Source: a virus. Taken from it: a stretch of 51,261 bases of DNA. The translations under genes were made by a program, and so were the position numbers. The stretch spans positions 1 to 51,261 of the IMG/VR virus record IMGVR_UViG_3300036790_000209; one strand, written 5' to 3'. The notes under the pieces are model-generated. The model was not told where the DNA came from, did not search any database, and saw nothing but the letters and a program-made list of their open reading frames with translations. Shown here one piece after another: positions 1 to 51,261 of the stretch (positions within the stretch are counted from its first letter, which is position 1; each line of letters begins with the position of its first letter).

Positions 1-76
1 CCACGTTGTGCAGGTTCGCAGCGTCGCCTTCCCACTTTTTTCGCCACTCAATTTTCGTCAGCGTCATAAACTTCAT
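1..76 (-). CDS. Duplicated 5' end of the gene at 50975-51256 (partial)
   Basis: This stretch encodes the first 25 residues of the 93-residue protein annotated at the right end. A G-rich tract just upstream on the minus strand (about 80-95) could serve as its ribosome binding site. On the closed circle this is the same gene, cut by linearisation, and should be counted once. Confidence 0.85.
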   Translation of the reverse strand, partial: MKFMTLTKIEWRKKWEGDAANLHNV

Positions 77-77
77 A
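1..77. repeat. Left copy of the 77-bp terminal direct repeat
   Basis: Positions 1-77 are identical to 51181-51257; the sequences diverge at the next base. The repeat lies inside a coding sequence (the start of the minus-strand gene at 50975-51256), so it is more likely an assembly overlap of a circular or permuted genome than a biological terminal repeat. Confidence 0.95.
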
Positions 78-100
78 TCTACCCCCCCCCCATCGCACTA

Positions 101-337
101 TTAGTTACTAAACCCAGTCGCGTCGGAAATCGTGTCAGCAGTACCACACTCGCTCGTCAAATGAATCCCCCCACGCATAACGATATGGCCTGCGCGTTCT
201 TTGGGGACATGAGCCGCACCCATGGAGGCAGCCAGGTCGCCTATCCCATCACCAAAACGCCGGGCGATGTCTTGCTCGCTATCCCCATCCACTTCCACAT
301 CCACTTCAAGCGTTATCAACATGTGAAACCGTGGCAT
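101..337 (-). CDS. Hypothetical protein, 78 aa
   Basis: Not recognised. The start is chosen because a strong purine-rich ribosome binding site (AGGAGGGAGG) lies just upstream. The N-terminal part is acidic with alternating hydrophobic residues (LEVDVEVDGDSEQ), which suggests a beta strand followed by a helix. It lies in the minus-strand replication block, downstream of the ssDNA-binding candidate and upstream, across the circle junction, of the gene at 50975-51256. No catalytic motif is visible. Confidence 0.7.
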   Translation of the reverse strand: MPRFHMLITLEVDVEVDGDSEQDIARRFGDGIGDLAASMGAAHVPKERAGHIVMRGGIHLTSECGTADTISDATGFSN

Positions 338-751
338 GGTTGGCCTCCCTCCTACCTGGCTTCCTTGCGCAACCCCTACCCAACACTCCTACCCATACTA
401 GTATTCAACATCCCCATGTTCGACGGCCCTGTGCCTGGCATCCATATTCGACAGGCACATCCGTACTCCCACACTGGACTCCTGTGCCCAACATTGGTAC
501 TCGGTGAGGTACTCGACAATTGTACCCGACAAGCACATTTTCAGGTACAACCTAAAAATGCTTACTACCCTCGACCTTCCCCTTCAAACTTTGGCAGCGG
601 GCCAGTGGCCGGCGTGGTACCGGTCCACCAGCCCGCGATCGTGATACGACGCAAATAACCTTGCCGGGAATCGGGAACGCTCCCGGCGGGCGTTCGACAG
701 GAGTCATGCTACGGATAGGCAACATGACTTCCCCTACTTCCCTCTTTGCCT
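338..751. other. Gene-poor interval with GTAC-centred repeats
   Basis: About 410 bases lie between two minus-strand genes. The interval holds one possible small reading frame (552-725) and a cluster of short repeats. GTACTCGACAA (509-519) and GTACCCGACAA (522-532) are tandem near-copies. Partial copies GTACTCG (497-503) and GTACTCC (463-469) lie beside them, and CGACAGGCACAT/CGACAAGCACAT recur at about 449 and 528. The spacing suggests repeated protein-binding sites, but no promoter matching the other promoters in this genome is seen. Confidence 0.4.
552..725 (-). CDS. Possible small protein, 57 aa
   Basis: An open frame begins MLPIRSMTPVERPPGAF and follows a purine-rich stretch (GGGGAAG) at usable distance. 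It is Pro/Arg-rich with no recognisable fold. It would fill the gap between the ssDNA-binding candidate and the 78-residue gene in a tightly packed operon, which is the main argument for it. Composition is compatible with chance. Confidence 0.25.
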   Translation of the reverse strand: MLPIRSMTPVERPPGAFPIPGKVICVVSRSRAGGPVPRRPLARCQSLKGKVEGSKHF

Positions 752-752
752 A

Positions 753-1361
753 CTACCCCTTCGGCAATTTGTAAGACACGATCCGCACGCGGCCATACAC
801 CGTATCCCCGGACTCGGGAAATTTTACCGTCAGTTCATACCTGCCATCCACCCCTTTGGGCCACGGAATGTCCGTCTTCCCTGTCTTCTTGTTGGCCTTC
901 GAGCGTGGATTCGTGGTGATCCGCTCCCCGGTGTCCTTCGAGAATGCTTCCCACCCGAACACCGCCTCCCCCCCAGACCGTCCATCGGCCTGCTTGAGCG
1001 CCGCCACGATATCCCGTGGCGCATTCGTTGCTGGCTTGACTCCCAGGCACCGCAGCAACTCGCCCCCATCGGAGTTGGTCATCTTCGGATGCTTATAGAA
1101 ACTCGCCCGCTGAAAGTTCACCTTCACCGGCTCGACCTTCTCAGGCGTTTGTACCTCGGCGGTGAAAGTGGTATTGAGATAAGGCTTCCCTTCGACCTTG
1201 ATCGACCCGAACCCATCCTGCTCGGCAAGGTGGAAGATGAATGCATACCGCCCGGGGTAGATTTCGGGTGGAAATGCCCCACTTTCCGGGGCTTCGTAAT
1301 CGATCTCTACCTCCGGTTCGCTGTCGAGTGTTGCAAGAAGTGATTCCAAATCTTCAGCCAT
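753..1361 (-). CDS. Probable phage ssDNA-binding protein, 202 aa
   Basis: The protein has an acidic N-terminus and a beta-rich middle (YPGRYAFIFHLAEQDGFGSI, residues about 36-55). It ends with KFPESGDTVYGRVRIVSYKL. Length and composition resemble phage OB-fold or DUF669-type single-strand-binding proteins, which often sit beside Sak4/AAA_24 ATPases and Cas4-like nucleases, as here. Its start overlaps the stop of the upstream ATPase gene (TAATG), indicating translational coupling. The expected role is coating ssDNA during phage replication and recombination. The assignment comes mainly from context; no diagnostic residue is visible. The C-terminus lacks an SSB-type acidic tip, which appears instead on the protein at 49936-50376. 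Confidence 0.5.
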   Translation of the reverse strand: MAEDLESLLATLDSEPEVEIDYEAPESGAFPPEIYPGRYAFIFHLAEQDGFGSIKVEGKPYLNTTFTAEVQTPEKVEPVKVNFQRASFYKHPKMTNSDGGELLRCLGVKPATNAPRDIVAALKQADGRSGGEAVFGWEAFSKDTGERITTNPRSKANKKTGKTDIPWPKGVDGRYELTVKFPESGDTVYGRVRIVSYKLPKG

Positions 1362-2266
1362 TAGCGTGTGCTCTCCTTTTGTTGTGTGGTCTTGCGAAAG
1401 CTATCGAGTAAGTCATACAACCTTGCCGCGCTGGGCGGGTCCATATAAGGCTTCCCGTCAAGCGCCTTACTAAAATCCACCGCCCGGTCAAACGGCACTC
1501 TAACCTTGGCCGGAAAGGGAATCTTAGTCAGTGGATCGGCATGAGGTTGTAAATACATCACCCTGCGTTGATTGATATTGAGTTGCTTGGTCGCCGGATC
1601 GGCTACCTCCGTCACCAACATTTCCAGGTGGACCATATTCCCGAACCACTGTCCTGCCTTCCCTGTGGACTTCTTGCCGACGATTGAGGGACCATAGGTA
1701 GGCGCTTTAGTCCCTTCCTCCTCGCCCCTGCCTTCTAGGGCCGTCCAAATCACCCGCTCTACCGGCAGCACACTCGACTTGACCACCAGGTCGTAGATGC
1801 GGTTCTGTACTTCGCCATAGTAACTCATATTGGTGCCGCTGAATTCCGTTACTCCATCCTTGTAGGTATACGCGGGGTCTTGACTCAGGCGCGTCTTGGT
1901 GGCGCTTAGGTGCCGCATCATAATATCCCCAAAACTAGTCAGGCCCTCGAAGGCATAGAGTCCAATATCATCCATGGCTACCCTGCCGATCTTCCCTTCC
2001 GCGTCAGGCCACTGTCCCTGAGCGATCTTGTCAAGCGTCTCGATTGGGTGTGGATCATTGGCTACCACGAATGGTATAACAATGCCCTCATCGACCAAGG
2101 TACCAAGAGTGTCGAACCCCCCTGAGTCCCCTCCCACATAGCGAGTACGCTTGCCGAATTTGTCCCACACTCGCTTGGCAGCCTCAGCTACCGCATGGGT
2201 CTTCCCCGTGCCCGTTTGACCATAAAAACAGTCCGCCACAAATCGTGCCCTTGGTTGAAGTGTCAT
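1361..2266 (-). CDS. Sak4-like / AAA_24 P-loop ATPase, 301 aa
   Basis: A Walker A motif GQTGTGKT sits at residues 16-23 and a Walker B-like VAMDD at about 96-100, after a variable loop. This matches the compact RecA-core layout of phage Sak4/AAA_24 proteins, which assist ssDNA annealing or recombination with a phage SSB. The start overlaps the preceding stop (ATGA) and the stop overlaps the next start, so it is embedded in the operon between a small protein and the SSB candidate. Walker A is confident. The Sak4 role is inferred from length, motif position and the neighbouring Cas4-like nuclease. Confidence 0.75.
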   Translation of the reverse strand: MTLQPRARFVADCFYGQTGTGKTHAVAEAAKRVWDKFGKRTRYVGGDSGGFDTLGTLVDEGIVIPFVVANDPHPIETLDKIAQGQWPDAEGKIGRVAMDDIGLYAFEGLTSFGDIMMRHLSATKTRLSQDPAYTYKDGVTEFSGTNMSYYGEVQNRIYDLVVKSSVLPVERVIWTALEGRGEEEGTKAPTYGPSIVGKKSTGKAGQWFGNMVHLEMLVTEVADPATKQLNINQRRVMYLQPHADPLTKIPFPAKVRVPFDRAVDFSKALDGKPYMDPPSAARLYDLLDSFRKTTQQKESTR

Positions 2267-2427
2267 TCAGCGATCTCCGTTGTATAAGGTATCCACCCCT
2301 CCTCAGTAATCGAGTAACAACAAACTCGCCCACTATTGTCGAGTGGGAGGAGGCTAAAACTTAGCCCATCATGTCCTTCCCACCACCCCACAACGATTTG
2401 CGTAGCCTTTAGTTTCCATTTCATCAT
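2263..2427 (-). CDS. Hypothetical small protein, 54 aa
   Basis: The start is the first of two ATGs at 2427, preceded by AGAGGGTAAGC. A TTG eight codons upstream has no comparable ribosome binding site. The product begins MMKWKLKATQIVVGWWEG, is rich in Trp and beta-branched residues, and may fold as a small beta sheet. Its stop overlaps the start of the Sak4-like gene by four bases, so it is probably translated together with the recombination genes. Function unknown. Confidence 0.65.
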   Translation of the reverse strand: MMKWKLKATQIVVGWWEGHDGLSFSLLPLDNSGRVCCYSITEEGWIPYTTEIAE

Positions 2428-2460
2428 GCTTACCCTCTTGCTAACCGTCAACCCTGCGAG

Positions 2461-2955
2461 TTATCTTTCGATATCCGATCCTAGAATGGCTCGGACGTTC
2501 GTTGTGATATGTTGTGGATGATGTTTTCCAGTGCCGGTGTGCGACGTGCCCCCTCCATATGTTCCTATCTTATGCCCTTCCCTGGGAGCTTTCAGATCGT
2601 ACTTCCCCGGCTCAAACGATGCCCCTCTGTCAAACGAGACAATCTCCCTGGACACTGATTCAGGCACTTTATATCGCGTAGCCTTGTTATCTTTAATCAA
2701 ATATGCCGTCGAAGTGGCGATAATGACCCCTTCAAGGCTCATAGATCGCTTACAGGCCACCGCCATCGCGCACTCAGCGTGTTTCTTGCGCTTCGAGGTA
2801 GTCACGTCCCTAGGCGTCACTTCAATGTGAATCGGCTTCTCGGCGTCCTCGACTGAGGTGACATTTGGGAAGTACTTACGAACTTTACGGAGCGCCCCTG
2901 TTACTCTCTGCTTACTAACAATTGGTGTAACTCTACTACGCTTTGATCGCGTCAT
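2461..2955 (-). CDS. Hypothetical basic protein, 164 aa
   Basis: The start at 2955 is chosen for the ribosome binding site AAGGAG seven bases upstream. A longer frame would run through the neighbouring HTH gene. The N-terminus is strongly basic (MTRSKRSRVTPIVSKQR). The middle contains KKHAECAMAVACKRSMSLEG, giving conserved-looking Cys and Arg residues. The C-terminus is Gly/His-rich (GTYGGGTSHTGTGKHHPQH). Such proteins occur in phage early operons, but I do not recognise a family. DNA or RNA binding is possible from the charge alone. Confidence 0.7.
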   Translation of the reverse strand: MTRSKRSRVTPIVSKQRVTGALRKVRKYFPNVTSVEDAEKPIHIEVTPRDVTTSKRKKHAECAMAVACKRSMSLEGVIIATSTAYLIKDNKATRYKVPESVSREIVSFDRGASFEPGKYDLKAPREGHKIGTYGGGTSHTGTGKHHPQHITTNVRAILGSDIER

Positions 2956-2956
2956 T

Positions 2957-3124
2957 TTAGTTCTCCTTTTCCTTAGATAGACTCCCAACTCGTTGCTCCA
3001 CACTCCGTTCATCGACTACCCAAACTCTCCCCTGTTTGCGCGCCCGGAGCCTGCCCATGCGAATCAGACGCAGTACGTAATCGTATTCCACGCCCAGTCG
3101 CCGGGCTACCTCAGTTACCGTCAT
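2957..3124 (-). CDS. Excisionase/MerR-like HTH DNA-binding protein, 55 aa
   Basis: The sequence MTVTEVARRLGVEYDYVLRL is a classic winged-HTH start of the excisionase (helix_turn_helix_17) type. It is followed by GRLRARKQGRVWVV, the wing that contacts DNA. The start at 3124 has CGGAG eight bases upstream and overlaps the end of the Cas4-like gene by 14 bases; a longer start inside that gene is less likely. With no integrase in the window it is probably an operon regulator or accessory replication factor, not a true excisionase. Confidence 0.75.
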   Translation of the reverse strand: MTVTEVARRLGVEYDYVLRLIRMGRLRARKQGRVWVVDERSVEQRVGSLSKEKEN

Positions 3125-4367
3125 CGAACGTCTCCGGATGATTTGGAGTGCGCGGGACGAACCCATGACCACCCAAGTCATCCCCGGCAACCCCCCAGCA
3201 GATTTCGCTAAACGGGCAAGTAGACGGCCAAACGCAATTTCCTTCGCTCGTGGTCATGGGGAACCAGCGATCTAACAAGGCGTCGTCGATGCCTTCCGGG
3301 CCGTCCTGCTCGATCACCCTGAGTCGATCGCGATGTTCCCGGATGGCTACCTCAATTGGAAGCCTTTGCCGCTTCCACCGTTCAACTTCATAAGGTGAGC
3401 GAAGGATCGAGGTCAGCTCCACGAACTGCTCCTCAAGCAACGCCCGATCGTTGACCGCTAGATAGCTAATCCATCCACTAACACCCCCCAGCCTCTCAGC
3501 CACCATAGCCTTATGTACCCCGCTCAGGCGATGTTGCTTCCCTCCAGGACACCTGCGTCCATTGCCCATGACGTGCGGCGCGGTACAGGACCATTCAAAC
3601 CTGGCGTACCACTCCTCCTCGGTCATGGGCGGCTCCCCTTCCCGCTTCCATGCCTGCACCAATGGTGAATCCCAGTGATAGTTCCCCGAGCCCTTAGGAT
3701 AATCCTGGCGGCTGCCCTTCACCAACCCAGCCATGATCGTTCCCGCGACAGGTTCCCTCAGGGCTTCCTCGACCGCCAAAGCCTCGGAAAACGTGGTCAT
3801 ATCGTAACGCCACTTGTCGCGCCATTTTTGATCGACGCGGCTGGTGGTCTTCAAATTCATAATGAACACCGAGCCATCGTCCAAACGCTTCATAACGATG
3901 TCCGGGCGGGTGAGTTGCCTGATCGTACGGCCTTCGCAATGATAGTCGTAAGTCAACTCCCGCTCGATCATAACTACCTGATAAGTCTGCAAGATACGAT
4001 CTAATCGAGCGGCGACCCATCCCCTCAGCAGGGCCTCCGCTAAACTCATCCCCTCGTTGAAGTCCACCTCGGGGTCCGGCCCTGGACGAAAGACATTAAT
4101 CGGTGTAACCCTCCGAGCGCTCAACATGGTTTCCCTGGCGATAGCCACACAGTCCTCAACCGGCTTGCGCCCCAGCGCCGCTTCAATCCCGTTATGCACC
4201 GCTGTACCAATCAATGGGTCAAGCCACTCCCCCGGCTTCTCGATGCCCCGGCCATCGTGTTCGTAGGACCAATAGCGCTTCCTCATACAGTGCTCGGCTA
4301 CTTCGATCCGGCTGCGATCGGTCGAGATAATGGCGTCCTCCGGCAGATCATCCTTCGTGCGAATCAC
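3111..4367 (-). CDS. PD-(D/E)XK nuclease, Cas4/RecB-like with Fe-S cysteines, 418 aa
   Basis: Cas4/AddB-type features are visible in order: an N-terminal Cys in HCMRKRYW (C28), a GTAVHNGIEAAL helix carrying the catalytic-region His, the core RPDIVMKRLDDGSVFIMNLK, and a C-terminal triplet C378-x5-C384-x5-C390. With C28 the triplet would bind a 4Fe-4S cluster. Proteins of this kind resect DNA ends with 5'-3' polarity and often accompany Sak4-like ATPases in phages. The catalytic strand reads NLK, not the usual E/D-x-K, so an essential acidic position appears to be Asn or is supplied elsewhere. The start overlaps the upstream stop by four bases. Confidence 0.8.
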   Translation of the reverse strand: MIRTKDDLPEDAIISTDRSRIEVAEHCMRKRYWSYEHDGRGIEKPGEWLDPLIGTAVHNGIEAALGRKPVEDCVAIARETMLSARRVTPINVFRPGPDPEVDFNEGMSLAEALLRGWVAARLDRILQTYQVVMIERELTYDYHCEGRTIRQLTRPDIVMKRLDDGSVFIMNLKTTSRVDQKWRDKWRYDMTTFSEALAVEEALREPVAGTIMAGLVKGSRQDYPKGSGNYHWDSPLVQAWKREGEPPMTEEEWYARFEWSCTAPHVMGNGRRCPGGKQHRLSGVHKAMVAERLGGVSGWISYLAVNDRALLEEQFVELTSILRSPYEVERWKRQRLPIEVAIREHRDRLRVIEQDGPEGIDDALLDRWFPMTTSEGNCVWPSTCPFSEICWGVAGDDLGGHGFVPRTPNHPETFDDGN

Positions 4368-4645
4368 TTGGCCTCCTTCGACCGTTGCCCCAGCAGTATC
4401 CCAATTAACATGGCATCAAGCAGAGCGCGAGAGATGTCTTTGTTGAAAGCTGGGAGATGGTTCGACTCCAGGATGCTTAATACCACCATAGCTTGTATGT
4501 CGTCGGTCAAGCCTACTTCCGCGAACGCAGAGCCCACCTTACGATCCGGGGTGGGGGCAAGCAATTTTTGTATTAAATCGCTCGCATCGCGTGCTGCCTG
4601 CGTCATTTCTTCAAATGAATTGTACTGCTGCTTATTGTCTGTCAT
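4364..4645 (-). CDS. Hypothetical protein, first gene of the replication operon, 93 aa
   Basis: The N-terminus is taken as MTDNKQQYNSFEEM. Upstream in-frame ATGs exist but would run through the presumed promoter region. The product is mostly helical (QAARDASDLIQKLL, AMVVLSILESNHL) and ends RSKEAK, overlapping the nuclease start by four bases. It is the promoter-proximal gene of the minus-strand replication block. No family recognised. Confidence 0.6.
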   Translation of the reverse strand: MTDNKQQYNSFEEMTQAARDASDLIQKLLAPTPDRKVGSAFAEVGLTDDIQAMVVLSILESNHLPAFNKDISRALLDAMLIGILLGQRSKEAK

Positions 4646-4758
4646 TGGAAGGCGCTCACTTTCGCATAACACTGAAATTGTGTCAAGTGTTTTTGGCATA
4701 CAAAATATGGGGGTGTGCCGACTGTCTTGACCACCATGGGTAGTAGTCAAATTAGGTA

Positions 4759-4787
4759 TTGACCCTCAGGTGTTTACCTGTTAGAGT
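4759..4787 (+). promoter_or_regulatory. Sigma70-like promoter of the lone ATPase gene, with internal operator
   Basis: The -35 box TTGACC (4759-4764) and -10 box TAGAGT (4782-4787) are 17 bases apart. Between them lies the inverted repeat CAGGT-gttt-ACCTG (4767-4780), in an ideal position for a repressor to block RNA polymerase. The next gene begins at 4877. The -10 and following bases (TAGAGTGTAAA) recur on the opposite strand at 18386-18396. Confidence 0.65.
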
Positions 4788-4876
4788 GTAAAGGTATTTA
4801 GGCGGGTAACTTCTAGGGTGGGGGATGCCTTAACCATCCCTCGCCCTCCTATCCTGTTAAGGAGGATAGACTTATC

Positions 4877-6016
4877 ATGGCATGTTTAGACCGCTGGACC
4901 GATCTTTCCGATCACCTGAATCATTGGTTCTACAAGCCCGATCTTGAAGCCCTAGAATGCTGCCTCAGCGCGGCGGTAGCCCATTATGAATCTTGCGATC
5001 CAGTATGGCTGTTCATCCTTGGTCCGAGCGGCTCAGGCAAAACAAGTGTCTTGGTTACCTGCCTGTCTGCCCTGCCTGGTTCGACCATCCTTGGCGATTT
5101 AACCCCAAAAACATTCCTTTCCGGTTCCGGCCAAGGTGAAAAGAGTCTGCTATTCCAGGTTCAACGCCCGATGTTCCTGTTCAAAGACTTCACCACCATC
5201 ATGTCTAAGCGGGACGAGGACAAACGTGAGATCGCTAGCCAGCTTCGCGAGGTCTTCGACGGCCATTTCGTTAAGAATACCGGCAATGGTAAGCCCCTTG
5301 AATGGAAGGGGAAAGCAACAGTATTCGCGGCAGCCACCCCGGCTCTCGAACGTGCCTGGGCTATTCACCGGGAACTTGGTGAGCGTTTCATGCAGGTGCG
5401 TTGGGCTAAGAGCAACAGCTTAGCGATCGCCGCCGCCGCACGCCGTCAGATCGGCCACGAGAGCGAAATTCGCGCGACCATGCTCAAGCTAACCCATGAG
5501 TTCTTTATGGGAACCCCTCCCATGACGCGGCCCTTACCACATATCACCGATGTAATGGAACTCTGTATCGACCGCCTAGCTGCTTGTGTAGCCATGCTGC
5601 GCAGCCAGGTAATTCGCGATTCCCACGGCTCTAGAGACATTTTAAGCGCCGCGCAGACCGAGGAGCCCACCCGCATCGCCAAGGCGCTCACAACGCTTGC
5701 TAGGTGCCATAGCGCCCTGTTTAGGCGCGATGAGGTCGATTACTCAGACTATTTGATCGCGCGCCGCGTGGCTCTCGATTCTATCCCTCAAACCCGCAGC
5801 CAAATCATGCAGGCCCTCCCGGCTGAAGGCTCTATCGCCCTCACCGACCTTGCCAAGTTCTCTGGGGCCATACGAGCCACCGTCGAATGGAACCTCGACG
5901 AGATGGAAGCCCTGGGTATTATGGAGTTCGACCGCGATCCAATGAACCCGCTCCAACACCAATGGAAACTCACGGACTCCTTCCATTCCCTTTGGTCCCC
6001 AAGCGAGCTTACTTAA
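4877..6016 (+). CDS. AAA-type P-loop ATPase with C-terminal winged-helix-like region, 379 aa
   Basis: A Walker A motif GPSGSGKT lies at residues 49-56. KATVFAAATPALERAW and ELGERFMQVRW supply sensor-like and arginine-finger-like segments about 100-125 residues later. The last 90 residues (SIALTDLAKFSGAIRATVE) look like a winged helix. The domain layout recalls AAA ATPases of mobile elements. A role in replication initiation, DNA remodelling or regulation is possible; no closer family is recognised. The ribosome binding site AAGGAGGAT is strong. This gene alone on the plus strand faces away from the replication operon and has its own promoter and operator, so it is probably controlled separately. 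Confidence 0.75.
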   Translation: MACLDRWTDLSDHLNHWFYKPDLEALECCLSAAVAHYESCDPVWLFILGPSGSGKTSVLVTCLSALPGSTILGDLTPKTFLSGSGQGEKSLLFQVQRPMFLFKDFTTIMSKRDEDKREIASQLREVFDGHFVKNTGNGKPLEWKGKATVFAAATPALERAWAIHRELGERFMQVRWAKSNSLAIAAAARRQIGHESEIRATMLKLTHEFFMGTPPMTRPLPHITDVMELCIDRLAACVAMLRSQVIRDSHGSRDILSAAQTEEPTRIAKALTTLARCHSALFRRDEVDYSDYLIARRVALDSIPQTRSQIMQALPAEGSIALTDLAKFSGAIRATVEWNLDEMEALGIMEFDRDPMNPLQHQWKLTDSFHSLWSPSELT

Positions 6017-6329
6017 TCATCCTACCCAAGCGCTCGTAGCAAAGGTGACCCCAGACCTCTTACTACTACCTCCAAACCTATAACCCCTTTACTTCTTTAA
6101 AACAAAAACAACAGGGCGAGGTATGCTATGTACGGTTGGGTTGGTTGTAAGGGGGTAATGGGGTAGGTAGGGAACATTCCCAACCGCGCTTTCGGGTATC
6201 CCCTCGCTTCCTTCTTGACAAGGCATGATATAGTTTAGGCATGGCCAATCAGTCCCAAGCTGACGCGATGAGGGCCATCCGGCGCTAAGCGCAAAGGGTG
6301 GCCCGTCGCACCCTGGATTTAGCGATCGT
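6017..6329. other. Intergenic region with TTGACA box and nested hairpin
   Basis: No substantial gene is seen. A TTGACA (6215-6220) lies ahead of a 15-codon frame (6241-6288, MANQSQADAMRAIRR), but no -10 box sits at normal spacing. Positions 6265-6309 can form a nested hairpin: GCGA/TCGC outside, GGGCCA/TGGCCC, then GCGC-taa-GCGC. There is no following T-tract, so it is not a standard terminator. Confidence 0.4.
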
Positions 6330-6527
6330 TTATGGAATCTTGGGGGCTGAGGTGATCGCGGGATCGGCAAGGGCATCGCCAATTCTTCCCAGCGCAGCCT
6401 CTAACCGCTCGCAGCGAGCGTCGAGTGCAACGATGGTGTCGCACAGGTCGAAGACGACGCCTGAACGCTTGCCGCCGACATTTTCGGCGCGCACGTAATC
6501 GACTTCTTGTTTTGACAACACACTCAT
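6330..6527 (-). CDS. Hypothetical small protein, 65 aa
   Basis: The start at 6527 follows the very strong ribosome binding site GAGGAGGGGAG. The protein begins MSVLSKQEVDYVRAEN and has a C-terminal helix with heptad spacing (LCDTIVALDARCERLEAAL) suggesting a short coiled coil. It is the last gene of the accessory minus-strand block. Function unknown. Confidence 0.65.
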   Translation of the reverse strand: MSVLSKQEVDYVRAENVGGKRSGVVFDLCDTIVALDARCERLEAALGRIGDALADPAITSAPKIP

Positions 6528-6757
6528 CGTTTCTCTCCCCTCCTCTGCACGATTTCTTCGCCGCTTCTCCATTCCCACAATCCCAGTGCTCCACGGACGA
6601 GAACCGGAGTTCTGAACGGAATGGGATTTACGAGCTTCCACGCGAATCTACCTTCGTCTACTCATGTATCTTGAGAACCGATACTCCTATGGCAACTAAC
6701 CCGAGCATGCACAAGACGATTATGGCTAGAGCTACCCGGTCGGAAGGAGATGGAAAC

Positions 6758-7057
6758 ATGTCGGAAATCCAATCTTTTGCCCTGCGCGTCCAGCAACTAA
6801 GCGATGCCGTAGATTTCTGGAACCGCTGGATGCTCTGGGGTCTCGTCTTTGGGGCGCTCGCAGCGGTCTGGATCGGTCTTACGACGGCCCTTGTGATGCG
6901 TGGAAACACGCGCGCCAGCCTCACTTGGCCACCTTGCTCTGCGCGTATTCGCGGATCAGGTCTGCGGCTGTACGGAGCACGCCTTGCGGTTTCCAGTAAT
7001 TCCCCACAAAACTGTTCAACTCTATTGAGGACACCGGATTGTTCAGTACTCTCCTAG
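6758..7057 (+). pseudogene. Probable 3'-truncated membrane/coiled-coil protein gene
   Basis: The first half reads as a genuine protein: MSEIQSFALRVQQLSDAVDF, then a transmembrane segment (WMLWGLVFGALAAVWIGLTT), with ribosome binding site GGAAGGAGATGG. After about residue 54 the frame runs antisense through the minus-strand gene at 6921-7406 and becomes Ser/Arg/Pro-rich, unlike the first half. The simplest reading is a small lysis- or phage-type membrane protein whose 3' half was lost by recombination. It is the only plus-strand gene inside this minus-strand block. Confidence 0.45.
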
Positions 7058-7406
7058 TCGATTCATCCCACACCTTTGAGGCATCCAGCTTCCCGGCTTC
7101 GTAGGCCATCCCCACCAACTCCTCCAGCTCCACGGCGGGTGCGGGTAGCTCCGACAATGCTTCCGCCAAATCATTCAAATCTGGGTCAGTACATAGATCG
7201 TCACTCCATGCCCTCTCTCGCACCTTTGCGACTAACCGTTCCTGCATCGCCCTAACCGCCAACTGGACTCGCGCGGCGACCAGTGGAGCGAGAATGGCGT
7301 TAATTCGTTCCGCCACATGGTTTTGCCAAAAGGGGGGCATTCCAATATTTAATATACACTCCTTGATAGCTTTCCCGCTCAGCAATCCGTTATCGTCGTC
7401 CATCAT
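6921..7406 (-). CDS. Hypothetical protein, 161 aa
   Basis: The start is supported by AAGGAAGG upstream of tandem ATGs. The protein is mainly helical, with AVRAMQERLVAKVRERAW followed by an acidic stretch (DDLCTDPDLNDLAEALSEL). It ends with TAADLIREYAQSKVAK. It overlaps the preceding gene by 17 bases, as neighbouring genes here do. No family recognised. Confidence 0.65.
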   Translation of the reverse strand: MMDDDNGLLSGKAIKECILNIGMPPFWQNHVAERINAILAPLVAARVQLAVRAMQERLVAKVRERAWSDDLCTDPDLNDLAEALSELPAPAVELEELVGMAYEAGKLDASKVWDESTRRVLNNPVSSIELNSFVGNYWKPQGVLRTAADLIREYAQSKVAK

Positions 7407-7647
7407 TGACCTTCCTTTTCAGGCGGCTAATGCCGCACCGGCACACATGACAATTCCTGTGATTTAACTCAAGCGCACACACGTGAGTTACGGGCCTAAA
7501 TTTAGATGGTATTGACCATTCAAACGTGCAGCACTCGACGCCATCGGAGAAGCGCTTTCTTTCCTTCATCGCTGGCTTGATACGATTGCCCCCACGCTTT
7601 CCCACTTTTAGTTGTGGCTCATCACCCATTTGTATACCGTAGGTCAT
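7390..7647 (-). CDS. Hypothetical Cys/His-rich protein, 85 aa
   Basis: The start at 7647 has AAGGAG nine bases upstream. The C-terminal half contains HVCALELNHRNCHVCRCG, a compact set of Cys and His residues that could bind zinc. The N-terminus is Lys/Arg-rich (KVGKRGGNRIKPAMKERKR). It overlaps both neighbours, consistent with a tightly packed operon. A small zinc-binding accessory protein is possible; no family assigned. Confidence 0.6.
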   Translation of the reverse strand: MTYGIQMGDEPQLKVGKRGGNRIKPAMKERKRFSDGVECCTFEWSIPSKFRPVTHVCALELNHRNCHVCRCGISRLKRKVNDGRR

Positions 7648-7969
7648 TTGCTTGGCTCCTTGGTGCGGCCCTCAACCTCTGCTTGCGCTCGGAATCCTTT
7701 ATCACAGCAGAGTCGTTAAGGGCATAGCATTTGTCAATGTCAGAGCCGGGGGACAACTTGTTTACCCACATCCATTCCGGCATTTTCTCTAACGAACGAG
7801 AAGGTAATTCTCTGGCCGTTAGCGTATTCATTGCGCCCGCATCCGACACTCCACACTGTTCTGCTACAAACCCGATACAGCAGCGTTGACCATCAGGCCG
7901 CAGCAAGCTGCTGTCTTCATCAGTCTTTCCTCGATACCACGTCTTGCGACTCACCGTATAAGTTGACAT
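7622..7969 (-). CDS. Conserved-looking phage hypothetical protein, 115 aa
   Basis: MSTYTVSRKTWYRGK followed by LLRPDGQRCCIGFVAEQCG resembles a small phage protein type that I recognise but cannot name functionally. The start at 7969 is preferred because GGAGG lies eight bases upstream; a start at 7984 would overlap the previous stop (TAATG). The last 20 residues (Arg/Ala-rich) look less ordered than the rest. Confidence 0.65.
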   Translation of the reverse strand: MSTYTVSRKTWYRGKTDEDSSLLRPDGQRCCIGFVAEQCGVSDAGAMNTLTARELPSRSLEKMPEWMWVNKLSPGSDIDKCYALNDSAVIKDSERKQRLRAAPRSQANDLRYTNG

Positions 7970-7983
7970 TTTTTGATCCTCCA

Positions 7984-8181
7984 TTACGGCTTGCTCGGCT
8001 CCTGTTTGCGCTCACGCTCCATCCTGTAGGCGCAATTCAGAGCTTCGGATATTTGCAAGTTACTTTCGTAGTTTTTGTCAAGGCGAATGCGTTCTACAGC
8101 CCATGCCCGAATCGCGGCGGGGGCCGCAGGGTCGCGTCCCAGTAGGACGAACATCATTTCGTCATCTTTCGCACGGTTCAT
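7984..8181 (-). CDS. Conserved-looking phage hypothetical protein, 65 aa
   Basis: The core KDDEMMFVLLGRDPAAPAAI continues with RAWAVERIRL, a pattern familiar from short phage proteins (RDPAAP, then IRxW, then a helical tail). It is helical and charged. The ribosome binding site is poor (GAGGAA is about 18 bases away), so translation may depend on the upstream MazG-like gene 32 bases before it. Function unknown. Confidence 0.65.
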   Translation of the reverse strand: MNRAKDDEMMFVLLGRDPAAPAAIRAWAVERIRLDKNYESNLQISEALNCAYRMERERKQEPSKP

Positions 8182-8213
8182 GCAACTGTGCGGGTCGCTC
8201 AGTTCCTCAGACT

Positions 8214-8483
8214 TTATTCATGTAGCTCCTTTCTGCGCTCGGCAGCAGTTATGGCTGGTAGTTCCCAGTCACGCGATTTGCGTAGCAGCGCAATTGCAAA
8301 TTCAACGTCCTTTATTTCGCGTTTGAGCCATTCTTCATTTGTTTCTCTCTGCGCGACGGGAAGATTGGGATTCCACGAGTTCCATCCATATCTCACCGTT
8401 TTCCCGGCAGCAACGAGAACTTCTCCGCATTCCTCAATAAGGCGACCAAGCGCGTCGCCCTTGTATTTGTATCGCTTATTCAT
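8214..8483 (-). CDS. MazG-like nucleotide pyrophosphohydrolase, 89 aa
   Basis: The MazG-type helix carries EECGE at residues 17-21 (LIEECGEVLVAAGKTVR). A second helix supplies Glu and Asp in WLKREIKDVEFAIALL; together these make the metal-binding site of all-alpha NTP pyrophosphatases. The length fits single-domain phage members. Likely activity is hydrolysis of a nucleoside triphosphate to the monophosphate and pyrophosphate; the substrate cannot be told from sequence. In phages such enzymes are proposed to cleanse nucleotide pools or affect ppGpp. It overlaps the upstream gene by eight bases. Confidence 0.7.
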   Translation of the reverse strand: MNKRYKYKGDALGRLIEECGEVLVAAGKTVRYGWNSWNPNLPVAQRETNEEWLKREIKDVEFAIALLRKSRDWELPAITAAERRKELHE

Positions 8484-8826
8484 GGTTCACCTTATTGTAG
8501 GGCTCGGCGGCAAGGGCGTCCCACGCTGCCAGGGCGCGTTCCGCACTCATGTAGGCATCGTTTACGACCCCCCAATTAGTAGCTCTCTTGTGCTGAATAA
8601 ATTCTATCGCAATTTCGTCGGCTGCCGTCTGCATCGCGCGAAGCGCCTCAGCCATCGCCTCCACCACCGGGCGCAGAGTGTCCAGTTCGTCGGCGCACTT
8701 TACCAGTCGATTGACGCGCCCTTGTTCATAAGCATTAAGCGTGGTGCCCCTGGATGATCCGGTGGTTGCGACGAACGGTGGGTCATTGCGCCACTTCTGA
8801 ATCAACCGCTCGATGGCGTTAGGCAT
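8476..8826 (-). CDS. Hypothetical helical protein, 116 aa
   Basis: The start at 8826 (MPNAIERLIQKW) overlaps the preceding stop and has GGGAGCG upstream. The product is predicted helical, with VKCADELDTLRPVVEAM and MSAERALAAWDALAAEPYN. Proteins with this Leu/Ala-rich helix pattern are common in phage accessory regions but have no assigned role. It is coupled to its neighbours on both sides. Confidence 0.65.
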   Translation of the reverse strand: MPNAIERLIQKWRNDPPFVATTGSSRGTTLNAYEQGRVNRLVKCADELDTLRPVVEAMAEALRAMQTAADEIAIEFIQHKRATNWGVVNDAYMSAERALAAWDALAAEPYNKVNHE

Positions 8827-9106
8827 TGTTGCGCTCCCGCCCCTTAGCCCACTTACTCGCCACCTCAATCACTTCCTCAAACAGCAGTTGGCATAGTTCA
8901 CAGTCCTGCGGCTGCGCCCCATCATGAAAATTTCGATGTTTCACCACATGAGCGTTCAACTCGAATTGCTTAGTCAAGCGTTCAGATAGCGTCCGGGCGT
9001 CAAACGCGGTAAGGTTATGGGCCATGATGCAGTAGGCAGCCTCATCGTGGACGAGTCCTTCCATCCCTGAGTCATACACAATTACCGAGTTATAAGCTTC
9101 GAGCAT
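8819..9106 (-). CDS. Hypothetical protein with CxxC, 95 aa
   Basis: The start at 9106 has AGGAG eight bases upstream. It begins MLEAYNSVIVYDSGMEGLVH and contains HRNFHDGAQPQDCELCQLLF, in which two His and a C-x2-C could form a small metal site. It follows the JAB gene by 12 bases, so it may be co-transcribed with the ubiquitin-like cassette; no functional link is visible in the sequence. Confidence 0.65.
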   Translation of the reverse strand: MLEAYNSVIVYDSGMEGLVHDEAAYCIMAHNLTAFDARTLSERLTKQFELNAHVVKHRNFHDGAQPQDCELCQLLFEEVIEVASKWAKGRERNNA

Positions 9107-9118
9107 TAGAGAGTTCTC

Positions 9119-9946
9119 CTATTCGTAGATTGTTACGCCGTCAAACGACAGGCCCTCGACCTTGGCATACGGGTTCGGCTTCATGGCCTGTTTCAGTTGA
9201 TCGATGTAGACTTGATTGGCGGACAGGCCGGTTAACATAACCTTCCCATGCACCCGGCTATAGCGGCCACACTCTAATCTAACTCGCATGACCATTTTGG
9301 ATTCCCCCCGCGCGTTGACTACGATTTCAATCGGCCAGTTCGCATGGTCCTCATCCGTCTTGCTGAAGAATGCTTCCATCTTGACATGGGAGTGAACCGC
9401 TGCGATGGTCTCTGGGCGAGCACGAAACCCTTCATCCGGCATTTCGACATGAGCACCACTTGCAGACTGAGGAGGGAAATACATCTCGGTAACCTTGCCT
9501 CGGCCCGTGATAGCATCGATTGTGCCGATGAGGTAAGCCATCCATTCGGTGTCGAATGAGTTGGCCAACTCAATCCAGGCTTGGTACATGCCGCAGGGTA
9601 TCTCGACGATTGGCTCCTTGACAATAGGACAGCCCTTCACATCGGCTACTTCGCAGGTCCAATCCAAGTTTAGCTTGGGTTCGATAACTACCGGTCGATT
9701 GTCGATGTCACGGTGGTTCCAGCCATCCCAATTAGAGCGCCTCCCATCACCACTCGCTCCGTTGCCATTATTCCCTTCGCTCACATAACTCGCGTTATGC
9801 AGCAGCGCCGCCGCCGCGACATCATGATTCAAGGGGGCGGGTTGTTCGAGTACCCTCAACCAACCTTCTTGCAGGATATGGCGAACTTTCTTGTCCTTCA
9901 TCTTCTTTGACACTGGATTCTCCCTTCGATTGAATATTGACCACAT
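9119..9946 (-). CDS. JAB/MPN (JAMM) isopeptidase-like protein, 275 aa
   Basis: The full JAMM metal signature is present: E134 in EWMAYLIG, then H185-S-H187-x7-S195-x2-D198. This is the zinc site of deubiquitinase-type JAB proteases. The catalytic domain spans about residues 90-275. The first 90 residues are a Gly/Asn-rich, probably flexible region. In this cassette the expected substrate is the Ubl-like protein (12364-12609), either trimmed to expose its C-terminus or removed from targets. The start at 9946 is uncertain: a GTG at 9913 has the better ribosome binding site AAGGGAG. It follows the membrane peptide gene after three bases. Confidence 0.88.
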   Translation of the reverse strand: MWSIFNRRENPVSKKMKDKKVRHILQEGWLRVLEQPAPLNHDVAAAALLHNASYVSEGNNGNGASGDGRRSNWDGWNHRDIDNRPVVIEPKLNLDWTCEVADVKGCPIVKEPIVEIPCGMYQAWIELANSFDTEWMAYLIGTIDAITGRGKVTEMYFPPQSASGAHVEMPDEGFRARPETIAAVHSHVKMEAFFSKTDEDHANWPIEIVVNARGESKMVMRVRLECGRYSRVHGKVMLTGLSANQVYIDQLKQAMKPNPYAKVEGLSFDGVTIYE

Positions 9947-9949
9947 AAG

Positions 9950-10048
9950 TTACCATCCCAACCAGTCGGCCAGGAACACTACCGCGCTCCAGAACACGTT
10001 CCAGATAATCAGAGCCGCTAGGATGGCTCCTACAATACTCCAAAACAT
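9950..10048 (-). CDS. Tiny single-pass membrane protein in the Ubl cassette, 32 aa
   Basis: Below usual length cut-offs, but preceded by the strong ribosome binding site AGGAGG six bases from ATG. The product is almost all hydrophobic (MFWSIVGAILAALIIWNVFW, then SAVVFLADWLGW): one transmembrane helix with Trp at both interfaces. It sits exactly between the E1-like and JAB genes with 1- and 3-base gaps. It might anchor the conjugation proteins at the membrane or act as a regulatory or toxic peptide. No homologue recognised. Confidence 0.65.
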   Translation of the reverse strand: MFWSIVGAILAALIIWNVFWSAVVFLADWLGW

Positions 10049-10049
10049 G

Positions 10050-10727
10050 TCAGACCTCCTGATACTGCCTAACCTGTAGACCGTCCTTCCAATCTACTCG
10101 AAAAGTGTCGCGGATCGGCTGATCTAGCAGGATGTAGTAGCAAGCCATGGAAGCAGCCATGGCGCATGGACCTACGAATTGAGGGACGCTTGTGTAGCCG
10201 GGTTGGCCTTCCAGCTCGCTCGCCCATTCCGCCGGGGTTCCCGAAATAGACATCCCTAAACCATCCGCGCCTAGTTCAATATAACGGCCAGCGCGGATGG
10301 CATCCACCTCTGGCTGCCTAAGATGCCCTGCAGGATGCCCTTTAACGGCCTTGTAGACCTCTCTGCGCGATCGGAGCGAATCGGTTGAGCAAACTACCCT
10401 ATTCGCGCTTGAAACCGCCTCACAATGGCTGGGAACCTCAAAATCGAAGTGTCCATAGGCTCGAATGGCTGTCTCCGGCCTGGCTTTGCGAATCAAAGCC
10501 GCCAGGGCTAAGGACTTAGGCTTACCGATGTCCTCCGGGGTGAATGGCAGGCGATTCAGGTTATGCTCGCTGATCTCATCCCCATCGAATAGAGCCAGCT
10601 CTCGCACCCCTGCCAGCCCGAGGAAGTACCCACACCATGCTCCAATTCCCCCACATCCTACCACTACGATCTTCTGATCCCTTTGGATGCCAAGGGATTC
10701 TTGACGTAGATAGATATTCTCACTCAT
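10050..10727 (-). CDS. E1-like (ThiF/MoeB family) adenylating enzyme, 225 aa
   Basis: The Rossmann ATP-binding motif GCGGIG lies at residues 24-29. LFDGDEISEHNLNR follows at 47-59, with the ATP-binding Asp, Asn and Arg, then K71 and the Mg-binding Asp in CSTDSLRSR (D116). A later QPGYTSVPQFVGPCAMAAS carries C188, a candidate thioester cysteine, although the CxxC zinc pairs of ThiF/MoeB are absent. The expected reaction is adenylation of the C-terminal Gly of a ubiquitin-like protein. It overlaps the preceding gene by four bases (ATGA). The short length suggests a minimal single-domain E1. Confidence 0.88.
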   Translation of the reverse strand: MSENIYLRQESLGIQRDQKIVVVGCGGIGAWCGYFLGLAGVRELALFDGDEISEHNLNRLPFTPEDIGKPKSLALAALIRKARPETAIRAYGHFDFEVPSHCEAVSSANRVVCSTDSLRSRREVYKAVKGHPAGHLRQPEVDAIRAGRYIELGADGLGMSISGTPAEWASELEGQPGYTSVPQFVGPCAMAASMACYYILLDQPIRDTFRVDWKDGLQVRQYQEV

Positions 10728-10912
10728 TTGCGTCCTCGCTTCCCGGCCTTCTTGGCCTTCCCCACTTTACGTTTTCTACCCTTGGGAGGTAACAACGTCA
10801 GACCTGTTCTTGGATCGGTCCACGGTAGCCCCTTGCGGTGATTCTGGCGCATGGCCTCTACTACCTCGTCAGCGTCTAGGGTAGCAGCCTCACTCGTCCA
10901 CTCATAAGTCAT
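10724..10912 (-). CDS. Small protein with Lys/Arg tail in the Ubl cassette, 62 aa
   Basis: The start at 10912 has AGGAG six bases upstream; an in-frame start at 10942 is inferior. The N-terminal half is acidic and probably helical (EAATLDADEVVEAMRQ). A GLPWTDPRTGLTLLPPKG segment follows, and the last 15 residues are nearly all Lys, Arg, Gly and Ala. Such a tail could bind nucleic acid or offer lysines for conjugation. It is translationally coupled to the E1-like gene. No family recognised. Confidence 0.65.
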   Translation of the reverse strand: MTYEWTSEAATLDADEVVEAMRQNHRKGLPWTDPRTGLTLLPPKGRKRKVGKAKKAGKRGRK

Positions 10913-10945
10913 CTGACTCTCCTGGATTAGCGTTACTACCATCCC

Positions 10946-11004
10946 ATACTATAGTAGGATATAGTATAGTATACTATAGTATATATGGTAGTCATGGTAG
11001 TCAT
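10946..11004. repeat. AT-rich palindromes plus tandem GGTAGTCAT repeat
   Basis: Two copies of the perfect palindrome ACTATAGT (10948-10955 and 10973-10980) flank TATAGTATAGTATA, itself part of the palindrome ATAGTATACTAT. Immediately after lie two exact tandem copies of GGTAGTCAT (10987-10995, 10996-11004). The element lies between the E2-like gene and the gene coupled to E1. It is a plausible operator, internal promoter or cruciform. Confidence 0.7.
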
Positions 11005-11024
11005 GGTTACCGAGGCTACCGTCC

Positions 11025-12242
11025 CTACCGTCTCCGCGTAGTGCCCTCTTGAGTCCAAATTACTCCCGGTGCCTCCCGTTCAACGATCATGGGATGGTAG
11101 CTAGTGGGGTCGAAGTAATCCCCTTTACGGTCCCACTCAGTCATAAACTCCCCTACTTGTGGGGGCACAAACGCGCGTACTGCCGGGGACAAATTATATT
11201 CCCTAACCAGTAAACTCGACAGATTCACTTCCTTGAACGCTCGATTAATCATGACTTCAATGCGTACCAAATCATCTAGACTGGCTAGTCTCTCCGGCAA
11301 CCCTTGTGGCTGGCAGCAGAACCCTGAGTAATCCGCATGAGGCAGCTTCAACCCATATTGATCCAAACGGGCATTCTCTAATTGGAACGACCCATCAACC
11401 GGATTGAACGCTATCCAGAACGGCACCTTTACCATGCCAGCCGGAATCGCAGGCCACTCAAGGTTAACCTTTCGGGGAGGTGCGATTTCCTCGTTATCCT
11501 CGCCTAGGTTAGGTATGCTCCAATCCGGCCAAGTAAACTTAAGAGGGCAAAAGTTAATAACCCCTTGGACGGCAATCAACCCGTCATGAACGCGCTTAAC
11601 AGGAATGTTACCCACCCATGACGGGATAGCTAACTCCCTCCCGCGCGCTTGAGCGAACTCAATTCGCTGCCTTTGGACCGCAGCCATTTCCACTTCAGCC
11701 TGTTGACGAATAATGACCGCTTCACGCTGTGCCGCAGCGAGCAATGCGATCCGTTGCATGGCGATTGCCTGTGCGGCTGATTTGCGCATCCGGTTAAGCA
11801 GCTTCACCGGCGCGCCTGACTCCGCGATTGCGTTCAACCGGAATAATTTACCTCCTATCGACAAGAAGGACGGTTGGGAAGCGGCTAGGTTCTCCGCGAT
11901 GTCCATGTCTCCCATAATCTCGCTCACAGTCGATTCGCCGTTCAAAGTTGGCGCGATCTCCGTGAGATAGCAACGAATGGCGTCGGCCAGAGCGGATGGG
12001 GGGAGGGGATTCCCCCTGTGGGTAAACCCGTAAGAGCTCCCACTTAGATACGTCTGTAACGTTGTCCCCCGTTGCTGAGCGGGCCGCGTATAGTTCCGCA
12101 ATTCAGGAGGCAAATAACTCCTGAACGCCACCATGGGCTGCCTGAGCACATGATCGCTTACGTCTCGATCTCCGATGGTGGCAAGGAGCGATAAACTATT
12201 CCCATTGTCTTCTGGGGTGATCTCCACTCGTATCTCTTGCAT
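11025..12242 (-). CDS. Candidate E2-like protein of the Ubl cassette, 405 aa
   Basis: Three parts are visible. The N-terminal 140 residues are of unknown fold. Residues about 150-205 are a charged helix rich in Ala, Gln and Arg, likely a coiled coil. The C-terminal part contains VPFWIAFNPVDGSFQL and then LPHADYSGFCCQ (300-311), followed by a long helix. The Pro-His strand, short gap and Gly-x-Cys recall the pattern of divergent bacterial and plasmid E2-like (RWD/UBC-fold) proteins, where the Cys would carry the Ubl thioester; C309 or C310 is the candidate. The position between Ubl and E1 genes supports this. I infer the fold from motif and context, not alignment. Confidence 0.5.
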   Translation of the reverse strand: MQEIRVEITPEDNGNSLSLLATIGDRDVSDHVLRQPMVAFRSYLPPELRNYTRPAQQRGTTLQTYLSGSSYGFTHRGNPLPPSALADAIRCYLTEIAPTLNGESTVSEIMGDMDIAENLAASQPSFLSIGGKLFRLNAIAESGAPVKLLNRMRKSAAQAIAMQRIALLAAAQREAVIIRQQAEVEMAAVQRQRIEFAQARGRELAIPSWVGNIPVKRVHDGLIAVQGVINFCPLKFTWPDWSIPNLGEDNEEIAPPRKVNLEWPAIPAGMVKVPFWIAFNPVDGSFQLENARLDQYGLKLPHADYSGFCCQPQGLPERLASLDDLVRIEVMINRAFKEVNLSSLLVREYNLSPAVRAFVPPQVGEFMTEWDRKGDYFDPTSYHPMIVEREAPGVIWTQEGTTRRR

Positions 12243-12306
12243 TACCTTACTCCCTTCCGTTTGAGGGTTATCATGCGCCCTTTGAGTCGCCCACAGTCTT
12301 AGTAGA

Positions 12307-12340
12307 CCCCTCGACTAGGGGACTGTCGCCAATCCCCTAG
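12307..12340 (-). promoter_or_regulatory. Mutually exclusive hairpins before the E2-like gene
   Basis: On the minus-strand transcript, CTAGGGGA and TCCCCTAG form a perfect 8-bp stem (plus positions 12315-12322 and 12333-12340). The same C-tract can instead pair as CCCCT-agtcg-AGGGG (12307-12311 with 12317-12321). The two folds share bases and cannot coexist. The element lies between the Ubl stop and the E2-like start, where an attenuator or differential-expression element is plausible. Confidence 0.55.
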
Positions 12341-12363
12341 TGCGTGAGACCTTCCAAGGGCGG

Positions 12364-12609
12364 TTAGCCTCGCGCGTCCTTAGCCACCAACTCAACCAAG
12401 GTGGCTCCAAGATCGCTGAGGGTCTTGCCTCCCTGCGAGGTATCGGCCTTCGACCCGTTGACCAGCACATTAAACGTTTTCAGGCCATGTGAGGTGCTGT
12501 AGTACTTGGCGACATCGGCGAGCTTCTCGCTTCCGTCGGCATGGCCTACTATTTCCCCGTTTACCTTGACTTCGACTTCCAAAGCGTTGCTATCCCAAAC
12601 ATTATTCAT
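12364..12609 (-). CDS. Ubiquitin-like beta-grasp protein candidate ending in Arg-Gly, 81 aa
   Basis: Length and secondary-structure order fit a beta-grasp fold: a strand hairpin (ALEVEVKVNGEIVGHADG), a helix (SEKLADVAKYYSTSHGL), a strand (TFNVLVNGSK), then a final strand (ATLVELVAKDARG). The protein stops directly at Arg-Gly, resembling mature ubiquitin (Arg-Gly-Gly) with one Gly, so it may not need processing. E1-like, E2-like and JAB genes follow downstream in the same operon. The ribosome binding site AAGGAAGG is clear. Expected role: the modifier attached to proteins or another acceptor. Distinct from ThiS/MoaD in lacking Gly-Gly. Confidence 0.65.
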   Translation of the reverse strand: MNNVWDSNALEVEVKVNGEIVGHADGSEKLADVAKYYSTSHGLKTFNVLVNGSKADTSQGGKTLSDLGATLVELVAKDARG

Positions 12610-12899
12610 AACTTACCTTCCTTTCCTTCCATGGAATGTTACTGCAATCGACAAGGGTACCCCTGCCGAAACTCGTTAGTTTATCCGCGATCTTCTGGCC
12701 GGCCCCTTAGGCCGCTGTGGAACTTTGAACCGCTAAACTTTGGGGGACGCTCCCAGCTACCGCGCCCCCTCAGAGCTAGATTTAGTGGTCGCTGCTTCTT
12801 GAGCAATGCTGGCCGATCTGCGTTCTAGCTAGACGCTCCCCCTACTCTAGAGGGTTCGTTGCCAAGTTCGTTTGGGTTAATCTTCCCAAGCGAGCCTAG
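12610..12899 (-). other. Long untranslated leader of the Ubl operon
   Basis: About 285 bases separate the promoter at 12900-12928 from the Ubl start, with no coding signal on either strand. The leader contains GGCC-taagg-GGCC, the palindrome TCTAGCTAGA inside GCGTTCTAGCTAGACGC (12819-12835), and two copies of GGGAGCGTC, one able to pair G-tracts with a distant CGTCCCCC. It probably folds extensively; a regulatory RNA is possible. Confidence 0.45.
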
Positions 12900-12928
12900 G
12901 ATGTAGCACTACAAAATACCTCTGTCAA
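12900..12928 (-). promoter_or_regulatory. Promoter of the Ubl-like conjugation operon
   Basis: On the minus strand TTGACA (plus 12923-12928) is followed after 17 bases by TACATC (plus 12900-12905). This resembles the promoter TTGACA-18-TATATC at 18467-18496. The -35 box overlaps the stop codon of the upstream gene at 12925-13143. It would drive Ubl, E2-like, E1-like, membrane peptide and JAB genes. Confidence 0.6.
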
Positions 12929-13143
12929 CAATTATCGCGCGGCTGGCCGCCATGCGGCCCGTTTTCACCGCGAATATAACCAAGCCAGCGTTCTCGCTTA
13001 AACTGCGGGTTACGTGAGGCGCAGAAGTCCGCAAGAGTGCCCAATTGTTCCTCATTAAATATTCCCCGCATAGTACCGGCACCCTCGAATCGATTGTTCT
13101 CGATAATCGCACTGGCGAGGGCGATAAAGTCCTTCTTCGTCAT
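12925..13143 (-). CDS. Hypothetical protein, 72 aa
   Basis: The start MTKKDFIALASAIIENN at 13143 has AGAGG five bases upstream and overlaps the previous gene's end. A compact helical domain with FNEEQLGTLADFCASRNPQF follows, then RERWLGYIRGENG. Proteins beginning MTKKDFIALA are common small phage proteins without known function. Its stop is part of the -35 box of the Ubl promoter. Confidence 0.65.
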   Translation of the reverse strand: MTKKDFIALASAIIENNRFEGAGTMRGIFNEEQLGTLADFCASRNPQFKRERWLGYIRGENGPHGGQPRDNC

Positions 13144-13151
13144 AGGGCCTC

Positions 13152-13376
13152 TCATATTCCGTGCATGTTATCCAGCATGGATGCCGCTGAATTAATTGCT
13201 TGAGCTAGCGCTTTGAGCGCGTCAAGGCGCGCGTCTTGTAACTTCATAGCTTGCGCTTTCCTAAATTCCTCAGTCGCTTGCGTTCGCCCTTCAGCCTGCC
13301 CTGCCTTAAAACCAAGTTCGTATGCCTGCATGTGCGCTAAAACTTGCTTGACCTTCTTACGCTTGCCGATGGGCAT
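13152..13376 (-). CDS. Hypothetical helical protein, 74 aa
   Basis: The N-terminus is basic (MPIGKRKKVKQVLAHMQ) and the remainder almost entirely helical, with KAGQAEGRTQATEEFRKAQA and LDALKALAQAINSAASML. A small coiled-coil or dimerising protein is likely. A GGGGAGG ribosome binding site lies upstream. Function unknown. Confidence 0.65.
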   Translation of the reverse strand: MPIGKRKKVKQVLAHMQAYELGFKAGQAEGRTQATEEFRKAQAMKLQDARLDALKALAQAINSAASMLDNMHGI

Positions 13377-13380
13377 AACT

Positions 13381-13452
13381 CTATTTCCTCCCCTCGAATA
13401 TCAACAGCCAAACAATGAAAACGCAAATGAATCCCCCCACAATCTCAGTCAC
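13381..13452 (-). CDS. Tiny membrane peptide, 23 aa, GTG start
   Basis: The reading frame MTEIVGGFICVFIVWLLIFE plus GRK has one strongly hydrophobic helix and a basic C-terminus. The GTG start overlaps the upstream stop and has AAGGGG seven bases before it. It fills an otherwise empty gap exactly. This architecture resembles other tiny membrane peptides in this block. Confidence 0.5.
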   Translation of the reverse strand: MTEIVGGFICVFIVWLLIFEGRK

Positions 13453-13636
13453 AGGCCGCCCCTTGATCTTCAACCGTTCGCTGCTTAACGATCCAATAGG
13501 CGTACCACTCAGCCCATTCCTTGTCCGGCCCTCCCAGGGTAGCTTCGTAGCGATGGTGCGCTTGAGCGGCTTCCCTGAGCGCGTCGGCTAGTTCATCTTG
13601 TGTGAGGGTAATCCGTGGCTGGATGGTCCGTGGCAT
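13445..13636 (-). CDS. Hypothetical protein, 63 aa
   Basis: The start at 13636 (MPRTIQPRITLTQDELADAL) follows GGGGAAAG and lies one base after the stop of the 30-residue membrane protein. One long helix (LADALREAAQAHHRYEATL) precedes an aromatic segment (EWAEWYAYWIVKQR). No family recognised. Confidence 0.65.
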   Translation of the reverse strand: MPRTIQPRITLTQDELADALREAAQAHHRYEATLGGPDKEWAEWYAYWIVKQRTVEDQGAACD

Positions 13637-13637
13637 G

Positions 13638-13730
13638 TTAGTCTTTCCCCTGCGCCCATTGGTATAGGGCGTAACAGCCGGCAACCACAAACTGGATGGC
13701 GGGAACAAGGAATATCCACTCTATTCGCAT
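13638..13730 (-). CDS. Tiny membrane protein, 30 aa
   Basis: MRIEWIFLVPAIQFVVAGCY, then ALYQWAQGKD: a single transmembrane helix with charged ends. The ribosome binding site AAGGAG is seven bases from ATG. It is directly followed by the next gene (stop and start separated by one base). Too short for routine gene calling but well supported by signals. Confidence 0.6.
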   Translation of the reverse strand: MRIEWIFLVPAIQFVVAGCYALYQWAQGKD

Positions 13731-13788
13731 GACTGCGCTCCTTAATGAGAAGGGGAAGGGTGAACCCCCCCCCCTAGTTGACACTCGT

Positions 13789-14022
13789 TTACGCCTCAAC
13801 TACTCCCTTATCCGCGAGTACTTCAATCAACTTGGTGAACGTTGTGGACAAGATCATCCCAACCCCGAATTCCTTGCCGATGAACACCACCCCAATAAAC
13901 ACCGCCGCAACCCCTACGCCGATCATGTGATGCTTGCGTATGCACAGACCACGCTGGGAATCAATGAGAGTGAGCGTAACAGTTTGACAGGGAGACGCTA
14001 TCCCTACCTCTCGCGCGTCCAT
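13789..14022 (-). CDS. Small membrane protein, 77 aa
   Basis: The first 32 residues (MDAREVGIASPCQTVTLTLI) may form a short beta-rich domain. A glycine-rich hydrophobic segment (MIGVGVAAVFIGVVFIGKEF) follows, then an amphipathic tail. The start lies one base after the upstream stop (TGACATG), so translation is probably coupled; the ribosome binding site is weak. Role unknown; a holin-like or membrane-modifying protein is possible. Confidence 0.55.
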   Translation of the reverse strand: MDAREVGIASPCQTVTLTLIDSQRGLCIRKHHMIGVGVAAVFIGVVFIGKEFGVGMILSTTFTKLIEVLADKGVVEA

Positions 14023-14023
14023 G

Positions 14024-14308
14024 TCAGTTTACCGCTTTTGTGGCGGGAGCAATCGAGTGTCCAATCACTTCCTCGACTGCTTGGCGCAGTTCCGGCCCAT
14101 GCGATGCCACGATAAAATCCACATACGCCCAGAACGCCTCAATCGATTGCTTACAGGCGAGCGTCCACAAGCGATCCTGGTGCTCGCCGGGGCCTGCCAC
14201 TTGGATGGCTCTGATGATTTCCGGTACAGGAGCCTTCAACTGTGGCCCGTTGCGTACGATTGACCGCAGTTCAGGCGGGAGTTTACCGACCAACTCATTC
14301 ATATCCAT
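14024..14308 (-). CDS. Hypothetical helical protein, 94 aa
   Basis: Two consecutive ATGs (14311, 14308) follow AAGGAG at 2 and 5 bases; the second has better spacing. The product starts MDMNELVGKLPPELRSIVRN and consists of several helices with conserved-looking Trp and His (LWTLACKQSIEAFWAYVDF, IVASHGPELRQAVEEVIGH). Function unknown. Confidence 0.65.
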   Translation of the reverse strand: MDMNELVGKLPPELRSIVRNGPQLKAPVPEIIRAIQVAGPGEHQDRLWTLACKQSIEAFWAYVDFIVASHGPELRQAVEEVIGHSIAPATKAVN

Positions 14309-14372
14309 CATTTCTCCTTTCAGGGTAGAGTTGAAGCAATCTTATGCCTAGGACGGCCGCCTAAGAGCGCTT

Positions 14373-14403
14373 CAGAGGACACCAGCCAAACTGATGCCCT
14401 CTG
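14373..14403 (-). other. Stable 13-bp intercistronic hairpin
   Basis: CAGAGGACACCAG and CTGATGCCCTCTG pair over 13 positions (two G-T wobbles) around a 5-base loop. No T-tract follows on either strand, so it is not a standard terminator. It may be an RNase III site or mRNA stabiliser between the acidic protein gene and the gene at 14024-14308. Confidence 0.55.
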
Positions 14404-14410
14404 CTGTGCT

Positions 14411-14617
14411 CTACAGTGCGTCGGGCTCAGAGGCGTCGTTCAAGCTATCTGAGTCTGACTCATCATTGAGTCCCAGCGAGTCATGAGGCTCGTTCACTTC
14501 CCGCGCCAGTTCCTCGGCCAGTTCTTCGAGAATGTCGCGCGGATCGGCGCTGACGGCCGGTGTGGTTGCAGGCTGCATTGCATTCGTTATGTCTGTTACC
14601 GTAGTCAAAGGGTCCAT
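14411..14617 (-). CDS. Small acidic protein, 68 aa
   Basis: The start at 14617 has AAAGGA eight bases upstream. The N-terminus is Thr/Ala-rich; a helix DPRDILEELAEELAREVN follows. The C-terminal 22 residues are almost all Asp, Glu, Ser, Asn and Leu. The strongly acidic tail recalls small DNA-mimic or anti-restriction-type proteins, but that is analogy only. It lies directly downstream of the structured RNA at 14659-14742. Confidence 0.6.
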   Translation of the reverse strand: MDPLTTVTDITNAMQPATTPAVSADPRDILEELAEELAREVNEPHDSLGLNDESDSDSLNDASEPDAL

Positions 14618-14658
14618 GATATTTCCTTTCGAGTAGAGATAGGAGCAAGACGCTCCAA

Positions 14659-14742
14659 GGGACAGAGTACTCATCCACATCCCCGCTAGCTGAGCTACTA
14701 TGCGGGGTTCGACGTTATGTCGCGTGGTTTATTCTCTGTCCC
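14659..14742 (-). ncRNA. Three-way-junction structured RNA element
   Basis: A perfect 9-bp outer stem (GGGACAGAG 14659-14667 with CTCTGTCCC 14734-14742) encloses two hairpins: CCCCGC (14681-14686) with GCGGGG (14702-14707), and CGAC (14710-14713) with GTCG (14719-14722). A separate hairpin GGAGC-aagac-GCTCC (14642-14656) abuts it. Together they form a junction like those of riboswitches or small ribozymes, in the leader of the acidic-protein gene. No tRNA or hammerhead core is recognisable. Strand is taken from that gene. Confidence 0.55.
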
Positions 14743-14794
14743 TTGCAATGTCCTATGGCCACCACCCACTACCTAAGTAGAACCCTCCATTCCC

Positions 14795-15028
14795 TCATCC
14801 ATCGCGTTCGGTTATCTCTTTAACGAGATTGGCGATGGCCTCTTGCTCGCTGCTGCCCCGAACCCATCCCCATCCATAGTCCGTATCGCCGTCCTTGATT
14901 GCCGCATACCAACCATCCTCAAACCCTTGACATTCGGGCCAGAATCGCGGTAACTCCTGACTGAATACGCCGTTCACCATTTGCGCGGTGCGAACGTCGT
15001 ATTCCCGGCCTGCAATAGTAACTTTCAT
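14795..15028 (-). CDS. Hypothetical protein, 77 aa
   Basis: MKVTIAGREYDVRTAQMVNG opens with a beta hairpin. FEDGWYAAIKDGDTDYGWGW and a final helix (EQEAIANLVKEITERDG) follow. The ribosome binding site AAGGGAG is seven to eight bases from ATG. The Trp/Gly-rich centre looks like a small beta domain. No family recognised. Confidence 0.7.
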   Translation of the reverse strand: MKVTIAGREYDVRTAQMVNGVFSQELPRFWPECQGFEDGWYAAIKDGDTDYGWGWVRGSSEQEAIANLVKEITERDG

Positions 15029-15052
15029 GGTGTGCTCCCTTGGAGGCTCTGC

Positions 15053-15178
15053 CTACCTCGCAAACACGTACATCACAATCCATACCTCATACAGAAACGC
15101 TCCCAGCAGCAATGCCCCGGCGGCTACCCGCAATCCCTGGCCTAACACACTCAAAGGCCGTTCATCGCTTCCACGCAC
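15053..15178 (-). CDS. Small membrane protein, 41 aa, GTG start
   Basis: The frame begins MRGSDERPLSVLGQGLRVAA and continues with GALLLGAFLYEVWIVMYVF: an N-terminal polar region and one transmembrane helix. The GTG start has GGAGG six bases upstream and lies inside the 3' end of the previous small membrane gene, so the two are coupled and overlap by 17 bases. Confidence 0.55.
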   Translation of the reverse strand: MRGSDERPLSVLGQGLRVAAGALLLGAFLYEVWIVMYVFAR

Positions 15179-15287
15179 GAATCACCTCCGATACCCTCCC
15201 GCTGATGTTCCAAGCGTCCACGACCGCGATAACCGTCACACTCAGACCGGACAGGACGGCTAGCATCCATGCAATCCATGCCCACAT
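15162..15287 (-). CDS. Small membrane protein, 41 aa
   Basis: MWAWIAWMLAVLSGLSVTVI continues AVVDAWNISGRVSEVIRAWK: an N-terminal transmembrane helix and a basic amphipathic tail. The ribosome binding site GGGAG is about eight bases upstream. The paired overlapping small membrane genes (with 15053-15178) resemble holin/antiholin or spanin arrangements, although they lie far from the late lysis region. Confidence 0.6.
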   Translation of the reverse strand: MWAWIAWMLAVLSGLSVTVIAVVDAWNISGRVSEVIRAWKR

Positions 15288-15531
15288 GATGCGCTCTCCC
15301 AAACTGGATTTTTATTGCCCCGGCCCGGCTCGCTTGCGCGTCAAACCTGCCCGCGCTGGCCTTGGCGACCGCCCTGGCGCACGCAAACGCGGCAATCGAT
15401 GCCAAACCGCATCCGCCCAGGCAAAATCGCTTAAATCGCCTGCCAACGCGAAATTGGCTACTTCGCGCGGGCTTGCAACCGCGCTGCCGCATTACAGCGG
15501 GATTGCTTACCCGCTGTGCTCTGCGATTGGC
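15288..15531. other. GC-rich stretch without a convincing gene
   Basis: Open frames exist on the minus strand but have no acceptable start and ribosome binding site. One ends within the small membrane genes; another lacks ATG or GTG. CAGCGGG and CCCGCTG (15495-15501, 15510-15516) form a 7-bp hairpin just after the upstream gene's stop, possibly a weak terminator or processing site. Confidence 0.35.
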
Positions 15532-15777
15532 CTAGGCCAAATGGGGCTCTACATCGACCGCAACCTGTACCGCATGTTCTTTTATTTCAGACACATACAC
15601 GTCACCATATTCGCCGGTTGGAACGAATGGCGACGTGACAAAGCAATACCAGCGTGCGTATGGCTTGTTATCGTCCGCCTGCCACTTTTTGAGCACGTTC
15701 CACGTCCAATCGCCTGCTTTCCAGATTTCGTAGGGATTATCTTTGGAGCGCGTCTTAGCGCACAAATTCTTAGCCAT
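15532..15777 (-). CDS. Conserved-looking phage hypothetical protein, 81 aa
   Basis: MAKNLCAKTRSKDNPYEIWK, DWTWNVLKKWQ, KPYARWYCFVTSPF and YGDVYVSEIK form a pattern I recognise from short phage and prophage proteins. The DNPYE...TW.VLKK...ARW core recurs, but no function is known to me. The start at 15777 has GGAGG seven bases upstream. The fold is probably a small alpha/beta domain. Confidence 0.75.
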   Translation of the reverse strand: MAKNLCAKTRSKDNPYEIWKAGDWTWNVLKKWQADDNKPYARWYCFVTSPFVPTGEYGDVYVSEIKEHAVQVAVDVEPHLA

Positions 15778-15835
15778 TAGAGCACCTCCGTACAAGAGCG
15801 GCCTGCTTACCAGACCGCCCCTGTCCGCAATCGCC

Positions 15836-16135
15836 CTAAACGCTCGCAACCTTGGCGACCGTGGCGACCGTCGCCTTGACTTTCAACTCCGAATCATGCG
15901 CCTTGACGAAGTCAAGCACCGCAGGCATGGCCTCCCCCAACCTAGTCCACTGTTCTTTGTAGAACATGACAGGGAACCGTTGTAGTCCATACACACTCAC
16001 TCCCCCTTGTTTGCTCACGGCGAACGACAGTTTCATGGCCGCCCGCTGCGTGGCCTGCCGTTCCAAGTCCGCAATCCTCGCCTTGAGCGCGGCTACCTCA
16101 TCATTGCTAACCTGTGCTGCCTGTTTGATTTCCAT
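15836..16135 (-). CDS. Hypothetical coiled-coil protein, 99 aa
   Basis: Residues about 8-35 form a coiled coil (NDEVAALKARIADLERQATQ). A beta-rich domain (MKLSFAVSKQGGVSVYGL, RFPVMFYKEQW) and an Ala/Val/Lys tail follow. The domain after the coiled coil recalls small phage proteins of unknown role. The start at 16135 is chosen over an upstream TTG because the coiled coil begins there and GGATAA precedes it. Confidence 0.65.
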   Translation of the reverse strand: MEIKQAAQVSNDEVAALKARIADLERQATQRAAMKLSFAVSKQGGVSVYGLQRFPVMFYKEQWTRLGEAMPAVLDFVKAHDSELKVKATVATVAKVASV

Positions 16136-16331
16136 GCTGTTTATCCATTCGAGTAGGATAGGACGGATAACGCGCCGTCCACGCGGGAAACCGCTTTTCG
16201 TCGGTTCCAATCGAAGACTCTTATATGGTGGTCACACACCCAGAGCAATGCGCTCCGTTCGGTAGCCTGTTAAAGCTCCCCGACGCAGCGCGCTGCCAAT
16301 ACTCCCCTAAGAACGCGACACACTCAACACC

Positions 16332-16511
16332 CTACGATTCACACCGTTTCGTTTCCTCGCCAGCATGTTCCCGTCCGTAGCACCCGCATTCCATACCGTC
16401 CGGGTGTCCACAAGACACATACCGTCCGTCGATAACCCAGGCTTGATTGTCGTAGTCAAATCCCGCGATCAGCCTGCCATTATCGTACACGTTCTCGCTC
16501 ATCCGGCTCAT
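16332..16511 (-). CDS. Cys-rich small protein, 59 aa
   Basis: The frame MSRMSENVYDNGRLIAGFDY continues with DNQAWVIDGRYVSCGHPDGM and ECGCYGREHAGEETKRCES. Five cysteines and two histidines suggest a metal-binding or disulfide knot. The ribosome binding site AAGGGGGG lies upstream. Its codon pattern and start signal support it strongly although it is short. It is the promoter-proximal gene of the accessory minus-strand block. Confidence 0.65.
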   Translation of the reverse strand: MSRMSENVYDNGRLIAGFDYDNQAWVIDGRYVSCGHPDGMECGCYGREHAGEETKRCES

Positions 16512-17162
16512 ATGGTGCCCCCCTTAGCGCTGACTAACTTCGCTGTCCCTTGAGTTCCCCATGTAACGAAATGTTACTGTTAGGGAGTATTTGTTACCGC
16601 TTATGACGTTCCGCACGCTGCCTCACTGGCTCTACGGCTTGCCAGCGCGTCGATTGCTCCACGATTCGCGTAGGGGATTAACATCCTCCGTTCCGCGATG
16701 CCTTATCGACGTGCTAACTGACTCTCGCCGTTACGTTTGCGGTTGCGTCCAGCAGCGCTTATTCCGCGTGCCAATCGCGGCTGCCCTGCCTTGCCGAGGC
16801 ATTTTTACCAGTTCCAACACCGGATTTCGGTGATTCGCCTATTTTCCGTTTATCGTGCCGAGCGAAAATGCCATGCGGCAGACTGGCCAGCAGGTCGTAT
16901 GCCAAGCGCGTTTGGCATGCTAACTTATTTATATATGTCATGTGCCGCCGCCGCGATCGGCAAAACATTTCCGTTGCGAGGCAAGCGTTTTCCACTTAAC
17001 GGAAAACATTTTCCCGTTCTAGTACTGTGTCCGATTTGCCACACCACCCCACTCATCCACGTTGACAACGTCTCGCTCACCCTTTCTGCGTATCACGCGC
17101 GCGCACGCGCACGCGCGAGGGGGCCCCAGGACACGTATCGACGACCCACCCTCGCCATCGAC
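16512..17162. other. Gene-poor boundary region with repeats; candidate origin
   Basis: No confident gene is seen. One minus-strand frame (16759-16941, MTYINKLACQTRLAYDLLAS) lacks a ribosome binding site. Signals are GTAAC-gaaat-GTTAC (16563-16577), ATGCCAA-gcgcgt-TTGGCAT near 16899-16918, two near-copies of AAAACATTTCCGTT around 16963-17018, GTTTTCC-acttaac-GGAAAAC (16987-17007), and a 24-base alternating purine-pyrimidine tract (17094-17117) followed by GGGGCCCC. Transcription direction changes in the next 1.5 kb. An origin or regulatory region is possible. Confidence 0.4.
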
Positions 17163-17351
17163 ATGAAGGGTGAGTTCCGTGGGGCTGAGCGTATGCAAAT
17201 AATAGGGGAATGGGATACTACCCAAGCGCGCTTCAGCCAGGGCGACACCCAAAAACTCCTCGGCCTGATTCGCTGCTACACCTCGCGCGGCGCCATCGAA
17301 TCCACTCGCTCCAGCTCGCCAGCGGAACGTGCGTTCGAAAGGAATGTGTGA
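17163..17351 (+). CDS. Possible small protein, 62 aa
   Basis: MKGEFRGAERMQIIGEWDTT leads into FSQGDTQKLLGLIRCYTSRG. Codon third positions (C-rich, e.g. CTC CTC GGC CTG) match confident plus-strand genes in this window. No good ribosome binding site precedes either ATG. An opposing frame covers the same bases but lacks a proper start. It would be the first gene of a plus-strand pair ending at the hairpin near 17508. Confidence 0.35.
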   Translation: MKGEFRGAERMQIIGEWDTTQARFSQGDTQKLLGLIRCYTSRGAIESTRSSSPAERAFERNV

Positions 17352-17449
17352 TGCAACTGAAAATAATACCAACTAGCTCCGTGCATCGTACCCACCATGC
17401 AGGGGGCGACAATCAGAAGCCCCAAATCACCCAGCCTTCGCGGGGATAA
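17351..17449 (+). CDS. Possible small protein, 32 aa, coupled
   Basis: The start overlaps the preceding stop (TGATG) and has AAAGGA eight bases upstream. The product is MQLKIIPTSSVHRTHHAGGD followed by NQKPQITQPSRG, with no visible domain. Its second half lies inside a large inverted repeat, so the apparent coding could be fortuitous. Confidence 0.3.
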   Translation: MQLKIIPTSSVHRTHHAGGDNQKPQITQPSRG

Positions 17450-17468
17450 GTGATTTGGGGCATGGTGG
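17392..17468. repeat. Compound inverted repeat at the left/right block boundary
   Basis: GCCCCAAATCAC (17419-17430) and GTGATTTGGGGC (17450-17461) form a perfect 12-bp stem with a 19-base loop. Outside it, CCACCATG (17392-17399) pairs with CATGGTGG (17461-17468). No T-tract follows. It could be a strong hairpin barrier, a recombination or replication site, or part of a bidirectional terminator. Confidence 0.75.
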
Positions 17469-17507
17469 AACAACAACACCGTTTTATAGACTTTAACCTT
17501 CAACCTT

Positions 17508-17538
17508 AGCCCAGTGTGCTTGCGCGGCACGTTGGGCT
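17508..17538 (+). terminator. Probable terminator hairpin
   Basis: AGCCCAGTGTGC and GCACGTTGGGCT form a 12-bp stem (two wobbles) with a 7-base loop, followed on the plus strand by ATTTCTCTCC. It would end transcription of the small plus-strand pair at 17163-17449. The T-run is weak. Confidence 0.4.
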
Positions 17539-17549
17539 ATTTCTCTCCT

Positions 17550-17648
17550 CTACTCTGACGACAATTTAGAAGCGCGTGCTTTCCCGCCCTTCATTCCGCC
17601 CAGTTTTCCAAGCGCGACCGCATCACCCATGCTCGAACGTTTACGCAT
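17550..17648 (-). CDS. Truncated LGGxKGGKARA-type small protein, 32 aa
   Basis: The frame contains VALGKLGGMKGGKARASKLS, a motif familiar from small bacterial and phage proteins of 60-90 residues, here ending at TAG shortly after KLSSE. A good promoter (17656-17685) lies immediately upstream and would place the transcript start at or next to the ATG, implying leaderless translation. It is probably a shortened relic or a genuine micro-protein. Confidence 0.45.
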   Translation of the reverse strand: MRKRSSMGDAVALGKLGGMKGGKARASKLSSE

Positions 17649-17655
17649 CTAGGGC

Positions 17656-17685
17656 ATTATGACACAAGTGAGGACTGAAATTCAA
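17656..17685 (-). promoter_or_regulatory. Promoter for the 32-residue gene
   Basis: On the minus strand, TTGAAT (plus 17680-17685) and CATAAT (plus 17656-17661) are 18 bases apart, matching the 18-base spacing of two other promoters in this genome. The ATG lies seven bases after the -10 box, consistent with a leaderless message. Confidence 0.6.
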
Positions 17686-17731
17686 ACTGTACCACTACCC
17701 AACGGCGCCACCCTCAAGCATAATGTCCAGT

Positions 17732-17850
17732 ATGAACCGTCTGAATAGTGCCCGCCAAATTCAGATCGTTGCGGCATTTGTTGAAGGTAATGGCGTCAGG
17801 GCAACGGCAAGGATGACCGACTGTTCTCCAGTCACAGTTCATCAAGCGAG
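17732..17850 (+). pseudogene. Remnant of an IS1-type transposase-like HTH
   Basis: The sequence MNRLNSARQIQIVAAFVEGN, then GVRATARMTDCSPVTV, matches the N-terminal helix-turn-helix of IS1-like insertase genes as I know them (MNxLxxxxRxxIvxxLvEGNSIRATxRMTG...TV). After about 36 residues similarity ends where the frame enters the opposing gene at 17842-18105. No terminal inverted repeat, catalytic part or start signal remains, so this is a fragment. Confidence 0.5.
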
Positions 17851-18105
17851 TGGAAGCCAACTCCCATCGGGAGTCCAGAACTTGCACCTTGCCTGGGCTG
17901 GGATGTCGGCCTCGGTCGGCAGCCTGACTATCTCGCAGACCTTGGCGTCCCGGGCTGGGTTGATAAACCAGTGCACGCAAGAGCAGCACACGTAGGTGTC
18001 GTCCGACTGTGGAGAGTAGTCCACCTCGTCGGGGCCGAACTTTCGCGGCCGGTCATCAAGGAGGGCGTTATAATCGCCGCGAGTCGCCCCTTTACCGTTG
18101 GTCAT
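17842..18105 (-). CDS. Cys-rich putative metal-binding protein, 87 aa
   Basis: The start at 18105 (MTNGKGATRGDYNALLDDRP) has GAGGGA eight bases upstream. Cysteines occur as CCSCVHWF, VCEIVRL and ARCKFWTPDG, a spacing seen in small phage proteins that may bind iron-sulfur or zinc. It overlaps the upstream gene by 14 bases. Function unknown; a redox or transcription-modulating role would be speculative. Confidence 0.65.
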   Translation of the reverse strand: MTNGKGATRGDYNALLDDRPRKFGPDEVDYSPQSDDTYVCCSCVHWFINPARDAKVCEIVRLPTEADIPAQARCKFWTPDGSWLPLA

Positions 18106-18271
18106 CGACGATCCCTCGCCGTTTGGCCATCCGCGAGGCGACCGCCTTTTTCTGGTTCTCCTGCGCGGCTTTGCGTTTGGCTTCGCTGCGGCTCTGGCCC
18201 CCCGCGCGGCCGAGGCGTTTAAAGGCATCCCGAACTGCTGGGTCGTTATAATCGATCGGCAATCCTGTCAT
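18092..18271 (-). CDS. Small basic protein, 59 aa
   Basis: Two ATGs (18277, 18271) follow AAGGGAGG; only the second has workable spacing. The product MTGLPIDYNDPAVRDAFKRL continues with a Lys/Arg/Ala helix (RSEAKRKAAQENQKKAVASR). DNA or RNA binding is plausible. It is the first gene of a short minus-strand operon divergent from the late genes. Confidence 0.65.
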   Translation of the reverse strand: MTGLPIDYNDPAVRDAFKRLGRAGGQSRSEAKRKAAQENQKKAVASRMAKRRGIVDDQR

Positions 18272-18385
18272 TGACATCCTCCCTTGGTTACCATCCCTAC
18301 CTTCGGGTGCGTCCCCGGCTATTGCCGAGTCCACCCTTGCGCGGGCAATGGCGTCCCTATCCTCCTGGACACCATCCCTACCCTG

Positions 18386-18396
18386 TTTACACTCTA
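18386..18396 (-). promoter_or_regulatory. Candidate promoter element TAGAGTGTAAA
   Basis: On the minus strand TAGAGTGTAAA is identical to the -10 region of the ATPase promoter (4782-4792). A weak -35, GGGACA, lies 18 bases upstream. Two copies of CCATCCCTACC (18291-18301, 18372-18382) lie downstream in the presumed leader of the gene at 18092-18271. Confidence 0.4.
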
Positions 18397-18466
18397 CCCA
18401 CCTGCAAAGTTGCATGTCCCTGCCGCCAGGTGCGCCCGCCCCACCCCTCCGCCCTACCCGTCCCTC

Positions 18467-18496
18467 TTGACACCCTTCTAAGCGACGTGGTATATC
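18467..18496 (+). promoter_or_regulatory. Late-block promoter
   Basis: TTGACA (18467-18472), 18-base spacer, TATATC (18491-18496), followed 20 bases later by the ATG of the first late-block gene. This is among the best consensus promoters in the window. Confidence 0.7.
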
Positions 18497-18516
18497 ATAA
18501 GCGCGGTTACAACGCA

Positions 18517-19020
18517 ATGACCAGTCATAAACCGAAGCCCCTGACAATCTTCAAACACCCCAAGCACCCCCGTTACAATTGGGATTCCCTGAATGCGACC
18601 ACCCACGAGGCCGCCATCAACCGCGCCATCGAACATGACGCCCAGGTCCGCGAGGGCCGCAAACAAAAGGGCTTCCCTTCCCTCAAGCGTTGCAGAAATA
18701 AGACCGGCGTCCGCTTCGGCTCCCTTCCCAAGCGAGACCGCCCCCAAGCTGAAATCGAGCTAACCCGTTTAGTCAACCGCTATATCGCCCACACCGGCAA
18801 GCTCCCGTCGGCCGCCAAAATGGGCTCCTTGATCGGCAACGCCACCTGGATCATCCGCCACGTCAAAAGCGGCAACCGCGCCAGATGGAGAATCCGTCAT
18901 ATCATCATGCGGCGCGTGCTCGACCAATTAGATGCGTCGCAAGCTCGCTTGGATACACCCGCCGACCCCTCCCTCAAAGTCCCTTCAAAGTCCTCCTGGC
19001 GTGGCCTGGACGGTATCTAA
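18517..19020 (+). CDS. Hypothetical basic protein opening the late block, 167 aa
   Basis: The start MTSHKPKPLTIFKHPKHPRY is set by the promoter immediately upstream; the ribosome binding site is weak. Lys/Arg-rich throughout, with a probable HTH-like segment (EIELTRLVNRYIAHTGKLPS, AAKMGSLIGNATWIIRHV). DNA binding is likely. It could regulate late transcription or serve in packaging as a small-terminase analogue, given the terminase four genes downstream; neither is shown by a diagnostic motif. Confidence 0.65.
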   Translation: MTSHKPKPLTIFKHPKHPRYNWDSLNATTHEAAINRAIEHDAQVREGRKQKGFPSLKRCRNKTGVRFGSLPKRDRPQAEIELTRLVNRYIAHTGKLPSAAKMGSLIGNATWIIRHVKSGNRARWRIRHIIMRRVLDQLDASQARLDTPADPSLKVPSKSSWRGLDGI

Positions 19021-19087
19021 GGGCTTGTCCACCGCATGACGGGATACTCCACCCAGGTCGTCTAAGGCATCCACCTTACGAAATTCC

Positions 19088-19117
19088 TTGACAACCCCCC
19101 ACTCACCCGCGTATACG
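19088..19117 (+). promoter_or_regulatory. Second late-block promoter
   Basis: TTGACA (19088-19093), 18-base spacer, TATACG (19112-19117). It lies about 90 bases before the next gene and matches the 18-base architecture of the promoter at 18467. Confidence 0.65.
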
Positions 19118-19204
19118 CTCGGGTATGGAAATACCGAAATTTCCTCTTGCGTACCCAGTCTGGACTGAGAAACCTTCCCGACACGCCCCCTTAGGAGGCC
19201 GCTG

Positions 19205-19456
19205 ATGGAAATCCCGAAATGCCCGGCCTTCGTCAAAGGGGACTGCCCCCGCTCAGACCCAATCTGCGTGAGCGAGTCGGACGCGGGCAACACGGCATAT
19301 ACCTTCTTTTGCCGAACCTGCAAACTCCCCTTCGTAATCACCAACCCTCGCGGGAAGGCCCAAGCCGCCCTGCACCGGGAGATCAGCCAAAAGAAATCGC
19401 TCCGGCCCACCGAGCGCGATCGCATCCACTTCGACCTGGGAAGGAATCAACGTTAA
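19205..19456 (+). CDS. Zinc-ribbon-like small protein, 83 aa
   Basis: Cysteines lie at about residues 6, 14 and 21, then as C36-x2-C39 in FFCRTCKLPFV: a plausible zinc site. The C-terminus is basic and helical (GKAQAALHREISQKKS). The ribosome binding site AGGAGG is clear. It could bind nucleic acid. It is coupled through TAATG to a 14-codon frame and then to the next gene. Confidence 0.7.
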   Translation: MEIPKCPAFVKGDCPRSDPICVSESDAGNTAYTFFCRTCKLPFVITNPRGKAQAALHREISQKKSLRPTERDRIHFDLGRNQR

Positions 19457-19500
19457 TGTTCCACCGCAACTACGACCTGAACGCAAAAAGGAAATCCTAA
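19456..19500 (+). CDS. Possible 14-residue coupling peptide
   Basis: A frame MFHRNYDLNAKRKS starts on the previous stop (TAATG) and ends on the next start (TAATG). The ribosome binding site for the following gene (AAGGA) lies inside it. It may be a translated link that passes ribosomes on; the peptide itself may be irrelevant. Confidence 0.35.
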   Translation: MFHRNYDLNAKRKS

Positions 19501-20042
19501 TGCCCCGCGCCCCACTGACCGAGGAACAAAAGCAGGTCCTTCGCGACCGGCTGGCCCGCGCCCGCGACGCCCGCAGTAAAAAGGCCGCCGACCGCAAGAC
19601 CGATAAAGCCAGCGCCCCTAGCGTCCTCCCGACCTCCCCCGTCCACTTCTCCCCCTACGTCCCCTGGACTGAGGGCATCTGGATGAGCGCCCCGATCGAC
19701 GCCTGCCGTACACGCCTCGCCCTCCTAAAGCGCGACTTCGAGTTAGGCTCCCGCATCACCGGCCAACGGCCCGACGTAAACGACCCCTCCACCTATCGCT
19801 GTTTCGTCTGCCACAAAGCGGTCCCCGAGCGCGCTCCCTCCGGTCAAGGCTCCGGTTGGGTATGGAAGCATGATTACCTCGATCCCCTGACCGGCCTGTT
19901 TAAGTCCGTCGTTATCGACACGCAATCGTGCCACATGGTCTACATCAACGACACGCGGCTCCAACAGACGCTCAAAGATTTGATTGCCGGCAAAGTAGCC
20001 GCCTCAGTAGAAGACGTAAAGAAGTCCAAGGTTGCTTCTTGA
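19500..20042 (+). CDS. Hypothetical protein with possible zinc site, 180 aa
   Basis: The N-terminal helix is basic (EEQKQVLRDRLARARDARSK) and a Pro/Ser linker follows. The rest is beta-rich, with C-x2-C in YRCFVCHKAVPER and a distant Cys-His pair in DTQSCHMVYIND. It precedes the terminase by one gene. A DNA-binding packaging accessory or small terminase is conceivable from position, not sequence. Confidence 0.65.
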   Translation: MPRAPLTEEQKQVLRDRLARARDARSKKAADRKTDKASAPSVLPTSPVHFSPYVPWTEGIWMSAPIDACRTRLALLKRDFELGSRITGQRPDVNDPSTYRCFVCHKAVPERAPSGQGSGWVWKHDYLDPLTGLFKSVVIDTQSCHMVYINDTRLQQTLKDLIAGKVAASVEDVKKSKVAS

Positions 20043-20266
20043 CTCGTGAACTCACCCCCGTCGAAGTCGATAACCTTCCCTCTAAGGTCTTGATGGCGAT
20101 CGGACGAGGCCAATGGAACGACCGGTCCAGTACTCGCTTCAGCTTACTTGTCGGCCAGATGCGCCGTGACAATGCGCGAATCCATACCACTCTCTGCTAC
20201 CTCCATGGACTGGCATCTCTCGACTCCGAGGACATCGATATCCTACGCGGGTTGCTTACCTTATGA
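20039..20266 (+). CDS. Hypothetical protein before the terminase, 75 aa, TTG start
   Basis: The TTG start overlaps the upstream TGA stop, with AAGG seven bases before. The product begins MTRELTPVEVDNLPSKVLMA and has a helical C-terminus (TTLCYLHGLASLDSEDIDIL). Its stop overlaps the terminase start by four bases. It could be a small packaging protein; no family recognised. Confidence 0.55.
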   Translation: MTRELTPVEVDNLPSKVLMAIGRGQWNDRSSTRFSLLVGQMRRDNARIHTTLCYLHGLASLDSEDIDILRGLLTL

Positions 20267-21996
20267 ACCTCGCGCGGGCCGAACAACTCCTCGCCAAACT
20301 CCCGGTAAAAGACCGCGACTCGGGCTTGATCGTCCCTTTTGTCTTCAACGCGAACCAGCAGATATTCATGGGCCGTCTCAAACGTCAATATGCCTCGATC
20401 GGCATGGTCCGTGCGATCGTACTCAAAGCCCGCCGCGTGGGCATCAGCTCAGCCAGCGACGGTCTATTAGTCCCTCACTGTCTCAGCCGCGCGCAAGCCC
20501 ATGCGAAAATCGTCGCCCACCGCGCGGACACCGCAGAGGGCCTTTTTCGTGTTCCCCGCGACTTGGCTCGCGCCCTCCCCTTCCCAGTCGGTGAAGTTAT
20601 GACCCGAAAAATTATCTTCCACCACCCGCAAGGCCATAGTGTCATGGACATCGCAACCGCGGGAGCCGTGAGCGGTGGGCGCGGCTTGACTCTCTCGGCC
20701 CTGCACCTCTCCGAGGCCGCCCAGTTTACCGGCGAAGACAGCTTTCTCAGCCTGCTTCCTGCGGTGCAAAATGGCCCCGGCTCGATGGTTTTCGTCGAAT
20801 CGACGGCCTTTGGCCGGGTAGGCGTGGGTCGCGCGTTTTATGAGTTCTGGACCAACAGCGTTAAGGGTAAGACCGGCTACATCCCCATCTTCCTCTCTTG
20901 GCTGGACGACCCAGCTTGTATCCGCGACCCCGCCGAAGCGGTTGACGCCCCCATGAACGACATCGAGAAGACTCTCATGGGCCGACCCTTCCGCGCCACC
21001 AAGTCCCAAGTTGCTTGGTTTCGTCACACCCTCGAATCTCAGTGTCAGGGCCTCTTGCCTAAGATGATGCAGGAATATCCTCACACCCCCGAGGTCGCCT
21101 TCGTATCGAGCGGCGACCCAGCCTTCACCGAGGAAGAAATAGCCTACGTCCGCTCGACCATCGAGCCCCCGCACATCGTCGGCCACATCGACTTAGTCGA
21201 TGGCAAGCCGGGGATGGTTAAAGCCCGCCAAGGGAGCCTGCTCATCTGGGAACTCCCTCAGCCGGGCCACCACTACTACATCGGTGCCGACGCTGCAACC
21301 GGCATCGAAGATGGTGACTTTGCCGCCTACTGCGTACTCGACGGCACAACCGGCCATCTAGTAGCCCGCTACGCCGAGCGAGTTCACCCAGAGCACCTGG
21401 CGCGCCAACTGTGGCTCGCCGGGACATTTTACCACCAAGCCAAAATAAACATCGAACTCACCGGCCACCTCGGTCGCGTGATCCAGCGCATCCTCAGGGA
21501 CGACTACCGCTACTGGAATCTCTACGGTTGGAAAGGCAAAGACGATCGCCTGCCTTCCCCCAACAGCAGCAATGGTCCCCGCGCCGGAGGTTGGGAAACC
21601 ACTCCGAACTCCCGCCGCCTCCTGTTCGATACCTTCCGCACCTGCCTGCGAGCAGGCATTCGTGGCGACGAGGCCGACGGCATCGAAGTCCCCGACGAGG
21701 CCATCATCGAGCAGATGGACTTAGCTACCCTCACCGAAGGCATGAGTTGGGAAGTCGAACGCGGACACGACGACATCCTATTTTCCTGTATGTTATCCGT
21801 GATTACTTTCGTTCAATACCCGCCACCCAGAGTCGGCCGCCGTAGCCGTAGGCCCGACCCCGAACAGGCCGACAGGACGAATGGCCTGCCGATGCTGGTC
21901 AAAAACGAACTCCCCATCTCGCTTGGTGACCACCTTCGTCAACTCGAACGCCAGATGAAGCGTGCTGGCAAGCCCGAATCGTTAGATGGAATATAA
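20263..21996 (+). CDS. Terminase large subunit, 577 aa
   Basis: The ATPase half has a Walker A-like KARRVGIS (residues 55-62) and a Walker B with catalytic Glu in SALHLSE (E151). The nuclease half has an RNase H-like active site: D343 in YYIGADAATG, E398 in INIELTG, and Asp in HDDILFS (about 503-504). The protein pumps DNA into the procapsid using ATP and cuts concatemers. Length is typical. It directly precedes the portal region and overlaps the upstream gene by ATGA. Confidence 0.93.
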   Translation: MNLARAEQLLAKLPVKDRDSGLIVPFVFNANQQIFMGRLKRQYASIGMVRAIVLKARRVGISSASDGLLVPHCLSRAQAHAKIVAHRADTAEGLFRVPRDLARALPFPVGEVMTRKIIFHHPQGHSVMDIATAGAVSGGRGLTLSALHLSEAAQFTGEDSFLSLLPAVQNGPGSMVFVESTAFGRVGVGRAFYEFWTNSVKGKTGYIPIFLSWLDDPACIRDPAEAVDAPMNDIEKTLMGRPFRATKSQVAWFRHTLESQCQGLLPKMMQEYPHTPEVAFVSSGDPAFTEEEIAYVRSTIEPPHIVGHIDLVDGKPGMVKARQGSLLIWELPQPGHHYYIGADAATGIEDGDFAAYCVLDGTTGHLVARYAERVHPEHLARQLWLAGTFYHQAKINIELTGHLGRVIQRILRDDYRYWNLYGWKGKDDRLPSPNSSNGPRAGGWETTPNSRRLLFDTFRTCLRAGIRGDEADGIEVPDEAIIEQMDLATLTEGMSWEVERGHDDILFSCMLSVITFVQYPPPRVGRRSRRPDPEQADRTNGLPMLVKNELPISLGDHLRQLERQMKRAGKPESLDGI

Positions 21997-22008
21997 TGGA
22001 GGAAGTCA

Positions 22009-22395
22009 ATGCCTGCCCACGAACGACGCCCAGATCAGCCCCTTGACGCTTACCTATGCCGCATCCTGTTAGCGATCGCCAAGCAAAATGGCGGCGAGGT
22101 GCGTGTCAAGGAAGACGCGATAGAGATTGACACGCGGCAACTGCTCGTGAGAGATTTCGATTCAGCCACGGGTGAAATCATTTTTAGAGTGGCAAGCCGC
22201 TATGCGGAACCGATTTGGGTTGAGCCGGTTCAATCCGCCTGGACCATTCCCTTCGAGGAACGCGCCCGCCAACTCGGCCTAGCCGAGCCGTCGCGTTCCC
22301 ACATCCCGACCGATGAAGAACTCGCGGCCAAGGAGCAACAACGCAACCTGAGACGCCAAACTCGCCCGATAGCCCCACCGACTCCGACCGCTTAA
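22009..22395 (+). CDS. Hypothetical protein, 128 aa
   Basis: The ribosome binding site GGAGGAAG is seven bases from ATG. An N-terminal helix (LDAYLCRILLAIAKQNGGEV) precedes a beta-rich region (IEIDTRQLLVRDFDSATGEI) and a charged Gln/Arg tail. It lies between terminase and portal. No family recognised; a packaging or portal accessory is possible by position. Confidence 0.7.
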   Translation: MPAHERRPDQPLDAYLCRILLAIAKQNGGEVRVKEDAIEIDTRQLLVRDFDSATGEIIFRVASRYAEPIWVEPVQSAWTIPFEERARQLGLAEPSRSHIPTDEELAAKEQQRNLRRQTRPIAPPTPTA

Positions 22396-22415
22396 CCGCT
22401 AAAGACATCCAGCGG

Positions 22416-22679
22416 ATGATCGGTGAGGAATTCGTGCGTCTACGCAAGGAATCCCGCGCTGGAGCTTGGTCCGCCCTGCAAGAAAAACTCATGCTCAACT
22501 TTGGCGTGCTGGTGCCCGAGGCGGCCTCCATGACCGACTTCTTCAAACTGTCGATGGCCATCGAGGACTTCTTGCGTACCGAACAGGGCAGCGAATCCTT
22601 GCACCCCATCGAAGCCCTGGCGAAGTTTCTCAACGAACCCATCCCTGTCGAGCCCGACGACAACGAGGTCATCCAGTGA
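22416..22679 (+). CDS. Hypothetical protein before the portal, 87 aa
   Basis: MIGEEFVRLRKESRAGAWSA is followed by helices with a conserved-looking FKLSMAIEDFLRT. The same frame stays open for about 30 codons upstream (ending SDRLTAKDIQR) and looks protein-like, but has no ATG, GTG or TTG; a -1 frameshift from the preceding gene would enter it. The stop overlaps the portal GTG start. Confidence 0.6.
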   Translation: MIGEEFVRLRKESRAGAWSALQEKLMLNFGVLVPEAASMTDFFKLSMAIEDFLRTEQGSESLHPIEALAKFLNEPIPVEPDDNEVIQ

Positions 22680-24388
22680 GCCGACGAATCCGTTATTCAG
22701 CCGCCTCCGTTGCCCGCCGCGAGGCCCAACAAGACCCCGACCTTCGGCTAATCGCCCAACTTGACGCTCTCCAAGACGCCGCCGATCAAGAACGCGATCG
22801 CCGCCTCGGTGCCGGGTGGTTTGACGAAGTGCGCTCTTTCTACAACATCGACCCGGCGACCTATAGCGCCCCTACCTTCCGCCCGCGCATCGTGATCCCT
22901 GAACTTCAAGTCTTAATGCTTAACGAGGCGACCGATTTATCCGACTCCATCCCCAAAATCTATATTACTCACAAGACCGATCGCGAGAAGGATCGCGAGA
23001 AAGCCTATCAGGAAAACTGGCGCTCCTCCTTCTACAACAACCGCATCCTCGAAGCGGAAATCTGGGCGCTGTTTGGCGGTACCGGCTTCATCCAAGTAGG
23101 TTTCGACCCCCACGCCCGCCTTGGCAAAGGGGAAGTCTACATTGAATCCCGCGACCCTGATACCGTCCACCCCGACCCCGGCACAAAAGACTGGAAGCGT
23201 TGGGCTTACGTTCAATTCGACGACCGCATGTATATCGACGAGGTTCGCTCTCGGTGGCCCGACACCGGCTATAAAGTCATCCCCCGCCGTGGCCCCGCTC
23301 CGGGACTTGCAGGTGCGGCAGGCACCCTTGGTAACGGCCTCCAAATGCCTCCCGGCCCGATGTCGATCGGTCCCGGCATGGTTTCCAAACTGATCGCAGC
23401 CGATTCAATCGTGGGTGTCCGGCATACTTTCATTCGCGACTACACGGTTGAGGAAATCCCCAAGGATGAACGCGAGCGAATGCGTGAAGCCCTGGACCCT
23501 TTGGTTGCCATCCCCGGTTACAAACGCATGTATCCAAACGGCCGCTGGATCGTTGACTGCGAAGGGATTATACTATCGGATGGCCCGAATCCCTTCCCCC
23601 TGGGCTTATTCCCGATCATCCCCTACCGGGCCATGCCTTCGCTTGGCTGGTTCTGGGGCATCCCGCCGATCCGCTACACGCGCACTTTGCAACAGATCGC
23701 CGAGCGGATGTATACGCAAACTTTCGAAAACGCCGTGCGCCTAAACAACGGTATCTGGTTCATCGACGAATCGACCGGACTCGACGCGGACTCCTTCGGC
23801 GGCCTCCCGGCGGAAATCACGGTGATCCATGCGAACTCCCGCATCCCCGAAGTCCGCTGGCCCGCTCCCATGCCCTCTCAAATGATCCAATTCCCAAGCT
23901 CCCTACTCGACCTCCAGCGCAGACTCCAGGGCCACAGCGCAGCGCGTTCCGGCAACACTTCTCCCGGCAACCAGTCGGCCGACCTATACGACTCAACAAT
24001 TTACCAGGCTCAGTTCCTTACCCGCTTGCGTTCCCGATTAATGTCCGAACCCACTCAGGCGACCGCCGAAATGGTCTTCTACACCATGTGCCGCTTCTAC
24101 AAAGATGGCGCCGCCTTCGCGGGCATCGATGGCGGCGATGTCAAGTGGTCCAAATGGGAAGCCATGGATGAAGACCTTGACGCCTATACCGTGATCCTCG
24201 ACCCAGGATCGCTCAAACCAGTATCGATGTCAGCCCTCCGCTCACTCGCAGTCGAACTCTTGAAAGTAGGACTCCCCATTAAATACGCCCTCGAATGGAT
24301 GGACGTTCCCGAGGCTGACGAGATCGCGCAGGAAGTCCAACAGAACCTAGAGCTTAGCGCCCTTTCGAAAGTGAAGCGCCCCCGATGA
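22676..24388 (+). CDS. Portal protein, 570 aa, GTG start
   Basis: The GTG at 22676 overlaps the upstream stop, with GAGG eight bases before; a longer frame would cover the preceding gene. Length, position after the terminase, and segments such as GFIQVGFDPHARLGKGEVYI and GLFPIIPYRAMPSLGWFWGI are typical of podoviral portal or head-tail connector proteins, which assemble as a dodecameric ring. The C-terminal helix carries MDVPEADEIAQEVQQNLEL. The next gene overlaps by ATGA. Confidence 0.85.
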   Translation: MSRRIRYSAASVARREAQQDPDLRLIAQLDALQDAADQERDRRLGAGWFDEVRSFYNIDPATYSAPTFRPRIVIPELQVLMLNEATDLSDSIPKIYITHKTDREKDREKAYQENWRSSFYNNRILEAEIWALFGGTGFIQVGFDPHARLGKGEVYIESRDPDTVHPDPGTKDWKRWAYVQFDDRMYIDEVRSRWPDTGYKVIPRRGPAPGLAGAAGTLGNGLQMPPGPMSIGPGMVSKLIAADSIVGVRHTFIRDYTVEEIPKDERERMREALDPLVAIPGYKRMYPNGRWIVDCEGIILSDGPNPFPLGLFPIIPYRAMPSLGWFWGIPPIRYTRTLQQIAERMYTQTFENAVRLNNGIWFIDESTGLDADSFGGLPAEITVIHANSRIPEVRWPAPMPSQMIQFPSSLLDLQRRLQGHSAARSGNTSPGNQSADLYDSTIYQAQFLTRLRSRLMSEPTQATAEMVFYTMCRFYKDGAAFAGIDGGDVKWSKWEAMDEDLDAYTVILDPGSLKPVSMSALRSLAVELLKVGLPIKYALEWMDVPEADEIAQEVQQNLELSALSKVKRPR

Positions 24389-24615
24389 ACACTCAATCGA
24401 TCCAACTCCCTTGGGAAGCCGATCCTGCTACCCATTGGTATAATCTCTACGACTTCTCGCAAAAATGGCGTCGTACAACCCGCTGTGTCCGCCGCTGGTG
24501 CGCCGATGGCACTCTCGTCCGCTGGGGCTATCGCGTCTATAAAGACCCCCAGGAACGCTGGTGGATTGGCGAACGTAGCGGAAACACCGGACACTCCGAC
24601 ACTATTCCGTCCTGA
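24385..24615 (+). CDS. Winged-helix-like small protein, 76 aa
   Basis: The middle (YDFSQKWRRTTRCVRRWCAD, then GTLVRWGYRVYKD) resembles an excisionase/MerR-type DNA-reading helix and wing. It is coupled to the portal gene by a four-base overlap. A DNA-binding role during late expression or packaging is possible; no family assigned. Confidence 0.6.
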   Translation: MNTQSIQLPWEADPATHWYNLYDFSQKWRRTTRCVRRWCADGTLVRWGYRVYKDPQERWWIGERSGNTGHSDTIPS

Positions 24616-24655
24616 CATATTGACATCCCTCCCCTTCTAACCTCACAGTCCCCCT

Positions 24656-24883
24656 GTGATCGCTACACGCTACGAACTGATGCGCATGGAGTCTCACGGT
24701 GAGTGGTGGCTTGCTCAACTCGCCGTCTCCGGCACTCCTACCGAACCCTTCTGGGTTCACAAGTCCGTCCGTGACGATCCTCGCTACCACACCGAGGACG
24801 GCTTCATGGTTTATCTGTGTAGCTCCGCCGACTCCATGCTCGAACAGTTCGGCGACGCTCGAAAGGCTACCTATGCGGCATAA
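24656..24883 (+). CDS. Hypothetical protein, 75 aa
   Basis: The GTG start is used because it precedes the protein-like MIATRYELMRMESHGEWWLA; no clear ribosome binding site is present, and an ATG eight codons later is possible. The sequence PTEPFWVHKSVRDDPRYHTE and a short helical end suggest a small alpha/beta fold. Unknown. Confidence 0.55.
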   Translation: MIATRYELMRMESHGEWWLAQLAVSGTPTEPFWVHKSVRDDPRYHTEDGFMVYLCSSADSMLEQFGDARKATYAA

Positions 24884-25004
24884 GCGCGACAAGGAACCAA
24901 TGAACGACGAGGGAATGGATTCCCCGATGTTTGCCGGTCGCAAAAGCAAGCGAGGCGGCGGGCGCAAGAAGTCCCGCAAAAGTCATCGCAAAGGAATGCG
25001 TTAA
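24873..25004 (+). CDS. Small Lys/Arg-rich protein, 43 aa
   Basis: MRHKRDKEPMNDEGMDSPMF is followed by a tail of almost only Lys, Arg, Gly, Ser and His. AAAGG lies seven bases before this start; an alternative ATG at 24900 has AAGGA. Several short basic proteins occur in this late block and may bind packaged DNA or membranes. It overlaps the previous gene by 11 bases. Confidence 0.5.
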   Translation: MRHKRDKEPMNDEGMDSPMFAGRKSKRGGGRKKSRKSHRKGMR

Positions 25005-25022
25005 TAACCACCCGATTTTACC

Positions 25023-25076
25023 CGGTGGGGCTCTCCCCAGAGAATCTATCCTGGGTACCCACCGAGAAAGGAGAGC
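25023..25076 (+). promoter_or_regulatory. Switch-like RNA fold controlling the ribosome binding site of a 16-aa gene
   Basis: Fold 1 pairs GGGCTCTCC (25028-25036) with GGAGAGCCC (25070-25078), burying the ribosome binding site GGAGAG; CCAG/CTGG extends it inside. Fold 2 pairs CGGTGGG (25023-25029) with CCCACCG (25058-25064) and leaves that site free. The segments interleave as A-B-A'-B', so they are alternatives or a pseudoknot. This is the layout of a translational riboswitch or thermometer. Confidence 0.55.
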
Positions 25077-25082
25077 CCGATT

Positions 25083-25133
25083 ATGGCGCGTGGACGACAT
25101 CGCAAACACAGTCGCAAGGGTCACCGGAAGTAG
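25083..25133 (+). CDS. Very small basic peptide, 16 aa
   Basis: MARGRHRKHSRKGHRK: 12 of 16 residues are Arg, Lys or His. GGAGAG lies seven bases upstream, inside the switch-like fold. Its similarity in composition to the end of the preceding protein (KSHRKGMR) suggests a related role or a duplication. It would be missed by any length cut-off. Confidence 0.45.
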   Translation: MARGRHRKHSRKGHRK

Positions 25134-25174
25134 TTCCGGGACCGCTCGCGATTGACAAATAACCGAGCCTGGAG

Positions 25175-25206
25175 GGGGAGCTGGCGCGAACTGGCTCCCC
25201 TACTTT
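25175..25206 (+). terminator. Possible terminator after the portal subregion
   Basis: GGGGAGC (25175-25181) and GCTCCCC (25194-25200) form a 7-bp GC-rich stem with a 12-base loop, followed by TACTTTAG. It could partially terminate or attenuate transcription before the scaffold/capsid genes. Confidence 0.4.
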
Positions 25207-25221
25207 AGCGGGGAGGAAGCA

Positions 25222-25443
25222 ATGGCACGACGGTCTAAAGACGCAAAGACGCCTGAATCGCGCGACCAAGACAACTGGCGCGACCTGCGTATCACGCATC
25301 AAGAGGGACCGCCTCCACGCCGTTTCGCCTCTCCCATGATGGAACCCATGACGCCCATCCAGCATGGCACCTTCGACGCAGTAACCGGGTTATCCGAACC
25401 GGAAGACTCACTCGGTTTCACCCCGCGACGCAACAAACGATAG
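25222..25443 (+). CDS. Hypothetical protein, 73 aa
   Basis: The ribosome binding site GGGGAGGAAG is strong. The protein is polar, Pro/Arg/Glu-rich and probably disordered (MARRSKDAKTPESRDQDNWR). It ends FTPRRNKR. It lies between the portal and scaffold genes; small disordered proteins here may assist assembly. No family recognised. Confidence 0.65.
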   Translation: MARRSKDAKTPESRDQDNWRDLRITHQEGPPPRRFASPMMEPMTPIQHGTFDAVTGLSEPEDSLGFTPRRNKR

Positions 25444-25453
25444 GAGACCTGAA

Positions 25454-25657
25454 ATGGCAAAGTCCCGCAAAAGCGGTTGGCCTGAAAAGAATCCTGAAAC
25501 CGGCGCATTCCCGGCCTTGACTACCCCTCTTTCCACCACCGAACCTTCGGGCGACCCGCGCCCCGGCTTCAACAAGACCGTTCCCGACAACGCCGAGCCC
25601 GGCAATCCTGTCGGCTACTCCGGCATGGAACGCGGCGGCCGAAAAGGACGGAAGTAA
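25454..25657 (+). CDS. Hypothetical protein, 67 aa
   Basis: AGGAG precedes the ATG. The sequence is Pro/Gly-rich and basic at both ends (MAKSRKSGWPEKNPETGAFP; ending RGGRKGRK), predicted disordered. It follows a similar polar protein, and the two may be divergent copies or a virion-assembly pair. Confidence 0.65.
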   Translation: MAKSRKSGWPEKNPETGAFPALTTPLSTTEPSGDPRPGFNKTVPDNAEPGNPVGYSGMERGGRKGRK

Positions 25658-25663
25658 ACTCCC

Positions 25664-26089
25664 TTGGCAACCGCCCCCAACCCGCTAGTCACCGCCATTC
25701 AGAGCCGCCTCGCGCAAATGCAGGGCGGCGGCGAGCCAGGTGCGCCCATGGCTCCCGGTTCGAATGGAGGGGGTGGGAATAGCTCCGGTGTGGGGGCGCA
25801 ACTCTCCCAGCAATCCGCCGAACTCCATGGTGCCGACCCTGGCTTGTTGATGAAGCAGGTACAGAAGATTCGCGATGCAGTCGGAGTGATGTTCATTCAA
25901 ACTTTCCAGTCCATGCCTAACGCGGCCGGGCATCTCTCAAAAGCCCTTGCCCCGCTCGACCGCGCCCTGAAAGAAATCCAAAACGCTGCCCAAGTCGCAA
26001 GCGCCGTCCGCCCGCCGGTAGGCTTCTCGCTTGCCCAACAGGGACCGGCCGGACCATCCGGCCCTTCGTCCCAGAGCCCAGTATCTTAG
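25664..26089 (+). CDS. Hypothetical assembly-region protein, 141 aa, TTG start
   Basis: The TTG start lies six bases after the previous stop. The N-terminal helix (NPLVTAIQSRLAQMQGGGEP) and a middle helix (LLMKQVQKIRDAVGVMFIQ, ALAPLDRALKEIQNAAQ) are joined by Gly/Pro-rich linkers. Composition suggests an elongated helical accessory protein, perhaps interacting with the scaffold, whose gene follows 11 bases later. Confidence 0.65.
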   Translation: MATAPNPLVTAIQSRLAQMQGGGEPGAPMAPGSNGGGGNSSGVGAQLSQQSAELHGADPGLLMKQVQKIRDAVGVMFIQTFQSMPNAAGHLSKALAPLDRALKEIQNAAQVASAVRPPVGFSLAQQGPAGPSGPSSQSPVS

Positions 26090-26100
26090 GAGCCTAGACA

Positions 26101-26898
26101 ATGCCCACACTCGACGAACTGTTGACCGACACCGCCCTCACCGATGACATCAAGATCACTCTGCCTGGAGGAAAGGAAGTCACTGTAGGCGCCCTGCGCA
26201 CCTTTGCCACCCAGCAGAAAGAAATCGCCACCGCCGCCCAACGTGAATATGAAGCCAAGCGCAAAGAGTCCGACGCCGCTAAGGCCAGAGCGGAAGCCCT
26301 CGCCAAGGACGCTCTGCAACTTTGGGAAGCCGCTGATAAGCGCAGAGCCAGCCCGAGCGAGGCCGCTCCCAATCCCAACGAGCCGGACTGGGATAACGAC
26401 CCTGTCTACCGTCCCATCGGCCAACGCCTGACGAAGCTCGAAAAGGAAGTTCTAGCCGCGCAGCAAGCCGAAATCAAGCAGCTCAGCTCGGCTCTGGCGG
26501 AAGGCTTCAAATTTGTCACCGAGGACTACAACCAGCGTCGCTGGGACGCCCTCCCGAAAGATCAACGCCCCAAGGATAAGACCTGGCGCGATTTCATGGA
26601 GTCCGCCAAGACGCAAAACATCCGCGACTCTTATGGCCTATTCGACCCGATCGAAGCTTACACCCGCTCGACCTCCGACGACCGGCGCGCCGCCGATATC
26701 AAAGCCGCCGAAGCGCGTGGTGCCAAAGCCGCCGAGGAGCGCTTGAAGCAAACCATGATCCCGCGCCCCGGTTCAACTCCGCAGGCTTCTTCAAAGCGCG
26801 AGCCCGCTCCTTTCAAAGACCTGAGCGAAGCGCTAAACGCGGCCAAGATGGACCCGGAAATTTTACGAATTGCGAACGGCGAGGATGCACTCGCCTAA
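26101..26898 (+). CDS. Capsid scaffolding protein, 265 aa
   Basis: Highly charged and helical, with a long coiled coil around residues 35-80 (REYEAKRKESDAAKARAEAL) and another near 110-135. The C-terminus includes a basic helix. Position directly before the major capsid gene, length, and Lys/Glu/Ala richness fit podoviral scaffold proteins that guide procapsid assembly and are later released or cleaved. Confidence 0.8.
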   Translation: MPTLDELLTDTALTDDIKITLPGGKEVTVGALRTFATQQKEIATAAQREYEAKRKESDAAKARAEALAKDALQLWEAADKRRASPSEAAPNPNEPDWDNDPVYRPIGQRLTKLEKEVLAAQQAEIKQLSSALAEGFKFVTEDYNQRRWDALPKDQRPKDKTWRDFMESAKTQNIRDSYGLFDPIEAYTRSTSDDRRAADIKAAEARGAKAAEERLKQTMIPRPGSTPQASSKREPAPFKDLSEALNAAKMDPEILRIANGEDALA

Positions 26899-26919
26899 CT
26901 TCGTCACTAGGAGACTCAA

Positions 26920-27903
26920 ATGGCTTTCGGCACAATCGGAACTGGAGTTAGTCAGCCTTCAGCACAGTTAGTCGGTACGCTGAACGCCATTACCCAGAAG
27001 TATATTTATCCCACGATCGGCGATCAGGTCTTCGTCCCCTCCCCTCTATTCTGGGGCTTGACGAAGCGCGGTAAGGACATTCGCGAGGGCGCTGAGATTG
27101 TTTACCCCTTGGCGACCGCCGAGGAAATGACCGGCGGCTCCTACTACGGCGACCAGCTCCTCAACACCACCGTAGTGGATACCATTCAGCCTGCAAACCA
27201 GGTATGGCGTCCTTACTATCAATCCATAGCGGTCCCGGTTACCGACATCATCCTGGGGCGAGGCGGCCCGATGGGCCTCGACCTCGTGCGCTCCAAGATG
27301 GAAATCGGCGCGGGTTCCTTCCTCCAGAAGCTCTGCCGCGCCCTGTGGCACACCTCTCCGCAGAACACCTCGACCGATATCGACGACTTGACTTCTTGGG
27401 TGGCCGACACTTCGAATACCATCGCAGGTATCAACCGCTCGACCTCGACCTTCTGGCAACCAGCGGCTCCAGTTACCGGCGGAGCCGCCGCGCTGTCCCC
27501 GGCGGTCTTCGAAACGGCCTACCAGTCGATTGTCTACGGTTATGACGAGCCCGACCTCTGCGTGATGGACAACGAGCGTTACGGGGCCTTCAAAAATAAC
27601 TACACTCAGTTGATCCGCTATATGGACTTAGAACAGGACGACACCGCTCTCCAGGCCGGGTTCCGCTACCACTTCGTGGTCAACAACGCGGTCATCATGG
27701 CCGACCGTTACACCCCGGCGCAAACCGCTTACATCCTGAACTCCAAATATATCTTCCCGATCTTCAACGCCAACGACTACTTCAAGATCGACCCGTGGAT
27801 GCAGCCGTCGAATCAGCGCGTGGTGGTCTCGAAGATTTATCTTACTTGGCAACTCGCTTGCATCAGCCCGCGCATGAACGTGGAAATTTACGACCTGCAA
27901 TAA
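26920..27903 (+). CDS. Major capsid protein (HK97-type fold expected), 327 aa
   Basis: The N-arm (MAFGTIGTGVSQPSAQLVGT) is followed by an E-loop-like segment rich in Gly and Tyr (AEEMTGGSYYGDQLLNTTVV), a long spine helix (LVRSKMEIGAGSFLQKLCRA) and a beta-rich P/A-domain end (WQLACISPRMNVEIYDL). The gene directly follows the scaffold and is followed by a decoration-type protein and a strong terminator, the usual arrangement. No protease gene is seen, consistent with podoviruses lacking prohead protease. Confidence 0.88.
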   Translation: MAFGTIGTGVSQPSAQLVGTLNAITQKYIYPTIGDQVFVPSPLFWGLTKRGKDIREGAEIVYPLATAEEMTGGSYYGDQLLNTTVVDTIQPANQVWRPYYQSIAVPVTDIILGRGGPMGLDLVRSKMEIGAGSFLQKLCRALWHTSPQNTSTDIDDLTSWVADTSNTIAGINRSTSTFWQPAAPVTGGAAALSPAVFETAYQSIVYGYDEPDLCVMDNERYGAFKNNYTQLIRYMDLEQDDTALQAGFRYHFVVNNAVIMADRYTPAQTAYILNSKYIFPIFNANDYFKIDPWMQPSNQRVVVSKIYLTWQLACISPRMNVEIYDLQ

Positions 27904-27915
27904 AGGAGACCGACA

Positions 27916-28347
27916 GTGAGTATCGTCAACTCAATTCAACGTATTATGGCAGGTTACGGGGCCGGTGCCGGTCTCAGCCAAGCGGTAACCCCCGGTGGAT
28001 ACGCCACCGCCAACGCTGTAGCCCTATCGACTACCTCTCCGGTGACCACCGCCGTCGCTCTAGGCACTCAAGGCTACACCAACGGCTTGATCCGAGTGAA
28101 GATTTATCATGGCGGGGGCACCTCGCCGACCGTCGAACTTCAAATCACGGTAACCGACGGCACCAACACCTACACGGTCTTGTTGCCTACCACAGCCTTC
28201 GCGGTGCCCGCCGGGGCCAACAGCGGTATCGACATTGTCGTCGATGTGAATGTGGACATCGAGATCGCTACCGTGGACATCATCACCACCTTGGGGGGCA
28301 CCACGCCGACCGCGAGCATGGACTACGAAATCGATCTTAACCCGTAG
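27916..28347 (+). CDS. Capsid decoration-type beta protein, 143 aa, GTG start
   Basis: AAAGGAG precedes the GTG. After an Ala/Gly-rich N-terminus the protein is nearly all beta (GLIRVKIYHGGGTSPTVELQ, YTVLLPTTAFAVPAG, IDIVVDVNVDIEIATVDII), like a small jelly-roll or Ig-like head decoration protein. Position immediately after the major capsid gene supports this. A fibre-base protein is the alternative. Confidence 0.6.
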   Translation: MSIVNSIQRIMAGYGAGAGLSQAVTPGGYATANAVALSTTSPVTTAVALGTQGYTNGLIRVKIYHGGGTSPTVELQITVTDGTNTYTVLLPTTAFAVPAGANSGIDIVVDVNVDIEIATVDIITTLGGTTPTASMDYEIDLNP

Positions 28348-28400
28348 GAATAAAAGAGTTCGCAGTAAACAATGTTGTTGGCTGTTCGCGTCAGTGGGCC

Positions 28401-28445
28401 GGGGCAGAGTCGAAGCTGGGCACTTCGGCTTTGCCCCTTCGTTTT
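28401..28445 (+). terminator. Rho-independent terminator after the capsid genes
   Basis: GGGGCAGAGTCGAAG (28401-28415) and CTTCGGCTTTGCCCC (28423-28437) form a 15-bp stem (two wobbles) with a 7-base loop, followed by TTCGTTTT. The best terminator in the window; it likely attenuates transcription so that capsid protein is made in excess over tail proteins. Confidence 0.85.
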
Positions 28446-28459
28446 AGAGGAGTGTACCG

Positions 28460-29701
28460 TTGCCGCTCGTAGGCGATATAATTCAACGATTCCGCGACTT
28501 GGCGCTCGACCAGTCTCAGTCGCTCGCTGCCCCGACGTTGTTAACCTTGACCCCTGTCGCAGGGGGGACTTTCCCGGCGAATACCTACTATGTAGTCATT
28601 ACCACCATCACTCCCTGGGGTGAAACGATCGCATCAAACGAAGTGAGTGTGACTCTAAGCGGGGGCAATGGTTCCTTCCAAGTTGGATGGTCTGGAGGTC
28701 AGGGAGTATCCGCGACCGGGCTTAATGTTTATGCAGGCGTTGCCACGGGGGCGGAAAACGAAGTTACTCGCTTTTCTACCCCGCTTGTAAACCCTACCAT
28801 TTCCGCCTACGAAGCCCAGGCGGCGGCAACTCCTCCTCCCACCAACAGCGCCTACCTTCCCGATACCGACGGCAGCTACCTGCGAGCATCAACCGTCTTC
28901 CGGTGGCTCTCAAGCGCTCTCCACGAGTCTAGCCGCATCGCGGGCGGCCTGCCCGACTACGGCGGTTTCCCCTCGGTTATCAACTGGGCTACCTACGTCG
29001 TCCCGGGGGAGTGGACGCGCATGATTCAGCCTTGGTATGACGGCTACCCGGTTTCCTTCTCTAACACCGGCGCGTTCTTCAAACGAAACATTGTAACCTC
29101 GTCGATCCTGGCAGGCTGGGCGGTTTCCTTCTACAACAACCAACTCGGCGTGGAATTATGGCCGCAGCCCGCGCGGACAGCCACCCAGACAACCCTAGCA
29201 TCCGCGATGACCGTGGCGGACACCTCGGCCACTTTAACTTCCACTGGCGGCTTCCTCCTGCCTACCTACGGCATGGTACGCTTCGGCACGGAAATCTGCG
29301 CCTACAACGGCATCAGCGGCAATCAACTAGTCGGCCTTATTCGCGGCCTCGGCGGCACCGTGCCTGCCGCATGGGCGAGTACCACGCAAGTTAACGAACT
29401 CAACGCTTTCTTTCAGGGACGCCGGGTATTCTCGGCTGACTACACTCCAGGCCAGTCAAACGTCAGCCTGCCGATCCCTTCCGGCTGGGGCGACACTTTG
29501 GTTGATTTCATGCTGGCCAAGTTCTATGAAACCGAACGCGACGCGGGCGCGGTGACTTCGCACATGAAAAGTTTCACCGACCGCATCGCCCTGTACATGC
29601 GCATGAACCGGCAGATCGCCGGGCCGCAACAGGTTGGGAATCGCGATTACCAGTTCGTGGTATTTGGCGGCACCAGATTTGGCGGAAACGTGATCCCTTA
29701 G
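28460..29701 (+). CDS. Head-tail adaptor protein with inserted Fn3-like domain, 413 aa, TTG start
   Basis: The TTG start has AGAGGAG at good spacing. The N-terminus (MPLVGDIIQRFRDLALDQSQ) and C-terminus (WGDTLVDFMLAKFYETERDA) look like the helical ends of podoviral adaptor/tail-accessory proteins that sit under the portal. In between lie an Fn3/Ig-like domain (residues about 30-110) and a beta-rich domain. The same Fn3-like unit recurs in the tail protein at 29954 and the fibre at 37187. Confidence 0.65.
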   Translation: MPLVGDIIQRFRDLALDQSQSLAAPTLLTLTPVAGGTFPANTYYVVITTITPWGETIASNEVSVTLSGGNGSFQVGWSGGQGVSATGLNVYAGVATGAENEVTRFSTPLVNPTISAYEAQAAATPPPTNSAYLPDTDGSYLRASTVFRWLSSALHESSRIAGGLPDYGGFPSVINWATYVVPGEWTRMIQPWYDGYPVSFSNTGAFFKRNIVTSSILAGWAVSFYNNQLGVELWPQPARTATQTTLASAMTVADTSATLTSTGGFLLPTYGMVRFGTEICAYNGISGNQLVGLIRGLGGTVPAAWASTTQVNELNAFFQGRRVFSADYTPGQSNVSLPIPSGWGDTLVDFMLAKFYETERDAGAVTSHMKSFTDRIALYMRMNRQIAGPQQVGNRDYQFVVFGGTRFGGNVIP

Positions 29702-29716
29702 ATCAGGAGGGTTACC

Positions 29717-29950
29717 ATGGCACATCATGGTGGACGACGTAAGAACTTCAAGCCGGTCAAGCGCCCCGGCGCAGCCACTCGCAAGGCCCACAAAGCAGGC
29801 GAGTCCGTGGGCACTTGGGCCAAGGATAACTATCATGCCCCCGGCCTCAAGGGCGAACAAGCCCGCTTCGCTGTGATCGCAAAGAAGTGGCATCATCGCG
29901 GTGGCCACCGTAAGGGCCGCCGGGGCAGCAGCCGGGGAGCGCGGAGGTAA
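29717..29950 (+). CDS. Small basic protein, 77 aa
   Basis: The ribosome binding site AGGAGGG is strong. Both ends are extremely basic (MAHHGGRRKNFKPVKRPGAA; HRKGRRGSSRGARR), with a central KGEQARFAVIAKKWHHRGG. It probably binds DNA or RNA, or is a minor virion protein. It lies between the adaptor and tail genes. Confidence 0.65.
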   Translation: MAHHGGRRKNFKPVKRPGAATRKAHKAGESVGTWAKDNYHAPGLKGEQARFAVIAKKWHHRGGHRKGRRGSSRGARR

Positions 29951-29953
29951 CGC

Positions 29954-32581
29954 GTGGCCCTCAAGCCCATTAGGCAGTCCCAGTTCTTGAAGGGACTCAA
30001 TGCCTCGGTCGCGTACAACACGCAGCCGAAAGGCACCGTCCCACGTTTGTCTAACATGGTCTTGACCAGCCGAGGCGCATTGCGGTCGTGCGATCAAAAC
30101 CTCGGCATCTGCACCCGTGGCGGCACCGGCCCCATTACCGACGCAAACCCCTTTCTGGCAATTCAAACCTATCAACCTTCCCCCGTTTTACGCCAAATAC
30201 TGGCCCTGCAAAACGCGCCTGTCGGCTCGCTTACTCCCCCTACCGGGTTGACAGCCACCTTAGCTTCCGGGGGCACTCTACCGGTAGGCGACACTTTCTA
30301 TTATGTAGTTACTTCCATCGATGGAGCCGGTGGCGAGTCGATTGCTTCGAGCGAGGCCAGTCAGACTACCACCAGCGGTAATCAAACTATTAACCTCGCT
30401 TGGACAGCCATACCAGGCGCGGTGTCCTACAATGTTTATCGCGCCACTTCCAGCGGCAATGAAGTGTTGCTGGCGGGTAGCGGACTTCCCGCCACGGTTA
30501 CTGGTTATTCCGACAACGGCTCGGCAACGGTGGTTTCCTCCGGTTATACCATCACTCGCGCTTCTGCCGTAGGTTCGCGCTATCCTAACCCTTCTGGTGG
30601 AGGGTATAGTTACAATACCGCGTTCTTTTTCTACCTTGCTTCCGCGCCGCCTATCGGGCCAACCGGCCCTTTCACCGTGACCGGCAGCTCAAACGCCTTG
30701 TTCAATGCCAACTATCCTTCGGGAGTCGCCACGGCAGGCGCGACAATTACTTATTCACTCCCAGGAAGCTACATTAACGAGACCGGAACAGGGGGAACAC
30801 TCACCTTGGCGAGCGGTGGGGGCGGCGGAAGCATTCGCCCTCCCACTTCAGGGACTTCTTCACTACTCGATTTACTCGATGTGTCGGGGGCATCTTACTC
30901 CTTCCCCGATAGTGTGATTGCGAGCTTCCCCACCGGCTCTATCATACCAATGCCGGTATTCCCGGTAGGCAGCGCTGGAGGCAGCTCGCAAGCCCCGGGA
31001 GGAGGTACCGCGCTCAACCCGGCCGCTGGCAACGTAGCCGGGGCAACCTGTGTGATCCCCGATATGGTCGCGTTCTCGGGGTTGCTGATCTTGGCGCTCG
31101 GCAATGGTTACGCCCCCTATCAAAGCGATGGCACTAACGGCGGGACGGTGGCCCTCACAAATACCTTTACCGGAGCCTTCCCAGGTTGGGTAGCCACAAC
31201 CGCTTACAACCTAGGCGACATAATCGAGCCTGACACTCCGAACGGCCATATCTACAAATGTATCCAAGCAGGCATCAGCAACACGAGTGAGCCGACCTGG
31301 CCTACCGGCAGCGGTCAAACTGTCCAAGATCACACCTGCATCTGGCAGGAGAATGGCTCAAACGCCACCCCAGCCCCGCGTGGGGCCGCCCATGCCATTA
31401 GCCACGCTGGCTCATTATGGCTGTGGAACACTTCCCCTGCCAACACCTCCGATAACCTCGATGGCCCTTCCGTCCTCAAGATGAGCGACGCTAATAACCC
31501 GGACTCATGGAATCCACTCAACGTGAGTTACGTCGGCAAGGATGACGGCCAGCAGGGCATGGGCCTGGCGAGTTTCACCATCGCCGAGGCGGGCATCGAG
31601 CCGACCGAGTCCCTGGTGTTATTCAAAGAGTTCTCAACCTATCAAGTGATCGGTGTGTTTGGCGCATCGGACTTCGAAATCCAGCAGGCTCAAACGAACC
31701 TTGGATGCATCGCTCCAAGGACCATTAAATTCGTCCCCGGCTTCGGCATCGTGCGCCTAACCCACTTGGGATTCGCGGTATTCGATGGGGTCCGCGATAG
31801 ACTCATCAGCGAGGAAATCAGACCATACCTATTTGGTGGAGTAGCCGACATTGTAGCCATGGACCAAAGCTACAGCTACATGGCCAAGGCTGACTTGACT
31901 GCGGTGCCTCCGATGTACGTGGCGGCAATTCCAGTGCTGGGGAATGGCCAAAATGGCAGCTTAACGCGCTTGTGTTGCTACGATCTGGTCCTCAAGGCGT
32001 GGACCATCATCGACATCCCTTTCGCGATTGAATCCTTGAAGCAACTCAACATCCCCGGCAGCTTGCCGCTAACGGTCTTTGGCGGCTGGGCTGATTCGAT
32101 GATTTCAAGGTGGCAGGTGGGCGACCAGCAAGGATGGCAGGCATGGCTTGATCCCACGCAGATCATCCACCAAGGAACGCAGCTTGTGTGGAGCATTCGT
32201 ACTCCATCCGCGCTTGGAGCGCAAGCAACCGATCGCGTTACCTTCCGCCGCCTAATCGTTCGAGGCCAGTGGCAGGGGACGAACACGAGCGGTCCAGGAC
32301 AGCCGTTGATCCCCACCAATTCGACCGGGACCGCTTCGTTTTCAACCTCAATCACCATCGACAAGGCAAACTGGCCGAACGCTCCGGCGCGTAATCTACT
32401 CACTCCCACTGGAGGGGTAGGAGATGCCTCTTTCGAACTGGTTTGCGAAATAGGCCAAACAGGACTTGACGCCTATGCTACAGTAGGCGGCATCCAGGCG
32501 CTTAGCGGCGCTCCCGTCGAAATCATCGAAACAGACTGGCTTGCGATCGCCCGCCCCACCGGGGCTCTATCGAGGGTATGA
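29954..32581 (+). CDS. Tail tubular/stabilisation protein with Fn3-like and sugar-binding-like insert, 875 aa, GTG start
   Basis: GGAGGTAACGC precedes the GTG. The N-terminus (LKPIRQSQFLKGLNASVAYN) and the blade-like repeats after residue 350 (SLWLWNTSPANTSDNLDGPS; LVLFKEFSTYQVIG; IKFVPGFGIVRLTHLGFAVF) fit beta-propeller tail nozzle or DNA-stabilisation proteins of podoviruses. Inserts are an Fn3-like domain (about 95-195), a Gly/Ser-rich region, and a Trp/Tyr-rich module (GWVATTAYNLGDIIEPDTPN) like carbohydrate-binding domains. It probably closes the head and contacts the cell surface. Confidence 0.7.
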   Translation: MALKPIRQSQFLKGLNASVAYNTQPKGTVPRLSNMVLTSRGALRSCDQNLGICTRGGTGPITDANPFLAIQTYQPSPVLRQILALQNAPVGSLTPPTGLTATLASGGTLPVGDTFYYVVTSIDGAGGESIASSEASQTTTSGNQTINLAWTAIPGAVSYNVYRATSSGNEVLLAGSGLPATVTGYSDNGSATVVSSGYTITRASAVGSRYPNPSGGGYSYNTAFFFYLASAPPIGPTGPFTVTGSSNALFNANYPSGVATAGATITYSLPGSYINETGTGGTLTLASGGGGGSIRPPTSGTSSLLDLLDVSGASYSFPDSVIASFPTGSIIPMPVFPVGSAGGSSQAPGGGTALNPAAGNVAGATCVIPDMVAFSGLLILALGNGYAPYQSDGTNGGTVALTNTFTGAFPGWVATTAYNLGDIIEPDTPNGHIYKCIQAGISNTSEPTWPTGSGQTVQDHTCIWQENGSNATPAPRGAAHAISHAGSLWLWNTSPANTSDNLDGPSVLKMSDANNPDSWNPLNVSYVGKDDGQQGMGLASFTIAEAGIEPTESLVLFKEFSTYQVIGVFGASDFEIQQAQTNLGCIAPRTIKFVPGFGIVRLTHLGFAVFDGVRDRLISEEIRPYLFGGVADIVAMDQSYSYMAKADLTAVPPMYVAAIPVLGNGQNGSLTRLCCYDLVLKAWTIIDIPFAIESLKQLNIPGSLPLTVFGGWADSMISRWQVGDQQGWQAWLDPTQIIHQGTQLVWSIRTPSALGAQATDRVTFRRLIVRGQWQGTNTSGPGQPLIPTNSTGTASFSTSITIDKANWPNAPARNLLTPTGGVGDASFELVCEIGQTGLDAYATVGGIQALSGAPVEIIETDWLAIARPTGALSRV

Positions 32582-32976
32582 TGCACGTTCGCCATTTGCG
32601 TCCTGGGGAAGACTGGCCCGATACCCTGTTCATGGGTTTCGAAGGATCAGCGCTTGACCGGGAATGGTGCTGGGTAGCCGAGGAAGGCTCTATGGTCGAA
32701 GCAGGGCTGCTGGCCTGCCCGATGCATGGGGTTGTCTTCCTGATGCGCCTGGCGACCGCCGCAGGGGCTTCCAGGCTAGCTCTGCGAACCATCCTAAGTG
32801 CGGCCCTGGCCGAATCGAAAGAACGAGGCTTCGTCGGTTACACCACCCTCACCGATCCAACCACGCTTGAGGGGCGTAAGCTCGAACGTTTGGTCAAGCA
32901 CCTTGGCGGTCTTCAGTGGCCCCGCCCAAACGTGCTCTCATTTGGCCTGCTTACCCAGGCCGGGGAGAAACTCTAA
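32578..32976 (+). CDS. GNAT-fold-like protein, 132 aa
   Basis: It starts on the preceding stop (ATGA). The sequence has the strand-helix order of an acyltransferase-like domain: DREWCWVAEEGSMVEAGLLA, VVFLMRLATAAGASRLALRT, then a helix and KERGFVGYTTLTDPTTLEGR. Podoviruses often carry such a GNAT-like protein among internal virion genes, and its position before those genes fits. Acetyl-CoA binding residues are not clearly conserved, so enzymatic activity is doubtful. Confidence 0.5.
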   Translation: MMHVRHLRPGEDWPDTLFMGFEGSALDREWCWVAEEGSMVEAGLLACPMHGVVFLMRLATAAGASRLALRTILSAALAESKERGFVGYTTLTDPTTLEGRKLERLVKHLGGLQWPRPNVLSFGLLTQAGEKL

Positions 32977-33440
32977 TGCCTCCCGTATTCGCTGCCATCC
33001 CCGGAATCCTAGCCGCGATCGGCGGGGGAAGCGCCGCCGCAGGGGCGGCTACGGCGGGAAGCCTTGCGCTTGGAGGGACAGAACTGGTAAAGTCACTCAC
33101 AGCGGGTGGTGCTCCTGCTGCATCCCCCTTCCCAACCACCACTCAGACCGCCGCGACCAAGAACAACTTGGCTCAAATTGTATCGGCGGGCAGCGGCAAC
33201 GTGCAGCAGGCTACCGGAGGCGGCACCAGCCCTGGCTACCTCGCTGAACTTCTAGGCTCCCAGAGTGGCAGCTTGAGTAACCTAAATCAGCTCCAAGACC
33301 TCTTGAGCGCCTCGCCCAGCCTAACAAGTGGAGGGACACCGGCCAATCCCGCCGATTTGTCGATCCCCCCTCAAAGCAACGCCTCGCTCAGCGGCGGCTC
33401 GGGGCTGGCCGACTACGGCAACATCTTTGGAGGGGGCTAA
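32976..33440 (+). CDS. Internal virion/ejection-type protein, 154 aa
   Basis: The start overlaps the upstream stop (TAATG). An Ala/Gly-rich hydrophobic N-terminus (PVFAAIPGILAAIGGGSAAA) could insert in a membrane; the rest is Ser/Gln/Gly/Leu-rich and low complexity. Position and composition suit a small ejection protein helping DNA cross the envelope. No family can be named. Confidence 0.55.
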   Translation: MPPVFAAIPGILAAIGGGSAAAGAATAGSLALGGTELVKSLTAGGAPAASPFPTTTQTAATKNNLAQIVSAGSGNVQQATGGGTSPGYLAELLGSQSGSLSNLNQLQDLLSASPSLTSGGTPANPADLSIPPQSNASLSGGSGLADYGNIFGGG

Positions 33441-34051
33441 TGGATGCCTTCGCACAACTCGGACAGATTTTCCAAAACTCCAGTGGAGGAGCAAACTGGG
33501 GTAACATCGCTAAGACCGGCCTGACCGGCTTCGGCCTAATCGGTAACATTCTGGCTCAGCAGAAGCAGAATGCGGCCCTCAACCGCATCGCTTACTATCA
33601 GAAGAATCCGGCCGCCGCCGCGCAGCAGATCAACTCCCTCACTCAGCCTCTCAGCCAAGGGCTGACTCAAGATGTTGGCAACAACGTCCAAGGCTACCTT
33701 GCCGAACGTGGCCTCAGCGGCAGCCCCAACGTAACCGCTGAAGTCCTGGCGCAAGCCTTGGCCCCCTACCAACAACAAAATCAGCAAACCGCCACGCAGG
33801 AGTTTATGAGTCTCCTAAATCCAGCGGGGGCCACCTATGGCAAGCCTGGCGACTTGAGTTCCCTATTAAAACTCTGGAGCCCCGCGACCGCGATCAGCTC
33901 ACCCACCGCCGGCCCCGGCGGGCAGGCTTACAACCCCATCTATGGCGGGCAGCCTGGAACTCCACCCACTTTTAATCTGCCATCGAACAACCCTGGCGCT
34001 CCACCCGACATTGACGCTTCCCCAGGACTCGACTTGTTTGGGAGCTACTAA
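33440..34051 (+). CDS. Internal virion protein candidate, 203 aa
   Basis: The gene is coupled to its neighbours by TAATG overlaps. A helical, Gln/Asn/Ala-rich N-terminal half (LIGNILAQQKQNAALNRIAY) is followed by LAERGLSGSPNVTAEVLAQA and a Pro/Gly-rich disordered tail. The composition resembles podoviral ejection proteins released into the host during infection. No enzymatic motif is present. Confidence 0.6.
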   Translation: MDAFAQLGQIFQNSSGGANWGNIAKTGLTGFGLIGNILAQQKQNAALNRIAYYQKNPAAAAQQINSLTQPLSQGLTQDVGNNVQGYLAERGLSGSPNVTAEVLAQALAPYQQQNQQTATQEFMSLLNPAGATYGKPGDLSSLLKLWSPATAISSPTAGPGGQAYNPIYGGQPGTPPTFNLPSNNPGAPPDIDASPGLDLFGSY

Positions 34052-34359
34052 TGGCGGACTATTCGCTTGAATCGTTGGGAGCTAAATTTACCGAGTATGG
34101 AGGAAAGCGCCTTGGCATGTTAATCCCGTGTCCCAACTGTGGGGTCAATGTAGGTGTATATTTCGCCCCATTATCCGAGGACTTCAAAGCCAACTTCGGT
34201 GATAAAGGCCCAACATGGACGGCGACTGGCGACACGCTTAACGCGGTTACTTTACACCCCAGCGTGCGCGTGCTTGGCCACTTTCATTCGTGGGTCCGTA
34301 ATGGGATGCTCTGCGTAGATTCCCCCTTTGAGTGCAAAAAGGACGAGGAGTTTAAATAG
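34051..34359 (+). CDS. DUF6527-like zinc-binding protein, 102 aa
   Basis: The pattern IPCPNCGVNVGVYFAP, then LHPSVRVLGHFHSWVRNGML, matches the small family with CPxCG, a PSv segment, H-x-H and an aromatic W-x-RNG end. C-x2-C plus the His pair probably bind zinc. Such proteins are common in phages and bacteria, function unknown. Its presence inside the internal virion cluster is unusual but start and stop overlaps tie it to the operon. Confidence 0.65.
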   Translation: MADYSLESLGAKFTEYGGKRLGMLIPCPNCGVNVGVYFAPLSEDFKANFGDKGPTWTATGDTLNAVTLHPSVRVLGHFHSWVRNGMLCVDSPFECKKDEEFK

Positions 34360-35621
34360 TGGGCGCGTTATTCCAATCCGTGTCTTCGCAACTCGGCAAC
34401 CTGGGAGGCTCCTACGCGGCCGCGCGCGACGCAGGCATCGAGCAGAAGAACCAGGCGGAGACCCAACAGTTCGATCAGGCTCAGAAACTCCGCGACTACC
34501 TCGAAACGCAGCGGATGGATAACCTCTACGGGCAAGTCCAGAAGGCCAACTTAGCTCGCCAACAGGCCGGTCAATGGGACATCGTTGGCCAACCTATGCA
34601 GACGAACAGTGGCGGCTATGGCGTCGTTGAGCGCAACACAGTCACGGGCGACATCCGTACACGCCCCCTCCCCGCCGACATTCAGCCTCGAAACGAAGAC
34701 GAGGTTAAGTGGGATCAATTCCGTTCCACCTACAAACAAGCATTCGGCACCGACCCATCGCCCGATCTCAAAACAGCCTTCTTCGATAAATTAGGCGGCG
34801 TTGCCGCGCCCAAAATGGACGACTTCACGGCCTGGCGCGAGGCGTTCAAGGTGCAACATGGCCGTTACCCCAACGCCACGGAGATTAGTGAGTTCCACCG
34901 CGCCCCACGGGCAAATATCATCCTCAGCGGGGATGCCCTCGACAACATGGCTGAAGCCGTAGCGGGTGGACAGACAAAACTTCCTTCTGGCAACCTTGGA
35001 GTTCAAGTACTCAATCGCCTGAAAGGGCTAAACTTAAAACTCCCCACCCAGTTAACCCCGTCCGTCCAGGCTAACCTATCCACTCGCGCTGACGCTCTCT
35101 CAACGGCCATCGACACTATTGAGCGCATTAAGCCGAACTTACCGCTACTGCAATCGCTTCCGGCCGCCTCTCTCGTCGATCTGGCGCAGCATCCCGACAG
35201 TGTGGCCCAGTTTTTAACCCGCATGCTCTCAAAGCCTTATTCAGCGGATAAGCAGGCCCAAATCGCTCAACTCGCAGGCGATCTTCGCTCCCTTCAAGAA
35301 CAGGTGAATATCCTGCGGCAGCCTCTTGGAGCCACTGGCTTCCGGGGCAAGGAAGGGTGGGAAGCCCTGCAAATGCAGATTGTCAAGGCCATGGGGAATC
35401 CGCAAATGAGCGCGGTCACCCTCAACAACACCGAATCCACCATGCACAAACTCCTCAACTCCACCCTCGCAACACTGGGGGAAGCACCTGCCTCGGACGG
35501 TCAAGCCCCCACGTCCGGGGTATCCCCCAGCCCACCCCCCGGCGCTACAATGAAAGTGCCGGGAAGCGATGGTAAGTTACATTGGAGTGACGGCGCGCAT
35601 GACCTCGGGGTGGTCCAATAA
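34359..35621 (+). CDS. Large internal virion/ejection protein candidate, 420 aa, GTG start
   Basis: Mostly helical, with a coiled coil (EQKNQAETQQFDQAQKLRDY) and a central domain. The C-terminal end KVPGSDGKLHWSDGAHDLGV is a short beta motif often terminating phage proteins of this type. The GTG start overlaps the upstream stop. Its place between other helical virion genes suggests ejection with DNA. No lytic transglycosylase motif is seen. Confidence 0.6.
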   Translation: MGALFQSVSSQLGNLGGSYAAARDAGIEQKNQAETQQFDQAQKLRDYLETQRMDNLYGQVQKANLARQQAGQWDIVGQPMQTNSGGYGVVERNTVTGDIRTRPLPADIQPRNEDEVKWDQFRSTYKQAFGTDPSPDLKTAFFDKLGGVAAPKMDDFTAWREAFKVQHGRYPNATEISEFHRAPRANIILSGDALDNMAEAVAGGQTKLPSGNLGVQVLNRLKGLNLKLPTQLTPSVQANLSTRADALSTAIDTIERIKPNLPLLQSLPAASLVDLAQHPDSVAQFLTRMLSKPYSADKQAQIAQLAGDLRSLQEQVNILRQPLGATGFRGKEGWEALQMQIVKAMGNPQMSAVTLNNTESTMHKLLNSTLATLGEAPASDGQAPTSGVSPSPPPGATMKVPGSDGKLHWSDGAHDLGVVQ

Positions 35622-36997
35622 TGGCTAATGGAACGCCGGTCAAACTGGACTTCTCGAAAGCACAGCCGATCGCCCTGGACTTCTCAAAGGCGCAGCCAAT
35701 GACTCCAGCCTCGTTGCAAACACAAGGGATCGGTCCCGAGTTGCCGACCAACATGAGCATCCAGAATTACCCTCTGGCCACGCGCGTAAAGGACTCCCTC
35801 AAGCGCATGTTAATGGGTACTGAAGCGAGCTTGCCCGCGCTTGGAGCCGGGACCGCCGTTGCCTTAACTCCAGCCACGGGAGGTGCCAGTGACGCACTCC
35901 TGGCAGCCATCCTGGGCGGCGCGGCGGGCACCAATCTAAAACAACTCACCGCTCACTTTATGCATCAGCCAAACGCCCCCAAGGACATGAAGCAGGCTAT
36001 CGGCGAGGAGGAACTAGGCGGCCTTGAACAAGGCGAGTATGAAGCGGGAGGCCGCGTACTCGACTCAATCCTAGGCCGCTGGGCCGGATCGCGCGTGGCC
36101 GCCGCCTCACGTAAACGCCTCGCTGATTTAACCGCCATGGCCGGGCCCGCCGAAGAAACCAGTTCCAACATCACTAAAGTGCTGCCCGATCTCGACCAGA
36201 CAGTTGCTACGCTAGGCCACAATCCACGTACTCCGCGAGATGTGCTGAATGTAGTCCAGCGGACAAGCGACCGCCTCGATCAACAATTTAACCAGGAACT
36301 TTTCCGCATCGGCAAAGCGCGCGTGATGCCCAAGGAGATTGCCGACCGCATTCGTGCCGAGATCACCCCCGACATGCGCATGACCGCCGAAGGGCGCGCG
36401 GAAGCAAAAGAACTCCAACAGGCTGCCCTTGAGTATGAGCGTCCATGGACGCTTAACCAACTCAACTCTAAACGCATGACCAACAACGCTCGCTTGAGCG
36501 CTTTCTACAAACGCGAGTCTCAAGGACAAGCTACCGCCCTATCGGCCGCGCAAACCAAAATTATGAAGTCCGTCCGCGACGGGGCCGCCGAGATCGTCTA
36601 CGACGTGATGAACTCGCTACCGAACTCATCGATTGACGCTCGCCTGCTCAAGCAGAAACAGGGAGCGCTATGGGACTTGAGCGATCAACTCGATGAGCGA
36701 ATCGATAAACTCACCAACGCCCAACTCAACTTCGAGGGTCGTACACTACGGCAGAAAGTTCAACCTTCCGCCTACCTGTCAGACCGCAACATTCACGGGT
36801 ACTTTCGCGGCCTGGGCGACCTGATCCCCGGCGGCGGCCCCGAACGGCAGGCCATAACTCAAGCGCGCAAAGGGTTCCGTCCTTCTCGTGCTCTTAGTCG
36901 GCAGGCCGTGATCGCGGCTACCCCTCTCGCAAACTTTCTACGGGCCAGCGGAGTATATTCGAATCTGAACGACCAAGAGGGCCAAGATGCCCATTGA
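35621..36997 (+). CDS. Internal virion/ejection protein candidate, 458 aa
   Basis: The N-terminus holds an imperfect repeat (KLDFSKAQPI, ALDFSKAQPM). A hydrophobic Ala/Gly region (ALLAAILGGAAGTNLKQL) able to insert in membranes follows, then long helices to the end. The start overlaps the upstream stop (TAATG). Function as an ejection or channel protein is inferred from position and composition. Confidence 0.6.
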   Translation: MANGTPVKLDFSKAQPIALDFSKAQPMTPASLQTQGIGPELPTNMSIQNYPLATRVKDSLKRMLMGTEASLPALGAGTAVALTPATGGASDALLAAILGGAAGTNLKQLTAHFMHQPNAPKDMKQAIGEEELGGLEQGEYEAGGRVLDSILGRWAGSRVAAASRKRLADLTAMAGPAEETSSNITKVLPDLDQTVATLGHNPRTPRDVLNVVQRTSDRLDQQFNQELFRIGKARVMPKEIADRIRAEITPDMRMTAEGRAEAKELQQAALEYERPWTLNQLNSKRMTNNARLSAFYKRESQGQATALSAAQTKIMKSVRDGAAEIVYDVMNSLPNSSIDARLLKQKQGALWDLSDQLDERIDKLTNAQLNFEGRTLRQKVQPSAYLSDRNIHGYFRGLGDLIPGGGPERQAITQARKGFRPSRALSRQAVIAATPLANFLRASGVYSNLNDQEGQDAH

Positions 36998-37190
36998 GCG
37001 CTTTGTGTCCAAGGAAGCCGAGCGGCGTAACCTGGCCTACCGCCACATGCACGGTATCCCTTACACCGCAACCACCGCCATCGTGGCTGGCCGCGCCCAC
37101 AAAGTTAAACACTCACGCAACGCTAAGCGCCGCAAGATCGACGCGCGCCAGCGGCGTAAGGTAGCCCACCAAAGGGGGAGCCGCCGTTGA
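36987..37190 (+). CDS. Small basic protein, 67 aa
   Basis: Strongly basic C-terminal half (RAHKVKHSRNAKRRKIDARQ). Overlaps the end of the preceding gene by 11 bases and the next start by four. The fourth short Lys/Arg/His-rich protein in the late block. Possible role in DNA condensation or RNA binding; no family recognised. Confidence 0.6.
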   Translation: MPIERFVSKEAERRNLAYRHMHGIPYTATTAIVAGRAHKVKHSRNAKRRKIDARQRRKVAHQRGSRR

Positions 37191-39739
37191 AACTACGATG
37201 GATTATTGGAACATGGACACTTTTGCTGTTATCGGCGATCCCTGCGCGGGCTCAATTTACGCAAGTCAGCGCGACGGTTACAGACCCCAACGGGGCTCCT
37301 TTCGCGAACGGCACATTCACCGCTCAATTCTATGATCCCGGCACCAGTGGTCAGCTTCCACTCATCAATGGTTCCACCTTTCAAAAGGTAATGGCCGGAT
37401 CGCTAACCTCTTTTGGTTCCTTTACCGTAACGCTGGCTGACAACAACTACGTAGCCACTTCATCCGGTGCCACAGGTACTCAATGGCGCTTCACGATCTG
37501 CTCGCAACCCTACACCACCCTTGGCGGCCGAACCTACTGCACCACCGTCTACCAGACCACTATCACCGGCGCATCGATGGACATCAGCGCGGGGATTGAC
37601 GCTAACGCTCCTACCCTCCCATCGACCAATGGCACCTATGTTTATGTCGGCCCGCTTTCAGGGATTCCAGCTACCTGCACGGTAAGCCAACTCTCTTTTA
37701 TTACCGATGCTGCCGCAGGCCAAAATGTTTACCTTTGCACCACGACGAATACCTGGACGCAACAATCAGGTGGTGGTGGAGGAGGCAATCCAGCCGGGAA
37801 CGTCGGCGACCTCCAAACCAAAGCCACCTCCACGACCTTTGGGGCTTCGCATATCAACGATTCGAACGGCGCAATGATCGCTTCGGAATCGCTCTCGATT
37901 GCAGGCCCACACCCTTTCGTGGACGTAAACGCGTATGGCGCGGACCCCACAGGGACGACTGACTCCACAACGGCGATTCAGACGGCGATTACCGCATCGT
38001 GCGCCAATTCAACGCATCCGACCATTCTTTTTAGCGGGCACTATAAAGTAAGCCAGCCGCAGACCCCTTCCACATCGCCCGTTTTCACGATCTGTAACGC
38101 GCTGACGTTGATGGGACTCTCCGACCCCACGGCGGATCAATTCGCCTTTGCACCCCAATCGCGGATTGTAGTGAGCGCCGGATCATCGCCTAACACGGCA
38201 CCAGTGTTCGATTTCGGAAACGAAAACACGCTTAAAAACATTGAAGTGGATGGCTACAACCAAGCCGTGAAAGCGGACGGCGCATTTATCAGCATCGACG
38301 GTTCGTGTTTGTCGTCGGCGGTAACCGGGCAGTCTTTAAATTCGCCCCTGGTGATCGACGGGAATTCGATCTGGATATGGGTGGAGAAGCATAGCTGCCT
38401 GGACAGCAATTCGGTATCCGTGCCGGACATGATCTTCAATTCCAACGACCCTAGCGGCGCGATGGGACTGTATTACATCCAAGACGTGCTGATGAGCGGC
38501 GGCGGCGTGGAGTGGCTCGCCACGGATGACACCACCTCAGGTGTAGCTGGCACCATGGAGTTCTCACGCATCCAGCAGGAAAACTGCGGATCGTCAAGCT
38601 TTCTGAGTTTTACCGGATCGGCTCCCACCGTAATCGGTCCGATCACCATGGATCAAGTAGGACAGGCGGACTGTTCTGGCGGCTACTTAGTGAACTATGA
38701 CGCGGGAGGGTCGATCAGCGGATTAACGATCAATCAAAGCTTGGGCGGATCAGGAGCCGTGGATATGCAGACCGGCTCCATCAGCGACTTTAAAGCGTCG
38801 CAGGGGAGCGGATTGATCGTTGGAAACGGCGGCGTTGCGCGCACAAATTCGAATGGATGGGATTATTACGTTCCAACTACCGCAGCAAATCGACTTCTCA
38901 ATGTCAGGAGCACTGGCGATTCAGGAGCCCCACTACTGCGCGGATTCTCGACTTCCTCATCATATGCATCACTGGCGCTCGACCCCACGTATGGATTGCT
39001 CCTGGGAGACGGCGCAAGCTACGGCTATAACGCGGGCATTGATGAGACCACGCAAGGCGATGCGGATGTCAGCTTCGCGGGGAACCTGCCGCCCACCGGA
39101 TTGACTGCCACGGCAACGACCGGTGGAACGCTCGCGGCGGGAACTTACTATATCTGGGTGCGAACGGTAAAGAGCGGCGCTCAATGCGCCTCTGCGGCAG
39201 GGAATGACGTATCCGCATTCTCGCAGGCTGCAAGCGTGGTGCTCAGCGGCTCGAACGATGCGATCGCCACAAGTTGGACTGCACCATTATTCGCGCCATA
39301 CTCTACCCCGCATTACTGTGAAGTATGGGCCAACACCGCCGTAGTTACCGGAAATGACGGCGTCAACTATGCAAACGTTGCAATCTCCAGTACGTCTTTC
39401 ACCTTGACCGGCTCTAATACGACCTGTTGCGGATACTCTTCAAGCCATCCCAACGTCGCCTATATGTACAGCGCGCATCGCTTCACGCCCGACGCGCTGG
39501 GAATCAACACGCTCACGCCCCAGTATGATCTGGATGTGGCGCACACGCTGGCCGCCAATTCCGGCATCCGCTCAACCGCCATCACGCTGACCGCCAACCA
39601 AGGATTGCTTGAGCCTCTTTCGACTCCTGGCAGTTCCAGCAGCACATGCACGGCAGGCCAGATATGGGCGGACGCAAGTTACGTATACGTATGCACGGCA
39701 ACCAACACGATCGAGCGGGCGGCACTCAGCACATTTTAG
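37187..39739 (+). CDS. Tail spike/fibre with Sec signal peptide and beta-helix, 850 aa
   Basis: Residues 1-22 form a classic signal peptide (basic KLRW, hydrophobic core TLLLLSAIP, cleavage-like ARAQ). The mature part begins with a beta domain (TVTDPNGAPFANGTFTAQFY) typical of secreted proteins. From about residue 245 (FVDVNAYGADPTGTTDSTTA) it is a pectate-lyase-type right-handed beta-helix, as in phage depolymerase spikes. A later Fn3-like domain matches those at 28460 and 29954. It probably binds or degrades surface polysaccharide. A secretion signal on a tail protein is unexpected. Confidence 0.7.
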   Translation: MKLRWIIGTWTLLLLSAIPARAQFTQVSATVTDPNGAPFANGTFTAQFYDPGTSGQLPLINGSTFQKVMAGSLTSFGSFTVTLADNNYVATSSGATGTQWRFTICSQPYTTLGGRTYCTTVYQTTITGASMDISAGIDANAPTLPSTNGTYVYVGPLSGIPATCTVSQLSFITDAAAGQNVYLCTTTNTWTQQSGGGGGGNPAGNVGDLQTKATSTTFGASHINDSNGAMIASESLSIAGPHPFVDVNAYGADPTGTTDSTTAIQTAITASCANSTHPTILFSGHYKVSQPQTPSTSPVFTICNALTLMGLSDPTADQFAFAPQSRIVVSAGSSPNTAPVFDFGNENTLKNIEVDGYNQAVKADGAFISIDGSCLSSAVTGQSLNSPLVIDGNSIWIWVEKHSCLDSNSVSVPDMIFNSNDPSGAMGLYYIQDVLMSGGGVEWLATDDTTSGVAGTMEFSRIQQENCGSSSFLSFTGSAPTVIGPITMDQVGQADCSGGYLVNYDAGGSISGLTINQSLGGSGAVDMQTGSISDFKASQGSGLIVGNGGVARTNSNGWDYYVPTTAANRLLNVRSTGDSGAPLLRGFSTSSSYASLALDPTYGLLLGDGASYGYNAGIDETTQGDADVSFAGNLPPTGLTATATTGGTLAAGTYYIWVRTVKSGAQCASAAGNDVSAFSQAASVVLSGSNDAIATSWTAPLFAPYSTPHYCEVWANTAVVTGNDGVNYANVAISSTSFTLTGSNTTCCGYSSSHPNVAYMYSAHRFTPDALGINTLTPQYDLDVAHTLAANSGIRSTAITLTANQGLLEPLSTPGSSSSTCTAGQIWADASYVYVCTATNTIERAALSTF

Positions 39740-39754
39740 CGGAAGGGAGGTTCG

Positions 39755-41989
39755 ATGAAGCTCAAACTAAGCGCGCTCTTGTTGTTCATCCTCCTGATGG
39801 GAGGGTGGCAGGCAGCCGAAGCGCAGTATCTCGGTGGAGGTTCAATTACTGCTTCAGGGAGTGGATGCGTCACTACAAACTGCGTATTCGGTAACCTTGG
39901 GCAGGATACCGCAAGCGTTTCCTTTACCGTGTCTGGAACCTATAGCGGAACCCTGCAATTCGAAGTTAGTCAAGACGGCACGCACTTTGTTAATATCAAT
40001 GCATACCCTCCAAACAGCACCACGGCGGTTACCGGCACGACCGGCACTGGTACTTGGACCGCGGGAGTCGCCGGGATGACCATCTTCCGCATTCGCTGTT
40101 CAGCTTACACTAGTGGAACAGCTTTGGTGACCATCAATGGGTCTCATGCGGTAGCAACTTCCACCATTACCGCTGGTGGTGGAGGGGGCGGCGGAGGAAG
40201 TTACTATCAAACAATCGAGAATGATGGTTCAGCGCAGGACCAGGAACCTGCGTTGAATCTCATTCCCGGCAGCAACGTCACTTTGGGATTCACCGATACC
40301 CCCGGGGTGTCAACTAATGTGACAGTGAATGCGAGTGGAGGCGGCGGCGATACGATCACAAGCCCCAATAGCACGCTGGCCGTGGGAGGAACCTCGACGA
40401 ATACGACCCTAGACCTGGAAGGCGCTGCCGGGAAAATTATGGCCGGGGCCACTCCCGCATTGACCCCCACGCCGACGCTAGGGGTAAGCGGAACGGCCGG
40501 TAATATTTCATTCTTCCCCGCTTCCGGCAACTTTGAGACCACCCTTGGAAGCGCTGCCACGGCCAGTAATACGATCTTGTTCCCCGCCACGGTCCCGACA
40601 ACCCTTTATGGCTTCCATTGCGTCGTTGCGAGCACAACTTGCACGCTGACGAGTAACGGTTATGCGTACAATGCGATCCCCATCGCAGACCTCGCGAGTT
40701 CGGCGATTACCATTGCCGGTACTTCCGTGTCGCTCGGCGGTTCCACATCGTCGCTGCCTTCTCCGGGCGTCATTGGCGGAACGACTCCCGCAGCCATTAC
40801 CGGAACGACGCTCACAGCCAACACATCGATTACCGACAGCGGGCTCACCGCCTCCTTGCCGATCTGCACGACATCCGGTAAGGTTCTCAGCTCAACCTGC
40901 ACGGCCTTGGTAACCATCGCCGATCTAAATGCCAGCGGCACTCCAGGCAGCACCACCTACCTGCGAGGAGACGGAAGCTGGAGCACCCCGTCAGGTAGCG
41001 GAACGGTCAATAGCGGAACATCCGGGCAGGATTCCTATTACGCATCCACTGGAGCGGCCGTCAGCGGAATCAATACCGCAGGCGGCGGCTCAAACCCGCT
41101 GTGGGGTTCGATTACCTCTCTTGCGCAAGGGCAACAGATATGCGCCGACGCGACACCCAAGCTTATCAATTGCACGCCGGGGGTGGTGCCTAATCCGCAG
41201 ACCGGCACGACTTATCCAGTGGTGCAGGGGGACAACGGGAAGTACCTAAGCTTCTCCAATGCGTCCTCGATTGCCGTAACAGTTCCCTCGGCTGCGAGCT
41301 TAAGCGCTAACTTCGCCTTTCGCGCCTGCGACATCGGGACGGGGACCGCAACCCTCACGCCCACTACCTCCACGATCAGCTACACGACCGGAAACTCCTA
41401 CACTTCGGCTGCCTCCAGCATGGCGCTGACGACCGGCGAATGCGCCAACGTCTATAGCGACAACACGAATTATTTTGCCAATCAGACCATCGGCGGCAGC
41501 GGGACCGGACTCTCTGGAATGACGAGTGGTCAGGTTCCTGTTGCAGCGTCCGCCACTACCGTCACGTCTTCAAAGGCCCTGGCAGGCAGCGGCTCTGGGA
41601 TCACCACCGGCCCGACAAGCGCGACCTCGCTCGACGTGGCGGAGATGACCGGAACAAGTGGACAGATCGCTGATGGCGGCGTATTGGTCTCCAAGCTGAC
41701 GCAAACGATTTGCAGCGGGACAATTGCGTTGGGAACCTCGGCCATCGCATCGGGTGCGGCGGCTACCACAGTCACAGCCACATGCACCGGCCTCGCCACC
41801 ACCGACACGATGATGCTCTCCTTCAATGGCAGCCCACTTGCCGTCACCGGCTACGTGCCGAGCGCCAGTGGCATGCTGACAATCATCGACTGGCCCACAT
41901 CGAATACGATTAACGTGTCCGTGGTGAACAACACAGCTTCCAGCGTCACGCCGGGAGCCATCACGCTGAATTACCGGGTGACCCGGTGA
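39755..41989 (+). CDS. Fibre-like repetitive protein with signal peptide, 744 aa
   Basis: A signal peptide (KLKLSALLLFILLMGGWQAA, then EAQ) is followed by a beta domain (CVFGNLGQDTASVSFTVSGT) and a long Gly/Thr/Ser-rich region of short beta repeats. Phrases such as GTPGSTTYLRGDGSWSTPSG are typical of trimeric tail-fibre shafts. GGAAGGGAGG precedes the start. It is likely a receptor-binding fibre or a secreted surface protein; repeats make it prone to recombination. Confidence 0.65.
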   Translation: MKLKLSALLLFILLMGGWQAAEAQYLGGGSITASGSGCVTTNCVFGNLGQDTASVSFTVSGTYSGTLQFEVSQDGTHFVNINAYPPNSTTAVTGTTGTGTWTAGVAGMTIFRIRCSAYTSGTALVTINGSHAVATSTITAGGGGGGGGSYYQTIENDGSAQDQEPALNLIPGSNVTLGFTDTPGVSTNVTVNASGGGGDTITSPNSTLAVGGTSTNTTLDLEGAAGKIMAGATPALTPTPTLGVSGTAGNISFFPASGNFETTLGSAATASNTILFPATVPTTLYGFHCVVASTTCTLTSNGYAYNAIPIADLASSAITIAGTSVSLGGSTSSLPSPGVIGGTTPAAITGTTLTANTSITDSGLTASLPICTTSGKVLSSTCTALVTIADLNASGTPGSTTYLRGDGSWSTPSGSGTVNSGTSGQDSYYASTGAAVSGINTAGGGSNPLWGSITSLAQGQQICADATPKLINCTPGVVPNPQTGTTYPVVQGDNGKYLSFSNASSIAVTVPSAASLSANFAFRACDIGTGTATLTPTTSTISYTTGNSYTSAASSMALTTGECANVYSDNTNYFANQTIGGSGTGLSGMTSGQVPVAASATTVTSSKALAGSGSGITTGPTSATSLDVAEMTGTSGQIADGGVLVSKLTQTICSGTIALGTSAIASGAAATTVTATCTGLATTDTMMLSFNGSPLAVTGYVPSASGMLTIIDWPTSNTINVSVVNNTASSVTPGAITLNYRVTR

Positions 41990-42606
41990 TCCGCAGACTT
42001 GCATCCATTGCCCTCCTCCTGGGCCTGATCGCGCTAGGAATGCGAGCGCATCAACTTAGCGGTCCGATGTTTCCCGGCCCGGGAATGCCAGCGTCCAGTG
42101 GAAGCTACACCGGGATCACCTGTCAAAACTCCACCACGCATGATACGAACGACGGCGGTGGAGACACTACGGCTACGGTTGGAAACTACTGTACAACGGG
42201 AAACGATCCATCTGGCTATACACTGACTAATTTGAATGCCGATTTGCGTGTGGCGGCGCTGAGCACGCTTTATTTAGCTCTCTATACCGACACCACCAGC
42301 GGATGCACGGGAAGCGTCCCGCATTGTCAAAACACGCTAATCTGCGATGCCTCCCTCGGCCCTAGTATAATCGTAGGAACGAATTCCGTGCTCCCCACTG
42401 GATGCGGGACGCTCGCCGCCAATACGATTTATTGGATAAATTACCAAACAGGGGACGGAACTGATGCCCTGGGAGTTAATTCAACAGGACCAACGGACTT
42501 GCCATGGAGAAGCGGTACAACAGCCGGAACCTGGCCCAGCCCATTCGCGGCGGATAACGCAGACAACGTAGACGACCAACTTTGGATGACAGGGACCAAC
42601 AATTAA
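41986..42606 (+). CDS. Secreted/fibre-accessory protein with signal peptide, 206 aa, GTG start
   Basis: The GTG overlaps the upstream stop. The N-terminus MIRRLASIALLLGLIALGMR is signal-peptide-like. The rest is beta-rich with about eight cysteines (TGITCQNSTTHDTNDGGGDT; TSGCTGSVPHCQNTLICDAS) that could form disulfides outside the cytoplasm. Third of four adjacent signal-bearing genes. No family recognised. Confidence 0.6.
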   Translation: MIRRLASIALLLGLIALGMRAHQLSGPMFPGPGMPASSGSYTGITCQNSTTHDTNDGGGDTTATVGNYCTTGNDPSGYTLTNLNADLRVAALSTLYLALYTDTTSGCTGSVPHCQNTLICDASLGPSIIVGTNSVLPTGCGTLAANTIYWINYQTGDGTDALGVNSTGPTDLPWRSGTTAGTWPSPFAADNADNVDDQLWMTGTNN

Positions 42607-44567
42607 TGCGTCGATGTCTCCTGTTGGCTCTGATCCTTGCCGCGCCAATCACCCATGCGCAATCCGTATTCCCAGGGCAGAGCGGTGATCCGGTAGGATA
42701 TGCGGCCATCGGCTCGCTGGGAACGTCGGCGTGTCCGTCAGTCACCAGCGGAACGTCCGGCAGTCCAAACTTCATCTCTAACTGTAAATACAGCACGTGT
42801 CCGTCGCTGACTGGAATCTCCTACGTGGTGTTTATGTCCGTGGATTTCAACTGCGGGACGGACACTCTAACCGTGGACGGCAGCCACATCACCTTCTACG
42901 GCTCGCGCATACAGTCAAACAACTCCTGCACAACAGGCTGCTTCGGCGTTAATACCTATGTGACGGGCGCCTACGAGACTTTCATGTACACGTCGATCAC
43001 GCCGCTCGCGTCCCAAAACGCGACTCCTCCCGGCTACACATGGCCGTCGGCGGGAGCGGGCGAGAATACGACCGATTGCACATCAGACGCCTATTGTACG
43101 CCGGGGGCACACAGTTATCAGTACGGCATCCAGCTAGGTTCATCCGCCGCGCAGCATGTTTACATCGACCACGCCGACGTGTGGGGCTTTGGAAATTCCA
43201 TTGACCTGTATCAAGCTACCGTTGGACCCACCACGATCGCGGGCAGTCAGATTCACGATGCCGCCGACCCGGACACTTACAGTTACCACACCGACGGCCC
43301 GGGCTATCTAAACAGCGGCGCGGGCGTCAACAACGTCATCGTTCAGGGGAACACAATTGCTTCGCTTGGGAACACCAACGGGATTGCATTCCAGGCGGCC
43401 ACGAGCGGTTATAGCGGACTGCTTATCAATTTTAACTACCTCAGCGGCTTCGGTAAAAACTTCGCCGGCTGCGATCCAGGCTCGACGCCCTGCACCAACT
43501 CGACGGCCTACGGCAACGTCTTTGGCACCGATGTGATGCCTTACTACGGCCCGAATTACGGCTGGCAGGGGGGCACAAATTCCGTGTGGGCCTGCAACAA
43601 AATTGCTTTCGCCACGGGCACCACATGGACCGGCGGCGACGGCTGGACGCCCGTTTCGGGCGACAATGGGAAATACTGGCTCTATAGTTCAGATAGCGCG
43701 CCCAGCAGCTCGACCGACCAAGGAGGCAATACTATCTGCGGAATTTTGAATCCAGGCGATCTTGCTTTCAAGGCGGAAGGAACAGGCACAACTTCATCGG
43801 CCCAGACCGTCACGTTGACCAACGGGAACAGCGCCACGCTGACCATCAGTTCGGTGGCGCTCGAAACGGGAACGCAGTTTACGATCTCAGCCAACACCTG
43901 CGGATCATCGCTCACGTCTGGAAGCAGCTGCACGATTTCAGTCGAGTTCACCCCCGGCGCGCAGGGTCCGCAAACCGATCAGTTGCAGATCACCGACAAC
44001 TCGCCGTCATCCAGCAGCCCCGAATTCGTGCCGCTGATCGGACTGGGCACGAGTGGCAGCGGTTCAGCCAGCACTCCCACGTTCTCTCCGGGCGCGGGGA
44101 CGTATGTCGGAACGCAAACGGTCGCAATTTCTACCTCGGCAGGAACAGTGATCTGTTGGAACACGACAGGCTCGCCAGCCACGAACGGCGCGACCGGCTG
44201 CACCACTGGAACGCTCATCAGCGGGACATCGGGGAATATTACCGTATCGTCCAGCGAGACAGTCTACGCCGTGGCGGGCGGAACGGGATATACGGACAGT
44301 TCGGCAGGCAGCGCGGCCTATGTGATTGTGACCATCCCCGCGACGCCTAACATGAATATGTTAGCAATGTTTGGGAGGGATGGTAAACCTTTTAGCCTTA
44401 GTGGGTTCGTGCTCTCCGGTGACGGCGAAGCGCAGCACGCAGTAGGACGCCACGATAACCACGAAAATCAGGAATGGCATGTCATTTCTCCTATCGATCA
44501 AATTGTGGGCATACAGAATAGCACACTTTCTGGATTGAGCGCGCTGCTATTTGGTGTCCCCTGGTGA
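42606..44567 (+). CDS. Secreted beta-helix fibre with Hydin-like and chitobiase-C-like domains, 653 aa
   Basis: The ATG overlaps the previous stop (TAATG); a signal peptide (MRRCLLLALILAAPITHAQS) follows. The body is a parallel beta-helix of pectate-lyase type (HVYIDHADVWGFGNSIDLYQ). Then come an ASPM/SPD-2/Hydin-type Ig domain (SAQTVTLTNGNSATLTISSV) and a chitobiase/hexosaminidase C-terminal-like domain (STPTFSPGAGTYVGTQTVAI). Such domains are common in secreted bacterial proteins. The last 70 residues run antisense through a small minus-strand gene and look unlike the rest, so the original C-terminus may be lost. Confidence 0.65.
   Translation: MRRCLLLALILAAPITHAQSVFPGQSGDPVGYAAIGSLGTSACPSVTSGTSGSPNFISNCKYSTCPSLTGISYVVFMSVDFNCGTDTLTVDGSHITFYGSRIQSNNSCTTGCFGVNTYVTGAYETFMYTSITPLASQNATPPGYTWPSAGAGENTTDCTSDAYCTPGAHSYQYGIQLGSSAAQHVYIDHADVWGFGNSIDLYQATVGPTTIAGSQIHDAADPDTYSYHTDGPGYLNSGAGVNNVIVQGNTIASLGNTNGIAFQAATSGYSGLLINFNYLSGFGKNFAGCDPGSTPCTNSTAYGNVFGTDVMPYYGPNYGWQGGTNSVWACNKIAFATGTTWTGGDGWTPVSGDNGKYWLYSSDSAPSSSTDQGGNTICGILNPGDLAFKAEGTGTTSSAQTVTLTNGNSATLTISSVALETGTQFTISANTCGSSLTSGSSCTISVEFTPGAQGPQTDQLQITDNSPSSSSPEFVPLIGLGTSGSGSASTPTFSPGAGTYVGTQTVAISTSAGTVICWNTTGSPATNGATGCTTGTLISGTSGNITVSSSETVYAVAGGTGYTDSSAGSAAYVIVTIPATPNMNMLAMFGRDGKPFSLSGFVLSGDGEAQHAVGRHDNHENQEWHVISPIDQIVGIQNSTLSGLSALLFGVPW
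44361..44480 (-). CDS. Antisense small membrane protein, 39 aa
   Basis: MPFLIFVVIVASYCVLRFAV forms a transmembrane helix; a basic tail (TGEHEPTKAKRFTIPPKHC) follows. AGGAG lies seven bases before the ATG. It is the only minus-strand gene inside the late block and overlaps the 3' part of the fibre gene, suggesting insertion of a small gene that shortened the fibre. Confidence 0.5.
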   Translation of the reverse strand: MPFLIFVVIVASYCVLRFAVTGEHEPTKAKRFTIPPKHC

Positions 44568-44745
44568 GTTTTTGCCATTTACCTGCAACTGGCGGCACGG
44601 GGCGGGACAATGCAAGGGACTCGGCACGCGGACAGTCGAAAGCGGGTTGATGTACTGCCAAGAGCATTACGAAGCAGTGCTGAGGCTGCGAAAATGGGTA
44701 CTCGACTATTTTGAGTGGGTGCGGCAAAGGAACATCCGGGATTGA
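44551..44745 (+). CDS. Small zinc-finger-like protein, 64 aa
   Basis: Cys and His residues are arranged as C-x3-H-x4-C (TCNWRHGAGQCKGLG), followed by YCQEHYEAVLRL (C-x2-H), a treble-clef-like pattern. The start is uncertain: a TTG/GTG pair with no clear ribosome binding site. The helical C-terminus (WVLDYFEWVRQRNIRD) may dimerise. Lies at the start of the lysis-type region. Confidence 0.5.
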   Translation: MVSPGEFLPFTCNWRHGAGQCKGLGTRTVESGLMYCQEHYEAVLRLRKWVLDYFEWVRQRNIRD

Positions 44746-44769
44746 TCTAAATACACAGGAGGGGTAGAC

Positions 44770-44973
44770 ATGCATCATCACTGGATCAGCCAAGGGATCG
44801 GATACGGGGCAGCCGGGATGTGGGTTCTGTCATCCGCGGTAACCACAATGCCGCCGTATACCGGATCGAATTACGGCATGAAGTGGCTCTATGCATTCTT
44901 GCACCTGCTAGCTGCTAATCTCGACAAGGTGCACATCCCCGGAAGCGCTGGCGACAAGACTGCGCAGCCGTGA
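44770..44973 (+). CDS. Small membrane protein, 67 aa
   Basis: AGGAGGGG precedes the ATG. A Gly/Ala-rich hydrophobic segment (GIGYGAAGMWVLSSAVTTM) and a second one (MKWLYAFLHLLAANLDKV) give one or two membrane helices. Position before the DUF5675-like gene suggests a holin-like part, although a virion-associated membrane protein is possible. Confidence 0.6.
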   Translation: MHHHWISQGIGYGAAGMWVLSSAVTTMPPYTGSNYGMKWLYAFLHLLAANLDKVHIPGSAGDKTAQP

Positions 44974-45269
44974 CGCGCTTCACTCTTCACGATGAGAAGG
45001 ACAAAGTGCCGCATATGGTTCCCGAGATTTGGCGCTACATCGCGATTCTGGTGATCGGCATCCTCTGTGGAGGGGCACCGGAATATGCGGTGATGACCAT
45101 GGATACCCATAATGCGATTACGGTCCCCATCGTGGACCATGAAATCGACGTGAAGAATGCGGCGTTACAGCAGGAACTCGAAGACATGAAAGAACAGTTG
45201 TCGTCCATCGAGGGCAAGGTAGACGGCTTGGTGACATTTGAATACCAAGGGAATCGACACGGAAAATGA
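44970..45269 (+). CDS. Membrane/coiled-coil protein, 99 aa, GTG start
   Basis: The GTG overlaps the upstream stop. One transmembrane helix (YIAILVIGILCGGAPEYAVM) is followed by a coiled coil (AALQQELEDMKEQLSSIEGK). This topology fits an inner-membrane spanin subunit or a holin partner. It is coupled to the DUF5675-like gene by a four-base overlap. Confidence 0.6.
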   Translation: MTRFTLHDEKDKVPHMVPEIWRYIAILVIGILCGGAPEYAVMTMDTHNAITVPIVDHEIDVKNAALQQELEDMKEQLSSIEGKVDGLVTFEYQGNRHGK

Positions 45270-45685
45270 AGCTGACCCTGCAACGCCGAGCGTTCGATTC
45301 CGCCGGTACGCCTGGGCAGCTATCGGTCAATGGCCGGTCATTCTGCTTCACCCTCGAACGGGCTAAAGATGACGCGGTCCATCCCTGCATTCCAGCGGGC
45401 GTTTACCGGATTTTGTTGCAGAATTCACCCCACTTTGGTAGGTTAATGCCGCATTTACAGGACATTCCAGGCCGCACAGACATTTTGATCCACTGGGGCA
45501 ACTACGTCATGGACTCGGAAGGGTGCATTTTGGTGGGCATAGACCCCGCGATGAAGGGCATGGCTGGGTATTTTCTAGGCCTGTCGCGGGCCGCCTTTGA
45601 TGATCTTTGGAAGCAACTCGAACCCGCGCAAGAGGCGGGAATTGAAATCGAAGTAATCAACGCGCCGACGGAGGCGCAATCCTGA
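45266..45685 (+). CDS. DUF5675-like lysis-region protein, 139 aa
   Basis: Family features in order: GQLSVNGRSFCFTLERAKDD, CIPAGVYRILLQNSPHFGRL, then ILIHWGNYVMDSEGCILVGI, the His and GC active-site-like signature. DUF5675 proteins are frequent in phages near lysis genes and resemble L,D-transpeptidase-like domains; activity is not proven. Likely role: cell-wall degradation at lysis. Confidence 0.8.
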   Translation: MKLTLQRRAFDSAGTPGQLSVNGRSFCFTLERAKDDAVHPCIPAGVYRILLQNSPHFGRLMPHLQDIPGRTDILIHWGNYVMDSEGCILVGIDPAMKGMAGYFLGLSRAAFDDLWKQLEPAQEAGIEIEVINAPTEAQS

Positions 45686-45698
45686 GGAGGGAACCAAA

Positions 45699-45986
45699 AT
45701 GGCGAATATAGCGGCTGTGGTTATTGGAGACGTAGAGGTAGGCGCGGAGAAGGTGCTGGACTGGCTCAAGGATGCCGGGAAAGTGGTTACCAAGGCAGGA
45801 GCGGCTGAGCCCCAAGTGATCGCCGCACTCGGCACGCTGCTGGGAGCGGTGGGGATTGCAGTGGCGGACACGGCGGCGGATGCGGCGGCCCCATCGTTCG
45901 CACTGACCTCGGAGACCTTTAACGCAGTCAAGGCGGTGTGGCCGGACATCACCGCGTTCATGGCCACGCTGGGTGTGAAGCTCTGA
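45699..45986 (+). CDS. Hydrophobic holin-like protein, 95 aa
   Basis: The ribosome binding site GAGGAGGG is strong. The amphipathic N-terminal helix (GDVEVGAEKVLDWLKDAGKV) is followed by an Ala/Gly/Val-rich hydrophobic stretch (VIAALGTLLGAVGIAVADTA). It directly follows the DUF5675-like gene. A holin or membrane-associated virion protein is possible. Confidence 0.6.
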   Translation: MANIAAVVIGDVEVGAEKVLDWLKDAGKVVTKAGAAEPQVIAALGTLLGAVGIAVADTAADAAAPSFALTSETFNAVKAVWPDITAFMATLGVKL

Positions 45987-45997
45987 TCGGCACCAAC

Positions 45998-46318
45998 ATG
46001 AGCGACACGCCGCTAACTCCAACCCAACTGTCTGTCGCCGAACTGCGCGCCGCCAAAGAAGGCTACGCTCATCGCGTGCTGGTGGGATTCGATCAGTTTG
46101 TAGGCTCCATCTTGGGCGAGCAGAACGATCAAACCATATCCTCGCAGACGGAAATCGACGCGCACAAGAAAGTCTGGTTCCACGCCTTCGCGGTTGCGCT
46201 GAATGATGGACTAGACCTGATACAGAAGTCTCATGGCCAGTTAGCTCAGGCCGGGGACGTAGAACGGGCCAAAGAAGCGATTGCCACCGATACGAAGGCG
46301 CTCGATCAGGGCCATTGA
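45998..46318 (+). CDS. Conserved-looking lysis-region hypothetical protein, 106 aa
   Basis: MSDTPLTPTQLSVAELRAAK starts the protein. FDQFVGSILGEQNDQTISSQ and WFHAFAVALNDGLDLIQKSH are familiar from small phage proteins near lysis genes, in which (F/L)DQF...G...ETIS precedes a helical HG end. Function unknown. The start at 45998 is chosen over an upstream ATG inside the preceding gene. Confidence 0.65.
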   Translation: MSDTPLTPTQLSVAELRAAKEGYAHRVLVGFDQFVGSILGEQNDQTISSQTEIDAHKKVWFHAFAVALNDGLDLIQKSHGQLAQAGDVERAKEAIATDTKALDQGH

Positions 46319-46366
46319 TCTTGCCGGGACCGCTGATACCGGCAGGGACGGAGGGTATCTGGCTGG

Positions 46367-46407
46367 GGCTCGCGTTCTGCCGCTGGGAAAGCAAGAGGAC
46401 GCGAGCC
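46367..46407 (+). terminator. Hairpin with short T-tract before the last late gene
   Basis: GGCTCGCGT (46367-46375) and ACGCGAGCC (46399-46407) form a perfect 9-bp stem with a 23-base loop, followed by TTTCCTT and then the next ATG at 46415. It may be an attenuator; the only purine-rich sequence for the next gene (AGAGG) lies in the loop. Confidence 0.45.
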
Positions 46408-46414
46408 TTTCCTT

Positions 46415-47077
46415 ATGAACCGCTTCAAGCAAATCCTCGAATGTGGAGCGCTGATCGCACTGACCGTGGCCATGATCGGCCTGATTGCCATCGAAGGCAG
46501 TCTGCGAAAGGCCCTCCCAGACATCCTCGCTAGCGCCGCGCGCGGGGCAGCGAAGTTCGCCGATGCTTCGGATGCCCTCAATACCGCCGCACAGAACGAA
46601 ACCAAATACCTGGCCAACGGATCGCGCGAGCTAAACAAGACGGTTGCCGACGCGCACGACCTGTTGATTCATACCGATCTCTCGCTTAATGGGCCGGAAG
46701 GGCTATTACCTACGCAGACTAAACAACTAGCCCTGATGGAATCCCAAGCCAATCAGGCCATCGCCGATCTGGATGCGGCGGTGAAGCAGGCTCAGCCAAT
46801 CCTCGCGAATCTGTCTGTGGCGGCTTTTGGCGCATCGCAGGCTGCGAATGACCCCAACATAGCCAAATCTCTCGCTGGGCTCGCCGAGGCCACCCGGAAG
46901 GCCAACATCGCCCTATTAAACCTCGACGCCATCTCGGCTAGCGGGAATCGGGATGCCCAAGCGCTCGAAGCACGGTTGAAACAGGTACTCAAACCGGCTA
47001 GCCTTCTGAAGACCGCCTTGTACCGTGCGCTCGGGATCGCTGTCCCGGCAGCGGAGATTGCAGGGGCTTTACGATAG
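46415..47077 (+). CDS. Membrane-anchored helical protein, 220 aa
   Basis: An N-terminal transmembrane helix (CGALIALTVAMIGLIAIEGS) is followed by about 170 residues of helix with heptad repeats (LATGR-type residues absent, rich in Ala, Leu, Asn). The layout suits a protein tethered in the inner membrane with a long helical periplasmic or cytoplasmic rod. Last late gene; it overlaps the opposing gene at 46998-47240 by 80 bases. Function unknown. Confidence 0.65.
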   Translation: MNRFKQILECGALIALTVAMIGLIAIEGSLRKALPDILASAARGAAKFADASDALNTAAQNETKYLANGSRELNKTVADAHDLLIHTDLSLNGPEGLLPTQTKQLALMESQANQAIADLDAAVKQAQPILANLSVAAFGASQAANDPNIAKSLAGLAEATRKANIALLNLDAISASGNRDAQALEARLKQVLKPASLLKTALYRALGIAVPAAEIAGALR

Positions 47078-47240
47078 GCCCACTCATCGATTGCCTAACC
47101 TGGCGGGCGCGTTCCATATCGACCATTTCAATCACCCGATCCAGTTTCGCACGGTAAACCCCTCGTGCGTTTGTATCGATGTGTTTAACTTCCAAGATGT
47201 CTTCGATATCCTGCCACACGCACTCGCGTAACTCAATCAT
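46998..47240 (-). CDS. Hypothetical protein, last gene of the replication block, 80 aa
   Basis: The ATG overlaps the polymerase stop (TGATG) and has GGGAG seven bases upstream. MIELRECVWQDIEDILEVKH continues with a charged helix (YRAKLDRVIEMVDMERARQV). The 3' part overlaps a convergent late gene by 80 bases and is basic and less protein-like, so the true end may have been altered by this overlap. Confidence 0.55.
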   Translation of the reverse strand: MIELRECVWQDIEDILEVKHIDTNARGVYRAKLDRVIEMVDMERARQVRQSMSGPIVKPLQSPLPGQRSRAHGTRRSSEG

Positions 47241-48493
47241 CAGCTGACTCCCTTCATTCCCAGTGGATTAGTAGATTCATCAAACGGTCCCCAATTCCCC
47301 CCTTCGGCGGACATCGAAACCTCGGCACCGATCGTCAAACCGTCCAGCTCAAAAATAGGGGAAGTAAAAACGCTCTGGAACGCCTCCACGACCTCCTGAG
47401 CGCGCCCCATGGGCGGTACGGCCAGCAGGCTGTCGTGCACCGGCAGACGCAGCCAGGGCGCGATTGGCGACCCCCATAGGGCGATGATGAAATTATCCTG
47501 GATCATCGAAGCGGCTGTTTGCGGCCTGCACGCAATCGCTCGCTTAGCGTCATCCCCCAGCACGTAACACTGTCTGCGCCGATCCCACCCAAATACGTGA
47601 AAGAAGCGGTGCCGGGTGCCGAAAGGAGTAGTAAGATACCGATCGTGGGCAGCCTGCTTCAAGGTAGCGTCCCACCAACGCTTCAAGTCCTCCCCCGGCT
47701 CCGTCGCAAGGAGTGTATTCTGTAACCTTCTTGCCACGGCCGTAGTCGGGAACTCATCGGGATACTCATCGTGCATCCGCTCCGGGGTGCCCCGATACGC
47801 CGTTAAGTGCACAACTCGTTTGGCTACTTCCCTTGATTCCTTGGAGTATCGTTTCTTAGCCGCTCGACAGGAAGCCCGGAGGGTTTCAATGTCTGTGTCA
47901 AGCGAAATTGGTTCACCATGTACGACGGAGTTGAACCAATCGTGAATGCCGCATTTGGCGAGCCGTATGTAACGCTCAGATCGAGCGAAGTACCCCACCA
48001 GGACGGCCTCAATAGCCGAACTGTCAACCTCAACAATAACGTGGCCAGGAGGAGCGACAACCATGCGGCGGAATTCATTCGCAAGTTCCGAGCGCTTGGG
48101 AATGTTTTGCAGGTTATAGTCCCTTGCGGATTTCCTCCAGGTAGAAGGATGATGTCCGATTGTTGTGTGAACCCTGTTGTCATGGTCCAGGCTCCATTTA
48201 TAAGTGGAAACCATCTTCCAGCGCTCGCGACAGTCGAGTATGAGTCGAAAGACAGGATGTTTCTTAGCGGCCTGCTTCAGATACTTCTTCTCGGTCGAGA
48301 GGGCGTCTTCGGAGTCGCTGTCCCGGCGCTTGGGCAAGCGCACGCCTAAATGGCCAGCCAACCGAATCACGTCGTCTTGAGAGTCAGGGTTGAACGGCTC
48401 AATGCGCATGAAGCGGTCAGGCAGCGAAGGGCGTTTACGTTTAGGCTGCTCTGCCGCGTCTAACTCATCCAGCAGTTTAGCGAGATCAGTCAA
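47240..48493 (-). CDS. DNA polymerase family A, polymerase domain, 417 aa, TTG start
   Basis: The fingers/palm motifs of PolA are present. The template-primer segment is RVHTTIGHHPSTWRK...DYNLQNIP. Motif A is VIVEVDSSAIEA (D157). Motif B is REVAKRVVHLTAYRG (R221, K225, Y233). Motif C is LPVHDSLLAV (H353, D354), with Ser where Glu is usual. It synthesises phage DNA. The N-terminal thumb and proofreading parts are in the upstream gene. A TTG at 48493 with AAGGGATGG before it is the likely start. The frame continues upstream through a TAG codon into the UDG-exonuclease gene. Confidence 0.88.
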   Translation of the reverse strand: MTDLAKLLDELDAAEQPKRKRPSLPDRFMRIEPFNPDSQDDVIRLAGHLGVRLPKRRDSDSEDALSTEKKYLKQAAKKHPVFRLILDCRERWKMVSTYKWSLDHDNRVHTTIGHHPSTWRKSARDYNLQNIPKRSELANEFRRMVVAPPGHVIVEVDSSAIEAVLVGYFARSERYIRLAKCGIHDWFNSVVHGEPISLDTDIETLRASCRAAKKRYSKESREVAKRVVHLTAYRGTPERMHDEYPDEFPTTAVARRLQNTLLATEPGEDLKRWWDATLKQAAHDRYLTTPFGTRHRFFHVFGWDRRRQCYVLGDDAKRAIACRPQTAASMIQDNFIIALWGSPIAPWLRLPVHDSLLAVPPMGRAQEVVEAFQSVFTSPIFELDGLTIGAEVSMSAEGGNWGPFDESTNPLGMKGVS

Positions 48494-48511
48494 TGTAATT
48501 CCATCCCTTCG

Positions 48512-49939
48512 CTATGAGGATGCGTCCTTCGTCGTTGATGAAGGCGAGTGGGATGGTTCCGCTGGAATTCCACAAGATGACTTGCCACCCAGACTCGGGA
48601 ATAACTCGATCACCCCGGTCAAGTCCTTGGGTGCCCGCTTCCAAAACTTTCGCTTTTTTACACTGTCCGGGACCGCGAGTTGCAGCCTTGCGTTGGCGTC
48701 TTCCCATTCATCCTCCAACCGGTCCATGAAAACCTTCTGCCGCTCCACGTCCACGTTAAGCCCGCGCTCACCCATGACTCTTAGGGGCTCATCAACGAGG
48801 ATGCAATGGCGTTCGAAGCCTTCCCACCTGCCATCCTTCACAAGAATTGCCTTGGTGCCCATGTAGACATCCATCGTAACGGCGTTATCCATTGCGTTAT
48901 ACCACGCAGGCCGCGCTTGGGACTCCGACTTCCACGGCGGTCCACCATAGAAGAAAGGGGCGACCAAGCCCAAGCCCTTTCGGAGGTCCGATTCAAGCCA
49001 GTGCCACGCCCACATACTCGACACGATGCGAGCTGGCAGTCGCAGGCCCGCGTGACGCAATCGTCGGCTATCAAAGTGATTGTCGGCATGTTCAACCATT
49101 TCGTCTGCTGCATCCAGGGCCTCCTGCAAGATGCCGATATAAGGCTCCATCCACGGGAAGGAAATCGCGGTGCCCTGACGCACGCTAAAGCCCGCTCTCA
49201 CGATCGTCCAACTGGCTCCTTCCTGTTCGATTTCTTCTTCGTCCAGGCGATCGCTCTCGGGAGTTTCAATGTCCACGATGAGCGTCGGTATGCGTCCTGT
49301 AGCCAGCAGGCCGCTGCGCAGGTAAACTCTAGCCTCCTCGATGGGAGGGTCAAGCAAGAGGTCATAATGCGTAGGCTCGAATGTTCCATGAGCAATGGTT
49401 CTTGCGCGGTTGAGCGCGAACAGCACGGCCGCGTTTAACTTTTGCTGTCCTCGCTGAACGAAGGATGGATGATAGGTTGGCACAGCGAACACTCCATAGG
49501 GAGTGGGCAATACATAACCGGCAGCGGCCTCGATTCCACTGATTCCGCATATGCGGCGCAGTGCGACATTGCCCATCGGCACAATGACTTTCGGGGACAT
49601 TCGTTCGATGAGGCCGTCCAGGTTGGGCCTACAGTGTTCGATGGCCGCATTGGCGTCCTTATAGCGATTGGGGTAATCCATCCACCCAAGCCGAGTGGGT
49701 TTACACCAAATACTATTGGCTACCATAGTGTCGCCCCGGTCGATATTCACTAATTGAAGTTGGCGATTGAGCATCCCCCCGGCTGCGCCTACAAAGGGCC
49801 TTCCTTCCTTGATCTCATCGATCCATGGAGAGTCCCCAATTATCAGGATGCCGCTGGTCCCGGCGCCGTCGGGGGGAATGAAGCGGATTCCCAGGTCACG
49901 ATGAGGGCAATCTACACAGAATGGTCCGTTAGGAGTCAA
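48512..49939 (-). CDS. Uracil-DNA glycosylase domain fused to 3'-5' exonuclease (N-terminal part of the polymerase), 475 aa
   Basis: Residues 1-180 form a family-4-type UDG: four Cys for a 4Fe-4S cluster (C8, C11, C79, C103), motif 1 GDSPWIDEIKEGRPFVGAAG, motif 2 TYHPSF. Residues 215-365 form a DEDDy exonuclease: D223 and E225 in IVDIETPES, D290 in DNHFDSRR, Y347 and D351 in YNAMDNAV. The following helices resemble the polymerase thumb. The protein would remove or sense uracil and proofread the polymerase encoded next. It ends in TAG; the same frame resumes six codons before the polymerase TTG. The start overlaps the upstream stop by four bases. Confidence 0.85.
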   Translation of the reverse strand: MTPNGPFCVDCPHRDLGIRFIPPDGAGTSGILIIGDSPWIDEIKEGRPFVGAAGGMLNRQLQLVNIDRGDTMVANSIWCKPTRLGWMDYPNRYKDANAAIEHCRPNLDGLIERMSPKVIVPMGNVALRRICGISGIEAAAGYVLPTPYGVFAVPTYHPSFVQRGQQKLNAAVLFALNRARTIAHGTFEPTHYDLLLDPPIEEARVYLRSGLLATGRIPTLIVDIETPESDRLDEEEIEQEGASWTIVRAGFSVRQGTAISFPWMEPYIGILQEALDAADEMVEHADNHFDSRRLRHAGLRLPARIVSSMWAWHWLESDLRKGLGLVAPFFYGGPPWKSESQARPAWYNAMDNAVTMDVYMGTKAILVKDGRWEGFERHCILVDEPLRVMGERGLNVDVERQKVFMDRLEDEWEDANARLQLAVPDSVKKRKFWKRAPKDLTGVIELFPSLGGKSSCGIPAEPSHSPSSTTKDASS

Positions 49940-50376
49940 AAGGGTAGATCGTCCTCTCTGACTGGAGCACTTCCCTCGGTTATGCGATCGTCAGGGTCGC
50001 TGCCATTAGAGTCTAACCTTCTTCGTACCGGGGGAGATGGTGGCGTCGTCGCCGTCCAAGCATCCCTGAGGAGTGGTTGTCCATTCTCAGTAGCGAGTCC
50101 TATGGCAGCGAGAGGAGGGTTATGATCGACGTAGTAGGGGACGCTACCAATAGTGGAGACAGTATCAACGAGAACATTAAGTAGTTGGGATGATGTTTGA
50201 GGGTTGGTCAACCCCTCGCGCTCCCCAACTTGATCCCCCAACTGCTCCAGCGCCTCCGCGCACCGCTCCACGGCCGTAATCAACCGCTCCCGATCAAGAG
50301 CCGCGTCGTCCCCGCTTAGCTCAAAATTACTCCACAACTCACTGATTACCCTAGCTACCTTCCCTGTATTTGACAT
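49936..50376 (-). CDS. Protein with SSB-type acidic C-terminal tip, 146 aa
   Basis: The N-terminal 100 residues are helical, then alpha/beta (KVARVISELWSNFELSGDDA). They do not show an OB-fold signature. The C-terminal 40 residues are Pro/Ser/Arg-rich and end REDDLPF, almost the bacterial SSB tip (DDDIPF) that docks RecO, RecQ, ExoI and primase. It sits directly before the UDG-exonuclease gene. It may be a divergent SSB or a mimic recruiting host repair factors. Confidence 0.6.
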   Translation of the reverse strand: MSNTGKVARVISELWSNFELSGDDAALDRERLITAVERCAEALEQLGDQVGEREGLTNPQTSSQLLNVLVDTVSTIGSVPYYVDHNPPLAAIGLATENGQPLLRDAWTATTPPSPPVRRRLDSNGSDPDDRITEGSAPVREDDLPF

Positions 50377-50395
50377 CGCTTAATCCCTCCACTCT

Positions 50396-50581
50396 CTAGG
50401 CTGGCGTCCCCTTCCAATGACCTATATGCCAGCCACCACAGAAGCCGCAATGATACACCTTCACATTCGACTCCCCGATGCCGTAGCGCAAGCGGGCGTA
50501 ATGCCGCATGGCGGCAGCCTCGGTAGAGTGTCTAATCTTGCCGTCGCACGCCTTCCTCCTAAGTCGGCGTTTAGAGGCCAT
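50396..50581 (-). CDS. Small zinc-finger protein, 61 aa
   Basis: A basic N-terminus (MASKRRLRRKACDGKIRHST) leads to a C-terminal zinc motif YHCGFCGGWHIGH (C-x2-C...H-x3-H), a pattern I know from short phage proteins of unknown role. AGGAGG lies five bases upstream, inside a 17-bp palindrome that includes the start codon. Probably binds DNA or RNA. Confidence 0.75.
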   Translation of the reverse strand: MASKRRLRRKACDGKIRHSTEAAAMRHYARLRYGIGESNVKVYHCGFCGGWHIGHWKGTPA

Positions 50582-50590
50582 AATGGCCTC
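50574..50590. promoter_or_regulatory. 17-bp palindrome over ribosome binding site and start codon
   Basis: GAGGCCAT-A-ATGGCCTC is a perfect inverted repeat covering the ribosome binding site and ATG of the gene at 50396-50581. As RNA it would be hard to fold with a one-base loop, so a DNA-binding dimer site or a short mRNA hairpin with frayed centre are both possible. Confidence 0.6.
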
Positions 50591-50941
50591 CTAAGTGAGA
50601 TACGGCGCGATAAATTTACGGGTTTCCGGTTTGAGGGCCGCATAGATTTCAACCAACCGAAGCAGCTTCACTAGCTCATCGGCCGGTTGAGTATCCTCGC
50701 GTGCTTCGGCGCGGCCGTCAACCTTTTTGCCGCTGTGCATCTGAAACTTATGCGACCCGAGCTTCTGGTTGCGTGTCGGGCCGTAGAAGCGCCGTTTGCA
50801 GTCCTTGCAGACTACGAATGGCCCTCGACTCTTGCGGGTACGTTTGACTGGATTCACCATGGAGCCGCCAAACTCACCCGACTCCGGCGGCGGTCCAGGA
50901 ATTGCTTGTGTCGTCGATGCTGCGGTCAAACTATCCATCAT
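50591..50941 (-). CDS. C2H2 zinc-finger-like protein, 116 aa
   Basis: The central motif VCKDCKRRFYGPTRNQKLGS followed by HKFQMHSG gives C-x2-C and H-x4-H spacing. The N-terminal 45 residues are Pro/Gly-rich and flexible; the C-terminal helix (ELVKLLRLVEIYAALKPETR) may dimerise. AGGAGA precedes tandem ATGs. DNA binding within the replication operon is likely. Confidence 0.7.
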   Translation of the reverse strand: MMDSLTAASTTQAIPGPPPESGEFGGSMVNPVKRTRKSRGPFVVCKDCKRRFYGPTRNQKLGSHKFQMHSGKKVDGRAEAREDTQPADELVKLLRLVEIYAALKPETRKFIAPYLT

Positions 50942-50974
50942 TGTTCTCCTCGTTGAGTTAGTTACTAAATCCAG

Positions 50975-51256
50975 CTACAACAGACGCGTGATGTCCTCAG
51001 GGGTTTCTTCAACCTCCAACTGAAAGCGGCCGTTAGATAGCCATACAGTCGTGGACTCGATAGCGAACTTGATGGCTGGACGCTCACTGCCATCTTCGAA
51101 GGCCACCTGGCGGCGAGTGCGATACAAAAAATCCACCTTTTCCAGGTCCAAGGTGACCGGCTCACGCCTGCAATACCCTTCCACGTTGTGCAGGTTCGCA
51201 GCGTCGCCTTCCCACTTTTTTCGCCACTCAATTTTCGTCAGCGTCATAAACTTCAT
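50975..51256 (-). CDS. Hypothetical protein spanning the circle junction, 93 aa
   Basis: The protein begins MKFMTLTKIEWRKKWEGDAA and contains YCRREPVTLDLEKVDFLYRT and a beta-rich end (FAIESTTVWLSNGRFQLEVE). On the circle the upstream sequence is that at about 78-100, with a G-tract ribosome binding site. It lies downstream of the 78-residue gene at 101-337. No family recognised. Confidence 0.65.
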   Translation of the reverse strand: MKFMTLTKIEWRKKWEGDAANLHNVEGYCRREPVTLDLEKVDFLYRTRRQVAFEDGSERPAIKFAIESTTVWLSNGRFQLEVEETPEDITRLL

Positions 51257-51257
51257 A
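51181..51257. repeat. Right copy of the 77-bp terminal direct repeat
   Basis: Identical to positions 1-77. Four further bases (51258-51261) do not match 78-81, which could be an assembly-end error. Confidence 0.95.
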
Positions 51258-51261
51258 ACTT

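Follow-up and report, generated by a model that had tools for sequence, protein, structure and literature searches.

A tailed-phage gene cassette for a probable reversible ubiquitin-like conjugation pathway

The window analysed here is the whole 51,261-base stretch of the uncultivated tailed-phage record IMGVR_UViG_3300036790_000209, in which terminase, portal and major capsid genes are present. Positions 9119–12609 hold a run of minus-strand genes encoding a ubiquitin-like protein (Ubl), an E2-like protein, a small basic ORF, an E1-like enzyme, a hydrophobic ORF and a JAB peptidase, all of which were found in the ORF list where the initial annotation had placed them. The run is surrounded by small minus-strand genes, with an NTP pyrophosphohydrolase-like gene nearby and recombination-type genes downstream, and scans for promoters and terminators gave no signal above chance. 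Within the set, the Pfam cut-off is exceeded by only two genes, the ThiF-like gene (PF00899) and the JAB gene (PF14464).

Two small ORFs of the run, known from the ORF list, lie outside its core. The Lys/Arg-rich ORF between the E2-like and E1-like genes (10724–10942, minus strand) encodes 72 residues from its first ATG and 62 residues from its second; it has a counterpart in the nearest relative L093 (82 residues), is absent from L094 and L095, and is best regarded as accessory. The hydrophobic 32-residue ORF (9950–10048, minus strand) is a doubtful part of the cassette, with no counterpart in these three closest cassettes, where the E1 and JAB genes overlap or almost abut. Both ORFs had been listed as cassette members, the shorter one as a membrane peptide; as neither is conserved across the closest cassettes, we rejected them as core parts.

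The Ubl gene (12364–12609, minus strand) encodes an 81-residue protein ending in ..VAKDARG, which has no meaningful match in four family libraries. Its AF2 model (pLDDT of 84.9) adopts the beta-grasp fold that had been expected for it, followed by a loose, flexible C-terminal tail. Structural comparison against the PDB gave Z-scores up to 7.8, and nearly all of the matches listed are of the ubiquitin, SUMO or ISG15 type, with bacterial Ubls among them as well. The model, these matches and the terminal Arg-Gly together identify a beta-grasp Ubl with a C-terminal glycine. The tail pattern ..KD.(R/Q)G is kept in the class, eight of whose nine members have Ubl tails with RG or QG, followed in two cases by one or two further residues; the exception is L102, the Ubl of which ends in RAVWLI and has no terminal glycine. 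Residues beyond the glycine would have to be trimmed off, which fits the presence of a JAB peptidase in the set.

The JAB gene (9119–9946, minus strand) encodes a 275-residue protein that matches PF14464 (E = 3.2e-7). The HxHx7SxxD motif noticed in the initial annotation is present as HSHVKMEAFFSKTD, with Glu134 further upstream. All nine class members share Glu134, His185, His187, Ser195 and Asp198, giving a JAMM metallopeptidase with a complete active site. The best PDB sequence matches to the JAB profile are AMSH-type deubiquitinases.

The E1-like gene (10050–10727, minus strand) encodes a standalone ThiF-fold adenylating enzyme of 225 residues, whose match to PF00899 (E = 6.6e-22) is over the family cut-off. 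The GxGGxG motif, Asp50, Asn58-Arg59, Lys71 and Asp116 are invariant in nine of nine class members, which bears out the ATP-binding residues recognized earlier and defines an E1-like adenylation domain. Against PDB sequences, the E1 profile matches ThiF, MoeB, UBA1, UBA5 and Cap2. Cys188 occurs in eight of the nine close class members, and the wider family shares no cysteine besides that of the GCGG motif, itself not universal. Since no cysteine is conserved across the wider family, the pathway may dispense with the usual E1 thioester, so that the Ubl adenylate might be transferred directly to the E2 or, alternatively, the Ubl might act as a sulfur carrier. In a sulfur-carrier pathway, a ThiS/MoaD/CysO-like Ubl would be adenylated by the E1 for thiocarboxylation and trimmed by the JAB peptidase, and the 405-residue E2-like protein would be a partner or scaffold, with no tagging of proteins. 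The short, standalone, ThiF-type E1, with no catalytic cysteine conserved beyond its class, is compatible with such a pathway, as are the weak Pfam ThiS match of one distant Ubl relative (E = 0.0015) and the fact that JAB enzymes accompany sulfur carriers as well (Iyer 2006, PMC1779556). Nevertheless, the 405-residue protein is always present with the set and bears an invariant cysteine and a near-invariant histidine in an E2-type domain, and none of the scanned neighbouring proteins matches a sulfur-pathway family. We thus consider a sulfur-carrier function improbable.

The 405-residue protein (11025–12242, minus strand), which carries LPHADYSGFCCQ, is the weakest link of the conjugation reading as far as its assignment to the E2 enzymes is concerned. 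It has no match in Pfam, PHROGs, PADLOC, phage records or plasmid records, and its sole NCBIfam match (0.032) is far under the cut-off. The model of the whole protein (pLDDT of 80.2 and pTM of 0.48) predicts an N-terminal region, a long helix (residues 145–201) and a UBC-type domain (residues ~203–358), in which a four-strand stretch (residues 223–279) precedes His302, Cys309 and a further helix (residues 322–335). A Foldseek search with the whole model gave no significant match. For residues ~198–365, nearly all of the structural matches listed are E2 or UEV proteins (Tsg101/Vps23, and Cap2 too), with weak Z-scores of 4–5.5, and unrelated coiled coils account for the matches to the long helix. 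The predicted layout of the C-terminal part thus resembles the E2 fold that the initial annotation had anticipated. It had also offered Cys309 or Cys310 as the candidate catalytic residue. An alignment of 23 E2-like proteins shows Cys309 in every sequence and His302 conserved at more than 90%, whereas Cys310 varies, leaving Cys309 as the candidate.

Sequence comparison connects this protein to E2 enzymes through bridging relatives. In other viral and archaeal-bin contigs, the E2 position of the same cassette is occupied by proteins with either an HYH...DCWG or an HPN...C motif, and the sets of the more distant contigs reach a near-canonical HPN...Cys. Profile comparison of the window class with the HYH class scored 27.3 (the highest of 60 column shuffles reached 20.1), and that of the HYH class with the HPN class scored 21.2 (highest shuffle, 18.9); the direct link from the window class to the HPN class is borderline. 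The HPN-type profile matched only E2 enzymes among PDB sequences (E of 0.015–0.09), and one HPN...C relative matched Pfam UQ_con with E = 0.0038, under the family cut-off. Window-class E2 profiles without an HPN-type relative had zero matches among PDB sequences. The dependence of the direct sequence evidence on bridging relatives, together with the weak structural scores, would also suit a 405-residue protein that is an unrelated scaffold, with the E1, Ubl and JAB proteins working E2-free as in SAMP-like conjugation. We judge this quite improbable, because an invariant cysteine follows a conserved histidine, the model shows a four-strand meander and then a helix, the structural matches of the C-terminal part are near-exclusively E2 or UEV proteins, and more distant viruses have HPN...C proteins in this cassette. 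Altogether, the 405-residue protein is very likely an E2.

To see how the set is distributed, we collected relatives via the major capsid protein, which yielded 80 viral loci, and counted co-occurrence in 49 of those records; a single-protein scan with the E1 over viral contigs had found no relative. ThiF matches over the cut-off and the 405-residue protein occur in the same three of the 49 capsid-related records (G001, G005 and G027) and are absent from the remaining 46, where record G018 has a ThiF score of 13.5 bits only, under the cut-off. The JAB and Ubl profiles pick out the identical three records, with no partial sets, and the order Ubl-E2-E1-JAB is kept in all three. Hence none of the 49 capsid-related records carries E1 and JAB genes without the Ubl and E2 neighbours, an arrangement that the initial annotation had named as speaking against its reading. 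Further scans added five viral contigs of the same class (L098, L100, L101, L102 and L111). The set first noticed in the window therefore recurs in eight other viral contigs, so that the four core genes stand in a fixed order in nine class members, all of them with separate E2 and E1 genes. A related capsid gene is present in G051 (L100) and G052 (L101), and none was detected in G050, G053 and G054, records that are possibly fragments. Among host genomes, a JAB-based scan gave no match, and an E1-based scan returned mostly E1 relatives without the remaining genes of the set. The recurrence of a fixed-order set in three of 49 records and in other viral contigs indicates a stable unit that is sporadic in one phage group, and the set appears to move between phages. 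Separately, ThiF and JAB adjoin proteins showing an H...C motif and short Ubl-like stretches at the N-terminus (both assigned by eye) in Flavobacterium phage FpV4, and likewise in two gut-associated phages.

The sporadic distribution also bears on what the system would be used for. It might modify the virion or replication proteins of the phage itself during the normal life cycle, as a control on assembly or packaging, with no role in conflict. The placement of the cassette by small minus-strand, NTP pyrophosphohydrolase-like and recombination-type genes would agree with such a use, as it makes early expression together with replication genes possible. However, the presence of the set in only three of 49 records of the capsid group, and in viruses without a detectable capsid relative, suggests that it is dispensable for this virion and argues against an essential virion role; we regard modification of the phage's own proteins as possible, though rather unlikely. 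That the set occurs patchily and appears to pass from phage to phage favours instead an accessory function in conflict, which might be host takeover, counter-defence or the exclusion of rival phages.

The cassette shares features with several known systems. Similar in gene content are the bacterial type 6d operons of Iyer and Aravind, which encode a standalone Ubl, an E2-like protein, an E1-like protein, a JAB protein and an alpha-helical protein (PMC1779556). Both have separate genes of the same kinds, including a small Ubl with a C-terminal glycine and standalone E1 and JAB proteins. Compared to type 6d, the present set is borne by a phage and has no conserved extra alpha-helical protein, and its E2-like protein has an additional long N-terminal region and helix. 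Moreover, type 6d E2s lack the upstream histidine and have a conserved downstream one instead (PMC1779556), whereas His302 of the phage protein lies upstream of Cys309; we therefore did not place the set in type 6d. The phage E1 and JAB proteins are distantly similar to PRTRC_ThiF and PRTRC_A, with NCBIfam scores far below the cut-offs (29.4 against 144.75 and 19.8 against 101.8, respectively), and no other PRTRC model in NCBIfam matched the phage set, which by these cut-offs is not a PRTRC cassette.

Two antiphage systems show partial likeness. BilABCD also combines Ubl, E2, E1 and JAB in one cluster, and Bil tagging is reversible. The Bil Ubl (BilA) has two tandem domains, the pseudodimeric E1 combines an inactive and an active adenylation domain with a Cys domain, and the E2 bears the motif CEHH (PMC11354881); by contrast, the phage Ubl is a single 81-residue beta-grasp domain, the E1 is a single ThiF domain of 225 residues, and the E2-like motif is LPH...C, which sets it apart from BilABCD. 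Cap2 of CBASS, which the E1 profile and the E2-like part both match, is an E2-E1 fusion, and in CBASS it is the CD-NTase itself that becomes conjugated (PMC10449767). The phage set consists of separate proteins and has its own Ubl gene, which sets it apart from Cap2/Cap3. The lambda-type tail genes TAPI (Ubl) and TAPK (JAB) are likewise a Ubl and a JAB borne by phages; they act in tail assembly and are described without an E1 or E2 (PMC1779556), both of which the present set adds. A phage-borne E1-E2-Ubl-JAB set was not found described in the literature searched, most subscription journals being outside its scope.

Altogether, we propose that the locus most probably encodes a self-contained, reversible Ubl-conjugation pathway of the phage, accessory and mobile, which would probably serve in conflict with the host or with rival phages. 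The genes, their order and their residues are seen in the contigs and the folds are modelled; activation, transfer and removal of the Ubl are inferred from the protein families. The JAB peptidase would trim those Ubl precursors that have residues beyond the C-terminal glycine, and the ThiF-like E1 would use ATP to adenylate the Ubl C-terminus. On the E2-like protein, Cys309, close to His302, would then receive the activated Ubl for transfer to a substrate, from which the JAB peptidase could strip the tag again. The earlier suggestion that the phage can attach and remove a protein tag is thus retained as a prediction from families and folds, without the two small ORFs and with Cys309 chosen over Cys310. 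More tentatively, viruses of bacteria and archaea may carry a widespread Ubl-E2-E1-JAB class of their own, in which E2s grade from HPN...Cys to HYH/LPH...Cys, small E1s may give the Ubl directly to the E2, bypassing an E1 thioester, and proteins of the host or of rival phages may be tagged during infection.

The toolkit for activating, conjugating and removing Ubls has usually been described from cells rather than phages, and bacteria deploy Ubl conjugation against phages, as in Bil and CBASS Cap2. If our reading is true, the roles would be reversed here, with a virus adding a protein tag of its own, and taking it off again, inside the host, and a testable question would follow, namely which proteins the phage tags. 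In addition, the range of viral E2-like forms bears on how E2 enzymes diversified.

Three named phages, Flavobacterium phage FpV4 (L002:622-4633), Dulem virus 41 (L003:2194-5624) and bajarodcaudo virus 1 (L004:1535-5666), each carry a JAB and a ThiF gene, adjoined by a putative E2-like ORF with an H...C motif; upstream lies an ORF whose N-terminus resembles a Ubl, the E2-like and Ubl-like assignments both being made by eye. A uracil-DNA glycosylase is encoded close to the JAB/ThiF loci of all three phages. In the window, a family A DNA polymerase gene adjoins that of a uracil-DNA glycosylase domain protein (47240-49939, minus strand), and a 661-aa protein (42582-44567) matches the ASH (ASPM-SPD-2-Hydin) domain with an E-value of 3.5e-9.

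Two other contigs have the gene order Ubl-E1-E2-JAB (L116:570-3225 and L126:6546-9216), and their E2-like proteins possess YHPN...C motifs that are near those of canonical E2s. At L120:7604-9437, the E1 gene is followed by two tandem JAB-type genes. Another contig encodes a 299-aa protein (L164:39-938) that contains approximately three Ubl-like repeats connected by acidic linkers, with E2-, E1- and JAB-like genes located downstream; this protein is possibly a poly-Ubl. A complete Ubl-E2-E1-JAB set of the HYH class, named after its E2-position motif, was found at L161:6678-9526 on a contig that binning assigned to a Thermoplasmata archaeon; this contig may represent an archaeal virus or provirus.

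Follow-up and report, generated by a model that had tools for sequence, protein, structure and literature searches.

The window analysed here, a virus record of 51,261 bases, carries four consecutive genes (S1 to S4, Table 1) at the position that podoviruses reserve for spikes and fibres, and all four open with predicted Sec signal peptides. We propose that S1 to S4 are spike/fibre proteins of a podovirus, each made with a cleavable signal peptide, which would be exported and cut at a site of the A-x-A↓Q type (↓, cleavage), and that the mature chains would fold in the oxidising periplasm, where their cysteines could pair into disulfide bonds. Capsid, portal, nozzle and internal proteins, all signal-free, would be assembled in the cytoplasm, and at lysis the mature N-terminal module of the spike would dock on the nozzle complex, with the receptor-binding parts joining last, outside the cytoplasm. 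We give this whole reading, in which periplasm-folded spikes dock on virions after export, at lysis, a probability of about 0.5; export and cleavage of these proteins, taken by themselves, are highly probable. Export, cleavage and disulfide bonding are what we infer from sequence signatures, and docking after export with less certainty than these three.

Table 1 Features of the window discussed in the text (↓, predicted cleavage site).
Feature	Coordinates	Strand	Description
Major capsid protein	26920..27903	+	query used to gather 80 relatives
Tail nozzle/hub	29954..32581	+	P22 gp10, SU10, T7 gp12-like fold; no signal peptide
Putative internal virion protein	34359..35621	+	by position, no family match; no signal peptide
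Putative internal virion protein	35621..36997	+	by position, no informative family match; final gene ahead of the spike cluster; no signal peptide
S1	37187..39739	+	850-aa spike/fibre-like protein, TTG start; signal peptide 1-22; N-terminal module ~25-145; pectate-lyase-like segment near 244-291; fibre C-terminal module 809-850
S1 signal peptide	37187..37252	+	predicted ARA↓Q cleavage
S1 N-terminal module	37259..37621	+	common to 44 proteins of relatives
S2	39755..41989	+	744-aa fibre-like protein, ATG start; signal peptide 1-23, AEA↓Q
S3	41986..42606	+	206-aa protein, GTG start; weakest signal peptide of the four
S4	42606..44567	+	653-aa protein, ATG start; signal peptide 1-18, THA↓Q; ASH domain 385-468

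The sequence-only reading had placed Sec signal peptides at the starts 37187, 39755, 41986 and 42606, and both the N-terminal sequences and the predictor scores confirm all four. We used a rule-based predictor of cleavable Sec signals with a pass threshold of 11, checked on eight E. coli proteins, where OmpA, PhoA, MalE, LamB and Bla reached 11.5-13.5, LacY 7.6, and LacZ and GAPDH gave no site; S1, S2, S3 and S4 scored 12.0, 14.5, 11.7 and 12.9, respectively. Read from the sequence, the N-termini are MKLRWIIGTWTLLLLSAIPARA↓QFTQ for S1, MKLKLSALLLFILLMGGWQAAEA↓QYLG for S2, MIRRLASIALLLGLIALGMRA↓HQL for S3 and MRRCLLLALILAAPITHA↓QSVF for S4. Each has the tripartite organisation with an A-x-A-like site, least clearly in S3, for which the best-scoring site of the predictor is instead ALG↓M. 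The longest frame of S4 begins at 42582 (TTG), and 42606 was judged the better start, the same choice as in the earlier reading. Few other ORFs of the window exceeded the threshold, and the only one resembling a real gene with a comparable N-terminus, at 46415, is small, has a membrane segment and probably belongs to the lysis region.

The window contains a podovirus head-tail block with terminase (20263), portal (22466), capsid (26920) and a tail gene (28460), and the order further downstream is nozzle, the two putative internal virion proteins, S1 to S4, a DUF5675 gene and a small membrane gene, so that the four genes occupy the podovirus spike/fibre slot. The structure model of the nozzle gene product (pLDDT 72) matched the nozzles of Pseudomonas phage Pa223 (Z 26.6), SU10 (Z 25.1) and P22 gp10 (Z 22.2), and this protein is likely the platform for the spikes. 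S1 matched a fibre C-terminal family (phrog_17312, 1e-11) and a pre-neck appendage family (phrog_4775, 1e-4), and S4 a hydrolase family (phrog_18474, 2e-9), while searches with S2 and S3 gave no fibre-family sequence match. No other obvious spike gene was found in the window.

Additionally, the insertions of the nozzle protein vary strongly between relatives, one of them being CBM5/12-like, and the nozzle might itself bind the host surface. Outside the structural block, neighbouring Prok-JAB and ThiF/E1-like genes on the minus strand (9119-9946 and 10050-10727) show weak likeness to PRTRC system proteins A and ThiF and to E1-E2 defence models, weakly suggesting a phage-encoded ubiquitin-like conjugation pair. 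Also on the minus strand, adjacent ORFs at 47240-49939 encode a family A DNA polymerase domain (47240-48493) and, at the N-terminus of a 475-aa product (48512-49939), a family 4 uracil-DNA-glycosylase domain; the two may together represent a split replication protein.

A search of IMG/VR with the capsid protein yielded 80 loci, and the DNA downstream of each capsid gene was scanned. In each of the 21 genomes, the window included, whose sequence extends more than 12.5 kb past the capsid gene, at least one signal-peptide gene followed it, and 15 of these 21 had two or more such genes in a row; the largest set, in L070/L104, comprises nine such genes downstream of the capsid, six of them consecutive. 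Considering genes of at least 300 aa in the window genome and its relatives, the predictor passed 63 of 150 among the non-core genes that follow the capsid gene, compared with one of 231 conserved core structural genes, one of 44 minus-strand genes, four of 38 upstream non-core genes and eight of 1308 shuffled N-termini; the background is near 0.5%. Given the low pass rates in core genes, minus-strand genes and shuffled N-termini, signal peptides on four out of four adjacent genes lie far beyond chance. Among 95 signal peptides, the residue at -1 was Ala in 85 and that at +1 Gln in 53. The closest comparison is with L002, whose capsid protein is 88% identical: the two genomes are colinear up to and including the internal proteins (43% identity for 34359..35621), yet in the spike slot only the N-terminus of S1 is shared (46%) and L002 carries six different signal-peptide genes, which by sequence comparison looks like the usual pattern of receptor-binding loci. 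That the trait belongs to the whole capsid superfamily was rejected, as the signals are absent from L115 (in Bradyrhizobium) and L163 (in Stenotrophomonas), both distantly related. S1, S4, the portal and the S1 module found no matches in a collection of isolated phages.

An iterated profile search seeded with S1 revealed that its N-terminal part is a module of about 120 residues occurring in 45 proteins (S1 and 44 of relatives), in 42 of them directly behind the cleavage site. The combination of this conserved module with a variable remainder applies to S1 only; S2 to S4 do not contain it. The only Pfam match of the module was a weak one to CarboxypepD_reg. A model of the module from one relative (pLDDT 92) is a transthyretin/CNA-B-like beta sandwich, and it resembled the cyanophage A-1(L) tail fibre (residues 1-104) and neck fibre (1-93; both Z 7.8) as well as tail-tip chains of Ur-lambda (1-90, Z 6.8) and Bxb1 (2-82, Z 6.9), although such matches, all with Z below 8, can reflect a mere common fold. 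Three module homologues (G009, G005 and G004, the last with an uncertain start) have no signal peptide, and their modules contain no cysteine at all. The one from G005 (L008, 13704-15299) lies just ahead of the nozzle region, apart from the signal-peptide genes of that phage, and may be a form of this docking module that stays in the cytoplasm.

Furthermore, the trait recurs in cultured phages. Tunturi 1-5 are phages of Acidobacteriota grown on Tunturiibacter, and the text describing them makes no mention of signal peptides, mass spectrometry, virion proteomics or secretion data (PMC11924767). In the podovirus Tunturi 1, five of the six genes ORF12-17 carry signal peptides, including the annotated 'tail spike' and 'virion structural protein'; ORF13 scored just below the threshold, with a signal that is clear by eye. 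Tunturi 2, a podovirus grouped with Tunturi 1, has the same cluster, and signal peptides also stand in this slot in L117, a metagenomic sequence related to Tunturi 1. The siphovirus Tunturi 4 carries them on ORF111, ORF113 and ORF114, for ORF111 with a start earlier than annotated: the GenBank start at 80433 removes the signal peptide, and the longer frame from 80076 (record 80076-83171, L142 30076-33171) opens with LNRISKAIGLCALALSVGSSYG↓QTAA. In the jumbo myovirus Tunturi 5 they are found on ORF337, 338, 341 and 342, for which the annotation gives tail fibre or virion structural protein. Tunturi 3 has no signal-peptide fibre cluster and few cysteines in its fibre genes, and a host-wide property of all tail genes was rejected, as this phage infects the same host species. 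Because Tunturi 3 and the distant capsid relatives are without it, the trait follows some phages and not the host alone, across morphotypes. Tunturi 4 and 5 also carry other tail proteins without signals, and these phages may therefore not depend on the exported ones. Overall, we tentatively suggest, at slightly worse than even odds, that Sec export, periplasmic disulfide locking and extracytoplasmic attachment arose in Acidobacteriota phages of the podo-, sipho- and jumbo myovirus types.

The host of the window phage is likely an acidobacterium, judging from the metagenomic relatives, the A-x-A↓Q style that the window proteins share with those of the Tunturi phages, and the ASH domain of S4, which also occurs on a Granulicella plasmid, where its best match is a 'choice-of-anchor D' protein. 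The cleavage-site style does not prove such a host, since Bacteroidetes also favour Gln at +1 (PMC10367356), and a search of the genome collection with capsid and module revealed no prophage relative that would show one.

Whether the exported proteins would end up on the virion is the point on which the main rival explanation differs. In that explanation, S1 to S4 would be exported, and perhaps delivered into the medium, as free depolymerases or adhesins. They would remove the exopolysaccharide of the host, help progeny out of the matrix or prevent superinfection, without ever becoming part of the particle. It fits the pectate-lyase-like segment of S1, whose PF12708 match (25.5 bits) lies under the cut-off of 27, the ASH domain of S4 with its 'choice-of-anchor D' match on the Granulicella plasmid, and the composition of Tunturi 4 ORF114, which is roughly a signal peptide plus the large domain found at residues 390-982 of Tunturi 1 ORF17 (47% identity over 751 columns, cysteines in common). 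Exported spikes need not reach virions, and the purposes offered by the sequence-only reading, namely capsule stripping, superinfection block or action as free enzymes, are possible. On the other hand, a conserved N-terminal module is joined to a replaced remainder in the canonical spike slot, no second obvious spike gene is at hand in the window, and for the genes that fill this slot the annotations of Tunturi 5 and 1 read tail fibre, tail spike and virion structural protein. A docking-like module of this kind, ahead of a variable remainder in the spike slot, would by its sequence pattern speak no less for incorporation into the virion, and we regard free enzymes as rather unlikely. The general assumption for tailed phages is that tail fibres fold in the cytoplasm and are attached there; the tailspikes of P22 and the fibres of T4 are attached last, and can be added in vitro. 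We thus favour docking after export because of the slot, the architecture, the fold, the missing alternative spike gene and this last-step attachment of tailspikes and fibres.

The cysteines of these proteins are consistent with an oxidising destination. The mature parts of S1 and S4 contain 16 cysteines each (17 in the S4 precursor), S3 has six, and only S2, with 13, has an odd number. Behind the capsid genes, signal-peptide proteins contain 2.03 cysteines per 100 aa, compared with 0.65-0.77 in the other proteins, and 65 out of 76 have an even number, compared with 41-46% of the others. When complete genes only are counted, the mature number is even in 76 out of 87 (p 4e-13), and among genes with one cysteine inside the signal peptide in 23 out of 26 (p 9e-5), p-values that are inflated by the relatedness of the sequences, with a direction that is nonetheless uniform. 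The same holds for the Tunturi phages, where 11 of 12 signal-peptide proteins have an even mature number, compared with eight of 24 non-signal structural proteins. Within the module, three pairs of cysteine columns covary (16 proteins with both and none with a single one; 25 and two; five and one), with a tree-based sign test that did not reach significance on 4, 2 and 9 supported independent changes in the best tree. The first two pairs appear, from the strand positions in the model, to flank the ends of neighbouring strands.

The same counts bear on the improbable alternative that the signals stay uncleaved, as membrane anchors or buried in the assembled fibre, with no true export. The weak cleavage site of S3 would agree with it, but the strong preference for Ala at -1 and Gln at +1 argues for cleavage, and the high, paired cysteine content is at odds with a cytoplasmic fold. 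Above all, parity fits the mature chain and not the precursor: in the 23 genes just mentioned the number becomes even only after removal of the signal, which implies cleavage, and the uncleaved anchor was rejected on this comparison. Of what the sequence-only reading had made of the signals, export out of the cytoplasm is thus supported, by cysteine enrichment, even numbers, covarying pairs and recurrence in unrelated phages, and retention as a fibre anchor is disfavoured.

If anything even less probable is an origin as lysogenic-conversion cargo (morons), that is, secreted host genes acquired by the phage. The ASH domain of S4, present also on the Granulicella plasmid, would agree with such an origin, whereas the window contains no tyrosine integrase (PF00589), no prophage relatives were found in the genome collection searched with capsid and module, the same slot and module recur in dozens of phages, and the cultured phages that share the trait belong to three morphotypes. 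Finally, that the signals are a prediction artefact, hydrophobic N-termini produced by permissive start choice, is barely credible: the predictor is rule-based and not SignalP, but only 0.6% of shuffled N-termini and 0.4% of core genes passed it, and cysteine parity is independent of the features it uses.

If periplasm-folded spikes do dock on virions after export, virion assembly in whole lineages of soil phages has an extracytoplasmic step, and disulfide bonds become available to fibre evolution, perhaps usefully so in acid soil and against proteases. Annotators would have reason not to discount a structural tail protein on account of a signal peptide, and to distrust starts picked without the signal peptide, which can be wrong, as in Tunturi 4 ORF111. 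Should the proteins instead be free enzymes, the secretion of several large spike-like depolymerases by one phage ahead of lysis would still be new. The cultured pairs of Tunturi 1, 4 and 5 with Tunturiibacter should make the trait testable at once.

Virion proteins with signal peptides that are assembled from outside the cytoplasm are familiar from filamentous phages (pIII, pVIII), but those phages have no tail and are extruded without lysis, and the subunits, unlike S1 to S4, are anchored in the membrane. Among tailed phages, Sec export is already known for endolysins, such as Lys44 of fOg44 with its cleaved signal peptide and the SAR endolysins of P1 and phage 21 (PMC6116005), and for a few genes of unknown function (PMC10367356). 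The endolysins likewise show a tailed phage routing a late protein through the host Sec pathway, yet they are lysis enzymes, one per phage, whereas here up to nine structural-type genes occur per phage and family searches found no lysis domain in S1 to S4. The second set, the 'Q rule' signal-peptide genes of Porphyromonas gingivalis phages, numbers five in Bacteroidetes prophages; cleavage exposes Gln in their products, which are not described as tail fibres (PMC10367356). In the literature searched, mostly without subscription journals and preprints, we found no precedent for Sec-exported tail fibres. The nearest counterparts of the window phage are those found here, Tunturi 1/2, 4 and 5 with the same signal-peptide fibre clusters, Tunturi 3 being without the trait. 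With podovirus spikes and fibres (P22 gp9, T7 gp17, the phi29 gp12 appendage, the lambda Stf N-terminal domain) the proteins described here share the slot behind nozzle and internal proteins, an N-terminal module with a variable remainder, a pectate-lyase-like segment and a conserved fibre C-terminus (phrog_17312, phrog_4775). To our knowledge, those known spikes and fibres have no signal peptides, fold in the reducing cytoplasm and are not disulfide-bonded, in contrast to the proteins described here, nearly all of which carry Sec signals and paired cysteines.
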